A stretch of DNA of 64,000 nt, from the NCBI GenBank assembly GCA_036873755.1, contig JAVTVY010037060.1, positions 62,001 to 126,000 on the forward strand, written 5' to 3'. Positions 1 through 64,000 of this stretch are shown here, piece after piece. Positions within the stretch are counted from its first letter, which is position 1, and every line of letters starts with the position of its first letter. Under the pieces are notes generated by a model, which did no database searches, was not told the origin of the DNA, and was given only the letters and a program-made list of their open reading frames with translations. Source of the DNA: Hanleya hanleyi. Lineage: Eukaryota; Mollusca; Polyplacophora; Lepidopleurida; Hanleyidae. Made by a program: the position numbers and the translations under genes.

Positions 1-299
1 TTCCACACCTCCAAAATTAACGTTATCAAGATATTTCGTTCGGTTGAAGTACATTGTAATTACCCGAATATCAAGTTCCTCTGCACAAGGACCTGTACAA
101 TGGCATGATAATTGTCCTGCACAACGCACTGTTAGAACGATATGGTACAGACACGACAGACCACATCAAGTGTGGTCAGAAGAACCATCAGTGCCATGGT
201 CAAACAGCGATTTGACCAGAAAATTTATGGTCTGTCGCGTCTGAACCATGGAAGTTATGGTCAAATTGACCAAATCCTTTTAACAGTGCGGCATCATAA

Positions 300-800
300 T
301 TATCCACTGCAAAATGAGATAACTGTCCGCCACTCCTCTGCATAAGGGGCTGATAATGGTCCTCTGCACAGTGGAATGATGATTGTCTTCTGCACAATGG
401 CAAGATAATTGTCCTCTACACAATTGGATGATAATTATCATCCGCACTACGGAATAAATGTTCTCCGCGCAATGAGATGATAATTGTCCGATGAACACTG
501 GCGTGATAATTGTCCTCTGCACAATGGGATGATAAATGTTCTCTGCGCAAAAGGATAATTGTCCACTGCACAATGGGGGTGATGATTATTCTCTGCACAA
601 TAGGACAATAATTATCCTCTGCACAATCTGCTGGTAATTGTGCTCTGCAAAATAGGATGATAATTGCCCTCTGCACAATGGAATAATAACTGTCCCCTGC
701 TCAATAGCATGATATTGACCTCCGCATAACAGCATGATAATTGTTCTCTGCACAGTGGCATAACTGTTTCCTACACCATGGTAGGATAATTGAAGGTGGT
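300..800. repeat. 26-bp degenerate minisatellite
   Basis: About 18 diverged copies of a 26-bp unit reading roughly ATAATTGTCCTCTGCACAAT plus GGGATG. Two further partial copies lie at 85-127. The ORFs on both strands here are by-products of a unit poor in stops. No gene is seen between 1 and 990. Confidence 0.85.
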
Positions 801-992
801 TTCCACCTATGAATGGAAGATAAGAAAACACATATTTGTTTATATCGACCACTTGTCACGAATATGTTGTGTACAACGGGGCATGCAAGTTCAACTTGGC
901 CATGGTAGATCCAGTGCTGCATCCGGGAGTAACAGTTTGGCTCAGAAACTTTAGAACATCAGCTAAGGAAAGTATTATGTTAATGGCGGATG

Positions 993-1203
993 TACAGGGT
1001 GTTCCAGAAGTCTTGGTCACATTTTGACATTGAATATATTGAAAAATATTGAGGATATACAAATGCATATGGCAACATCATTAGCATTACACAAAACTTA
1101 ATGACTTTCATTTTCAAATGGTACCAGTTTCATCTTACTACCATTCATGGCTCAGCAGATACGAGGATTTGAAATGTGACCAAGACTTCTGGAACACCCT
1201 GTA
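993..1203. mobile_element. Tc1/mariner-type MITE
   Basis: Inverted termini of about 30 bp begin CAGGGTGTTCCAGAAGTC (995 inward) and are mirrored ending at 1201. Both ends are flanked by TA, the target duplication expected for Tc1/mariner. The body of about 207 bp has no coding capacity, so it is a non-autonomous derivative. Confidence 0.8.
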
Positions 1204-1399
1204 TATTCTTTGAAGCTCCAATGAGTTGAACTGTCGCTGTATCGGCAACAGCACCTCACATCCAGATATGGATGTACCGACTCTATCCCAGCTATTGGGA
1301 TTCGTATTAAACCACACATTGTTACAGCCTGTTGTAGTCTAGATCAGATTCAACGTAACTTACTTTTGCCATTTGCACCTTGGCACCTAACTTAACCGC

Positions 1400-1960
1400 A
1401 AGTAGATATTACGCACCGTCATGCCGCAGACCATGAAGAATATTCTAAAATTATGTGACGAAGTTGAGCTTGAGTTTAGGAATGTCTCGTTTTGGCTACC
1501 TATTCAAGTTGTCACAGCACGAAATTCGGATGCTGACACAAAGGCTAAGATAGCCCTAGATGATGAGGTTGATCTTCTTGGATTCCCTGCTGTGCATGTA
1601 TCTGTGCATATATGAGCAAGCTGTTCCAACCTTTGTGATGCAAAGGTTAACAAACTCCAGGAGTTGAAACAACTACAGGTTATACTCATCTTAGCAGTCG
1701 GAAGCAGGCTCTATAATCAGACGGTGAAGAATCCGCGATTCACCACTGACTCACCAACACTTATTAAAACCTGAGACGAGAAACTCGGTTAAACATATTT
1801 TAATCAACTGTTTTGATGTAAAGGTTGTAAGAGATTCCTTTTCCCGAACTTCTATTAGGACTAGAAAATATTTGATTTGAAGTTATTCGAGAGAAATCGT
1901 TAAATATACTGTTTGTACCAGTTCTTTAATTTGTTGTGTTTATCACTTCTGGATTGACAT
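1400..1960 (+). pseudogene. LINE relic (RNase H end and 3' region)
   Basis: A degenerate copy of the LINE seen intact at 15680-16636. The short ORF at 1421-1615 aligns with the end of that RNase H domain (NILKLCDE..., then ALDDEVDLLGFP against [12 protein letters not shown]). The following DNA matches the rest of the LINE, including the stretch around TGTACCAGTTCTTTAAT. It is broken by substitutions and frameshifts. Confidence 0.65.
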
Positions 1961-2019
1961 CGGGTTATTGGCTAGCCTTGTCGAGTTTTTTATTGTCTCT
2001 ATCTAATTCTCTCTCTCCC

Positions 2020-2910
2020 TGTGGTTTCTGGTCTGTAAGTGTATACGTGTACACCACTAGGTCACCTTCGACTTCTGGTTACTTGTCTATACATGGTCTC
2101 TGGTCACTTGTCTGTGCATGTAGACCACTAATTCATCTTTAAGCTGTGCAGATTATTCTGTACTAGTAGACAACTAGGTCACCTTTGAGCTCTGTTTACT
2201 AGGTACATGTAACATATGAGCTCTGGCTACTAGCCTGTACATGTAAATCTCTCGGTCACCTCTGAACTCTGGTTAATAGTCTGTACATATAGACTACTAG
2301 GTCACCTCTGAGCTCTGGTTACTTGTCTGTACATATAGACCACTAGGTCACCTCTGAGCTCCGGCTACTAGTCTGTACATGTAGACCACTAGATCACCTC
2401 TGAGCTCTGGTTACTAGTTTGTACATACAGACCACTAGGTCACCTCTGAGCTCTGGTTACTAGTCTGTACATGTAGACCACCAGTTCACCTCTGAGCTCT
2501 TGCTACTAGTGTGTACATATAAAACACTAGGTCACCTCTGAGCTCTGGTTACTAGTCTGTACATGTAGACCACTAGGTCACCTCTGAGCTCTGGCTACTC
2601 GTCTGTTTATGTAGACCACTAGGTTACCTCTGAGCTCTGGATTCTGATCTGTACATACAGACCACTAGGTCACCCCTGAGCTCTGGTTACTAGTCTGTAC
2701 ATATAGACCACTAGGTGAGCTCCGGCCACCAGTAGGTCACCTCTGAGCTGTGGCTACTCATCTGTACATATAGACCACTAGGTCAACTCTGAGCTCCGGT
2801 TTTTAGTCTGTATATGTACACCACTAGGATACCTCTGAGCTGTGGTTTCTAGTCTTTACATGTCGATCTCTAGGTCGCCTCTGAGCTTTGGTTATTAGTC
2901 TGTAAGTGCA
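2020..2910. repeat. 46-bp minisatellite
   Basis: About 18 copies of a 46-bp unit containing GTCTGTACATATAGACCACT, then AGGTCACCTCTGAGCTCTGG, then TTACTA. Each unit has an AGGTCA-type half-site, and some copies are truncated. Confidence 0.88.
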
Positions 2911-3012
2911 GACTACCGTTTCCCACAACGAGAACATTTTTAAGTACAAAAAAAGTGTTCATTCTGAAAAAAATAAATATTATTATTTCGCTTTTAGTGC
3001 CATTAAGATAAA

Positions 3013-3819
3013 GTGTTTAAAACTGGGCAGAGGTATGTGAAAAAAAGGAGGATGAAATCACAAAAATTCACCGGATTCATGCCTGAAGAAGAAGGTTCCC
3101 CGTTCTGTCCTGTTGCTTCATTCGAAAGTTATATCTCCAAACTCCATCCGAAATGTGATCGCTTGTGGCAGTACCCGGTTGATAGTTTCCTCGACGACGA
3201 TAAAGTTTGGTATTATAACAAACCTATTGGGAAACACCGCTTGGCAGCCTTCATGACCAACCTGGGCACTCGTCTGAAACTTTCTGAATCATACACTAAC
3301 CACAGTATACGAGCAACCGGCATCACCATCCTTGGTAGAAACAACTATTCAGCATCTCAAATAATGGCTGTCACAGGTCACAGATCTGTCTCGTCGCTGT
3401 CGGTTTACCAGCGAGTAAGTGATGGCGAGAAACTGCAAATGGGCCACACGGTTGCGTCAGTAGCCTTTCCTGACACGATGGGTTCAACCCGAAAGACGAA
3501 TACCGGTACGCATACACTTCCAGTAAATGTTCTTGTCAAACCCCATCCTGCAGAAACTGTGACATCATCTTCTCAGTACCCTGCACCCACGTCAAATGAT
3601 GCCACGTCGGCCGTGTTACACACCCAGGATGTACGAGCAGAAGGCCATGCCGACGACTTTGATTTTGATCTTAATCAGCTGTTTTGTGAATTCGACAGCA
3701 CCGCTGTCCCGCCCACATCGTGTGACATTCCCACAGCTATCCTGGTCGCCGCAAATCCCTCAGCGCCAATGTTCAATAACTGCACAATAAATGCAATCAA
3801 CATCATCGTGCGAAAATGA
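3013..3819 (+). CDS. Crypton-type tyrosine recombinase (C-terminal part)
   Basis: An open frame of about 268 residues resembling the catalytic end of Crypton-derived tyrosine recombinases (the DUF3504-like family also found in ZMYM and QRICH1 proteins). Visible tyrosine recombinase landmarks are NHSIRAT (His-x-x-Arg), AVTGHRS (Gly-His) and a downstream Tyr in SVYQRVS as candidate nucleophile. The N-terminal DNA-binding part and the first catalytic Arg region are missing. An in-frame TAA at 3004-3006 lies just upstream of the GTG used as nominal start, so the copy is 5' truncated or has an unrecognised upstream exon. The last 110 residues are a Ser/Thr-rich tail without recognisable features. 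The frame is open, so it may be a young copy or domesticated. It is probably unrelated to the downstream mucin-like gene. Confidence 0.75.
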   Translation: MFKTGQRYVKKRRMKSQKFTGFMPEEEGSPFCPVASFESYISKLHPKCDRLWQYPVDSFLDDDKVWYYNKPIGKHRLAAFMTNLGTRLKLSESYTNHSIRATGITILGRNNYSASQIMAVTGHRSVSSLSVYQRVSDGEKLQMGHTVASVAFPDTMGSTRKTNTGTHTLPVNVLVKPHPAETVTSSSQYPAPTSNDATSAVLHTQDVRAEGHADDFDFDLNQLFCEFDSTAVPPTSCDIPTAILVAANPSAPMFNNCTINAINIIVRK

Positions 3820-4503
3820 AGCAAATACCTATACTTCTGCCAAATTGTGCAGGACAGTTTGATTTTTCCGATTTTTTTCTCGAACTGTAAATTTAAGTCA
3901 GTTCATGTTGGTCCTTCTCCTGTGTGATGTTATGGAAACATGACACAAGTGACACTGTCGAGTGACACGGTGTTGAATTATAGACAGAATGGAAATGTAA
4001 CAGTTCACACGTGTATTTGAAACTTACATATCCACGCAACAGATGTGAATCCGGAACGGGTCTTTCGATGTATTTATTAACAAAAGGTATATAATCTAGA
4101 TATTATACTCGTCGATGGCTATTAAATATTAAATATGAAATTGAGATTAAGCTTAATGTTCCAGTATTTTATACGTTTCTGATTTTCAGAATAGAACATA
4201 AGAGATGAAGCTGAATTTGAAGTTAGATTGTTCATTCTTTATCACCGAAGCCCACCGGTATTTCACACGGAAACCGGGTTCATTGTTCACGGATTACAGT
4301 ATATGTTATCGTTATCTTTGCTCCTCCCTTAGTACGTTTTAAAGATGAGGATTGTAAAAATGATACATTTGTCTTTGTGTTCATTTTTTCCGGTGCATGC
4401 TGTGGATCGTTCTGAAACCAGTGCAAGTCCGATCGAAGTCCGTTCCATTATGTCGGCCTTGAAGTCCAAAGTGATTCTTAATGCTCTGAGATATGATAAA
4501 TTC
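3820..4503. other. No gene seen
   Basis: AT-rich DNA between the recombinase ORF and the hairpin. I see no exon with usable splice sites and protein similarity, and no repeat family. Confidence 0.5.
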
Positions 4504-4631
4504 GTTATACATCGCCCTTCCGGGGTAATACGGGATGAGATTTGGTTTCTCTCGCCATATTTTTCCTCGGAAAAATATGGCGAGAGAAACCAAATCTCAT
4601 CCCGTATTACCCCGGAAGGGCGACGTATAAC
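4504..4631. repeat. Near-perfect hairpin, 63-bp arms
   Basis: Arms 4504-4566 and 4569-4631 are reverse complements with one mismatch and a 2-nt centre (TC at 4567-4568). The termini read GTTATAC / GTATAAC. The overlapping ORF at 4345-4659 is an accident of the palindrome. No clear target duplication is visible. Confidence 0.92.
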
Positions 4632-4898
4632 TAATAATGTAAAGCAAAATGTATTCTGATCGCAAAGGAATATGTATATTATTATGTATGGGTGTGGGGT
4701 TTTGTGACTGGAAATAACATTTAAATAGTGGGTTTGAGTCCGAGCAAGAAACTCTCAGAGGAAGGAATCATCATTATACCAATATAAAGGCATGTTCACC
4801 CTCCGATTGAATTATTGAATACATCATTGAAGTTTTCTTTTCCTTGTAATCCACTGTTTCCATGGTTACTGCTATTCATCTACTTCTGCATTGCCCAG

Positions 4899-5146
4899 GT
4901 ATACAAGGCTCCTGGATCTATCGTCTCGATGACCTGACTTCCAAGTCAGACAATGCAGCCAAGAAATGTTTGGAATGGTACGAACAGGAGTATGCTCTGG
5001 ATCTGGTGACTGAAATGAAAAGTTTGGATTCCAATCTCACTGACTGTCCATGTAATTTGAAGCAGGTTCAACTTGACCCACGATTCATTGAAGCCAGCAG
5101 CTCATGTTATTACACAGTCCTACAACTACCTCGTTCAGGAACCCGG
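4899..5146 (+). CDS. Exon 1 in window: AMOP, first half
   Basis: Acceptor TTGCCCAG/GT and donor CGG/GTGAGT. The exon encodes [20 protein letters not shown] and the AMOP hallmark [15 protein letters not shown]. It enters in phase 1 and leaves in phase 0. The preceding exon (NIDO expected) was not found. Confidence 0.85.
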
Positions 5147-8100
5147 GTGAGTCCACTGATGTATTTCAATTACCCTGAGACAGCATCACTTCCATCCGTA
5201 TGTCCCGTAACCCTACCAGTCCTGGGGGTGGGGGCATTTTCGTTTGCGGAGAAATTAGATAAATAGAAAGACCGAAAAATCTGACCGAAAAATTGACAAA
5301 AAAATGTCTTCCATCAAAGAGGTCATCTTGAATTTTTTTTTCTATATACCCTGATCTCCATCCTCCTCTATATACCCTGATCTCCATCCTCCTCTATATT
5401 TTCAGAAATGTTGTTACACAGGAGGTAGAGGAACACTAATTCGCAATATACGGGATGGTGGAGGCTCCCTGCTGAGATATCACCCTAATTTTTATGCACA
5501 AAAGAACCACGTGTATGATGGAGAGCCCAGAACACAATGCTGTATACTCTCTAACCTGTGCCGTATATACAGACAGCTTCGACCCAGCAATAATTGCAAA
5601 AAGTACCAACCAGCATTTCTCTGTAAGTCACAAGGTTTCTTTACAAGAGGCATAAAACTTAAATCATGAAGTCTGTATCTGTACCAGTTGGGACTTTTAT
5701 TCATCTGCAAAGTTAAAAGAATGAGCTAGTTCGTTTGTCTTGTTTGTATCAACTATGATCTTCATTACAACCCGAGGAGGATAGTATACTGGCAGACTGC
5801 CTTGTATAGAAATTATATTTTTGTTAGACAAACCAGCAAATTGGGAATATGTTTGAGGACGGTTACTCCTCTTACAATATGAGTATATTGGTAAGAATCT
5901 ATGACCAGTAAACAATCCATGCTGATGTGCTCTACTTTATATAGTATTTTTAAGATATTATATTTTAACATATTGTAATTTCAGCTTCATTATTCGGAGA
6001 TCCCCATCTGAATACGCTCGATGGAGTAGCATACAGTTTCAATGGCTGGGGAGAGTATGTCCTGCTAGAGATCGTCAACAGTTTCACCGATCAGTTAAAC
6101 TTTGTCATCCAGAGTCGGACTGACCGCGCACAGTCCAGCTCAGGCGAGACCACTGATGCGACCATTTTCACAGCCTTTGCCATCTTTGATAAAACTACAA
6201 ATTCTTCACTTCAAGTGGAAATGTCCTGGAGTACTGCAGGTATGACCACTGGTGGTGCACCGAATAACCTACTTCATTATCAAGTGGGTTCACCCTGCAC
6301 CCTCGCTAGGAAAAATGTCTTGTAAAAAATGAAATCTACAGTAATTCAAGAAATGTTTATTTCAAATTATTCAATATTTTTTATACAAGTCACTGCATTT
6401 CAGGATGTATTAATTTTATTGAACATTTTTCGCGCATTTTCGTTTGTTTTTCTAATTGTAGTTATTTCGTGGCATGTAGCCCATTTCACAATTAATCTCA
6501 TGCCAATTTGAAGCTTACAATTGGGATATTATTATTAACCCCTCGGTCAAGTTTGGCGCAGGGCTGTTGTTGCTGTCATGTGTACATACGTCCGCCGCTT
6601 ACCACATGATCTGCAAAACCGTGTTGGATTTTTCCTAACTTCTTCACCTACCTGTAGTCTAGACGTCGATTGGAAATGACCCGTCTGGTCTCATATTTAA
6701 CTCCGTTATGTCCCTTTTCCTACGTACTCTCTACCTGGTTTCATGGTGTGTACTTGTATGTTATCACATCTAATGAAACGTGTTTGATACAGAACCAAAT
6801 GTTCGTGATATATTCTTGTCCCCTACCACATTATCTGCAAAACAGTGGTTGGTAGAGCCACCAAATATAAGGATTTCGAAAAAGAGTCGCACTGACCCAT
6901 AGTTTACGTAAACTTTCTGATGTCATGACATTTTTTGGCTGTTACCACATTAGCTGCATAACCACGTTTGTTTTGTTGTGGCCGCCAAATTTCGGTAACT
7001 TACTTTCAAACGAGCTTGTACATCAACAAGAATTTGTTCTTTTGACGAGAAGTTATGAATTGCATCAAACTATATATACGGATGGCTCTAAAGATGGTGG
7101 CACAGCATTACTACTATTTATGGTTTCAAAACTACATCCGACGTTAAATATTAATTCTCTCTTTCTCTCTCTCATATCGATTACCAGACCAGTTTTCTAT
7201 ATTTACTTGTGTAGCCAAAGCTCTTTTTCGGCTTTAGAAGGTACTATGTTGTGCAAAAGGTGAAAAAGTGTTTCCTGTTCCCAGAGGCACTGTCCTGCAT
7301 TCGAACAAGTAAAATAGATCCTCAACTCGCCCCTCCATTCTGAAAATTCAGTACTTTAATATTGTGTAAAATTTTTATGTATGTACCAGTTCTTTAATGT
7401 GCTGTGTTTATCACTTTAGAATGCTATTGGATTGTTGACACTATGGACATTAATAGAGTTTTATTTATATACGTGAAATATTGCTGAAGCCGCGCAGAAG
7501 GTGACGTTAATCTGATTATCTCTCTCGTCTTTCACTATATTATCCGTGCTTGGTACGGCCGCCAAATTTCAGTATCTCGTTGATATAATTGCTGTATAAT
7601 CGCCTATCGAAAATGAGTCTCATTGAGCGATTTTGTACGCAGTTATGTCCCTTTTTAGTGCATTATGTACCTGATTTGACATTCTACTCATGTTTTATAA
7701 CATTGTATGGTCCTATGACTTCCCAAATGCACGGTACACATTGATCCCAATTACTTAAAGATAAAGGCCTTTTGATGTGATAAACCTCCTGTTAATGATT
7801 ATTTGTTTTCCATCTTCATTTCTCAGCTTTGTTAATCTTTGTTGACAATATTGACTACACAAGGGACTTCTATGGAGATATTAGCTATCAAATGGAGAAA
7901 GACACCATCGTATTGAAGAGAGTGGCGAACAATACAGTGCGTGCATCCTTCCCACTGGGTTAGTCTCCAAACCGTTCTGAAATTCTTCTCTTGTGACTGT
8001 AATATATTTATTCGCATTGTGCATTACTCTTCTCCATTACATTTTCAACATTGTTTGTCGACCAATCGTAAGTTTCACTATTTTATACTGCACTGTAAGC

Positions 8101-11100
8101 CATGTGCCACAAGGAAAATGTAAGTTGCATATTGATCAGTTAGTGGTTGGAGCCGCTTAAAGATGTAATCAGCCTCAAATCGGGCTGAAATCAATGTCTC
8201 TCAAACTCAGCGAAAGTGACATATGTTACAACAGGTACAAAATGAAACACATTTGACCACAAAAAACTAAACTTGTTTCTACCATTCACGAGAAAATAGA
8301 AGGAATTAATCTTTAAAAATAAACAGCATGGCATACCGTTTATTTTTCCACGGCCGTGTCAACAAGCGTATACACGTATGGTGCATTCTACCAACGTATG
8401 CTGTGCGACATTAACGAACCGTGAGCACGAGCCATGACGTTATCCCATGGCTGCAGCTGTGCAGCATTCAAATTCGTGAGCGTCGCTACGTCACTCATTC
8501 GTCACGCAGTGACGTCATTTTTCTCTCCGCGTACAACACACACTCAATGGCGAGACAGAAAAGCCGTCGAAGCGGGCAGAGTTACAAATTTCTCTGACAA
8601 GATATTTCTGCATTAGTTGTATATGACGATCCCACTAGCATCAAATATAATACATATGATGCTTTGGTAATCTCCCCTGCTGAAAAAACGCACAGGGGAG
8701 TGTTTACAAAATCCGTACATTTTGAGGCTGATTACATCTTTAAGTATTAACTGTTCAAATTTGCCTCAAGCTTGATGAACGTAAATCCATTTGCTACTAC
8801 TGTATATCAATATAAAGAGATTAGACCAGACTCCTGTCTCAGTTCGGATGATTGTTGTCCGTCTAGATAGCTGGGTTAAGGTTTGAGAAGGTTGAAACAG
8901 GATCAGCATTTGGTGTAAGATGTGACATTGAGAAGGTTCATACTACACCAGATTGTGGTTTAGATGCGACATTAAGAAGGTTCTAAAAGGACCAGATTTT
9001 GATGTAGGGTGTGCCATTTAGAAGAACATTTTATAGCATGGTGTGGATAGTGGAACGACAATGCAATTTTGGAGTATTTCTTTCTCTTCAACTCTTACAC
9101 CAAATTACCAGGCAGCAGAACAATGTATAATATTCTATGTGAAGCTGGAGAATGTGTATACCACCCACTTGACAGCAACTTATGTCTAATCGATGAGAGC
9201 AATGCAAGTCGACCAACCTCAGGTCACTGTCTCGGTGCCCGAGTGGTCTAAGTCGCTTGGCTGGTGACCGCTAGCCTCGCACCGCTGAACTGGCATGGGT
9301 TCGAGCCCCGTATGTGCATGATTGAAAGATTTTTTCAGTTACTTGCCGACTGGCGGTGGTTCTCTCCGGGTACTCCGGCTTCCTCCAACAACCAAACTGG
9401 CTGTCAACATGCGAGTGAAATAACCTTGAATGTGACATCAAACCAAATCCTCCCCCCCCCAATGTCTTGGTCTGGGGATTCTTGTTTGACTCACATACCA
9501 GCGACACATCATGAAGTATAATTTACATGTACTCTGTTCTACAGTAGGCCTGTGTATGGATCCTTCCCTACAAACCATCTGACCATACAACCAGTTTGTT
9601 GTAGTTCATCAGTTCACTGAGGTGTTTGTGCTCATGCTGTAATGTATAATCCATTGTTTCCTGTCCTTGTAGGTCTGAGTGTTAGCATTACTCTTGCGAC
9701 CGGGCTACTCGAGATTACAGTATCTGTTGCCAGAGATACGGCGCTTCAGGATCGCACCACCAGGGGGCTACTGGGTGTTTACGACGGAAACCCAGACAAT
9801 GATTTTACCCTTCCTAACGGGACTGTACTGTCACCCGATTTGCCTGAGGAACAAATATTTCACCAATTCGGGCAACTATGTAAGACCACATCTCCGACTG
9901 TTTGATGTCCGAGTGAAACATCTTCTGTAAATCCTATAAACAAGATAGTAGAGCAGCTTAGCAAATGGATAGTCTTGCTCAAGCTATTTTGCTATGGCTT
10001 TTCAAGAGAAAGGGTAAAACTTACAGGATAAGCGGTATATTGATCAGTGTTTCTTATTTCACATAATAACAATGCAGCACCCATCCCCACCAAACTATCT
10101 CCATCTGAAACGTTCACCAGCAGTGCATGGTTAAAGTAATGTTGGATTCTCTGCAATCCACATGTACGTCATAATTAAACACCGATTGTTAAAAATGGGG
10201 TTCAATTTAGAGTGCAGCCTTCAAAAAGGATTTCTATTTTAATGTATATGCCTTTCGTATTCTGCTGGGATACCAAAAGCCCCCCGAGTCTATATTTTTC
10301 CAGTCTGATGGATTATCCATGTATCCAACAAGGAAGTAAATTGTTTCCATGGTTTATATTTTTCCTTTTTGACAGGGTCAGTTCAGGAGTCCATATTTTC
10401 TTACCCTGATGGATTATCGATGGCCAATTTCAGTCATCCAGACTTCGTGCCTTTTTTCCTGTCCTCCTATAACCAGTCGGATGTGTTGAAGGCACAGGAA
10501 ACTTGCGGCAATTCCAAGGAGTGTATTTTTGACCTGCTGACTACAAATAATTCGGTAGTGGCTTTGAACACGAAGACTTTAGAAGAAGACTACCAGACGA
10601 ACATAGTCCTGCTCAGTAAGAAACCTTGCTTGTATAATTCACGTTCCTATATGCTCACGAAATACATGTTCAATCCCTATTGACATTCCTTCCAGCACGT
10701 TGAAATACATTTATCATGTTATTTTATGATGTTATGACGATAGAAGGCTTAATAGTCGACACTTCATATTATATTTAGGAAAATTCCTAAGTTTTCTATT
10801 AGTGGGAATTATCTGATAAATTGCCAATATAAATATGGTGTTAATTTCTTCTCCAGACAACACTGCTCCGTCAGTTGATGGCGATGTTCTGATGAACGCC
10901 ACAGTAGGCCAAGTGTCCACAGCATTGGTATCAGCCAGTGACGCAGACGGAGACGCCATTGACATCTTTCTGGTCGATGGACTAACTGCTAATTTAATCA
11001 ACTACAACGTATCGGTCACTGGTAATAATGCCGAGCTTCAGTGGATTCCAGAGAGCTTGGACCAAGTTGAAATCAGGTATTCTAACCAGCACGGGACTTG

Positions 11101-14100
11101 GTTACGAGATGCTGCCTAGTAGCTGTATAAACTCGGAGATGGGTACCATGCATTGATAACATCAACTGGGACTTAATTATTCCGTAAATTGTTTATATAC
11201 CGTACATATTTTTTGTCTCGAGAGGAAATTGTCCATATCATTTATTTTTGCTGAGAACTGCATACAGGATAAGGTGCTTAAGTTTAAACTCGCAAACTAT
11301 TGAACCGTATTACCAATTAATATTACAATTCACCATGTTCTATTGACCAATGGTATGTGCAAGAACTGAACCTAAATTGTTCTTTCAGATTTGGTGCCAA
11401 TGACAGTCAGGGTGCGTATTCTCCGGAATATGTTGTCCGTGTACGATTGTGCAGTGGCTGTAGCAACCATGGAAGCTGTCAGTTTGAAGACGCAACCATT
11501 GAAATCTCTGGCAATTCCAATCTGACATATGAAGATTTCCATGTCGTTCCTTGTCTTTGTTATCTGGGATATTCAGGTATGATTGAATGTATTCTTGCTC
11601 CCATGCCCTCAAATTTAGATTTGGCCCAGTTATAACAGAAATAGTGATCTCTTACAATTTTCTGATGTCAGCTGGCCATGCAAGACCTGAAGAATTGATT
11701 TCATCAACCGGGTATATGGCTAGATGTCTATATTCCGGGGTTACAGCAGTTATTCTCAATAATTCTGTTCCATACTTTTCAGGGATCAACTGTGATGGAG
11801 ATGTTGATGCCTGCCTGGATTCGCCATGCTCTCAGGGATCCAACTGTACAGATCTATCCTCCGATGAGCACTATAGGTTAGGGATAGGTTATAGATGTAG
11901 CGACTGTCCCCTGGGCTATCAGCTGGATGGCGATAAGTGTTCAGGTACCTATGCATTAGTGATTTTATGGCATTTATGCCGCTTCGGGTATTCTAAGATT
12001 AGTTACGCTACTAACTTTGATCCACGAAGTCTTAATTATGAAATCCTGTGCTAACAAAGTCATGATATCTACCACATGTACAATGCATAGGTATTAAGCG
12101 GAATAGGACGGTATTTCTTTTTCAAAGTTCATCGATATATTCTCCTCCAAAATAACCGCATACATTGCACACTATCAGACAGTTAATCAGCTTCAAATTT
12201 TTAGAGGAATTCTCAACTCTGAATTGAATTGTGCATAATGACGCCTGGTCGTGTGCCTGTTGTACACCATGTATTCATAGTCTGTCAGTTACTTGCCGAA
12301 GGGCGGCGCTTCTCTCCGGGTACTCCGGCTTCCTCCACCAACCAAACTGACTGTCACCATATGAGTGAAACAATCTTGAGTGTGACATTAAGACAAATTC
12401 CCTCCCTCCCCTGTATTCATAACTAAATTAATCCATGTGTAATCTTATTTAGACTAATGTGTTTTATCTTTTAAACAAGACTAATATCAATTTGACTAGG
12501 TCTGTATTGTTTATGCTATGTTTTGTATCGAGAAGCCTTGTTCTGCAGGTGATAGTAGTTTGCGCACAATGAGATTAATTGTCAAAGTTGGTAAATAAAC
12601 CTGAAAGATATGTATAAACAGAGCGTTTGACCAAATATATGTATTTGCGAATATATTTAGCTTCTGTATATTCAGTGTCTGTGTACATATGTCCTCATTC
12701 TTATAGATATTCAGGAATGTTCTAACTCAACTCTGAACACGTGTGACCAGGATTGTGAGAATACCGCTGGTGGTTATATCTGCTATTGTAACTCTGGATA
12801 CAGAAAACTCGCGACTGGATCATGCTTCGGTGAGACAATTTTGTATTTAATTTAATGCATGTGTGACAACCACAATACTCAATTCAGTATATATGGCCTT
12901 TCTAGATTTGGAATGCTTGAAATGTTGTCCGAATCTAATGTGAGGAAATTATTATGACGCTGTATATTTTGTGTTTATGAGAATCAAAGCCAAGACCTGC
13001 TCAATAGTCGTATTATTGTTCAATTGTCAAAATGACCTGAAATAAAAATGTGTGAATTATCCAAGGGAGGTAATTCGAGTTCTGCCATTATGTCTCTTTC
13101 AAAAACATAATCGAGTGCTTGGTTGCCGATATTTCAGTGAAGAATTGGTACCTACATGTACAAAATGCAAAATCAAATATTTGTGTCCGTTGCCTGTTAC
13201 CTGATTGCTAAGCTGAGTGTCCCTGTATTCCCACTGACGTTTCTATTTTGCAGACATTGATGAATGCGGAGAAGGTACTGGAACTTGTAATCAACTATGT
13301 ACAAACACAGATGGGAGTTATGACTGTTCCTGCTATGATGGCTATACTCTCAGCTCAGACCGCTCCACTTGTGATACAGGTGAGTCTTGATAGTGACATG
13401 TTAATAACTCGGAACGCTTCACTTGTGATTCAGGTGAGGGTTGATAATAACATGTTAATAACTCAGACCGCTACATTTGTGATACAGGTAAGGGTCAATA
13501 GTGACATGTTATTAACTCAAATTGCTCCACATGTGATACAGGTGAGGGTTGATAGTGACATGTTAATAACTCAGATGCAGGCGAGGGTTGATAGCGACAT
13601 GTTAACAACTCAGACCGTTCCACTTGAGATACAGGTGAGGCTTGATACACGCTTAAATCTAAAATGAAACTTGCTCGTAAGTTGTTGAAATTACCCTTCA
13701 AGTGTGTCCACAGGGACTGCTCTTTAAATTTGGTCTCTGTTCAACACTTTAGTTTTAAGCGTGTAGTGAAGTTTTACCAAATTAAGATGCTCCACTTGTC
13801 ATACGGGTGAGGGTTGATAGTGGTGAGGCTTAATAGTGACAGGTTACCAACTCAGACCGCTCCACCTTTGATACAAGTAAGGGTTGATTGTGACATGTTA
13901 CCAAATTAAACCGTTCCACTTGTGATGCAGGTGATGGTTGATAGTGACATGTTACCAACTCAGACCGCTCCACTTGGGATACAGGTGAAGTTTGGTGGTG
14001 ACATGTTGCCAACTTAGGATGCTCCACTTATAGGGCTTGATAGTGAGTGATACATGATAGTGACATGTTACCACTCAGACCGCTCCACTTGGGATAAAGG

Positions 14101-17100
14101 TAAGGGTTGATAGCGACGTGTTACCAACTCAGACTGCTCCACATGTGATACAGGTGAGGCTTGATAATGGTATGTCACTTGCAGCTCCACTTGTGATATG
14201 TTACCGCTCTCTGAAGCAACATTCAAGATACGGCCAGACCCATTTAATGGTTCTGCTATGTTGGATGTGTCTCCACGACCTTATCAAACTGATTTTTTTT
14301 TTCAAATTTAACATCCTAAAACCTGTTACCCCTCAGCCCATAGGGCTGTGGGGTCTTGTCGGTGCCATGCACGTACGTCCGTCCGTCCGTCCGTCCGTCC
14401 ATCCTAGCGTCCGTTCGTCAACGTGCTTTTGTCGGGCTTGACCAAACTTTGGTGAGAGCTCTCTGAATGTTGACTGATGAAATGATTACATTTTCAGATG
14501 GCTATGATGATTTCATGATTTTTAATAATTTTTTTTATTATTTATTGATGGCTTAGCTTTTGCACTGTTATCTATGCCCATCGGGAACCCTTGGTTGCAT
14601 GTTTCATTGTGACTTTTGAAGGTTCCCTGATACAAGAAAGCCTGGTCCATTCAAGATTATCATTGGATGGAAGCCCCCAATTTCCATTTATCTGGCAGCT
14701 TACATGATGCTACACTTGTTCAACCTATGCACTACCCTAGGGAGGATTTCCCCACCCTTGGGGCACTAAATGTTATTGGACTTTTTCCCATCCACAGCTT
14801 CTCCGCTTCATGTGATATGTATGAAATGCAGTGTACATGGTTTTTTCACAACCACATGCGGAATCATCTAAAATTTATTCCTGTATAGTAATAACTAACA
14901 GGTTGGTGACATTATTTTATTTCAGAAGTACAAGAGGAAATAACGGGCTGGGGGTTCCCGCAGTATCGAACCCCTGTTAGGTTTGAATTTCGCGTCGCCT
15001 TAAATGAAGGACAACATCAATGTTGCTACATTGATTTATCCGAAAGCTTTTGCACAAAGCATATTTTATTTCAGAAGTATAATATGAAATAACTAGCAGG
15101 GAAATCCCTGCAGTAGCGAACCCCTGTTAGTTTGGATTTCGCATCGTCTTAAATGAAAGACAACATTTTTCTTCAATTTTGCTATTAAATCATTCTACTC
15201 CACATATCATTTATCCTAAAACTTTTGCATGAACCATATTTGTGTCCACACCTTTAACTGGTACAACATAATGCTTAAATTTTTGTCATCAAACATTTTA
15301 CTGTACCTTGGAAATTATTTAAAACGGGTGATTAGGAGAGCCCATTTTTAGCCGGACTCTGGGCAATTTTGAACCAGTTTGCATACCTGGAGCTTAAGCC
15401 CCCCCCCCCCCAAAATTATGATAGTGGTGGGCTTGTATCGATCATTGTTTCTATGCCATTAACTTGTTATCACTTGTGCAATGCATAAATTGCCACTGAT
15501 AAATCTATACTTTCTTGCATGCTGTAATCCCAGCACATCACTAACGTGAAAACGAAGTCTATTATATACTTAGCCAAGTTGACATGGCTTCGTTCGTTCC
15601 TCACTACTCCATGATGCCTCTCAATGAACTTATATGTACACTCCGGGATCACACGGCTCCATGGGTCGTTCGGCTCTATACACAAGAATTCGGTCTACTG
15701 AGAGAGAAATACAGTTCACATCAGGCTATTTATACAGATGGTTCTAAAGATGGTGAGAGAGTAGCATGTGCTACTATCTTTAGTTCCAAAACTAAAACGT
15801 ATCGACTGCCAGGTACAAGTGCCATATTTACTGCAGAAGCAAAAGCTCTATTATCAGCTCTAGAAGGTATTGGATCCACTAGAAGGAAAAAATATGTCAT
15901 ATTCTCAGATTCACTGTCATGCCTTAAAGCAATTAAAAATGGAAATTCCACTCATCCCACCATCTTGAAAATTCTACAATTATATGACACCAGATTTGAT
16001 CAACAGATAGATATTGTGTTTTGTTGGGTGCCTAGTCATGTTGACATCAAAGGCAACACTGAAGCTGATAGATTGGCTAAGGCAGCTCTAGATGAAGAAG
16101 TTGACCCTGTTGGAATACCATCAGACCATCTATCTGCGCTTATGTAAGAAAGCTGTTTCAATCTTTATGGGATACTACGGATAATAACAAACTTCACGAG
16201 TTCAAAAAAACGGTTGGTTATACTCACCTGAACAGTCATAAACGTTTCGACCAAGCCATGATTAGACGATGTAGGATCGGTCACACACGATTAACTCATG
16301 AATATTTACTAAAACAGGAGCCGATTCCAAGGTGTATACCTTGCCATGAAGATCTCACGGTGAAACATATTCTCATAGACTGCATAGATTTTAAGACTGT
16401 AAGAGATACTTTTTATCGAGCAGCTACGCTGGAAGATCTTTTTAGCAGAGTGAAAGAGGATTGTATTTTAGGTTATTTGAGAGAGATTGGTTTGTTGTAC
16501 ACATTTTAATGTTTGTACCTGTTTTAACGCATTAGTTTACCGAGTTTTGAATTGATGACTTAGAATTTTGTTTGATCGTCGCTATATAGCTGAAATATTG
16601 CTGAATGCGACGTTAAACCTTATTTCTCTCTCTTTCTCGGCTCTATCCGGCAATAAAACAACCCTTCTCAACTCTGTCAATTGTTTTTATCGAGTTCGGC
16701 AATGAGTTTGATTGCCGTGAAGAGGCAATAAAACAACCCTTGTCAACTCTCTGTCAATTATTTTTATCGAGTTCTGCAATGAGTTTGATTGCCGTGAAGA
16801 ACTCGTCCGTCTGCAATCAGTCTTCAAACATCAACGGTCGGTTGACTTGACCGCCATGATTTTAGTACAGGTCATGTGATCAGCAAAGGTCGTGCAGATC
16901 ACGTGACCTGTACGAAAATCGTGGCGGTGAATTCAACCGACTGTTGATGTTTGAAGACTGATTGCAGACGGACGAGCTCTTCACGGCAATCAAACTCATT
17001 GCAGAACTCGATAAAAATAATTGACAGAGTTGGGAAGGGTTGTTTTATCGCCGCATAGAGCCGAACGACCCATGGAGCCGTGTGATCCCGGAGTGTACAT

Positions 17101-20100
17101 GTAAGTTAATTGAGAGGCATCATGGCGTAGTAAGGAACGAACGAAGCCCATGTCAACTTGGCTATTATATACGGTACAGAAATCACGGAAGTAGTAAAGA
17201 ATTGGAGCCATGTACAGCCATAGTATACCCGTGCGTGGAATGAGTCCTGAATGAAATTTTCCTCAAATCCTCACAACTGCAACCGTTTATCCTCCCCGAA
17301 TGATTCTTTACTACTCTCAATCAATATTGAATAGTTGGAAAACGGTTGCAATTTTGAGGATTTGAGGAAAATTTCATTCAGGATTTATTCCACACACGGG
17401 TTACTATGGCTCCTATTTTTTTACTACTCCCGAAATCACACAAACTATATCCGCAAGGCTGTATCCAGGGATTTTTTGCAGGTTCCGATCCCAAACTCCC
17501 AGTTCCTTTTCGTAATTCATTATTGAAGGTTCGTTTTTTTTTTTACTGAATTTCGGCGCAAAGAGCCTGTGATCAATCACAAAACAGAGGTTTATTAACA
17601 TGAAATTCAATACCCAGCTATGCAATTGTAGTAGTCACCCGGAATGATTAACTCGGATAACCGTTTTTAAGTCCGATATAGCCGTTTATTCGTCTGAGTA
17701 AAAACCCTAAAAATATACAAATTCACATGTTCAGATAAAACCAAATTATGCACTGTCACAAATACAATATAATACATGCTCCAATCTTTCATGTATTATG
17801 TACATGCTTGTAAATGGACATAAAATATAGCGCAACCGTTCTATAACATCACAAATATAGACTTGCGCTCCAAAACGTATTTACTGCATATTAATTGGTT
17901 AAAAGCACTGTACACAAATTTAAACATGTGAACATACGAACGCACGGACAAGCCTGCGATAAACGACACTTACCCTATCAGTGTGACAGGGGTTAACTCG
18001 ATCCACAAGAAGCCGTACAGGGCAACATACACACTGAAGGGCCTGTATAAAACAAGTACAATTCAATCAAATTGACAGCAACGAATATTGTCCGGCTAAG
18101 TCATACTTTATACACACGATATAGTGGAATGCAACATCGTACACGAATTACTATGAAAGCAATAGAATAGGAAACAATTACAAATGCTTAATTTATATGG
18201 CATATATATACATCGGATTAATGCATTTACTATGTCTGCCGTAAATCGGACCCAGAAGTGAATGAATAACCCACCATTTCCACAATCCAAAGAAACAATT
18301 CTACGATCTCTAAACCCCAGAATCCAGAAATATGAAAGCCAGCTAATGGATATATCTCATTCATTTACTTTACAAGATAGCACAGATTACAATTTACGTT
18401 CGATACATATATACATAGATACATTAACAAATGACTAAATGAACAAATGGACTTACCTGTCGGACGCACGCCAGAGATACCAAATACTAGGTACTTATGT
18501 CTATAATCAGCTCGTTTCGGCAAACAGTAAGTATAATATAGATACAGTGTACCACACAACAGCGTGCCCTTCCGACGAGAGAAATGATATACTCTGCCCA
18601 ATAGGCCAAAACAGGGTAAAATATATACGGATAAGTTGGCGCCGACAGTCTGTCCTGAGACGGCACTCAGGTCTCATAAACAAAGGAAATATAAAAACAA
18701 TGCCACGGAATACTCCCATCAGCGCCGTAAACTCCTGAAAGTCTAATCACATGAAATTAACAAGGTAAGTTAAAATACTAAAACGGCGCGAAATCAATGT
18801 GAGGGTCCAAACCAATGCGCTTGCATATCGTACCGAGGGTCTGAACCAATGCGCCCACATGCAATACAATCCCGAACAATACAATAAACAATATATAAAA
18901 TGTAACACGGCCACACAATCGGATCGATAGTGAGGCTCCTGGAAGCTTTTTCTAGGAGTATTTCCTTCAGAAATCCTTTCAAATTGAATAACAACACTTT
19001 CGTTTTTTGTTTCATTTGAGTTTTGGGCAGCCATACGTTTTCCGGAACTGAATTGGCTCTATAGATGCAGCCCTGTTCCTTCTTGACTAATGAAAACATG
19101 CTGAGGGGTCCATGCACCTTTTAGGTGCTTGCCTGCAATTCATGTTTTATTTTGTAGTACTCCATGGTTTTAGATATTTCTACCTTTTCTTATGGTTCAA
19201 TCAGGTGCCGTTTGATTATGGTTTAAGTCCGATCTCATATAGACAAGATATCACAATATTTGCTCATTTTACTTTTCCCCAGCTCGAGATCCATGTGATG
19301 ACATGTACAATAATTGTACGTACTGTCGTAGTGATAATGGAACAGCCGAATGTTTCTGTCTGTCTGGTTACACTCTTCAGACAAATGGAAGCTGCATAGG
19401 TCAGTATAGTTCACAAGTCTTCTCTTATAGCATTCTTTTATTTTCTAGTGCCGCATGCCCTTCAATAATTTTGTTTACTTATCACTACATAGCTGAAATA
19501 TTGCTGAACACGATGTTAAACCAACAGTCTCTCTCTCTTTCAAGTAGTCTTGGTTAAATGATAATTTTGTAGAGTTTAAATTTATTATCATTACAATTAT
19601 TTATGGATTTGTCGTAAATAATAAAGGTACTCAATAATTTTCAGGATAGGAAACTCAGTTTGTCAGTTGAAGAAAAATAACTAGAAATAGCCGAGATAAT
19701 ATGGGCTGATTACTGACGAAGATGTACTGTGGTTCAGAATTGTTATTTTCTTCAATTCAGATGTAGATGAATGTAGTGAGAACCCATGCTCTCAGGATTG
19801 TATCAACACACAGGGAAGTTTTGCATGTTCCTGTTTTGTGGGTTACACCCTCTCCCCGGACATGCGCAGCTGTGAAGGTGCGTGAACATCGGTGAATCTC
19901 ACAGAATTTCTGACGGGAAATATGGAAATCAAAACATCCACAACTGATGTTTTCACTAGGGCTTTGTGGAAGGAGGGGGTTGAACCTTTGATGTCCGTCA
20001 TTCAGGTCATAGAACAAAGGAGTACTGCAGTCTATCTGGGTGAACAATGAGTCTTTGTTTTTTCCTTAATTTTAAAGGTTGGTCAAATGAATCAGAAAGG

Positions 20101-23100
20101 TCGATTGAATTTTGTCGAGAATTTTGGGAGTTATTGAATCTAATAATGTGATTGAATGGATCATTGTCATCGTGTATATTATTTTTGCCATTTTAGCATG
20201 TGATTCGTTACACTGGGGATCAAACTGTGGTAGTCTTTGCGACTGCTCAGACAAGGCTCAGCAGTGTTCTACGACCAATGGTTGTATATGCAAACCGGGC
20301 TGGTCTGGTCCGTCATGTGACCAAGATAACAATGAATGTAACACGGACCTGGCATCAACCTGTGGCCTACTACAGACCTGTGTAAATACACTTGGATCAT
20401 TTCGATGTGATTGCATCACTGGATACCAACTCGATTCGTCTAGTGTATGTGAAGGTAAGTAGCTGTATACAGTATTGCCCAGCACTGCTCAAAATAACTT
20501 TGTGCACAGTGTTGCCTACCACTGCTCAAAATAACATTGCACGTAGTATTGCATATCACTTCTCAAAGTATCATTGTACCTAGTATTGTCTATCACTGCT
20601 CAAAATAACATTGTGCACAGTATTGCCTATCACTGTTCGAAATAGCATTGTACATAGTATTTCCTATATCTGCTCAAAATTACATTGTACGCAGTATTGC
20701 CTATCACTGTTAAATCACCGTTGTACAGTATTGCCTGCCCACTGCCCAAAATAATATTGTACGTAGTATTGCATATCACTGCTCAAAATATCATTGTACA
20801 CAGTATTGCCTATCACTCCTCAAAGTAACTATCAATATAACGCTGTACACAGTATTGTCTATAGCTGCTCAAAATTGCATTTTACACAGTATAGCCTATC
20901 ACTGCTCAAAATAACGTTGTATAGTATTGCCTGCCCACTGCCCAAAATAACATTGTACGTAGTATTGCATATCACTGCTCAAAATAGCATTGCACACACT
21001 ATTGCCTATCACTGCTCAATATAAGATTATACAGGTCTTTCAGGGCGATCCCCCAAATTTGTACTGCATTCTCATCACTCGATGTATCTCTCCTCATCAC
21101 TCAATATCTCTCATCACTCAATATATCACAAGACTGTACAGGTAAACCTATATTTGATGAGTTTACAATTTGAGATAGATTGATATCGAGTTTCAAATCC
21201 AATATGTGGTCACTTTCTTGGATATCTACCCAATACAATCAAGCCCAACCAATAACTTGAATGACAATCTTGATATGGTGGTACGTGGCCTACTTTTTGA
21301 GACTAGTGCTACTGGTGAGAGCTGTAACCTTCCGTGGCCTATGTATTTTTGAGACTTCAATGATAGAAAGTTGAATAAATGTTCAATGTTTTTTTTCCAG
21401 ATATTGATGAGTGTCTGGTGCCTACAATGTATGACTGTGCTATCATGGCATCCTGTGTGAATGTGGATGGAGGGTACAGCTGTCGGTGCAATACAGGCTA
21501 TCAAGGAAATGGTACCCACTGTGACAGTAAGTCTGAGGTCATGTACACACAGATGTCATAGGGTCAGCTGTTTCCACTGAGTGAAATCATAGGTCTCGAC
21601 TGGTAAGCTCAGGTGGAAATATCAGGAACAACAAGGCCGCATAGCATCGATGAAGGCTGCATGACTGAGCCCTTCCTGTCTGACATGATACAGTTAGCTT
21701 TACACTGTGATATCATGGGCTTTCTCGAAAAAACATCAGTCGATCAATAATCATAAAATACATGTAGCTAACTCTCCTGATCCTATAATCTCTATGAATC
21801 TCCGGTATGGGACTGGGTCTGAATCCAGATACCATCGGCCTATTAATCCTTTCATCTCTAGTAATCTACACCCAGGTCCAGATGTCATGATGTTATCACC
21901 ATGGTTACTATCAGGGTTCAGTATTTTATATTTCAGTGAACAATTGCAAGTAATGTATTGAGAAATTCTTAGAATTTTTTATTGATATATAAAATTTTCA
22001 TTCTGTAAAACTGTTTGTAAATGTACAGTTTCAAAGATGACAAGTGCTTCTAGTCGCCAATGGATAAACAGACCATGACTGATTGACCGATCGGTGGATA
22101 GACAATGTATGATTGACCAATCAGTGAATAGCCATTGGTGATTGACAAATCAGTGGATAGACTATGTGTGACTGACCAATCACTGCTCAATTAACTCTGA
22201 AGAGTCAAGTCGTTGACATTGAGAAATATGAAGAATACTGAGATATTCATCAGATGCGGTCACTTGATGCGACCTGAAGGTGGTAAACTGACATCACCTG
22301 TTCGTTTTCCCACAGATATAAACGAGTGTGATTTGAGCATTGACCAATGCGAACATACATGTGAGGACAACGTAGGCGGGTACAGCTGTTCGTGTTATCG
22401 AGGATACCTTCTCAATGACGACCGACACACCTGCCAAAAAGGTGAGAGATTCTGCATTATTGGTTGGCAAATAAGTAAGCGTTTGTATTACCCGTACATT
22501 CTTCAATGGCAGTCCTGTAACTGACATTTGCAATATGTCATTCAGTGTACTGGGGGTACATTTTGTGGTGTATGGATTGAGCAATTTTCTCATGTATATC
22601 TACAGAATTTATTGTAAAATTTAAGCAAACCATGAATGCATTGTAAATTTTCTGTGCCGTTAACAGAAGCGGATACATGTGGTAGTTCTGGCCTCTCATG
22701 TCAGTATGACTGTAGACTTGACACTGGAACCCCTAGCTGCTTCTGCTCATCAGGCTTCCAACTCTTCAACCAGACCCATTGTCAAGGTGAGTACATTGAT
22801 CTCTTCACCTTGGACAATATGATAATACTGGGCTGGACATTAATAGTTCACTCATCAGTCACTGCTTCCGCGGTGTGAGCCTATCAGATGTTACTTGAAA
22901 GCTCATTCTTATTGTCAGTACTTAAGTTTGATTCTATGTTGACTGGATTATGGCTTCTTTGTGTTCAACTATTGGCCCACTTCATATTTCCAGTGTAGCT
23001 AATTCTAATTTTACCGCCCTGGATTCAATTTCATTAAACGCTGCTGAACAATATTTTTTCATTGTTCCAAAATTATTGGCCAAACTCTACAATCTTTAAT

Positions 23101-26100
23101 TTGACACTGTGACACAAATTTCATCAAAACAATATTCAATAATCAACATGTCTTCTTGCAGATGTCGACGAGTGTTCAGCTGGAACAAATCCGTGCTCTC
23201 AGAACTGTACAAACACATTTGGAGGATTTTATTGTACTTGTGAAGAAGGATACAAGCTGGGCAATGATATGAGGACTTGTGAGGGTAAATATAAATTGGG
23301 CAATGATATGAGGACTTGAGGGTAAATATAAATTGGGCAATGATATGAGGATTTGTGAGGGTAAATATAAATTGGGCAATGATATGAGGACTTGTGAGGG
23401 TAACTATAAATTGGGCAATGATATGAGGACTTGTGAGGGTAAAAATAAATTGGGCAATGATATGAGGACTTGTGAGGGTAAATATAAATTGGGCAATGAT
23501 ATGAGGACTTGTGAGGGTAAATATAAATTGGGCAATGATATGAGGATTTGTGAGGTTAAATATAAATTGGGCAATGATATGAGGACTTGTGAGGGTAAAA
23601 ATAAATTGGGCAATGATATGAGGACTTGTGAGGGTAAATATAAATTGGGCAATGATATGAGGATTTGTGAGGTTAAATATAAATTGGGCAATGATATGAG
23701 GACTTGTGAGGGTAAAAATAAATTGGGCAATGATATGAGGACTTGTGAGGGTAAATATAAATTGGGCAATGATATGAGGATTTGTGAGGGTAAATATAAA
23801 TTGGGCAATGATATGAGGATTTGTGAGGGTAAATATAAATTGGGCAATGATATGAGGACTTGTGAGGGTAAATATAAATTGGGCAATGATATGAGGACTT
23901 GTGAGGGTAAATATAAATTGGGCAATGATATGAGGACTTGTGAGGGTAAATATAAATTGGGCAATGATATGAGGATTTGTGAGGGTAAATATAAATTGGG
24001 CAATGATATGAGGATTTGTGAGGGTAGATATAAATTGGGCAATGATATGAGGACTTGTGAGGGTAAAAATAAATTGGGCAGTGATATGAGGATTTGTGAG
24101 GGTAAATATAAATTGGGCAATGATATGAGGATTTGTGAGGGTAGATATAAATTGGGCAATGATATGAGGACTTGTGAGGGTAAATATAAATTGGGCAATG
24201 ATATGAGGATTTGTGAGGGTAAATATAAATTGGGCAATGATATGAGGATTTGTGAGGGTAGATATAAATTGGGCAATGATATGAGGACTTGTGAGGGTAA
24301 AAATAAATTGGGCAATGATATGAGGATTTGTGAGGGTAAATATAAATTGGGCAATGATATGAGGATTTGTGAGGGTAAATATAAATTGGGCAATGATATG
24401 AGGATTTGTGAGGGTAAACATAAATTGGGCAAATGATATGAGGCCTTGTGAGGGTTAACATGAACTGGACAATGATCTGAAGAAGGTACAGGTCAATATG
24501 AACTGACGACTTGAGCAGGTAAATAACTGATAGGATAATAAGAGATGGGCGAATATTTCCATGTCAGTATTTCTTGAACGTAATACATGGATTGTCGAGT
24601 CAATATTTCGGAGGTGTTCCAGATTTCCTTATTACAGTTAACCATAGCTGGCCTTGGCTTTTTTTGACCTCTCCATGCCTGGCGGGGGGGGGGGCGAAAT
24701 GGCCCCCCCTAATTATTTTTCTTACCCCTTGATCTAGGGGGCTGAAACTTATCACACTATACCCTTGGGTCAAGCTCTACCAGAAAATGTAAAAACAATC
24801 CAAGATGGCCGCTTTGATGACGTCACAGTGACATCATTTTCAAAAACGGCATTTTTGGTCGATTTTTCGGTCAGATTTTTCCGAATTTTTTTGCAATTTC
24901 TCCGCAAAAACTGCATGATAAATTAGTAAGTATTAATGTGATGTGCAGTAAAATATTTTTTGGCCACTTTTCATCGCGGAAGAGTAGAAATTTTTAAGAA
25001 ATATGACAAAAACATCACTTTTCTGATACCCCACGTTGCCGCCATCTTGAATTTACCCATGGTTCTCTGCTCGGGGGGAGGGGGGGGGAGGTGTATGCAA
25101 ATAGGCTCAAAATGACCCCAATACGATAAACTATAAAGTCAGCTCTCCATGTTTTGTCGTTCCGGAGATAGCAAAGAAAGTTTGGTGGGGGGGGGGGGGG
25201 CATAATGGCCCCCTCCCCAGGCCAGGTAGGGTTTAAGCAAACAGATTTCCTTGGATATCTAAGACATATACTAAGTACATGTATTTTAAATAGCCTGTCT
25301 TTATCCCTTTCTCGATCCGTCCAGTGTGTGATGTCCATCACTGGGGCCCAGACTGTTCTCGATCCTGTGGGTGTGGCACTGGGTCTGAACGATGTGATCA
25401 GGTGTCCGGTTGTGTCTGCAAGCCCGGCTGGACCGGATACCACTGCGAAGTGGATATAAAGGAATGTGACAACAACAACACATGTAGAACAGCTGATCAT
25501 CAAGTGTGTTTGGAGCTTCCAGGATCATACCTATGTGACTGTCAACCAGGATATGTCTTCGATCAAAACGGCACATGTCAAAGTAAGACACAAAAACTTA
25601 CCGGAGTTGAGAAGTATATTAAATTGGATTAGAAATATAATTCAAATAGTCGACGCTTGTAACTTTTTATCAATAATTCCGACATCATCGATTTATTTGG
25701 AGCGATTTAATATCTAATTCTAGCGTATTTTAAAGCCAGTATCGAATTCACTGCGTCAGTGGTCTGCCAGAAAGACCATTGCCTACATTAATATTGAAGC
25801 ATAAACACCCCGTACATATTTATATGTTGCCCCTGTTTCAGACGTGAACGAATGCCAATCTGAGCAGCCTTGTTCGCAGGACTGTGTTGATGAGATAGGG
25901 AGTTATAGGTGCCGCTGTTTTGTCGGGTTTCGAGATGTGTACGGCAACGGCTCTACCTGTTTGGGTAATTATACACAATTTAGAATAACGGAGCTTTTCT
26001 ACAGTCCATGTTCTTCACGGGGAATCTGCATCCAATGATATTGTTTGCTGGAAGGAATAATTTCAAGTAGTAGCTGTGAATATAGTACTCAAATATGTGA

Positions 26101-29100
26101 TATAGTTTGTTTTAAAAACGTAAAATACATAAATGATCATGTTTTTGCTACAAATCAATGTGAAGCTGGTTGCGGTAAACCTCTTAATAATTCAATCAGT
26201 TGATCATGAGAATACATGTATGGGATAGGAAGGATTTCTGTGGGGGTAGTTAGAGGAAGGTGATAAAATATGATGGGTGGAGGTAGGGGACGAGGGAGTA
26301 CATGGGAAGGGCGTTGGGGAGGAGCTTGGTTGCACAAAACAATCATTCCATGTAACTGTTCGGAACAGTACTTGAATGTGTTCCAACGGCTCTATTTCCT
26401 ATCATTGTCCTGACTGCTGACCATGCTCTATTTTGTAGACATTGATGAATGTGAGGAGGGAACTGGTGGATGTGAGCAGATCTGTGTTAACAATGAGGGA
26501 GCCTACGTCTGTAGTTGTTCTCAGGGATTTAAACTAGACCTCAACAGGGCCACCTGTGTCAAAGGTAAACAAAACTAAGACCTCGACAGGACAACCTGTG
26601 TCAAAAGTAAACAAACTAGACCTCTACAGGACCACCTGTGCCAAAGGTAACAAACTAGACATCAACAGGGCCACAGTCTCGGGGTTAGATCTTAATCAGA
26701 TTAAATAAAATCTGGTCAAATTACGATCAAGTGAACGGTTTTTGACAACATCGTTGGTTTGCATATTCTTGACATGCGCAACTGCATTCCTATAGACTAA
26801 AAAACAGATTCTCGAACAACAGAGATCATAAGTGAAGAATACATCTGTGAAGGAAGCAACTTGAGTGTTTAGACATTTCGCAGTATGGTTGTTTGTTCTA
26901 CAATTTTTTAGCATATGCAGACACGAAGTTATTTCCCATTGCTGTTCCCAGAATTTACAGTTCCCGTTTGCAAATTCAAAAAAGTTATTTTCGAGTACCA
27001 GTTTGATACCTGAGAGAAAGAATTCCTTGTTAAATCGTGTGATATCAGCTTGTGTTTAGATAAGTGACTTATATGTATAGCTAGCTTGTGATACTGTTTT
27101 ACTAGCTTGTCTTCATATATATTTGTGTTTTATGTCTGCTTAGATTTTGGTGTTAATACCGTCTTATTAACTTCATTATAGATATCCTAGGTATTAATGG
27201 TATTTCCATTATGCACGCAGAAATGTACAGTGACTGACCGCTGAATGTTGAAAATATCTTCCAGATCTTACGAATGACCCCTGCTTTGATTTCTCCCATT
27301 CCTGTTCTTATGGCTGTGGCTGGTTGAGACCGGGTACTAGAGACTGTTTTTGTCCCAAAGGGCAAAATTTGCTGGGGGACAATGCCACTTGTTCAGGTAT
27401 GAATCCGACAGAATGTTAAAATGATTACACAAATTTAGCACCAAATCTAGTTCTTGCAATCAAAACTGGTGACTGACAAGAACATTGCATTGAATGGGTT
27501 AAGCAAAAATGAGCGTTTTTACCTCTATTTTAAGAGAGGTAGGTCTCGCTAACCTGTTTATAGTCATGTAAAAAAATGTCTACTTCACAGTAACTGCAAT
27601 ATCAGCAGTTTGTCAAAAAAATAGATATCTTTCCTATTTCATGAATCTGCTGATTGCAGTTGATGCATTAACCTCCAATAGAAGCTCCATGTCTGATTTT
27701 GTCCATGAGTCAACGAGAGTACTTCCGAAAATTTGAGAAATCTGCCAGGGATTTTTTTTATACAAATCTGTTGAATTGTCTCCTATTGAATCCATTACAA
27801 CGAATGTTTCATTGTAAAACCACATACATTTCAATATTTTCATGTTTAATGTAATCTATCTATCCTCAGCTGTTAAGACCCGACTGACAGCACAACTGTT
27901 GTTGGATATACCATTTAGCTCTGAGCTGACTCTCCCATCCAGCAGTCTACATAAACGTCTCAAGCATGATATACAGGAATCTGTAAGTATATTTTAAAAA
28001 AATATACAACAACACGATTAACGTCACAGGACCTACGAAGTAGTGCGAGGAAGATCATTTGGGGGTCCAAGCGTAATGTTATAGGTCACTTAAGTAGGTC
28101 AAATTTCATCAAAAGTAGGTCAGCTTAGAACTTGCTGGTAACAGTCCCCTAATGCAAGTTCATGCCAAAAATCAAGATTCTAAAGTCAACGGTTCTCATT
28201 ATTTTGCCGACGAAATGATTCAGATGGACTGACTCACTCACTCACTCACTCATTACCGGACAATTTGCAAATGAGAGCCTACTTCGTAGGATTTTTTTTT
28301 AATGCACTCGTGAACACATGAGCAGTGTGACTAACGTCACAGGACCTACGAAGTAGAGTAGGCATTAGGACTCGAACGCGAACTGAACTCTTGGAAATCC
28401 CCACCCCCAGTTGAAATCCTGCCTATATTAAGATGAGCACCGCCCAAGTCAGAATCGCCAGTGATTTTCATCAAAAATCACCAGGAATTTTCATCAAAAG
28501 TAGGTCAGCTCAGAACTTGTTGGTAACAGTCTTCTAATGCGCCTTCATTCCAAAATTAAATAACGATCGCCGATTTAATTTTACAATTTTTTAACTAAAG
28601 GAAACAGATTGAATAATAAAGGTTCAGTAGATTTCAAGCTTTACGTGTGAAAATACATTTACATCTCTTTAATGGTTTTCAGTGCCCTTGTCCAGGATCA
28701 AAACAACTTTTTGAATCACATTATTTTCCCAACAATACAACAAATTTTTATATATAGTACTATAGTAGAAAGGTAGCATTTATGTAGTTTACGGTAATTC
28801 AACTCAAGACCAACACCTTCTCTGCACAAGATAATAATGATTCTATGTCATTCTCCTGAGCATAACCGGTACAAAGACGAATAAATAGCGTCTCTACATC
28901 ACGTTGTTATCTAGATATATGAGAACACATTTTGGGTATCGGCAATCTGATGAATGTACTATTCCGGTTTTCTTGTTTCACGTTATATTCTATGGCGGTT
29001 GATCGGTGATTTTCTTCATTGATAAACGTTAAACCACCTCAGCTTCGTTGTGTGAATCGGAATTGCATTGCTGTGACACACCAACACACTCCGTGGCAGT

Positions 29101-32100
29101 GATTCTGTATCCCCTAATCAAAATGGATCAAGATTTGAAATGACAAGAAAAATTTAGACATATTTTGTTTACACATGTAATTTTTTGTTTAAATTATATC
29201 CAAGTGTGATATATAGTCAATATTCAGAAGGTACAAAAAAACCTCAAGTTATCATATTTTCACATCATGATCAAAGTTACTTTATCTAGTTAAATTCTAC
29301 CAAAAGAAGACCCTTTAAACATGCCGTCATGGCTTTGTTTCACCCTCAGTAAACTTTTATCATTGTCGCTCACACAGACTAATCTGAAGGATGATACCAC
29401 ATCTTTCTTTCTTCTGCTGGGTTATTGCACCAGGCTGACTTAATTGGTTGATGTAGGATATTTCACCATCAGTGGGTAATTTGACCTGAATTTGAAGCCT
29501 GATGTGGTCAGTGATGAAATGTTTGGATGTGAAATAGGATACACGTTAAAGGCCACAGTTTACATATATCTATAACAATATACTGAATTGTGTGTATTGA
29601 GGCTGGCATAGCGGTGTAGATGAATGCACTAACAAATGATGGAAAATTAGCATTTCTTATTTCATAAAAACAATTACGGATGGCATATCTCACCACTGTG
29701 TTATATATACAGTGAAACATACAGCCAAGGGTTCCCGATGGGCATGACAGTGTACTCGCTGAGCCATCAATAAATAATAAAAAAAATAATTATAAATCAA
29801 ATTTTAATCAGAATTCGGTCAACTCAAAACTTGCTGGTAACAATGCCCTAATGCACGTTCATGCCAAAAATCAAGGTTCTAATGTCAACGGTTCTCCTTA
29901 TTTTGCCGACGAAAGGATTCGGATGGACTGACTCACTCACTCATTACCGGACAATTTGCGATCTGTAGCCTACTTCGTAGGAATAGAGATTGAGTCTATA
30001 TTCTTAAAATTGTCCATCTGTTAACATTAATATTACTCATTGCTACTCATAGTAAGCTAAATGGTTCGTTAACACATGTCACATGAAGTTAGATGCAGAA
30101 ATGTGAATAAGTATAAAAAAAATGTACTTTATTTCAGCTTCACCTTGGATTGTTAAATATCGGAGGCTTCACAGGGGTCCTGTTAAAACAGTTGAGGTGA
30201 GCTAGACTTCAGGAGCATCCTTCTGTTTGATTCATACTTCACTTCAGTGTTTATATTATTTAACCCTACCTGGCCTGGGGGGGGGCACTTCCCGCCCTCC
30301 CCCCCCCCACCCTCTGTTGGTTTTTTGCTCCTATCTTCGGAACAAAAAACAAATAAGAGCTGAAACTTATTGACTTTTTACATTATCATATTGGGGTCAT
30401 TTTAAGCCTATTTGCATGACACCCCCCTCCCCCCAAGCAGAGGATCATAGGTAAATTCAAAATGGCGGCCATGTGGGGTACCAGAAAAGTGATGTTTTCG
30501 TCCTATTTCTTCAAAATGTTTGCTTTTCTGTATGGAAAAGGGGGTAAAATCTATTTTATTTTATATCAGATTATTATTTACTAATTTATCATGCAGGTTT
30601 TGCGAAGAAAAAACAAAAAAAAATCGAAAATTCTGACAAAAAAATGACCCAAAATGCTCTTTTTGAATATGACGTCAGTGACGTCATTATGGCGGCCATC
30701 TTGGATTTGTTTTACATTTTCTTGTAGTGCTTGACCCAATGATATAGTGTAGTAAGTTTCAGCCCTCTAGCCTTAGCGATAGCGAAAATATATAGTAGGG
30801 GGGCACTTTCCGCCTCCCAGGCTGCGGTACACTCCAAATCGACCAGGCCAGATAGGATTACTGGATTAAATTTATCCACAAATACTGATTATGCATGTAC
30901 CTGTATTTCTGTACTACAGATACAGTCATATATGTCATAAATGCTGATTATAGCTGAATGTCTGTATCCGACTGAGTACAGTTCATAAATTATAGGTATA
31001 GCTATGTCTGTACTGCAGGCCGTGTATTATTTATGAAAATTCTGAAAGAATACAGTTGATAATTGATGGTAATCGCTGTATGTCTGTTCTTCAGATACCG
31101 TATTAGTCCAGTTGAATACCGTGTACAAAAGATGATTATGGCCGTATGTCTATACTGCCGGTACTGTATTAAATACGAAAGTCATGTTGGGCACAGTTCA
31201 AGAATGAGTATTACAGATGTATGTCTGCACTACTGGTATTGTATTATATATGAAAATTCAAAATATTTCCACTGAGAAAAGGTACGCCGGAAATCTTATT
31301 TGGAATGATGTTCACTTTTTCGTCATGTCAATTGTATCGATGGATAGACCTTTGCTTTTGTTTTGTTTTTTATTGTAGTGATAACACCGACAGTACTGAT
31401 ATAATATTTGACATCGTACTTGACCACAAAGTAACCATCAGTGACACAGTGGATATAGCGAGCTCTCTAGAGTACAAGTATATGCTGGGCTACCTCACTG
31501 TGGATACAGAGAATGTCCTCCTACTCTCCTCGCCATTGATACAGGGATCCAACAATATATTCAGTGAGTCAGTTCTTAGGTCAGCAACCCGGGGTTATAA
31601 TTATCAGATATCTCGGTGTTATAATTACCAGGCGATAACCAGGGGTTATAATTATCAGACAGTATCCTGAAAATTATAATTATCAGACACCTCAGTGTTA
31701 TAATTACCAGGCGATAACCAGTGTTTATAATTATCAGACACTATCCTGAGAATTATAATTTTCAGACATCTCAGTGTTATAATTACCAGGCTGTAACCCT
31801 AGGTTATAATTATCAGACACTATCCCGAGCATTACAATTATTAGAGAGCATCCCTGAATTATAATTATCGGACACTCGTGTTTGAAATTCGAGCAGTATC
31901 CTAAACATTGCAATTATCTGGGCGGGAAGTTCTATGCTTTTTATTAAGGAGATAGAGTCTACAGGACAACAAGAATGAAAAGGGCTCGTCAAAGTAATTT
32001 TATACTGAAATCCTTCTGGAATAAACTTGCCCTGACAAGTAATCATCCACTTGTTCTATTTCAATGTTCGATTACTTTTTACATTTCAGATCCGGTTGAT

Positions 32101-35100
32101 GGAATTGCCACATGTGACTGGTTTATCTGTGAAGACAATGAGCTATGTGTGCAAAATCTGAAAGAGTTTGATTGCCAGTAAGTCATTTTATTCATATTTT
32201 ACCTTATGAAGAATCGGTCTTATTTGGTCTATGGTTGAAAAATGAATGATGTCTGACACCTTGTTACACGATATTTAATTTTCGTGCTGTACCCGAGGGA
32301 TTTGCTTTACCACAGTGGCACAGCTCACGAAATTGGGGTCGAAAGGATGGAAAACCAACCAAGCTAAAACATTTTACTACATGTAGCAGTATGATAGGAT
32401 GGAGTGCATTGTTCAGACTAGATTTTGTCCTTGACCCAGCCTACACGCATGAAAAGCCTCCTGTTACTATTCTCCGCCCAGTCCACAAATCTCATTATTA
32501 TTATCCTCAATTCAGCCTAGAAATCTGATATTACTCACACCCCGCCGGGAAGTCTGTTTTCCTCTACCCACCATACAAGTCTGTTATTATCTTCTACCCA
32601 ACCTACAAATCGCGTATTACCCGCTAGCCATCCTATGTCTCCCGTTATTACCTTCTACCCATCCGGCAAGTACTCTGTTGTTACTCTAGACCCAGCCTAC
32701 AAATATCCAGTTATTACCCACGACCCACCTGTCTCCTGTTATTATCCTCTATCCAGCGTACCAGATTCATTGTATTATCCTCGACCCAGACCACAAGTGT
32801 GCTGTTATGATCCTCTACCCAGCGTACAAATACATTGTTACCCTAGATCCAGCCTACAATTCTAATGTTATTAAGCTCTAGCCAGCTTACAAATCTCCTG
32901 TTAGTATCGTCGACCCATCCTGCAAATCTCTGTGATTATCTTCTATCCAGCCCATATGTCTCCGGTTATTACACAACACTTACTACAAGTCTCCTGTCAT
33001 TACCCTTGACCCAGCCTAAAAATAATTATTATGCGCTAGCCATCATATAAGTATCCTCTTATTATCCCATATCCATCCTACAGGGCCCTCGGTGGCTGAG
33101 TGGTCGAAGGCCATTCGCTGGTGATCGCTAGCCTCACACCAATGAACCGGCACGGGTTCGAGCCCAGCTGATGCATGTGTGAAAGTTTGTTAGTTACTTG
33201 CCGACAGGCGGTGGTTCTCTCCGGGCACTTCGGCTTCCTCCACCATCTAAACTGAATGTCACCATATGAGTGAAACAAACTTGAGTGTGACATTAAACCA
33301 AATTCCTCCTCCCACCCTCCATCCTACAACTTCCCTGTTACTACACTAGACTCCGCCTACAAGTCTCCAGTTATTACCCATGACCCAGCCTATAAGTCTC
33401 ATGTTATTATCCTCTACCAAGCCTACAAATCTTGTTATTGTCCGCTAGCCGTCCTTCAAATCTCCTGTTATTATCCCCCGTCCAACCTACGAGTATCTTG
33501 TTATTACCCTTGACCATATTACTCCTGTACATACATGTACACCTGTATATGGGAAGTTTGCTGAAGCTGTCCGCTTTCATTGCATGGTTTTGACATTTGC
33601 TACACACATTTCATTGATTTGAGGATCAATTGCATGACCTGAAATATTAATTTATCGCGGTTTGGACTTCGTACATTTCCAATGATAAGGTTTTCTTAGT
33701 CAAAAATTGACATGAACACCTGTACATGAAAAGGTTGCTCTACTTGTGTGCTTTTAATACTGCTGCAGCTTCAGCGGATCAGCTCATAAGGTGAAATATT
33801 GGGGTTCTCAGAACGCTTGCTACCCTCGTCCCAGCCTATAGGTCTGTCATTATCCTCTACGCAGTTGATAAGTCTTCTGTTATCATTCTCCACTCCGCCT
33901 ACAGGTATACTTACTATCCTCGAACCAGCGAATAAATCTCCTGTTATTATCCTCGACCCAGCCTATAAATCTCCTGTTATTATCCTCTACTCTGTCTACA
34001 AGTCTTATTGTATTATCCATGACCCAGCCTACAAATCTCCTGGTAGTATCTTCGACCCAGCCTACAATTCTCCAATAACAATTTTCTTTTGCTTTACTTT
34101 TTACCGAATGTAACCATGCTAGCTCTGGAATTTATTCAGTTTTGTTGAGTGTGAGTACCCACTCAGTGTTACTGATGCAACCTAGTCATTTTATGTGTAC
34201 ATTATTCTGCTGTAGGCTGGTAACAACAACGACAGACAGCCCAACCATTTTCTCCACGATCTTGGAACAGACTTCCTCTTTCGTCAGTGACCTGACATCT
34301 TTCGTGACAACACCAGCATCATCAGCTTCAACAATGACTCCGACAACAAGAACCGTGACTCTAGAAACAGTGACCTCACTCCAAGAAACATCTGAAACGT
34401 CTCCATTGACTACAGCGGTTCAGACGACCTCCACAACTGGTAGGACAACATCAACATTGGGTGTGACGACCTCTACGCAGAGTACGACATCAACCATGGA
34501 TATGACGACCACAACTGCGGGTACGATAGCAACATTGGGTGTGACGACCTTCACACAGGACATGACAACATCAACATTGGGTGTAACGACCTTCACGCCG
34601 GGTACGACATCAACCATGGATATGACGACCACCACTGCGGGTACGATAGCAACATTGGGTGTGACAACCTCCACACAGGACATGACAACATCAACATTGG
34701 GTGTGACGACCTCCACGCCGGGTACGACATCAACCATGGATATGACGACCTCCACACCGGGTACGACAACATCTTTGAACCCCTCACGAGTTATGACAAC
34801 CTCTGGCCTGACGACCTTCCAACCGGGCATGCCAACATCAACCATGGATGTGACGACCTCCACACCGGGTACTACAACACCTTTGAACCCCTCACGAGGT
34901 AGGACAACCTCTGGCCTAACGACCTTCCAACCTGGCATGCCAACATCACTCATGGGTACTGCATCAACCAATGGAATGTTGACCTCGACACCATCCAGAA
35001 TGACACAGGACATCTCCATAACAACATACAGAATGGCTAGGAAAACCTCAATGACACCATCCACCTTGGCTCAAACAACATCCACTACACCATCCACACT

Positions 35101-38100
35101 GGCTCAAGCAACATCCACTACACCATCCACAGCGGCATTCACGACATCATCCGCAATGGCTCAGGCAACATCCACTACACCCTCCACAATGGCTGAGACA
35201 ACATCCACTACACCATCCACAGTAGCTCAGACAACTCCCGCGGCATCATCCACAGGTGCTCAGACAAAATCAACGACACAATTCACATTGGGTACAACAA
35301 AATCCAGCCTACCTCCAACCAGTACTCTGCGTAAGTACCACATTTGCCTCAGTTGAATTTTCTCCTGCTTTCATTTGAATGCGATTTCGTTAGATACAAA
35401 CACTCGTACATAGTATATAGGTATATTAATCATGATTCTCCATCAACGTTTACCATACTCCCAGTGTATATATCAGATTCTTGAAAGAACATGTATATTT
35501 CTTGCAGCTGTTTCAAGGATAATCAAAGCAGATATTTCACTCGATATGGTGTTCAAGGCAGGATACAGTAATTTGAGTTTGCCAGAAACTACTACTCTGA
35601 AGGCCAATCTCTTAACAGTGGTGAGTGTCCGTTTTTTGGTCTGCGCGTCTTGTTTAATTTATCTAAAATTTGATTCCTTATTGTCAGATTATACCACACG
35701 CCATAATCTTTATGCGATTGACATTTTTTCATGGTCCACTCTAGCTATCCTTTTGTGACTAAGTATTATATCGTCATATATATCTTCTATCCACATACAA
35801 TAAAAGTATATGCATTGTGCAGAAAAAAAACGTATTTTGATGAAAACTCTGCATCCATCAAAACTCTGCACCCATCAAAACTCTGCACCCATGGCTGTTT
35901 GCAGTGTACTTTTGTTGATGTGTACACACATCCGTACATAATCTGCCATGCTGAAGCTCCGCAGGATGTCAAGCGAGCAGAAAAAGGGTGCTGCCAATTT
36001 CATGTCTCACTAAAATAAATTCATATTATGCTTTGGTCATGTTGGTCAACTCATCTGGGGTTTTATTTTTGCAGCTGACCTCGTTGTACAGAGGAACTGT
36101 TCGTAGTTTTTCTTCAGTGTCTATAACCCGCTTTGTGTGAGTATGTACCACATCATATTGATGGGGAAAATAAATGTCCAAATTATGTTGAGGAAAACTC
36201 CCTAATTTGCCACACTACATCTTTCGAGTTTATCAATTACACTAATTTATTAACCTTGCTGAAAGTTGTAGTCATTCAGATTTATTAGACCTACCTGGCC
36301 TGGATTGTTTTAGACTCGTGTAGGCCTGCGTCCCTAAACCTAACCATTAACCCCTGAGCTTGGGGCTGAAACTTACCACATTATCCCATTAGGTCAAGCT
36401 CTACTAGGGAATGTAACAAAATCCAAGGTGACCACTTTGATAACGTCACAGTGACGTCAATTTCAAAAGGGGTATTGGATTTACCCATCTGCTTTGAGGT
36501 AATATGCGAATAGGCTCAAAATGACCTCAATATATTCTCAATATGATATTGTCATATCTGAAGCTTTTGTCTTTGCGGGGATAGGGTATTTATATATTTA
36601 GGTCTCGGCTGTACCGCCGATAAAACTGATGTAGGTCTCAGTAGAGAATTGATACCCTGTAGGTCACAGCTGTGCTCCACATATATCTCAGTAGAGAATT
36701 GATACCTTGTAGGTCACGGCTGTACTGCACATATATCCCAATAGAGGATTGATACCTTGTAGGTCACAGCTGTACTCCACATATATCCCAGTAGAGAATT
36801 GATACCTTGTAGGTCACAGCTGTACTCCACATATATCCCAGTAGAGGATTGGTACCCTTTAGTTCACGGCTGTACTACACAGTAGAGGATTGGTACCCTG
36901 TAGGTCACGGCTGTACTCCACATATATCCCAGTAGAGGATTGGTACCCTGTAGGTCACGGCTGTACTCCACATATATTCCAGTAGAGGATTGGTACCCTG
37001 TAGGTCACGGATGTACTACACAGTAGAGGATTGGTACCGTGCAAGTCACGGCTCTACTCTACATATATCCCTGTCTATCTTGTATTTTCCTGTATGTTGT
37101 ATTATGATATTGTCTATTCCAGGAATGGCTCCGTAATTGCTATTCATGAGATCTACCTATCCACTGATGAGGGAAAACCACAGATGACTGATGTGAAGAT
37201 AGCCTTGACGTCTGTGTTTGCCAGTAACTCTATACAAGTGGGCGGACAGTTCATATCACTCAAAGGCATTCCAAACATTATATCCAATGATGAAACCATG
37301 AAAGGTAAACTTGGTTTGGACGCTGGAAGATTGTGGCTAAAAACAAGTCTAACAGATGTAGCCATTATATGCTTGATGATACCAAACACAATTTATTTTT
37401 AATAAATCATACAAACCTCATTCAGAACTCACACATACACAAGTTATTAGAACGAGTTATTTGCGAGTTCTTTAATAAGGCACAAATAGCTCGCATGGTC
37501 AAACTTTCAGACGTGACGATCAATACGCGATCTGTTAGAACTGTATGAGTTAAACACGAGTTCTTAACTCTTGTCATCAGGGCTGATTTTCCTTCATACG
37601 AGTTAAACAGGAGTTAGCCTTGTTTGTAGTGACCTTCTCACACGAGTTATCCCAGTTATTTGCATGAAAAATGAACCCCGGACTAATCCAGATGGTGCTA
37701 ACCATTTCCTGTTTGAATTTCAAATCCTGAGAAACTATACATTCATTTCTTCCAAGAGTAAGTGTTGTGTTGAAATTAGGAAGACTTTGGCCAGTAAACA
37801 ATTTCTAATACGCTTTAGAAGTAATTCTGTGTATACTACTATTTGCACTGGCATTGTAATTGTTATTTTCAGCACATTTAACTGAGATTAGAGAATTTTC
37901 TCTGAAGATCTGCATGTACAGAATCAGCTATACCCATCCTGATAAATTATGTCCTAAAGCTCCTGTAATTTTGACTCAAAATTTAAACATGGTAAATGTT
38001 GCTTCAAGCTACACCACGTGACTCTACATTCTGCAGATCGTGATCAGATTTGGTTTACATATACCAGAACAAATCGTGTTTGAATATCAGTTATTTGCGA

Positions 38101-41100
38101 GTTTTTAACGAGTAGTTTACGATTTATTCCATTCGACTTACTCGCTCTTTTGCATGCGAAAACTCTCGTGAATAACTCGTTAATGACTTGCGCGAGGTGA
38201 TAGCGTTTTATTTATACGAGTTATTCGTGACTTGTTAAACTACGAGTTATTCACACGAGTTATTAGGTCATTTGAATGCGTGCGACAAATAGCATGCCTG
38301 GGTTAATAGCGATTTTATTTCCTCTCTATCTGACAAGACACCTTTCAGAGAATAACACATGACAATCGATGACGAGCAGAAGTTCCCAAATTTGTATAGA
38401 ATACATCTATTAGGCTTGAATTGGCTATTGATCATCCTGTTTGTGAAAGTCATATTGCATAATCTTTTACAATGACAAACTTCTTCTTTGTGCTGGATTT
38501 ATATAGAATAGAATCAGTGTGATACATCGGCTATCAATAGTTGTTGTCCAGGACACATAATTTTGACAGCAATGAATTTTTTTCCCACGAGACTGAAAAA
38601 ACGTGGATTTAGTTCATCAGAAGTATAGATTCTATAGCTCTGGCTGACTGCCAAGTTTAGTACAATGATGTCGAGTATTTAATCAACAAACAGCTACGAC
38701 CCGTGAAGGATTTTTTCCTTCTCTCAGCATGGGAATGGAAGACCAAATCAGCATAAAAACTCGCTCTTGTTCACGGGTTGTTGCTGTCCACAGGTTGTTG
38801 CTGACCACGGCCTATATTTCTCTTTCCATGCAGAAGAACACGTCAGCTTGATGGCATACATGCTACGTCACCGCTATGATATGGGTTTCTGTTGTTGCTG
38901 ATTACAGAATATATTCCACAGAGAAATTTTTGTCATTTTTCACACTACATCACAGCTATGACTGTGTTAACTTCAGGGAAATTTGAGCACGGATCATTGT
39001 GAAGCGATGGTATATGCCACCGCTCACGCTGTTATGTGCCATGACACGTATACCAAGTATAAAAAGTCATGGCATGTATACCAAGTATAAATGTGAAACA
39101 ACTGCCCAAGATACTATATAGGAAAGAAAATATCAATGACAGCTGGAATTTGTCTTTACCGGTTTCACCATATCATCGGTGACTCATCAAACGTTTTAAC
39201 TATTATTAGTTAAATTTAGTTATAGAATTCAAAGTCATTAAAACGTCAGCCAAACCTATCCAGCACTGCAAATTGTCTTCAATAAGTCACGACGATGGAT
39301 CTGTGTCATTTGATTCTCCTGCATTGAATGGTTTTACGGTCTTATTTCAGTACCAGTCACTGCTACACTGACCTGTGATGTTTCGCCATGTAAGGCCACG
39401 GAAACGTGTAACCTAGCAGACGTCAGTTGCAGGTTAGTACAATACGTATGATGTCCTTTGTCTTCCTCCGTTTAGCATTCTCTGCGTCCTCTCCATTCAT
39501 GGTTATTAAATATGTAGTTTTACAGTACCACATACTCAACGTGATGGCCATCTGGTCAAATAAGGTAATTTCTTACTCGTGTCGGTCTTGCTGATCACAA
39601 TGGTTCTGTTGCATGGCTTTTGTTAGCATGTCTGTCCAGTTCCGAATAACACTCATGATATACACAATGTTGATACATGTACAGGTGTATATCAAGCAAG
39701 GAATGGTCACTCGTGGTGTTAGCTGGAATTCTGGTGAATTTGACGCATAGCTTCAGCTCCCTTACTTTTAGTAACATTACCTGCGCTAAACGATACTGTC
39801 AAGTACACCAAGGCATGCCTGTTATTCTTCTACTTATGTTTCAATATCTCTTTTCCAGCCCAAAACTGACAGCTCAGAACACCGATAGAGGTAAGTCTGC
39901 TCAATATACTCGGGTAAACCTGAAAAATTACTTTGTTTCATGTCTATTTCTTTGCTCTTGTAGAACCAGCCTTTTGGGAGTATAGCTGTGAATCATTCTT
40001 CTATTTCCTTGATATGGAGAGAGCAGTATTGCCGTGACCTATTTAATTAACTTATTTACGCCTTACAGTTTCATGGATGACAACTTCTTTAGTGTCATAG
40101 CCCCAATGTTCTGATGAATTACTGAGAATGTCTGCTATTTAGCGATAAAGAATTAAAAGATGCCGACGTACTGGCAAGAAGTCATAGGAGTTCAGAGGCA
40201 AATATTCTGACTGCATATCGGGTGATGTACTTGCTGGGATGATCAGTGTCTAGGAATATAGAACTGAGACACTTTCGTGTCCTGACACAAGTAGGCACCG
40301 TCGTGGTATGACTGAAAAATTGTTGAAAAGGACGTTAAATCCTACTGACACACACTCACTTTAAAACATCACAAGAACAAAAATGAACTATGTCAGGCCT
40401 TGTTTCTCAGCCAGGCTTTTATTGTAGATGTTCTTGAGAACATCTTGAATGACATGACCGCACGTACGGCCTCTAGCACCGACTTGAGCTGCATTAGCTC
40501 AGAGACCAATTATGTAATAGCCATAATATCGATTAACCTGATGGAAAATGATCCACTACGTGTCCGTTAGATAGAAGAAACGGCCCAAACGTGGAAAATA
40601 TTAGTACTTAAGTTCTCATTCAAAACTAAAGTCTGTGAAACCCGACGTACTGCCTAGCAATCCACTTTCCACGAACATTCACACCAAGTTAATCTAGCGC
40701 ATTCTAGTAATATTTGAGCGAATTGTGCGAAGAAAATAACGTTAGAAAATTTGGATTCCTGCAGGAGGTTCTTAGCATTCACGTAAACTTTGATCAAAAG
40801 CACCTCGTTCTAATGAAAGATGCCTACGAAGAATGTAATTTGTTTTCTGTCCTCAGATTTGATTCTTGGTCTGGGTATTGGTATACCTCTAGCTGTGGCA
40901 CTTCTCATGACCGTCACCCTGCTAGCATGCTGCTGTGCCCGACATAGGAGAAACCAAAGAAGACAACTGGAGGATGAACTGATTAAGGACCCGTAAGTCT
41001 GCTCTTGGAATGATTCAGTGATAATGTACAGAGGAATATAATACTACTAATACACCTCAGTTTTGTTATATTTCAACACCAACAGTATCACTTCAATAGA

Positions 41101-44100
41101 CTTATATTGACTAGTATAAACAACTTCATTTCGCTACCTTCATAATAGTTATATACATAAGTGTACCAAAATTTGGGTAATGATAGCTTCCTTTGAACCT
41201 TTATTTTGAACATATGCCCAAACCTTAAGTATGTGTTAGAATAGGCGAACTTGTCTTTCTTTAACATGTTAAGGATATTTTCGTTTTTCAGATTTCATGT
41301 CCGACAATCGTTCGGCAGTTTCCGATCCTTTTTTGCCACTCGCCAGAGTTTCGGCAGCTACACCAGCGGAGGTTTTGGTAACTTCTTCAACCCTACAACT
41401 GCCAGAACTGCGCCGGATATGCAAACTGCCCGAGATATTGTAAGACACGATGGCTTTCGGCAGGAGTACCATGAACCGGAAAGAGACTACGATAGCAGGA
41501 GTTCGCGAGATAACGCAGGTTATCGCCAACCCGTATCCGATATTAGACAAGACAGAGGAGGTTATAGGAGGTCGCCAGATCATCTACAGTTCAATGTGGG
41601 ATCCACTGCTGAATCTACACATGATGGTTAGTACTGCGACTGCATCTATTGCAGAGATCTGGCATACACCTATACATGTCCCAAGTCATCATTTGTGTAT
41701 TTTTAACTCGAATTGGTTGACTTTTTTCAGATTCTGGTATATTATTCAAATTGAATGTTTTATCTCATTTAAAACCATCTTACTGAATTTAAGTTGCGCT
41801 ATCTCTATCTCGAAACTTTCTACTTTAGCGAGGAAACTGAAATGAGTTCTGAAATGGCTTTTGCCCTGCGTACCAGATGAAAACAGGACTTGATCATGGG
41901 ATGAAAATACCCACTCGGGAGAAGGAAAATACATCCCAACCAAGCCGCCGAGGCGAGGGTGTATTTTTCTTCTCTTTTTCCCATATAATTCTAATCATTA
42001 CTTCAATCGGCTTTTTATTAAAAATATCAAAGAGAGAAACGTTGTTGGAGCGCACAATGCCTGTGTGGAGGCTAAGAATGTTCGGTGGCTAAGAGTGTTC
42101 GGCCCCTATCTTCTAACCCAGCTAGGACACTTTTCTCCACATTGGGGACAAGTGTCCGTCCTCGGTAGCAATAGAAAAGGATATGAAAAGGGACACTAAT
42201 CACCAGGACATTCTTATCCATCACACTGGCACCTCCTGTAAGACGCCTTGAGTGGCCAACTGCGTCGCACGCGCTCATCCCACATAGGTTTTACTGGAAT
42301 TCTCTATCCCTGATATTTTGAAGTATTTTACGGGATACAGATAAAAATTTGATACATCATTGAGAGAAGAGATATGCATCCGAAGTTAAATTAACTGTTC
42401 AGGAGAAATCAAACCATAGAATATAATGTTAGTTCATTCTTTGTCTGTGAACTGTAATAGCTGTTGTGATGTTTCTTTCTTCAGCGTACACTTGGAGACC
42501 AGCAGCTGAGCAGTCTTCCCATACAGACCCTCCTCACTCTAACTTCTCCTGGGACTTCTTATTTAAAGTGATTAATCCACAAGAAGAGGTAGGGATTTGA
42601 ATAGACTATTGCTCTACTGTTCAATTTGTTTAGGCTCAGTGCATGCTCGAGCCTGTGCTACACTGCTACATGTACCTCGGGCTGAAAGAGACCCGTGCGG
42701 CTTCAAGGGATTGATCTGGAGTGTCAGTAGTAATATAAGGGATTGATCTTGGGTGTCGCTGTGCACACCTTTGGTCATGGAAAGAATTGAGGCTACAGCT
42801 CTTCAGAGAGCCTGTCGTAAGAGGTGACTAATTCGGCACCCGTTAGGTTTTTGGGTGTGCAAAGAAATAGGACCAAATTTGGGATCTGTCCAGGCCTGGG
42901 GGAGGGACATTTCAGCCTCTCACTAAATATTTTTCTTAGCCCTTGAGATAGGGGGCTGAAACTTTATCACACTATACCCTTGGGTCAAGCTCTACCAGAA
43001 AATGTAAAACCATGATGTCTGCTTTGATGACGTCACAGTGATGTCATATTCAAAAATAGCATTTTTCGGTCAGATTTTTCGAACTTTTTATTTTTGCATT
43101 TTCTGAATAAAAAAACTGCATGATAAATTAGTAAAAGTGAAATAAATTAGTTTATGTCCACTTCTCCTTGCATAAAAGCCGGAATATCATATTATTATTG
43201 TGTTGATCCACTGATAAGCTTGGCATAATGCAGAAGCAAAGTAACTCCGAATAAACTTAATAAACGCATGGCGACAGTCTCAATATTTCGACAAAATTTT
43301 ATTTGTCATCTTCAGGATGTGATTTAACAGCAGTTACAGGCTCTTATATACAAAAACGACTAACAAAGACTGAAATGGTCAGATACACAAAATTAGAGGG
43401 CAATAGCCAATATTATTATTATATTATCATATAATAATCCGAGATGATAAACTACAAAATCTTGATGTGTCGGCTCTCGATTTGTTGTCAATCCGGAGAG
43501 AGGGTAGAAAGTTTGGTATGGGGGAGGGCCCTCGGTGCCCCCCCGACGTGGTAGGGTTAAATCTTAATCGCTCACTCACTCGACATGACACATGTTCTTC
43601 GCTGCCACCACGAGCTGATGCTGTGTATGTTTAGGCATGTGCGCCACTGCTACCTCGGGTGGATACCGTGTATTTCTAGGCGTGTGTTCCAATGCCACCT
43701 CGGGCTGACACGGTGTATGCTTAGGCATATTATCCATTGCTATCTCAGACTCGCACAATGAGTGCCTAGGCATGTGCTTCGTGGCTACATCAGGATTACG
43801 GTATGTCCAGGCATGTGCTTCACCGTGATAGCGGAAGTTCTTGCTTTCTAGCTGTGGCGGTATAAACAATTGTTTTGGGTGATATGATAAAGAACACTTC
43901 AATAGCATTCATGTTATGCCTGATGTGATTTGTGACCCAGTGTAGATGTATACTTGGGTATATTCATTGGGTGATTCAGTATGCTTCTTTTTTAGATACA
44001 TGTATATTAGCTCCGGCATATTCCCCAGTGCAGCATCTAGCAATTGGATGGTAAGTTCGAAATGTTGAGGGTTTGGTCGATTGGATGTTTCAGATTGAAT

Positions 44101-44228
44101 CACTATTTTCTTCCTGGATATCATTTCCTTGTTGAATATTGTAAATTTTGTATGTCATTTTTCAGTTTCGAATAAAACGGCCGACATTTGAGAAAACCCC
44201 GAGGAGTCCTTATCAGATGGTAAGATAA
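4899..44228 (+). CDS. Large mucin-like (MUC4-type) transmembrane protein, 36 exons, 5' partial
   Basis: This spliced gene encodes a cell-surface mucin-like protein. Its exons add up to 2136 residues plus stop in one frame. Domains by residue in the window: AMOP 1-155, VWD 156-352, post-VWD 353-432, cadherin-like 433-550, EGF modules 550-1247, SEA-like 1248-1366, Cys-rich 1367-1396, Thr/Ser mucin 1396-1767, second SEA-like 1768-1886, Cys-rich 1887-1914, transmembrane about 1927-1950, cytoplasmic to 2136. AMOP-VWD-EGF order is the signature of the MUC4/mucin-like protein family, which normally has NIDO before AMOP. The first exon here starts in phase 1, so upstream exons must exist. All introns are GT-AG, and EGF exons are phase 1-1. 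Likely roles are epithelial surface or matrix adhesion; this is inferred from the family, not shown by the sequence. Confidence 0.88.
5209..5335. mobile_element. Internally deleted piggyBac-like MITE fragment
   Basis: Lies in intron 1. It starts with TAACCCTACCAGTCCTGGGG, close to the family terminus, then jumps to internal sequence (GCGGAGAAATTAG ... CTGACCGAAAAATTGAC) in inverse orientation to the copy at 24638. Confidence 0.6.
5406..5622 (+). CDS. Exon 2: AMOP, second half
   Basis: Acceptor TTTTCAG/AAA and donor CTCT/GTAAGT. It begins [12 protein letters not shown] and carries further paired cysteines ([19 protein letters not shown]), matching the Cys-rich stretch that follows AMOP in mucin-like proteins. 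Phase 0 in, 1 out. Confidence 0.87.
5985..6239 (+). CDS. Exon 3: VWD domain start
   Basis: Encodes [20 protein letters not shown], the canonical start of a von Willebrand factor D domain (GDPH motif), then GEYVLLEI. Acceptor TTTCAG/CT and donor GCAG/GTATGA. Phase 1-1. Confidence 0.92.
6540..6990. repeat. Dispersed repeat with CCGTCC-type segment
   Basis: Intron 3 carries three related blocks, TACCACATGATCTGCAAAAC (about 6600), TACCACATTATCTGCAAAAC (about 6827) and TACCACATTAGCTGCATAAC (about 6942), after an ACATACGTCCGCC stretch. It is a degenerate non-coding repeat. Confidence 0.5.
7000..7550 (+). pseudogene. LINE relic (RNase H fragment)
   Basis: A degenerate second copy of the LINE at 15680. 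[20 protein letters not shown] then GSKDGG matches that copy's RNase H start, and SALEG recurs later. The 3' part (TACCAGTTCTTTAATGTG, then GAAATATTGCTGAA and GACGTTAA) matches the LINE tail. Frameshifted and internally deleted. Confidence 0.7.
7827..7958 (+). CDS. Exon 4: VWD domain, middle
   Basis: Acceptor TTCTCAG/CT and donor CTGG/GTTAGT. It encodes [14 protein letters not shown]...[17 protein letters not shown], the middle strands of the VWD domain. Phase 1-1. Confidence 0.82.
8156..8744. mobile_element. TIR element of 589 bp (TTAA-flanked)
   Basis: Lies in intron 4. Termini of 24 bp (CTTAAAGATGTAATCAGCCT outward end) are perfect inverted repeats at 8156-8179 and 8721-8744. TTAA is present in both ends, so either the TIR contains it or TTAA is the target duplication. 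The interior has no coding region. Confidence 0.82.
9226..9460 (+). mobile_element. tRNA-derived SINE, full length
   Basis: The head resembles a class II (Leu/Ser-like) tRNA. It has an A box near CCCGAGTGGTCTAAG and a B box GGTTCGAGCCCC, then the conserved core TTCTCTCCGGGTACTCCGGC and a tail with TGACATCAAACCAAATCC. It shares the core and tail with the SINEs at 12280 and 33083. Inserted in intron 4. Confidence 0.88.
9673..9879 (+). CDS. Exon 5: VWD domain end
   Basis: Acceptor CTTGTAG/GT and donor CTAT/GTAAGA. It encodes [20 protein letters not shown], the GLLG.YdG.p.NDf pattern typical of the end of VWD in MUC4-type proteins, then IFHQFGQL. Phase 1-1. Confidence 0.92.
10376..10615 (+). CDS. 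Exon 6: post-VWD region
   Basis: Acceptor TTGACAG/GG and donor CTCA/GTAAGA. Continues FGQL-W with [12 protein letters not shown], and has a Cys pair ([14 protein letters not shown]). This is the conserved region after VWD in mucin-like proteins. Phase 1-1. Confidence 0.88.
10857..11076 (+). CDS. Exon 7: cadherin-like / Ig-like domain
   Basis: Acceptor CTCCAG/AC and donor ATCAG/GTATTC. It encodes NNTAPSVDG...[13 protein letters not shown]...LQWIPESLD, a cadherin-like beta-sandwich of the kind following VWD in this family. Phase 1 in, 2 out. Confidence 0.87.
11389..11576 (+). CDS. Exon 8: end of cadherin-like domain, Cys-rich start
   Basis: Acceptor TTTCAG/A and donor [31 protein letters not shown] closes the domain, then [14 protein letters not shown] and CLCYLGYSG begin the EGF-like region. 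Phase 2 in, 1 out. Confidence 0.88.
11783..11944 (+). CDS. Exon 9: EGF-like
   Basis: Acceptor TTTTCAG/GG and donor TCAG/GTACCT. It encodes [18 protein letters not shown] and [17 protein letters not shown], a Ca-type EGF with an atypical C-x-x-C spacing near the end. Phase 1-1. Confidence 0.88.
12280..12411 (+). mobile_element. 5'-truncated SINE with 10-bp target duplication
   Basis: Contains only the core (TTCTCTCCGGGTACTCCGGC) and tail of the SINE family. It is bounded by TGTATTCATA at 12270-12279 and 12412-12421. The tRNA head is absent, as expected from incomplete target-primed reverse transcription. In intron 9. Confidence 0.85.
12707..12829 (+). CDS. Exon 10: calcium-binding-type EGF (cassette 1, position a)
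   Basis: Starts [13 protein letters not shown] and ends [12 protein letters not shown]. Donor TTCG/GTGAGA. Phase 1-1, with the six-cysteine EGF pattern. Confidence 0.92.
13254..13379 (+). CDS. Exon 11: cbEGF (cassette 1, position b)
   Basis: Encodes [12 protein letters not shown]...[13 protein letters not shown] with full D-x-D-E-C calcium motif. Donor ACAG/GTGAGT. The exon's last bases and its donor are the seed of the following 54-bp tandem array. Close sister of exon 21. Confidence 0.93.
13353..14190 (+). repeat. 54-bp minisatellite seeded by an exon end and its splice donor
   Basis: The unit joins about 27 bp from the end of exon 11 (CTCAGACCGCTCCACTTGTG then ATACAG) to about 26 bp of intron (GTGAGGGTTGATAGTGACAT). 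Around 12 copies occur in two blocks, 13353-13660 and 13795-14190, separated by unrelated DNA. Most copies keep CAGGTGAG, so each carries a candidate 5' splice site. Reading on from exon 11 meets TGA within four codons. Confidence 0.88.
14330..14620. repeat. Dispersed repeat with GTCC run
   Basis: CCCATAGGGCTGTGGGGTCT leads into a run of about five CGTC/GTCC units. The following part (TTTATTGATGGCTTAGC ... GGGAACCCTTGGTTG) recurs inverted at 29715-29805. Non-coding. Confidence 0.65.
14924..15180. repeat. Tandem duplication of about 140 bp
   Basis: Two copies, each starting with TTATTTCAGAAGTA and containing GAACCCCTGTTAG. The pyrimidine tract plus CAG looks like an acceptor, but no conserved coding follows. 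Confidence 0.75.
15553..17172. repeat. Long palindrome interrupted by a LINE
   Basis: The left arm is 15553-15679 continued at 16647-16881. The right arm is 16897-17172, with a centre of about 15 bp (16882-16896). The arms match closely, for example CGGGATCACACGGCTCCATG at about 15644 with its complement at about 17070. The left arm also has an internal duplication of about 77 bp from 16650. Part of the arm reads as LINE-like protein ([15 protein letters not shown]), so the palindrome may derive from an inverted element. Confidence 0.87.
15680..16636 (+). mobile_element. 5'-truncated LINE with RNase H, inside the palindrome
   Basis: Bounded by a 10-bp target duplication, TCGGCTCTAT, at 15670-15679 and 16637-16646. 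The frame to 16147 carries an RNase H domain with IYTDGSKDG, the Glu helix [12 protein letters not shown], the catalytic Asp in FSDSLSC and [15 protein letters not shown]. The second part (16258-16509) has a terminal Cys/His knuckle, [17 protein letters not shown], as in I/R1-type LINE ORF2. A frameshift separates the parts. The 3' end is GCTGAAATATTGCTGAATGC, then ACGTTAAA and a TCTC tract. Confidence 0.85.
17176..17445. repeat. Second foldback
   Basis: Arms about 17176-17286 and 17337-17445 are inverted copies. CCTGAATGAAATTTTCCTCA occurs on the left and its complement on the right. About 50 bp separates them. It abuts the larger palindrome. Confidence 0.82.
17446..19280. other. Rest of intron 11, no gene seen
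   Basis: AT-rich intron DNA. A short internal near-duplication, CCAAACCAATGCGC and CTGAACCAATGCGC, lies near 18808 and 18840. ORFs on both strands are short and show no recognisable domain. Confidence 0.5.
19283..19399 (+). CDS. Exon 12: non-calcium EGF-like (cassette 1, position X)
   Basis: Encodes [15 protein letters not shown]...[17 protein letters not shown]. It lacks the D-x-D-E motif. Acceptor CCCCAG/CT and donor ATAG/GTCAGT. Phase 1-1. Counterparts are exons 17 and 22. Confidence 0.9.
   Translation, partial: LEIHVMTCTIIVRTVVVIMEQPNVSVCLVTLFRQMEAA
19761..19877 (+). CDS. Exon 13: cbEGF (cassette 1, position c)
   Basis: Encodes [14 protein letters not shown]...[10 protein letters not shown]. 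It is very close to exon 18 (NPCSQ, DMR-CEG shared). Donor GAAG/GTGCGT. Phase 1-1. Confidence 0.92.
20197..20454 (+). CDS. Exon 14: double EGF (cassette 1, position D)
   Basis: A 258-bp exon with a MEGF/laminin-type EGF ([24 protein letters not shown]) followed by a cbEGF ([12 protein letters not shown] ... [11 protein letters not shown]). Donor GAAG/GTAAGT. It has the same size and plan as exon 19. Confidence 0.93.
20470..21025. repeat. 37-bp minisatellite at the start of intron 14
   Basis: About 15 copies of CACTGCTCAAAATAACATTG plus TACACAGTATTGCCTAT begin about 15 bp after the donor. Unlike the arrays after exons 11, 18 and 21, the unit does not include exon sequence. Confidence 0.88.
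21401..21526 (+). CDS. Exon 15: cbEGF (cassette 2, position a)
   Basis: Encodes [13 protein letters not shown]...[11 protein letters not shown]. Acceptor TTTTCCAG and donor GACA/GTAAGT. Phase 1-1. Confidence 0.93.
21527..22315. other. Intron 15, with short tandem-like stretch
   Basis: At about 22075-22190 a block of about 43 bp (GATTGACCAATCAGTG ... GATAGAC) repeats three to four times. Otherwise nothing is recognised. Confidence 0.55.
22316..22441 (+). CDS. Exon 16: cbEGF (cassette 2, position b)
   Basis: Encodes (N)[11 protein letters not shown]...[12 protein letters not shown]. Acceptor CCCACAG and donor AAAG/GTGAGA. Phase 1-1. Confidence 0.93.
22667..22786 (+). CDS. Exon 17: non-calcium EGF-like (cassette 2, position X)
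   Basis: Encodes [16 protein letters not shown]...[17 protein letters not shown]. Acceptor TAACAG and donor CAAG/GTGAGT. Phase 1-1. Confidence 0.92.
23162..23284 (+). CDS. Exon 18: cbEGF (cassette 2, position c)
   Basis: Encodes [16 protein letters not shown]...[12 protein letters not shown]. Donor GAGG/GTAAAT. The last 31 bases plus the first 8 of the intron are the unit of the array that follows. Confidence 0.93.
23285..24430 (+). repeat. 39-bp minisatellite of exon end plus splice donor, about 29 copies
   Basis: The unit is GTAAATAT followed by AAATTGGGCAATGATATGAG and GACTTGTGAGG, that is, 8 bp of intron start and 31 bp of exon 18 end. Copies are nearly identical, differing mainly at GGACT/GGATT, AAATAT/AAAAAT/AGATAT and a few GGTT variants. 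Being 39 bp (13 codons) without stops, the array is open in one + frame and in all three minus frames. The first unit is 37 bp and contains an in-frame TGA relative to exon 18, so read-through stops there. Most units carry a candidate donor (GAGGGTAAAT). Confidence 0.97.
24638..25236 (+). mobile_element. piggyBac-like MITE copy in intron 18
   Basis: The right end is CCAGGCCAGGTAGGGTTTAA and the left end TTAACCATAGCTGGCCTTGG, giving inverted termini of about 20 bp with TTAA at each side and CCC at the tip, as in piggyBac-like elements. The interior carries G/C homopolymer tracts, CCAAGATGGCCGC and a GACGTCACAGTGACATCA palindrome. No transposase. Confidence 0.75.
25325..25582 (+). CDS. Exon 19: double EGF (cassette 2, position D)
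   Basis: Encodes [30 protein letters not shown], then [11 protein letters not shown]...[11 protein letters not shown]. 258 bp, same as exon 14. Acceptor GTCCAG and donor CAAA/GTAAGA. Phase 1-1. Confidence 0.93.
25842..25964 (+). CDS. Exon 20: cbEGF (cassette 3, position a)
   Basis: Encodes [15 protein letters not shown]...[11 protein letters not shown]. Acceptor TTTCAG and donor TTGG/GTAATT. Phase 1-1. Confidence 0.92.
26439..26564 (+). CDS. Exon 21: cbEGF (cassette 3, position b)
   Basis: Encodes [16 protein letters not shown]...[13 protein letters not shown]. It shares DIDEC-EGTG-C-Q-C with exon 11. Donor AAAG/GTAAAC. Followed by partial tandem copies of its own end. Confidence 0.93.
26530..26690 (+). 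repeat. Short array of exon 21 end plus splice donor
   Basis: After the genuine donor there are two full copies and one partial copy of the exon end (ACTAGACCTCAACAGGGCCA, CCTGTGTCAAAG) joined to GTAAAC, period about 42-43 bp. Reading through from exon 21 meets TAA within six codons. Confidence 0.85.
26700..27264. other. Rest of intron 21, nothing recognised
   Basis: AT-rich intron DNA without repeats or coding similarity that I can see. Confidence 0.5.
27265..27396 (+). CDS. Exon 22: non-calcium EGF-like (cassette 3, position X)
   Basis: Encodes [18 protein letters not shown]...[18 protein letters not shown]. Acceptor CTTCCAG and donor TCAG/GTATGA. Phase 1-1. It is the last EGF-like exon; the third cassette stops here. 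Confidence 0.92.
27870..27982 (+). CDS. Exon 23: SEA-like module 1, part 1
   Basis: Encodes [20 protein letters not shown]...RLKHDIQES. 113 bp, phase 1-0, identical in size and phase to exon 28. The alternating hydrophobic pattern suggests the first strand and helix of a SEA-like fold. Confidence 0.82.
28030..28292. mobile_element. Short TIR repeat (CCTACGAAGTAG ends), copy 1
   Basis: Bounded by CCTACGAAGTAG and CTACTTCGTAGG. It contains GCCGACGAAATGATT and a run of ACTC units before ATTACCGGACAATTTGC. Non-coding. Confidence 0.75.
28333..29985. mobile_element. Second CCTACGAAGTAG element, split by about 1.2 kb
   Basis: The left half at 28333-28560 and the right half at about 29815-29985 together match copy 1. 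The intervening DNA includes, at 29715-29805, an inverted relative of the repeat near 14520-14610. This suggests a nested insertion. Confidence 0.65.
30138..30196 (+). CDS. Exon 24: SEA-like module 1, part 2
   Basis: Encodes [20 protein letters not shown]. Acceptor ATTTCAG and donor TGAG/GTGAGC. 59 bp, phase 0-2, matching exon 29. Confidence 0.83.
30260..30860 (-). mobile_element. piggyBac-like MITE copy in intron 24, inverted
   Basis: Starts TTAACCCTACCTGGCCTGGG and ends GACCAGGCCAGATAGGATTA, in opposite orientation to the copy at 24638. It contains the GACGTCAGTGACGTCA palindrome and AAAATGGCGGCC. Confidence 0.85.
31379..31563 (+). CDS. Exon 25: SEA-like module 1, part 3
   Basis: Encodes [20 protein letters not shown]...[14 protein letters not shown]. 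Acceptor TTGTAG and donor TTCA/GTGAGT. Phase 2-1, 185 bp; counterpart of exon 30. No classic G-SVVV autoproteolysis site is visible. Confidence 0.88.
31590..31880. repeat. Minisatellite at the start of intron 25
   Basis: Repeated GGTTATAATTATCAGACA and GTTATAATTACCAGGCGATA units alternate, starting about 25 bp after the donor. Confidence 0.82.
32090..32177 (+). CDS. Exon 26: short Cys-rich module
   Basis: Encodes [20 protein letters not shown]...FDCQ. Acceptor TTTCAG and donor CCA/GTAAGT. Phase 1-2. Same plan as exon 31 (TCD...C....C......C). Confidence 0.87.
32400..34080. repeat. Degenerate 33-bp minisatellite, split by a SINE
   Basis: Fills much of intron 26. Units read roughly GACCCAGCCTACAAGTCTCC plus TGTTATTATCCTC. 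The blocks lie at 32400-33082, 33318-33510 and 33810-34080. Confidence 0.85.
33083..33317 (+). mobile_element. Full-length tRNA-derived SINE with 11-bp target duplication
   Basis: The head has A box TGGCTGAGTGG and B box GGTTCGAGCCC, then the shared core (TTCTCTCCGGGCACTTCGGC) and tail. The target duplication TCCATCCTACA is at 33072-33082 and 33318-33328, placing the insertion inside the 33-bp minisatellite. Confidence 0.93.
34216..35330 (+). CDS. Exon 27: Thr/Ser-rich mucin domain
   Basis: A single 1115-bp exon encoding about 371 residues dominated by Thr and Ser, for example [19 protein letters not shown] and [19 protein letters not shown]. It is built of internal repeats; one 120-bp unit recurs exactly in register at 34482, 34602 and 34722. 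Expected to be densely O-glycosylated. Acceptor CTGTAG and donor CTGC/GTAAGT. Phase 2-1. A minus-strand ORF over the same repeats is a shadow. Confidence 0.93.
35508..35620 (+). CDS. Exon 28: SEA-like module 2, part 1
   Basis: Encodes [20 protein letters not shown]...LKANLLTV. 113 bp, phase 1-0, as exon 23. Acceptor CTTGCAG and donor AGTG/GTGAGT. Confidence 0.86.
36075..36136 (+). CDS. Exon 29: SEA-like module 2, part 2
   Basis: Encodes [21 protein letters not shown]. Acceptor TTTGCAG and donor TTGT/GTGAGT. 62 bp, phase 0-2. Confidence 0.84.
36286..36595 (+). mobile_element. Internally deleted piggyBac-like MITE
   Basis: Starts GACCTACCTGGCCTGG, has the AACGTCACAGTGACGTCA palindrome and ends near GGGGATAGGGTATTTA. 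About half the length of the other copies. In intron 29. Confidence 0.7.
36600..37075. repeat. 50-bp minisatellite in intron 29
   Basis: About nine copies of CTGTACTCCACATATATCCC, AGTAGAGAATTGATACCTTG and TAGGTCACAG, some shortened. The array ends about 50 bp before the acceptor of exon 30. Confidence 0.9.
37123..37304 (+). CDS. Exon 30: SEA-like module 2, part 3
   Basis: Encodes [20 protein letters not shown]...IISNDETMK. Acceptor TTCCAG and donor AAAG/GTAAAC. 182 bp, phase 2-1. The start, GSVIAIHE, resembles the SEA G-S-V strand. Confidence 0.9.
37400..39350. other. Intron 30, no gene seen
   Basis: Contains clusters of ACGAGTTATT-like and GAGTTATTTGCGAG-like words (37440-37650 and 38090-38275) and a short duplication of GGCATGTATACCAAGTATAA (about 39050). 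Nothing else recognised. Confidence 0.5.
39351..39432 (+). CDS. Exon 31: short Cys-rich module 2
   Basis: Encodes [20 protein letters not shown]...DVSCR. Acceptor TTTCAG and donor GCAG/GTTAGT. Phase 1-2. Counterpart of exon 26. Confidence 0.88.
39859..39890 (+). CDS. Exon 32: 32-bp juxtamembrane linker
   Basis: Encodes [11 protein letters not shown]. Acceptor TTTTCCAG and donor AGAG/GTAAGT. It is required to link phase 2 of exon 31 to phase 1 of exon 33. Confidence 0.75.
40395..40515. repeat. Dispersed repeat, copy 1 of 3
   Basis: Shares TTTCTCAGCCAGGCTTTTAT, then TGGCATGAC-like and CTAGCACCG words with 46415-46510 and 63868-63985. Function unknown. Confidence 0.6.
40857..40992 (+). CDS. 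Exon 33: transmembrane helix
   Basis: Encodes [20 protein letters not shown], then [14 protein letters not shown] hydrophobic span of about 24 residues is followed by a Cys triplet (possible palmitoylation) and a basic stop-transfer, giving type I topology. Acceptor CCTCAG and donor ACCC/GTAAGT. Phase 1-2. Confidence 0.93.
41292..41626 (+). CDS. Exon 34: cytoplasmic tail
   Basis: Encodes about 111 residues rich in Arg, Ser, Asp, Gly and Tyr. A short internal repeat is RQSFGSF and RQSFGSY. Several Tyr lie in acidic or basic contexts ([24 protein letters not shown]). No enzyme domain. Acceptor TTTTCAG and donor GATG/GTTAGT. Phase 2-1. Confidence 0.9.
42485..42588 (+). CDS. Exon 35: cytoplasmic tail
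   Basis: Encodes [20 protein letters not shown] and [15 protein letters not shown]. Acceptor TCTTCAG and donor AGAG/GTAGGG. Phase 1-0. Confidence 0.86.
42880..43560 (+). mobile_element. piggyBac-like MITE copy in intron 35
   Basis: Starts TGTCCAGGCCTGGGGGAGGG and ends GACGTGGTAGGGTTAA. It includes the GACGTCACAGTGATGTCA motif and an extra AT-rich insert of about 240 bp around 43185-43440. Confidence 0.75.
44166..44228 (+). CDS. Exon 36: C-terminus and stop
   Basis: Encodes [20 protein letters not shown] and TAA at 44226-44228. Acceptor TTTTTCAG. Alternatively ATG/GTAAGA at 44219/44220 is a fair donor, which would extend the protein to an unseen exon. The stop plus a candidate AATAAA 110 bp downstream favours a terminal exon. 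Confidence 0.72.
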   Translation, partial: FRIKRPTFEKTPRSPYQMVR

Positions 44229-44273
44229 TTGGATGAAATTTCTGCGATACGCTTATTCCACAAATACAGCCTT

Positions 44274-44690
44274 CAAAGGACCGTGTATCTTTAGATGGGT
44301 AAATGGACCCAGATCGGGTGCAGTGCAGAAGTACCAAAATAAAATACTTTCACTACAACCAGAACCAGATTTGGTCTACGTTTACATATTGGAACAGCGA
44401 GTATGCTGTATCAAGATGGTTCTGGTTATCGTTCATCTTTATATGTTTATAGAAAGTGTTTTCGCCTCAGAATTGGAGATTTTGCACGAATGCACTACTT
44501 CACGGCCCTGTTATTCGCGAATGATGAGACTCGGCGCCTTGAAACTTTTCTGAGTATACAATATAATATTGTACTTCATGCGAACTGAACAATTTCTTGT
44601 ATATGTAATATTTAATTTTTGGCACTTCTACCGTACCTGTTCTGGTGCCATTTACATATCTAAACCATCTGGTCCTTTGAAAGAAGACCT
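44274..44690. repeat. Inverted repeat pair with arms of about 90 bp
   Basis: 44274-44365 and about 44600-44690 are diverged inverted copies (CAAAGGACC...GTAAATGG...AGAAGTACCAAAA against the complement). Both arms can be read as similar peptides, but this follows from the DNA repeat. Confidence 0.72.
44338..44343 (+). terminator. Candidate polyadenylation signal
   Basis: AATAAA about 110 bp after the stop codon of the mucin-like gene. It lies inside one arm of the inverted repeat below, so it may be repeat-borne. Confidence 0.4.
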
Positions 44691-44699
44691 TGATCGTCA

Positions 44700-46400
44700 T
44701 TCAAAAGTTTAGCCTAGCACTTGAAGACTTTGACATAGGTTACATGGGGAGGGTTTAACATAAATGATGTACTGTCACTGGACCAAAATAGGAAAGAACC
44801 TAATTTAGTACTTGGTAAGTCATCCAGCCCCTTAGTTCTCCATTCATTCCCAGAACACAATGCCGGATCAGTTACTATGGCGAGACCGCTAGTCAAAGTA
44901 TTTGATTGTTATTTGTTCATCTATTTGGATGTCTGATCATACCGGATATATTACAGTGGAAGCTTGAGGTGGTATTCCATAACCCTTCCCACATTAATAC
45001 AATAGTAATGAATATGCTTTGGGGAAAGTCTGATCATATTTATAGAGAACTTGATATGGTTACCTTATCATGGCATCGTCTCATTTGAATCATTAGTGAA
45101 ATCTGCCTAATTATTGTTACATGGAATGATAAAATTTCTCCTTTCATTTTTCAGAATTGAAAACCAGATTTGCTGAATATGGAAACTTATTCATTCTAGA
45201 ACATAAATTACATATATATATATATTATTTCAAATTCATGAATATATTTTTGAGTGATGTGCCATTGATCAAGGGTTATTTTGCCGAGCTATTAGTCATC
45301 ATCAACTATCATGACAAACTGGTAAACCATTGTTAATCATTTTCACCCAATATACATGAGATGTGGTGATACGTCTCCAGATATTCATTAATTCATTGAT
45401 CTCAAAATTCATCATATTGACACAGATTTCTGTGATATACAGTGTCTTTTAATGAACAAATTGTATATAATTGAAATGTATATATTCATAAATTAAGTGC
45501 ACGTATAAAAGACAATAACTCCTGGACGATTGTTATAGTATTGTTGATTATATGCCAGGACAATTTTAAAGGCTGATGTGAATTGTCTCAGGGTAATTTA
45601 ATATTTTAATAAATTGTTTTATTGTTCTCATTTTGATCATACGCAATGGATATTTTTAATTTAGATATTTTTGAATAATATTTTATAAAATGTAAGTAAA
45701 TATAGAGCTATTCAATCTGAATGTCTATTTATGATGTACACGAAAATAAGACTGCTAATTTGTATGTAGATCACAATTGAAAAAGCTAGTTTATAAAGCT
45801 ATGTCTGTTAAGAATTTGATATTTATATTCATGATATATTGAATGATCTCGGTGGTCTATAGGTATATTGATTTGCAATGTTTGCAATTCCTTGTGCAAA
45901 TATTGCAAATCAATATATATACTGTTGGTTAGTGAATGTACCGAAATTTTATTATTTGACCGTTGTCTGCCTATGAAACCCGGTTGCTGTGTTACAGTGG
46001 TATACCTATAGCACTGAAATCTCATTATCGGTGACGACATACTCTACATCAAATTATTAACAAAAAGTTGTCCTGGTGTGCTGGCATACTGGGAAAACAT
46101 AAAAGGGATGACAATTTATAATTATGGCAAAATCCAATCTAATAATTATGTACATAAGAGGTCCTGAAATATGTTAAAAATAAGTATACATGTATATGAG
46201 TATCCTGGATTGTTTTGACCACTTTTAAATAAAATCTGTTAACATATTTTTTTACAAATTTTAGAAATAAAACTTTTGCCGTTCTCAGACGTTCCGATGT
46301 CCTGTTATATTGATCTAATTGTTCAAACGCAACACATAAAGGTGCCCCCACATGACAATATTGATCTATTTGTATTTAAAACATATCGCAGTAACCAAAA
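44700..46400. other. AT-rich intergenic DNA
   Basis: No coding similarity, tandem array or TIR element recognised. Short TATATA runs near 45215. Confidence 0.5.
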
Positions 46401-46414
46401 AGATCCCTGTTATG

Positions 46415-46740
46415 ATTTGTTTCTCAGCCACGCTTGTTTTAGCTGCTAATGTGAGCATTTTGAATGGCATGATCACACAGCACCAGCTTTAACAGTATTA
46501 TATACAAATATCCAACGGAAATGATGTAGTAGCCTCTCAAGTCATCTGATGGAATGTTGTGAATAAACAAGTTAGACCGGTCTTTGCTGAACAGTTTAAA
46601 CCAAGTTGAATCGGTTCTTGTTGAACAGTTGGAAGCAAGTTGGGGTGTTTCTTGCTGAACAGTTAATATCAAGTTGGACCGGTTCTTGAACAGTTAAAAT
46701 CAAGTTGGACCGGTTCGTGTTGACTGTAGAGAGGGCAAGT
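46415..46740. repeat. Dispersed repeat copy 2, then short tandem repeats
   Basis: TTTCTCAGCCACGCTTG and GAATGGCATGATCACACAGC match the repeats at 40395 and 63868. Downstream, TTGAACAGTT ... AAGTTGGACCGGTTC recurs about four times (46565-46730). Confidence 0.6.
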
Positions 46741-47084
46741 CCTGTAAGATGTTGCTACCATATATCGCTGCGAATTCACCGATAAATTTAAGAAAGACTA
46801 TGGTTTTTACAACGATGATTTATTGTGGTAGAAAGAAACTTTTTTTAGAGTTGTTTATAAAGAGCCTGGCAAACATGAATATTTAGGGCTTTCAAACCTC
46901 GTTTGCGGTTCCCAATGCCAAGAATATGGACATGGTGGTTGACTTCAGGGTATTGTTTGCCAAAGATTGATTTGTGAGGTAATTTTGTTGTTTGATATTT
47001 GGTTTTTGGGTCTGAGAGTGATCGTTGATACAACAATGAAGTTGGGCCGGTCCTTGGTGACTAAAGTCCGATAGTAATCGTGAT

Positions 47085-47312
47085 TAGAAAACTTGAACAA
47101 TTATGGCTAGATAGCAATATACCATGAACAATTATGGCTAGATAGCAGTATACCATGAACAATTATGGATAGATAGCAGTATACCATGAACAATTATGGA
47201 TAGATAGCAGTATACCATGAACAATTATGGATAGATAGCAGTATACCATGAACAATTATGGATAGATAGCAGTATACCATGAACAATTATGGATAGATAG
47301 CAGTATACCATG
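47085..47312. repeat. 31-bp minisatellite, 7 copies
   Basis: Very uniform copies of TAGATAGCAGTATACCATGA plus ACAATTATGGA. Confidence 0.93.
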
Positions 47313-48004
47313 ATGGTGATCAAGATGGTGACCAATCTACTAAATTCACGAAATTCAATATCCAGCCGTCGTCTATGAAAAAATATCCGCGTCAATAATC
47401 GTTTGGCGGCACCAATTCAAAAATGTGTATGAATTAAAAATCCTACAAACACAAAATGATTTCTTTCAAAAGAGAAACGGTAATAATTTCATTGAAGTCA
47501 ACCCGACCTAATGATATTCTTTACATAAAATCCTAATCGCTGTCCATTATTCTTTGTCCAAATGAATTTCCAAGTCATTTTCCAGAGTATGTTCCAGTCA
47601 CGCTTTGATTGTGACTGATCATTGGAACACGATGGAATGTAAACACATGAAATACCATCAAATAGCCTATATGAAAAACTCCAATCTGTTGGTCAAGGTC
47701 GAGTGGCCAATTGCCATTCCACCTGTTCTATGGGATATTCATTTATCTCTACAGTTAGGCTCAACAGTTATATAACATTGCTTGAGATGGTAACTCGTTG
47801 GCATGTATATATTTTGTCAGCCGGCGAACCAAGACTTGGAAGCAGCATTTGCTAGGCATTTCCACAAAGTGGATGATGTTATGTAGTACCGATAACAACG
47901 CCAATTCAAACGTTCATGTTTGTACAACCCTTTGATGTTTTCGGTCAAACTTTGGTATCTCCCTAGGTCTGGAAGATTTGCTTTGTTGTGTTACGTTTTA
48001 AAAT

Positions 48005-49735
48005 AAAACAAGAGCCCAAGGGGCTTCAATATACGCCCGTATATCTGGAATTAAATTGGTTCAAATTTCAAGGTTGTTTAATAGCCTTGATTCCAATTGA
48101 TCTAGCAATCCAGAGAAAGGTCTACAATTTTTTGCTTATAAGAATGTAACATATATCACATCCTATATTGAATGATAAACTAAAATGAGCTTAACTCTTG
48201 GTAACTAGTTGACCTTGAAGCAAGAGCTTAGAGCTCACATATCCCACACTGAAATCGACAATAGTCAAACACAAGAAAATAGTAGTTTTCCTGCAAATGG
48301 ATTCCTTTCAGATGAGAGAATTTCTCATGAAGGAAGAAGAAAGAGATGAAGTAAACCTTTGTTCTTGAGTTAATAAACAGGTGTGAAGTTCATAAAGGAC
48401 TCCTCTCCCCGTTAAATTAGTAAATGTATGGTTTTTATTTCACAACAGTTTAACTAAATGAAGCGTTTCAAACACGGAGGACAACTCAACAGGACAATAC
48501 CATATAAATGCAGGGGAAAGAACTTCGAATATTCCAACAATATTCCAACACATTTAGTCAGCTAAGCTCGATTCAGTTTTGGGGGACTGCGGCCTAGACC
48601 TTTGACAAATTGATCTCATATGTATGGCTCCACTTTGCCATGCGAGTAAGGTATACTCAAAGTTTGGTACCAATCCATACCTTGAAACTAGAGCTATCGC
48701 ATGGACAACAAATGTTAATGGATGAATGGACAGAACGCAACATCGCATTACACGACCTCGTCTTCGAGAGGCATATGAAAATGTGACTTTATTGATTTCT
48801 TGATTTTGGGGTCACAGTGACCTTGACCTTGGACCTTGACCTCAATTTTGGTACACAACACACCGTCTCTCTCAATGAACACATAAAATCATGATTTTTA
48901 ATGATTTCCTGATTTTGGGGTCACAGTGACCTTGACCTTTGACCTTGGCCTAAATTTTGGTACATGACAAACCGTCTCCCCTCAATTTCTCAATGAACAC
49001 AAAAAGTCATGATTTTTAACAATTTCACAATTTTGGGGTCACAGTGACCTTGACCTTTGACCTTGACCTACATTTTGGTATGTGACACATTGTGTCCCCC
49101 TAATGTATCTACTGATACAAAAAATGTTATTTTTAATAATTTCCTAATTTTGGGGTCGGTGACCTTTGACCTTGACCTAATTTTTGGTATGCATCACTTC
49201 ATTTCCGCCTATTGAATCCACTCACAAAAAATTAGAAATTTTAAACGATTTCCTGATTTTTCGATCACACTGACCTTTGACCTAGGGCATCCACTCACCA
49301 AAAATTAGAACCGTAGATAGAAAACTGTCAACGATCAATGATTTCCTGATTTTTGGCAACAGTGACCTTTGACCTCTGACCTCGACCTCAATTTTGGTAC
49401 GCGACACATCGTCTCCACCTGGCGTATCCACTCACAAAAAATTGCAACTGTGGACAGAAAACGTTCACAGATATAGACCGGACACGAACACTTCAGTGAT
49501 TTCCTGTTTTTTAGGCCAGTGACCTTTGACCTGTGACCTCGACCTTCATTTTGGTACGCGACACATCGTCTCCCCGTAGGGTATCCACTCACCAAAAATT
49601 GGAGCTGTGGATAGGAAACTGTCCCAGATATAGACCGGACACGAGAACCGGACAGACGGACAGACGGACAGACGGACGGAAACCGCCATCCCATAATACG
49701 ACCGCCTTTTGGGCGGGCGTATAAAAATGGGCAAA
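48005..49735. repeat. Large repeat with tandem TGACCTTTGACCT units
   Basis: Starts AACAAGAGCCCAAGGGGCTT and ends GGGCGGGCGTATAAAA, with a short inverted match ATACGCCCG near the start. From about 48790 to 49560 a unit of about 110 bp recurs seven times, each with GTGACCTTGACCTTTGACCT-like words, direct repeats of the nuclear receptor half-site (DR1 spacing in TGACCTTTGACCT). It ends with a GGACAGAC run. Confidence 0.8.
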
Positions 49736-49739
49736 TCTT

Positions 49740-51100
49740 CCAGACACGATTTCGGTTGAACGGATTGTTCGATTTTCATGAAATTTGCAAGATGGACAAC
49801 GAACTTAAAAAATTGATACTGGGACTCTAAAATGACTTTGACCAATCACTCAATGCTCCTATTCACTGCCTGTGGAAAGTGAAACATACCGATTCCAAAA
49901 TACTATCCCTAGGCGGCGTATGGTCTATATGAATATGCCAGAATGCCATTTGGTCATGATAATTGTAATGTGACGGTAAAGTAGACCTACCAGTGTGTAT
50001 GGATTTGAGTGTAATTGCGATATAGGAGTTGGAATACATGGATGAGATAACTGTCAAGGGAAGCTCATTTGCCCACCATAACGATCACTTGCTGGCGAAT
50101 TTACTGAGGCTTCGTCAGCATAACCTAAAGCTAAAATAGTTTCTACTCTCAGATTTAAAAAAGGTTGACATTAGGTTTCACGCAAACATATGAAGGTATT
50201 TTTGCTCTTCGAATTTGGATTTTTTGTGATATTACCATCTTGTTGTCCGGTGCCGTAAGGCGTTGGCTTTCCCTTTCACTGTTCGGTGCCCATTTGTATC
50301 CGTCTGCCTGTGACACTCATTCCTGTACTGACTTACCTGTGTAGTTCGTGACTTCTACTTTGGCGATTGACTTGGAGTAGTTGGCGTGTGCTGTGAGCAT
50401 TATTGTCGGATGTCCTTTACGGTCTTTTGGCTATTTTCAAAACGTTTATCCTTGCATGCCTAGAAATAGTTTTTACCGAAAATGAGGCAAGGCTTTGGTG
50501 TAAGACCTCCCATTGAAAAGGTAATATCCTGGACAAAAGACTGACAATACAACTTGCAGCAGATCCTTTGTCAAGTATATTTCGTGAGTCTTACACCAAA
50601 TCGTTGCCGAAAATGACGTCAGATGGGAATGGTGGATGATATTTGCGTCGCGTGCTATCAAGGTTAATGTGCGGATAGCTGTGCTGGAGTGTGAAGCGTT
50701 CACGTAACAGTTATTGCCTAAGACATGTACTCAAGCTGATTGATTACTCAGGCCAATGCCTGATGTGCGCAGAGACCGATGTTCTCAACGCACTGGGTCA
50801 CGTGTTCGCTCAGCTAGGAAGCCGAAGTCGGAGACAATAACCAACTTCAACAATGGTTCTATTTTTCACACAAGGTTATAATTTCCTTGATTCACCAGTC
50901 TTGCAACGGGATTTGCTTGTGTAAAAATGTTCCAACTGACGAGAGTACACTAAACTTATAACAGAGCTTGTAATCTGTTCCCTTGATTGTATTACCTGGC
51001 CAACCCCCACTGTCAAACACACACCACATTTGTTCTGCAATTCAGATGCTGCATCGGATACTTGTCACTTTAGCAATCTTTGGTAACAATACGGTGCGGC
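49740..51100. other. Intergenic, little recognised
   Basis: A small inverted pair, TTTGGTGTAAGAC (about 50493) and GTCTTACACCAAAT (about 50588), is the only structure I see. Confidence 0.45.
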
Positions 51101-51109
51101 AATATGGTG

Positions 51110-52580
51110 CATGAAATTGGGTTAATTCTGCACTTTGAGGTAAAAGCATAAAACTTGGCACACTGATAGTATTCGATCGGCTGATTAAAATTTGCTATAG
51201 GCCCACTTAAAATTATTCCAAGATGGCCGCCAAATTCAAGATTGCTGCCATTGTGATGTAGAAATCAGGCCATTTGGACCCCTAAATATTTTTATTAATC
51301 CAACGGCTACGGAGTTGAAACCCTGACATATCTTGGACTCAAGCGCTAGCGGACAATCTTAAAAGTTCCAAGATGGCTGCCTTAATGACATCACAGTGAC
51401 GTCATATTTTAAAAATGCTTTGTGGGTTCGATTTTTTACAAATTTAATTTGTTTTATTTATCTGTTACTTTCTCTGTAAAACTGCATAATACATTAGGAA
51501 ATAATTGTTTGATGTGGATTAAAATAATTGTGTGCACTTTTATGTGTAAAAAGGCAAATATTTTAAAAAAAACGACGGAAACAAATTTTTATTCACATCC
51601 TTATGACCTCCATTTTGAATTTAATCGTGATCTTCTGCTTGTTCAAGGGGTATTGTCTTCCAAGTTCATCTGTTCGTTGCAGCCATATATGCAGAACCGT
51701 GTTAGGTACAGGGACTACATTTTGAAAACCATTTATTCATCGAGGCATAGGTCAGACGCAGGAGTCGAAAATGAGTCGATTTGGCCCAAATTTCACGGAG
51801 TTATGCTCCTTTTCGGATGTGATAATATCTGATTTCGTAATTTCAATAGGCATATGGTCTATAACTAGATGACTTAGTTTCCAATTTTGTCACTCTAAAT
51901 ACCTAACCCGGTTCTGCAGATATTGCGCTAATAAACTGACGGAAGTACATGACGACAGCAATACATTTAGGCCTTAATTGGCTGAAGGTAACAAATTGAC
52001 AACTGAAATTTACAGTCTATGATATTGGGGTCATTTTGAGCCTATTTGCATACCCCTCCAAACAGAAGACCTTGATTAGAATCAAAATGGAGGTTATAAA
52101 GGTATGACTAAAAATTGTTTTCATCGTTTTCCTTAAAATGTTTGCCTTTTTTGCGCATGAAAGTACCCACAATTATTTTAATTCATATCAAAGAATTATT
52201 TCCTAATTTATTATGTAATTTTTCCCGAGAAAACAGCATAAATAGAAAATTTCAAAAATCTGACTGAAAAATCGACCTCAGAAAAGCATTTTTATAACAT
52301 GACGCCGTTGAGGCAGCCACCTTGGAACTTGTTACATTTTCCTATAACGCTTGAATCCAAGATATGTCCTAGAAAGTTTCAACTCCATAGCCGCCTGTGT
52401 AAGAAGAAAATTAGGGGTCCCGAATGACCTACTGATTTCAACATTACAATGGCGTCCATCTTGAATGTGGCGGCCATATTGGAATCATTTAAAGTGGGCC
52501 TATATCCAAGTTTAATCATCGAGTACCATAAGTGTGCCAAGTTTCGTGCTTTTACCTCAAAGTGCAGAATCTTTTCACCA
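51110..52580. repeat. Large inverted pair, arms about 500 bp
   Basis: The left arm (about 51124-51660) and right arm (about 52020-52577) are diverged inverted copies. CTGCACTTTGAGGTAAAAGC at 51129 is mirrored near 52550-52570, and CCAAGATATGTC near 52355 mirrors GACATATCTTGG near 51325. The arms share ATGGCCGCC, GTGACGTCA and AAACTGCATAAT words with the piggyBac-like MITEs and are probably a divergent relative. The spacer is about 360 bp. Confidence 0.72.
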
Positions 52581-52679
52581 TATTGCCACACTAACACAAG
52601 AAATCAGTTCGAAGAAATTTTGTTTGACAGCTCTTCTCAAATACTCTTCATTCCATCGTACAGGTAGTGGCAGACATTT

Positions 52680-53890
52680 ACGTGGCAAAATATTATTGCA
52701 AACCTTGTGAATAGTTCAATAGATATTAACCAGATATTTACCGGATAATTGAAAACATTTGCAAAGTGCGACAAATGTATGTACAGGTGTGACGGTTAAG
52801 AATGTTCTGGTGATTAGTGTCCCTTTTCATTTCCTTTTCTGTTGCAACCAAGGAAGGAAACTGGGACATTAATTGTCTTCACACCAGCACAAAATCTCTT
52901 TTCACGAAATACACTTTCAAAGAGGAATCACGATTAGATATGATAAGCTCTTGTTAACCCATGGTCTGCCGCCACATCCTTTGAAGTTTGCTGTGCATTA
53001 TTTGCCGGTAACTTGCACGCTCTACGGTGCCGTTATAGACGACCTCAATGACTTCCGTAAGCCACGCCCATTGTCTGGTGAATTCTCACTCGGCTGACGC
53101 CCCGTGCAGGCTTTGGGGCAGCACTGGTGCGACCTGTCGATTATAAACACATAACAAGATAATGCCATACAATAACTATTACGTATTTGTTCGAAACGAA
53201 ACTGTTAAAAAATATAAATCATATCAACTACGCCTATCTCTAGTGCTGCTTGTTACCGTGAGATATTTGGTAAATCTCCCTATTTCAATAATAGTGATAA
53301 GCAAAGGTACTGACACAGTAGTGCTTAAATAACATTGAATTTTAAAGTTATTCATCTTTGAAAGCGAAATATTGTTTACCGCTAGCAAAAAAAATGCCAA
53401 ATTTATCCAGATAGAGTCGGGGCATTTCACAACGCTAACTGCAAGTATATGTCGTGTAAATATATACGTTTGTAAGCATATCATCATTATTCGGGAACAA
53501 GAGTCCTAGAACCCGTTCATATCACACTAAACACTCGTAACTTAATGATATGTGATTTATATGCGTTGTTATAATAAGATAAACTGTACTGGATATTCTA
53601 ATACCTGTACTTCACTTAAAGCAGTTATATGCGCGTGGCGCGGTGTTCTCTAGAAATATCACTCGAGATGATCAAGCGGTCGTTTACCAAGCTTTTCATC
53701 AACCACTTGATTTTTTTCGTGCATACTTGAGTACATGCAAATCCCGTTGGAAGCCAGGTGATTCGTGAAAAGGAATATCTCGTCTGAGACAATATTGCCA
53801 GTATGTACAGTTAAGTTCTCTATGTATTTTCATGAGCGAATCCCTGCACTGATTGCCGGTGTGATGGATAAGAATGTCGTGGTGATTAGT
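52680..53890. other. Intergenic, small repeat words only
   Basis: AAGAATGTTCTGGTGATTAG near 52800 and AAGAATGTCGTGGTGATTAG near 53870 recur, also inverted near 42200. No coding region recognised. Confidence 0.45.
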
Positions 53891-53904
53891 GTCCCTTTTC
53901 GAAA

Positions 53905-54430
53905 TGAGCCTCTCTCCAACCCCCCCCCCCCCAATTATTTTTCTTACCCATTGAGCTAAGGGGTTGAAACTTACCACTCTATACCCTTGGGTCAAGATCT
54001 ACCAGAAAATGTAAGAAAATCCAAGATGGCCACTTTGACACAAAAACGGCATTTTTGGTCCATTTTTCGGTCGGATTTTCCGAATTTTTTATTTATGCAA
54101 TTTCTCCGCAAAAACTGCATGATGAATTAATAACTATTAATGTGATGTGAAATAAAATAGTTTTTGCCCACTTTTCATCGCGAAAAAGCAGAAATTTTGA
54201 AGAAATATGACAAAAACATAACTTTTCTGGTACCCCACGTGGCCGCCATCTTGAATTTACCCATGATCCTCTGCTCGCGTAGTTATGCAAATAGGCTCAA
54301 AATGACCCCAATATGATAAACTATAAAGTCGAGGAGTTTCAGCTCTCCATTTTTCGTCGTTCCGGACATAGCGCAAAAACGTTTGGTAGGGGATGGAGCA
54401 TTTCGGACCCCCCAGGCCAGTTAGGGTTAA
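53905..54430 (+). mobile_element. piggyBac-like MITE copy
   Basis: The right end is CCCCAGGCCAGTTAGGGTTAA. The interior is close to the copy at 24638 (AATTATTTTTCTTACCC, CCAAGATGGCC, CTTTTCATCGCG, ATGCAAATAGGCTCAAAATG). The left terminus is eroded. Confidence 0.8.
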
Positions 54431-54896
54431 AGATAGGGGCCGGACACAGCCAGCGGACATTCTTAGCCTCCACACCGGTCTTCGTTAACCTGTATGCTCT
54501 TGTGTTTTTCGAGAGTTTGAGAACGTAGCGAGTATCGATACCAGCGAGACTCCAGATCACAGTTAACAGTCCGACATCATACAGGTGTCGCTCGTTTTTG
54601 ACCTCCATGGTGGTGCCGTTATTCTGTACGAGTTCAAGACTGTTTTATTTTTGCGTGACGGAGATAAATACTTTGGAAACTACTTGGAATTCATTTGGAC
54701 AAAGTTGATGTTTTTAACAACAGGCCATGCTGATATCATTCTTTTGTAGAAAACCAATGTGTTCTACTATTTATTTTATACACATTTTGAATTGGCGCTG
54801 TCTTTCGATCAATTACGCAGAAAGTCTGTTTGGACGACGGCTGAATATTAAATGTCGGATCTGACGCTTGCGCGACACTTATGAAAAATATTGTAG

Positions 54897-55487
54897 ATGC
54901 TATTCAAACACTCAAGTACACTGTTGGCTGACCTGTATCTGTTCTCTTATGAATATGACTATATGCAGGCGCTTTCAAAAACCGATCCATTCAAAGCCCG
55001 TTCCTTCTCATTCACCAAACGCTATATAGACGATCTTCTCGCTGTGGATAATCGCTATATAAATGACGCAGTGAAGGATATATATCCACCTTCGCTGGAT
55101 TTGAAGGAAACTACACATAGCCCTACAGGTACATCATATTTAGATCTCTATCTCTATAAAAATGAAGCGGGCATTCTCTCTCGTCGACTTTATGACAAAA
55201 GAGATGATTATAATTTCGACATCATAAACTATCCCTTTCTGGACAGTAATATTCCAGTTGGACCTGCATATGGCGTATACATATCTCGCTTAGTAGCATT
55301 TGCTAGATCCTGTGTTAAATGTGACGATTTTAATCAACGTCACAAAACATTGTTGCAGAAACTTATAAAACGGGGCTATTCCACCAAGCGCCTTCACTCA
55401 AAGTTTCTCAAATTTGGCGATACATATCGCATGCTGATAGCAAAATACGAACGTAGCGTGCAAGATCTATGGTGCTACGTTTCGTAA
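54897..55487 (+). pseudogene. Reverse transcriptase fragment (YIDD box)
   Basis: An open frame of 196 residues with FTKRYIDDLLAVDN, the RT catalytic YIDD box, then STKRLHSKFLKFGD and a conserved AYGVYISRLVAFARSC stretch. It looks like the C-terminal half of an RT from a widespread animal element. I cannot place it with certainty; Penelope-like or a related lineage is possible. The N-terminal fingers are missing upstream. No host neighbour. Confidence 0.68.
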
Positions 55488-55489
55488 CT

Positions 55490-57800
55490 TTTGTCTAATT
55501 CCGCTTAACCCGGGGCTAGGGGCCGTTTGAACCCATGTACTTCAATATCTCCATGGTACTCCTATGAACAGTCACAATCAAAGCGTGACTGAGATACATC
55601 ATTCTTTAGATGACGACTTTACAACGAATATTATGGATTAAGAATACTGATCAGCGATACGGATTTGATATTTTTGGAACATCATGATGTCTTGCCGGCA
55701 TCATTGAAAACTGTTGACCGCTTCTCTCTTGCAGGAAACAAGCCTATGTTTATGTATACTATGATTGTCTTTTTGAATTTAGTGCTAATACTGTTATATG
55801 GAATGTGGAATAGGTCTTTGGATTATGGACGCGAATATTCTCTAATGGACAACGGCTGGATTATGAATGACGGACTAGACGCCTGTAATGCCTCTGTTAC
55901 TAAAAGTTCGGTGATGCGTGGTGTGGTCTGTGGTAAAATTGTGAAAGAAGAAACAATGTGATGTCGTCTATGTTAACATCCGCTAAAGAAGGCCCGAGGC
56001 TATGGAGACTGTAGATGTGGGGTACACTGTATGTACGATTTCGATTCTTTGTCAAACTGGTCCAAAGTAGATGTTGAGACCATATCGGTGTGATTTCATT
56101 GAGAATTCCTCGAGAAAGCAGACTATGGTATCGTACAACAATGATAGTTTTATGGTAAAAAGATACTTCGTTAGAGGTGTTCTTAAAGTATAAGTTTCTA
56201 GCAAACATGGGGCAGTTATTTGAGATTTTGAGACGGAGTATGCGGTCCCCTATGCTAAGTATACGAACATGGCAATTGCGTTCGGAGGGCAAGACTACCG
56301 TGAAAGAGGTTGAGGGTTGGGACACTGTGGTTTTGTGGTGTTTTGCATAGGTTGATCAAATAAAGAACGCCACAGCTCGAGTATACTGGATTTTTAGTGA
56401 CTGCATTTCCGCCTTCCCCCTAGCGTCCAAAAGCAGATTTCCTAATTTGTTAAACATGGTTTGAACATGTGCTTCTGCTATTGTGAAATATTAATTAATA
56501 TCAGTTTTATATAATTCGCAATGTTGTATAATCTACTAGTCCCACAGTTTTTAGCGGAGACTTGATAGTTTCAGGCTTACTAGACAGACTTTGAAGAAGT
56601 GCGCATCAAATTTATGTGATGATCTGTTTTTGTTATCAAAATTACAACGGAGATCCTTTTGATTTCGAAGCAATATTTATGGGACCAGGCCTTCCCGCGC
56701 CCCGATTTTCACACATGTTCTGGATAGTTATCCCAAAGAGAAATATAATATCTTAAAATTCAGAATTTTCCGAACTTCATTTCTATTCCTATTAAATCTT
56801 GTCACAGCTGGCTCCTGGTGATTCTTTGGTTCATGCCCCGTGTCGCTTAAGTGCCTTCTCAGAGAATAACTCGATCCAGGATTGGTTCCTAGAAATCTCG
56901 CTTGTGAGGGGAAGCTCTAACACTGGAGCACAGCAGTGCGCTTTTTACAGCTGAATCTCGGCACATAATTACATCAGTAGCCATGTACCACTGGCGTCAA
57001 ATGCTTATCCCCAATTGCCCTTGCGAAGTCCAACAGTTCTAGTCTTACACGGCAGTTGGACCAATGTTCATTCCTATCGATAGATTGGCCTTTTCCTCGT
57101 TTAAGATTGCCGTTGTTGCTGTCGTTTTCAAACTTCGATGAACTAGTGTTCGTATATATTTCATCTATCGCTTGTTCATCGTCCTCAATGTCCTTGCTTT
57201 CCGCATACGAGAGAGGATCGTACAATCGTATTTATGGCTACGTGGAGGAACAGGAGAGTGCTGAGTCGACAGGACAACCGTTGTTGGCTTTTGTTATTCA
57301 AGGACCAATCTTATTCAAGGACTGAGTTTGATTTCGCGGTATTAGATCGGCGGCCTCTCTGTTCTCTTCCGTGGTTCGAGGTTTAGAATTCTTGAACGGG
57401 TAGCCATAGAGCTTATTCACAGCCCTCTGGTAATTTCGCATGAAATATGTCATATCTTGAGAATAGATTATTCTTCCTCTGCCCCGTGGAGCTCCCGGGG
57501 TTAAACTGGTGTGTCAGATAGTTTGTGGTAAGAGGCGACTACCTGGGGCACCCATAGATTTACCGGGTGTGAAACGGAATAGGGCTCCATCCGTGAGGTT
57601 ATAAATAAATAGGACTCGCACGTCGTGATATGACTGAAATATAGTTGAAAGCAACGTTAAATCATATTCGCTCACTCTTCTCTCCCATGCTTGTAGGCCT
57701 ATTCGTTTACTGTCATTACGATTGTTGAACAAACAAACTAGAGGTTTCGCTTCGAACCTTGATTTGCCAGTCCGACATGAAACCTATGCTGTTTTTTTTT
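55490..57800. other. Intergenic, possible degenerate element remains
   Basis: The stretch 55980-56330 resembles 46800-47040 on the same strand (GCAAACATG...AGGGT...CCAATGC-type words), so both may be fragments of one old element. A tail like GATATGACTGAAATATAGTT plus CAACGTTAAATC and CACTC ends near 57680, typical of a mollusc SINE/LINE 3' end. Confidence 0.45.
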
Positions 57801-57858
57801 TTAACCCTGCCTTGTCATATTTCTTCACAATTTCTCCTTTTCCGCGATGAAAAGTGGG
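57801..57858 (-). mobile_element. Truncated piggyBac-like MITE fragment
   Basis: TTAACCCTGCC terminus, then CATATTTCTTCA and CCGCGATGAAAAGTGGGC, the family interior in inverted order. It directly abuts the truncated RNase H of the Gmr1-like element. Confidence 0.65.
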
Positions 57859-57990
57859 CTAAAACGGCACTAGCATCTACAGCCAGTTTAAAAGGTGAAT
57901 CAAAATCTGGTGCTGAAAGAACTGGCGCGCTCTTCAGTATGGCTTTCAAATTTTCAAAAGCTGACTCGCATTCATCGGTCCAAACATAAC
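57858..57990 (-). pseudogene. RNase H start, truncated
   Basis: The minus strand encodes VWTDECESAFENLKAILKSA and then FKLAVDASAV, the tether and first catalytic Asp of RNase H. It is out of frame with the RT ORF above and cut at the MITE fragment. Confidence 0.8.
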
Positions 57991-58470
57991 TTGCCCTTTT
58001 TCTTAAGAGTTAATAGCTCGGTAATATCCGATAAATTTGGACAAAATGTTCTGTAGTAACCAGCCATACCCAAGAAACGCATCAGTTGTCTCTTACATGT
58101 TGGTCTTCGAAATAGAGAGATAGCACTAACCTTAGCATCTACAGGTTTTGCCTGACCCTGACCTACAACATGACCCAAGAATGTCACACGTGCATGTCCA
58201 AATTCACTTTTTCCAAGGTTGACTGTCAGCTTGACGATTGAACAGTGCGCGAATTCTCTGTAGATGATCTTCCCATGTATCGCTGTAGACAATGACGTCA
58301 TCAATGTAAGTCCCACATCCTTCCAAACCAGAAGTCACACGTTGGTGAGACGCTGGAACGTGGCCGGAGAATTTTGCATTCCAAATGGCATGACTTTGTA
58401 CTGGAACAGACCTTCGGAAGTGACCAATGCTGATATCTCCTTCGCATAATCTGTCAGTGGAATTTGCCAA
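57972..58470 (-). pseudogene. Reverse transcriptase, palm and thumb
   Basis: Contains GCGTYIDDVIVYSDTWEDHL, the YIDD catalytic box, then FGHARVTFLGHVVGQGQ and RQLMRFLGMAGYYRTFCPN as in gypsy RT thumb and connection. Two overlapping frames (58470-58204 and 58316-57972) show a frameshift. Confidence 0.88.
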
Positions 58471-58997
58471 AATTCTTTCAGAAGATCAAACTTTGGCACA
58501 AACTTGGCACTTCCCAATTTATCAATGCAATCGTCAATGCGTGGAATAGGGAATGTGTCTGTTTTGGTCAATGTGTTCACCTTCAGGATACAAGATGAAA
58601 TCCAGTTACTATTACTTGGTTCAATGAAATCTTTGTCCAATAAACACTGAATCTCTTTTTTCGGATAGTTTTGTTTAATGGGATTCAAACGATATGGGTG
58701 CTGCTTCACTGGATTAGAATCTCCGACATTGACGTCATGTGAAATTTTATCAGTCCGAGTAGGAATATCGGGAAACATATGTTCATATTGACTGAGCAGA
58801 ATTCGAAGTTCTTCCTTATGCGCTGGTTCAAGATGACATAACTTGGAATCCAAATTAAGTAGAATGTCAGAGTTCTGTAATTTCGCCGCTGTCATGGGCT
58901 CTTCACGAATTTCATTATTATCAGGGTCAGAACTAACTACACTTACAGGGTGTACAGTACTGTTAGTGCTGTCTCTGTCTATGTATAACTTTAACAT
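58335..58997 (-). pseudogene. Reverse transcriptase, N-terminal half
   Basis: Begins just after the integrase end. It shows HPYRLNPIKQNYPKKEIQCL, LLDKDFIEPSNSNWISSC, then FDLLKEFWQIPLT and FQYKVMPFGMQNSPATFQR. About 16 residues expected between SSCIL and KVNTLTKTD (the PKPDG...DYR segment of the fingers) are missing in frame, and a frameshift follows TFQR. Confidence 0.9.
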
Positions 58998-59092
58998 ATT
59001 TACATGACATAACAGTTTGTGTTTACGCCTGTCAGGAGTCTGAGTTACATAATTAAGGTCACTTAATTTCTTTCAATGACATAAGGACCATA

Positions 59093-59685
59093 CTATCTAG
59101 CCTTAATTGGATTACCAGGAATAGGCAGAAAAGCCAGTACCTTCTCACCAGGTTTGAAACTTCGTTTAAGGGCATGTTTATCACAGATTATTTTCATACA
59201 TTTTTGTGCTGACTTTAAATTTGTCATGGCCAAATCACATGCTTTAGTCAACCTGGTGCGAAAGTCCGACACATATTGTAAGAGACTACATGAGTCAAGA
59301 TCACTGACTAGGAACTTTTCCTTTAGCAATTTAAGTGGTCCTCTAACTGTATGGCCAAAGACTAATTCAAATAGACTGAAGCCTAAAGTCTCTTGAACAG
59401 ATTCTCTAACAGCAAACAATAACAAATATATGCCTTCATCCCAGTCTTTCTCAGTTTCAAAACAATAAGTCCTAATCATGTTCTTTAATGTCTGGTGAAA
59501 TCTTTCTAATACGCCTTGGCTTTCTGGGGGATGGTATGAAAATGATTTGTACTGCTTTATTCCCAATTCATGCATTACTTGTTGAAAAATTCCTGACATG
59601 AAATTAGATCCCTGATCAGACTGGGGTAGGCCGACAAGTGTGAAAAACTTAACTAAGGCCTTAACAATAGTTTTTGCCTTAATAT
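59093..59685 (-). pseudogene. Integrase core (second part) and GPY region
   Basis: After the insertion the frame resumes at KAKTIVKALVKFF. It has the second Asp in LPQSDQGSNFMSG, the Glu in ESQGVLERFHQ, then KPGEKVLAFLPIPGNPIKAR. The GPY-type module continues past the stop at 59093 (YGPYVIE) in the DNA before the RT. The ORF start at 59803 is inside the inserted element. Confidence 0.9.
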
Positions 59686-60586
59686 CCTCTTGACTAAATC
59701 GACGCATCAAAAATCTCCATTTTTGTGTTTTGGGGTCACAATAAATGAAAATCATCATGCAAAATTTTAACGCTTCACGATTTGGTCTCTTTAGTTTGTC
59801 CACATGTGTGAATATTTTGACATCATGACTTCAAGTACAGATAGGGGCTTAACCCAGACCCAGTGAAAATAAACATCTGCCAAGTATGTTTGTCTCTTTC
59901 TCTCTGGAATTGAGTATCTCACACAAGAAAAAGCTATATTTTTCTTTTTTCTTATGTGCTTAGTTTTGGGTTCACAATATCATGAACAATTTGAATGCCT
60001 CCCGGTCTGGTCTGGACATTGGCACGTGATTACTTGAATTACAGATAATCTAGATGAAGTTAAAATGAGACTTTCAATCATATATATTTGTCTTTCTCAC
60101 TCTACAAGTGATTGACAACAGCATCATTCCAGAAAATATTAATCAATGACACCATAAAAAAGGCCGTCACTAGTACATCAATTTTATAGCATATGGTCCC
60201 AATGTCCACAATAGTGGACACATACTGTTCAAGTTTCGCTGTATCTATATTTATTAAGGAAACAGACCAACACTTCATGCTTTACAAGTCTTTGGGTACC
60301 TAGCATTCTTGCTACCCGCATAGATTTATTTATTCCAAAGGAATACTTGGAGAATATTTTCCACAAACCTAACTACAAGGGCTCATTTCCACCTGTCGTA
60401 GATGAACCGATCTTGTAACGGCTGAGGCAGGTCACATGACCACAAATCCTTAGGAATGTTGGGTAGATGGCACCACCTGTTAGTCTTCAGTTGAGGATAT
60501 ACATGCTTGCTCTCAGTGAAATCGCCTGTTCTTGTGTAGGTGCTAAAATCTTATGTCCACACCTGTGGACGCTGCGATACAAGAGG
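59686..60586. mobile_element. 901-bp TIR element inserted in integrase
   Basis: Inverted ends begin CCTCTTG (left CCTCTTGACTAAATCGACGC, right reverse complement CCTCTTGTATCGCAGCGTCC). Flanked by ATAT on both sides (59682-59685, 60587-60590). No transposase is seen, so it is non-autonomous. The integrase coding continues directly across the two flanks. Confidence 0.85.
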
Positions 60587-60777
60587 ATATTCCGTAAAGG
60601 AATGGCCTCAGGGAACCTGGTTGAAGCACACATGACTGTTAAAATGTATTGATTGCCCGACTTTGTTTTTGGTAATGGACCAACACAATCTATAATCACC
60701 CTACCAAATGTTTCTTCAAATGCAGGGATTGGTTGTACAGGGGCATTTGGTATGGTTTGGTTTGGTTTTCCTACCAT
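60587..60777 (-). pseudogene. Integrase core (first part)
   Basis: Encodes NQTIPNAPVQPIPAFEETFG, then RVIIDCVGPLPKTKSGNQYI with the first catalytic Asp, and STRFPEAIPLRNI, where the insertion cuts the frame. Confidence 0.9.
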
Positions 60778-60789
60778 TTGACATGTGTG

Positions 60790-61264
60790 GCATGACCTAC
60801 AAAATTCCGTAATCTCTTTCTTTAAATTTGGCCAATAGAAATCATTTAGAATTTTGTAATATGTTTTTGTTAACGCCTAAATGGCATGAAAGAGGTGTTT
60901 CATGGGCTAGTCTAAGGATATCTGAATGATATGAATTTGGTACTACAATATGATACTTAACTGCCCACTCATCATCAGGTGACACATCTGGCTGTCGCCA
61001 TTTGCGCATCAGAACACCATTCTTAGAAAAGTAACACACAGGCTCTTGAGTTACATCACACTCATCTACTGCCCTGTCAATCAACTTGGAAATGTCCTTG
61101 TCACTATGCTGTTCATTAACCAGCCGTGATTTTGAAATTTTGTCATTAGAACATTCCAATTTGCTATCAAAATGTGGCTTATCAGCCTCATCATTTAAAC
61201 AAACGAAAGTGTCGGCCAAACAAACGCCATCGATGACGTCATCTTTAAGAGACTTTTCAGACAT
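60790..61264 (-). pseudogene. Integrase N-terminus and upstream linker
   Basis: The ORF at 61264-60842 runs from an acidic linker (SDKDISKLIDRAVDECD) to HIVVPNSYHSDILRLAHETP and LSCHLGVNKN, the HH part of the H2C2 zinc domain. The CC part lies just downstream in another frame (FCRSCHTCQ at about 60800-60775). Confidence 0.87.
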
Positions 61265-61422
61265 TTACTCATGGCTCTAGTAACTGCACAAGCAGGATAC
61301 AAACTTTGAATTTCGTCTTCAACTGGATCATAGATCTGATCCAAACAAGGCTTGTCAGCTACAATCGGGTTAACCCCGACCTTATCTCCGCAAGATCATT
61401 TCCAAGAAGTAACTGAACGCCC

Positions 61423-61653
61423 TCAAATGGAAAAACTACTTTTAATACCCACCGTAACAGGCCCAGAAATCAAGTCGGAAGACAGACGCACGTTATGGAG
61501 CGGAACGGGTGTATAATTTACAGAATCTACTCCGTTAATCAGGACATTACTGCCTGCAGATGAAGAGTCAGAAAACGGCAAAGTATCTGCCAACAAAAGA
61601 GACTGGGACGCGCCCGTGTCTCGCAAAATCTTCACAGGAGTAGCATTAGACAA
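61423..61653 (-). pseudogene. Retroviral-type aspartic protease
   Basis: Contains ILRDTGASQSLLLADTLPFS, the DTGA active-site motif, then VNYTPVPLHNVRLSSDLISG. Length and position, between gag and integrase, fit. The frame continues upstream with a frameshift. Confidence 0.85.
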
Positions 61654-61887
61654 ATCACTTGAAAGTTACACAAAACCATTGTGGATAAATGGTTCAAAAA
61701 TCTCCATAACAGGATTTGAAAAACTCTCAACCTTATCCTTGATAGAACTATTAGGAACAGTGTCCATGGCCATCTTAACGTCCTATACATTATGAACGTC
61801 ACTAACTTGTTTGGGTATAGATCTTGAAATGAGGAAACCACTGGGCTTTTGAAAGGCTTGATCTTGTTGTTTTCTTTTCAATTTAAA

Positions 61888-61929
61888 ACAATTAGCCATT
61901 AAATGGCTGTCCTTCTTACAATAGTTGCA
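61888..61929 (-). other. Gag zinc knuckle
   Basis: The minus strand encodes CNYCKKDSHLMANC, matching C-x2-C-x4-H-x4-C of a nucleocapsid zinc knuckle. Confidence 0.9.
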
Positions 61930-62118
61930 AACGGGAGATTTATTTTGAGTGTTAAAAGTGGGTGGTTGCGACTTTGTGTTTGACCTTTGACCTTTGTAAC
62001 TGGGGTTAAAAGTTTAGGCCCTGAGAAAGGGCTGTGTTTGTTACTTGAGAGATTAGACTAGAATAAACTTGGCTTAACCGCATTGACAAATGATAATTTG
62101 TGTGTCAGAGCGTATTCG

Positions 62119-62600
62119 TCAGCAAAACGCGCTGCCTGATCTGTTGGCATTCTTTTCATCAAGAAATGTTCTAATATCACCATGGATACACCTTTTTAAT
62201 TCCTCTACCAGCATAAGCTGTCTAAGGCTTTCAAATTGGTTGTCAATTTTAACAAAAGCAGACCACCTATCAAATAACTGTTGTTTTGAACGAGCAAATG
62301 CTACATGAGAGTTTTCTTTTTCACAACTACGAAACTTTTGTCTATAGGCTTCAGGAACTAATTCATACACTTTATGGATTAAATCCCTCACTGTATCATA
62401 ATTTGATGCTTGCTCTACCATCAATTGAGTGAAAATATCCCTTGAATTTCCGATCAAAACACTTTGAAGAAGTAAACTCCAATTTTATTTTGGCCAGTTC
62501 AAATTTTCAGCAGTTTTCTCAAAATGCAGAAAATATTGATCAGCTTCTTTTTCTTGAATTGATGGGACGAGACGTATTTGACGAGCCGCATCAAATTTTG
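62119..62600 (-). pseudogene. Gag capsid with SCAN-like region
   Basis: Encodes LIGNSRDIFTQL, then DLIHKVYELVPEAYRQKFR, and LFDRWSAFVKIDNQFESLRQ. The YELVPEAYRQKFR segment is the SCAN-like part of the Gmr1-type capsid; SCAN domains of vertebrate zinc-finger proteins are known to descend from such a Gag. Upstream DNA (to about 62600) continues the capsid (VPSIQEKEADQYFLHFEK) with a frameshift. Confidence 0.85.
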
Positions 62601-63024
62601 ATTGTGATTGCACAGGTGCATGTGCAGGAGGACTTGTTTGCGACTGTAATTCCATATGCTTCATTTCTAACTGAACTGTCTTTCTTTCTCTTTCTCTAAT
62701 TCCTCTTTTTCTAACTTTTCTCTCTCTAACTGAAACTGTCTTTTTTTCTCCCTTTCCTCTTTTTCTAATTCTAATTTCTTTAATACCAGCTGATTTTGCA
62801 TTCTAATTTCCTTATTTCCAAATCATCAGCTGTTTCCTCAGTTAAATCAAAATCACTTTCATCCCAAAATGTTTAATAATGAGTTTCTTAATTTCTTGCT
62901 TTCTCCAAGATGTTTTAACTTTAGTTTGTAGGAATTTACACAGCGCGAACAAATCCTCTTTGCGTAGTTCGTTAAATTCTTCATGACTAGGCTCTAAGGC
63001 AAACTGCGCTGGGTCAAATGACAT
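62601..63024 (-). pseudogene. Gag N-terminus and charged coiled-coil
   Basis: ATG at 63024. Starts MSFDPAQFALEPSHEEFNEL, then LRKEDLFALCKFLQ. After a frameshift near 62850 comes a long Glu/Lys/Arg stretch (LEREKLEKEELEKEKERQ) typical of a coiled coil. The start is chosen because it is the first ATG after the PBS. Confidence 0.8.
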
Positions 63025-63131
63025 GCTGATAGCGTACTCCCTGACTTCACAAATTTAGACAATGTTATAAAGCTGTATCGATTTGGAACTATGTGGCAAA
63101 GCTGCCAGCTGATCAATAATGTAAACAAACT

Positions 63132-63152
63132 CTCCCGGACGCCAGGCCCCCA
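63132..63152 (-). promoter_or_regulatory. Primer binding site, tRNA-Pro-like
   Basis: The minus strand reads TTGGGGGCCTGGCGTCCGGG just inside the LTR. It resembles the known tRNA-Pro primer site TGGGGGCTCGTCCGGGA, but with a changed and longer middle. Confidence 0.65.
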
Positions 63153-63157
63153 ATTTC

Positions 63158-63793
63158 TGTTACGTCAAATGAGTGTAACAGAAAGACGTGTGAAGTCAAT
63201 GATTAACAATCAAATAATTATTTACAATACTAAAATCTTATACAATTTAAGTAAGGTTAATACAACAAATAAATGTGTGAAATATAGTCTTACTGGTCAA
63301 TGCTATACCGGTGTGCACTTCACAGTCCTTGTTAACGCGCACAAATCACTCTTCTGTATAATGGTAATCCAACACTGCTCAGTTGTACACAGTCTGAGTA
63401 AATGTCCGATATCCGACAGCCTTCAACAAATAGCGTAGACCATGCAGCAGCCAACAGTCAATACACAGGAGTAAACAATCCAACAGTCCGTAATTACAGG
63501 CAAAGGTAACACAGCACAACAGACCCACATAAAAAGCCAGTTTGAATTCCCTCCTGAATGACTGACTGAATGCGCTATTTATACTCTATGAGGTATTCCA
63601 GATCATTCTATCCAATCAAGGAGCTTCTAGAATACACAGCGTTACCGCATCATCTGACCTAGATACAATTTACAACAGCCTTCCAGAAAGCTCCAAGTGG
63701 CTGACCCACATAATAATACGTAAACAAGCTGGCGTCAGCTCTATATTCTAGAAACATCCACACTGTCTAATAATAGACTACAATACCATGACA
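63158..63793 (-). repeat. 5' LTR (outer end uncertain)
   Basis: The inner end is GACGTAACA (minus strand), next to the PBS. A promoter with GAGTATAAATAGCGC lies around 63570-63585, with an inverted CCAAT box (GATTGGAT) near 63618. The proposed outer end TGTCATGGTATTG gives TG...CA ends and about 636 bp. The second LTR is absent, so the outer end cannot be confirmed. Confidence 0.6.
63573..63581 (-). promoter_or_regulatory. TATA box of the LTR promoter
   Basis: TATAAATAG on the minus strand inside the LTR, directing transcription toward gag. Confidence 0.6.
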
Positions 63794-63867
63794 GTATAAT
63801 CTTCTGGTTAACCTAATCTAAAGCACATACCAATAAAATAACGATTCGTGATATTTTTGGATCTCAG

Positions 63868-63985
63868 GTACGCTTTTATTGTACCTGTTCATGTGGCAAC
63901 TCGGATGGCATGACCCCGCGGTCCCTAGCACCGGCATAAGCGTTATTAGATACAAATCTAGAGAGCTATGATGGAAATGCTCTGA
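63868..63985. repeat. Dispersed repeat, copy 3 of 3
   Basis: Shares the ATCTCAGGTACGCTTTTATT start and GGATGGCATGACC, CCCTAGCACCGGCAT words with copies at 40395 and 46415. Confidence 0.6.
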
Positions 63986-64000
63986 CAACTCGTATATTGG

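Follow-up and report, generated by a model that had tools for sequence, protein, structure and literature searches.

Intronic minisatellites, or VNTRs, have in general units of comparable size and show homogenization and higher-order repeats; in the mucin-4-like gene of the chiton Hanleya hanleyi described here, the repeated unit differs in that it includes an exon end together with its 5' splice site (donor), and this happens three times within one gene. Human introns have reportedly arisen from tandem arrays, according to work by Zhuo in 2007. For Drosophila, an origin of introns by tandem duplication has been described (PMC2891723). Both sets resemble the present locus in a tandem duplication around a splice motif; they are cases of intron gain, whereas here a phase-1 intron at an EGF border, probably old, gained only donors, and the similar 5' and 3' borders that mark an intron born by tandem duplication are not found in intron 17. 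Internal tandem repeats at exon-intron boundaries occur in human genes within segmental duplications (PMC2812944); they lie across the boundary, as here, are recent, as the present array seems to be, and vary in number, whereas the present array is known from one assembly. In the human genes, the boundary repeats go together with new introns and altered transcripts; at the present locus, copying was confined to the donor side of an old intron and, to judge from relatives, the mature protein has stayed the same. Tandem arrays of splice sites within one gene are further represented by the dual-specific AGGT sites in the tandem repeats of polyubiquitin (UBC) and VCX3A (PMC10809524), where a single AGGT acts as both donor and acceptor and introns measure whole multiples of the unit. 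In the exon 17 array, neither an AG|GT border nor the inclusion of both intron ends was found: the border reads GAGG|GT, the acceptor lies outside the array, and the intron length is no multiple of the unit. Among open-access papers in PMC, no report of a donor-only exon-end minisatellite was recognized; repeats across exon-intron boundaries are known already, and the present case stands apart from them as a donor-only ladder on an old intron that recurs within one gene. The array at exon 17 is probably a neutral minisatellite that arose at a 5' splice site through duplication, grew by unequal exchange and is removed with the intron when splicing uses the first donor.

The gene and the exon 17 array

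The window, that is, the whole stretch of 64,000 nucleotides that was analyzed, comes from a genome assembly of 2.48 Gb in 52,793 contigs and holds the main part of a mucin-4-like gene on the plus strand (4899-39432), for which 26 exons were modelled. Exons 1-21 of the model yield a single open frame of 1203 residues, and Pfam finds EGF_CA (nine stretches), cEGF, FXa_inhibition, the mucin-4-like C8-3 domain, EGF_3 and EGF. The closest relative in the protein search was a mucin-like protein of the chiton Liolophura sinensis, and the gene product is colinear with a chiton protein (41% over 1286 columns); the top nine protein matches carried mollusc names in seven cases. The gene probably starts upstream of the window, in C32415:32001-62000 of the same contig (L002 to L004), and exon numbers are therefore relative to the model only; within L004, two copies about 1.44 kb apart (~8078-8449 and 9515-9886) match parts of four relatives. 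The frame breaks after exon 21, so that exons 22-26 are less certain. Alignment to the relatives suggests that an exon within intron 3 is missing from the model; tblastn gave no convincing placement for it. Repeats are also present in the coding part, in a long Thr/Ser-rich exon at 34423-35306 (mucin-type, a label from the translation read by eye), and the upstream stretch L002 to L004 carries a 417-bp array of 32 copies. Elsewhere in the window, ORFs at 3007-3816 on the plus strand resemble a putative tyrosine-recombinase element, and ORFs at 57000-63000 on the minus strand a putative LTR retrotransposon polyprotein in pieces.

The features around intron 17 are as follows (exon 17 of the model was exon 18 in the numbering of the initial annotation):

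23162..23284, plus strand: EGF exon 17 of the model, phase 1-1, with six cysteines; the unit takes its exon part from the final 27 nt
23285..23290, plus strand: authentic donor AGG|GTAAAT, giving the protein junction found in relatives
23258..24480, plus strand: 39-bp minisatellite, unit of 27 nt of exon end and 12 nt of intron start
23297..23333, plus strand: first intronic unit, 37 bp, with an in-frame TGA at 23317-23319
24481..25324, plus strand: array-free remainder of intron 17, with its own acceptor (CCGTCCAG) and no relation to the array
25325..25582, plus strand: exon 18 of the model, with one match in the genome (DNA search)

TRF reports 31.4 copies of the 39-bp unit with 95% matches (23258-24480), a head-to-tail array with a unit size in the minisatellite range (about 10-100 bp). 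The unit that straddles exon and intron (23258-23296) equals the consensus letter for letter; it is followed by the 37-bp first intronic unit, which is consensus apart from two missing bp, by 28 units of 39 bp at 23334-24425, and by a decayed 3' edge that consists of a diverged 40-bp unit (24426-24465) and a remnant (24466-24480). Only the first and the last units change length, and this confinement could reflect selection on the first unit, a point that pulls against pure neutrality. Since the unit holds exon as well as intron sequence, the array is a tandem repeat across an exon-intron boundary. The initial annotation had recognized the array and the origin of its unit from exon end plus donor, and both stand; its division of the unit into 31 exonic and 8 intronic nt leaves two mismatches (AAGC vs. 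AAAT) and has to be given up, and its span of 23285..24430 is too short, since the array begins 27 nt within the exon and runs 50 nt further. The two bp absent from the first intronic unit and its in-frame stop were read correctly there (TGA at 23317).

At the level of two mismatches, the unit is private to this exon. A pattern search of the whole 2.48-Gb genome at up to 2 mismatches, in which withheld stretches count as N, returned 29 matches, a count that may be a lower bound, and all of them lie in the exon 17 array; at the same threshold there were no matches elsewhere, none on the other strand and none for a reversed control. Chance origin of the array is excluded because the genome search matches only there and the controls gave none. 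An independent occurrence of the unit elsewhere in the genome, which would have severed the proposed tie to this exon, was thus not seen at up to 2 mismatches, and a dispersed repeat as the source of the unit was ruled out by the same result. A scan of viral contigs with the unit was empty (and carries little weight). Exon 17 together with the end of the preceding intron gave a single match in the genome (DNA search).

Copies within the array are very alike: the 28 full intronic units show a mean pairwise difference of 3.5%, with six variable columns. Units at lag 3 are the most alike, with 0.88 mean differences vs. 1.06-1.67 at other lags up to 14, and an exact run of 189 nt recurs at a lag of 117 nt; this higher-order pattern and the long run are typical of exchange or slippage in blocks of several units. 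The recent amplification or homogenization proposed earlier agrees with these figures, and the array does look recent. Intron 17 itself is probably older than its array, since it sits at a phase-1 EGF border like its neighbors and its acceptor is unrelated to the repeat.

In the neutral account, a tandem duplication would have spanned the donor, taking 27 nt from the end of an old EGF exon and the 12 nt that follow in the intron, and the copy would have come to lie downstream inside the intron; we infer this initial duplication because the unit matches exon end plus intron start exactly. With the first donor intact, the exon, the protein and the acceptor of the intron would have remained untouched and the change would have been near neutral; growth and homogenization would have followed by unequal exchange or slippage, presumably in blocks of several units, as in the 3-unit higher-order pattern. 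Going by the proteins of relatives, the pre-mRNA would be cut at the first donor and the array removed with the intron, and a slip to a later donor would include the stop, the transcript then presumably being degraded. A like process would have taken place at two other EGF exons of the gene (10 and 20).

Arrays are often mis-sized in assemblies, and the copy number given here may be wrong. That the array as a whole is an assembly artefact is highly improbable in view of its ordered variant pattern and decayed 3' edge, and of three independent arrays of like design in the gene. A coding role, as an extended exon with a 13-residue repeat, would suit a unit of 39 nt, that is, 13 codons, and a repeat frame that stays open for 374 codons; its probability is nevertheless close to nil, as the frame of the exon runs into the TGA at 23317, the minus-strand frames are open too so that openness belongs to the unit, a protein search with the array peptide, in which 7,996 candidates were scored, gave nothing at E 0.001, and relatives join the exons directly.

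Donor strength and the site of splicing

The authentic donor of intron 17, AGG|GTAAAT, scores 2.50 bits, below the 3.55 that is the median over all 26 donors of the model, and the U1 duplex of the exon 17 donors has a value of -6.2; the sites in the array are copies of a weak donor. There are 30 downstream donor positions, where approximately 29 near-perfect candidate donors had first been counted: 17 are identical to the authentic site, 10 are altered at positions +4 to +6, and in three the GT context is changed. Because 17 of the 30 are identical over nine bases, the nine-base donor context cannot mark the right site, and an intron that repeats its own donor 30 times, in 17 cases without any change over this length, is a natural test of 5' splice site choice; the choice among equal donors could follow the order of synthesis, exon definition, or nearness to the acceptor.

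Thirteen relatives were aligned, and in all seven that cover the exon 17/18 border it is continuous and free of array peptide (for example, NDMRTCEVCD vs. NDQKTCEACD). Since relatives join exons 17 and 18 without array peptide, the first donor of intron 17 is probably the functional one, as judged from these proteins. The other two array borders are not as clean in the relatives. At the exon 10/11 border, gap columns number 0-5 in the eight relatives that cover it, one of them by gaps only; at the exon 20/21 border, the three covering relatives have 0, 2 and 6 gap columns. No gap at either border reaches the length of the peptide of an array unit. Use of a downstream donor in intron 17 would truncate the protein, as had been predicted: the extension amounts to 37 + 39n nt, which is not a multiple of three, and reaches the TGA at +33. 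The first stops after the donors of introns 10, 17 and 20 lie at +9, +33 and +12; across the first 21 introns the first stop falls between +6 and +156, which makes early stops not unusual in this gene. Selection for a guarding stop in the first unit is possible at most.

In experiments with duplicated donors attributed to Eperon in 1993, the copy nearer the acceptor is said to be favored when the sites are well occupied. Such experiments lend some weight to a regulatory role, in which downstream copies vie with the first donor, some transcripts thereby take up the stop and are destroyed, and copy number tunes the amount of mucin. The 17 downstream sites identical to the authentic donor would permit this competition, every downstream donor would include the stop at 23317, and sites of at least 2 bits are denser in the array (18 in about 1.2 kb) than in the introns outside the three arrays, with one per 560 nt (48 in 26,870 nt). 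We regard such regulation as unlikely, considering the weakness of the donors (2.5 bits, U1 duplex -6.2) and the size of the extended exons, approximately 160 to 1,290 nt by our own arithmetic.

U1 snRNP suppresses premature polyadenylation in introns, a function termed telescripting. The dense donor-like sites of the array could accordingly be viewed as a platform that recruits U1 snRNP, and so aids exon recognition or suppresses premature intronic polyadenylation, all the more as five AATAAA hexamers lie in the array (counted over 23285-24480) and none in the remainder of intron 17. These hexamers are created by the repeat itself, the single sites are weak, and no general function explains why three unrelated units are involved; a U1 platform is very unlikely. 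Titration of U1 by the array is by our own inference also unlikely, because it is a single locus of weak sites. RNA structure was rejected as a driver, as folding of 23240-23480 showed no gain in stability over shuffled sequence (z +1.0).

Further arrays at donors of the same gene

Two more EGF exons of the gene, which the initial annotation had not noted in this respect, are followed by arrays of the same design:

13254..13379, plus strand: modelled EGF exon 10; its donor at 13380 reads CAG|GTGAGT
13354..14198, plus strand: intron 10 array of exon end plus donor, unit of about 54 bp (26 nt of exon and 28 nt of intron)
26439..26564, plus strand: modelled EGF exon 20; its donor at 26565 reads AAG|GTAAAC
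26531..26674, plus strand: intron 20 array of exon end plus donor, unit of 40-42 bp (34 nt of exon and 6-7 nt of intron)

The intron 10 array comprises 14 matching stretches past the exon, broken at ~13648-13788, and includes several donors of the form CAG|GTGAGG, such as CAGGTGAGG; the intron 20 array has three intronic copies, the last one partial. The units of introns 10, 17 and 20 are mutually unrelated. Outside their own exon and intron, probes made from the three units score at most 21-24 elsewhere in the window, within the range of shuffles, and the six matches of the intron 10 unit in the genome at up to 3 mismatches all fall inside its own array. Strand skew or R-loops were dismissed as a general driver: the plus strand of the exon 17 array is G-rich (skew 0.75), and the units of introns 10 and 20 are not G-rich as judged by eye.

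These two arrays bring in the dual-specific model, by which the intron was born from, or is spliced as, a tandem array of AG|GT sites. The unit borders of introns 10 and 20 do read AG|GT, with AGGT occurring 10 times in the scanned intron 10 stretch (the one at 13841 is not at a border) and twice in intron 20, authentic junctions included; with such borders, the intron 10 units amount to GT-AG segments of roughly 54 nt. The exon 17 array departs from the model: AGGT appears in two units only (the GAGGTTAAA units) and at a shifted place, the border being GAGG|GT; the distance from the array to the acceptor is 845 nt; the acceptor region of exon 18 has no similar copy in the 1500 nt upstream, which take in part of the array (115 of 500 shuffles were as good); and the intron length of 2040 is no multiple of 39. 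Pyrimidine content before 27 of the 28 array AGs is 0.41 vs. a minimum of 0.53 for the modelled acceptors; before the AGs of intron 10 it is 0.35-0.65, and in intron 20 it is 0.53. The chances of the dual-specific model are slimmer still than those of the U1 platform.

Two additional arrays begin shortly past a donor:

20464..21033, plus strand: array with a unit of about 37 bp, starting 9 nt past the intron 13 donor (20455)
31586..31874, plus strand: array with units of 27/79 bp, starting 22 nt past the intron 22 donor (31564)

For the arrays of introns 13 and 22, no similarity to an exon end was found. The motif ACYTGTG stands near the end of the three array-bearing exons (13379, 23284, 26564) and near that of none of the 23 other modelled exons; this is a post hoc observation and may be chance.

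Donors, acceptors and the genomic background

A 40-nt probe of each exon end plus donor was run against as much as 1500 nt of the intron that follows, and each acceptor plus exon start against as much as 1500 nt upstream; in both cases, 500 dinucleotide-preserving shuffles served as the control. Exon-end copies follow three of the 26 donors, with scores of 56 (exon 10), 66 (exon 17) and 61 (exon 20) and shuffle maxima of 26, 27 and 30, respectively; none of the 26 acceptors has such an array within this upstream range. By our own arithmetic, three of 26 vs. none of 26 gives a one-sided value of 0.12, not significant by itself. Two weaker candidates were not counted, a match to the end of exon 19 located 412 nt into the intron (score 26, shuffle maximum 23, 0 of 500), which is short and single, and a match to the end of exon 25 (score 24), with 8 of 500 shuffles as good.

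Within the gene, merging the TRF list by hand leaves 13 non-coding array loci, of which 12 score at least 100 and one scores 98; an alternative merging that joins three loci of one intron gives 11. Five of the 13 arrays (introns 10, 13, 17, 20 and 22) start within a span that reaches from 40 nt upstream to 25 nt downstream of a donor. Random placement within the own intron puts approximately 1.0 near donors on average, with P 0.0009-0.0018, and if each array may fall in any of the introns, P is 0.0004 (13 loci) or 0.00005 (11 loci). With the limit varied, P is 0.005 (10 nt), 0.0009 (25), 0.006 (50), 0.04 (100) and 0.10 (200), these limits having been picked after the data were seen and the values referring to one gene; starts inside the exon end alone number three of 11 (P 0.02). 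Array ends show no enrichment at acceptors among the arrays of the gene (P 0.57-0.80). The clustering of starts at donors is treated as a lead; as a counterpoint to the neutral account, it goes beyond what pure neutrality and chance predict by themselves.

The genome is repeat-rich, with many minisatellites. In 17 arbitrary 10-kb stretches (L008 to L024, 170 kb in all) there are 42 array loci with units of at least 20 bp, or 2.47 per 10 kb and 14.1% of bases, a background that consists of contig starts and perhaps has more repeats than average; the gene has 15 array loci, coding arrays included, which makes 4.34 per 10 kb and takes up 13.9% of its bases. Loci L002-L024 supplied 43 units of 20-100 bp, two of which contain donor-like sites of at least 4 bits vs. 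a mean of 2.9 after shuffling letters singly, and with no enrichment in these 43 units, donors as a common minisatellite seed genome-wide were set aside.

Three independent cases in one gene and none at acceptors suggest a simple rule on where duplications are tolerated, which can be checked in any annotated repeat-rich genome. The asymmetry would be understandable if the duplication of an acceptor, by placing a new AG upstream, were not tolerated and that of a donor were. A wider claim would make donors, unlike acceptors, places where minisatellites repeatedly arise or are safely harbored; introns would gather ladders of their own donor, ladder length might modulate splicing from one individual to the next, and stops in first units would be kept as a guard. 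This claim is doubtful, if somewhat less so than the regulatory competition among donors considered above. Two arrays of the gene lie on the acceptor side: a 26-bp repeat of 2.3 copies (5341-5399) takes up the sequence leading to the acceptor at 5406, with its end 7 nt from the exon, and a 50-bp array (36639-37071) stops 52 nt short of the acceptor of modelled exon 25.
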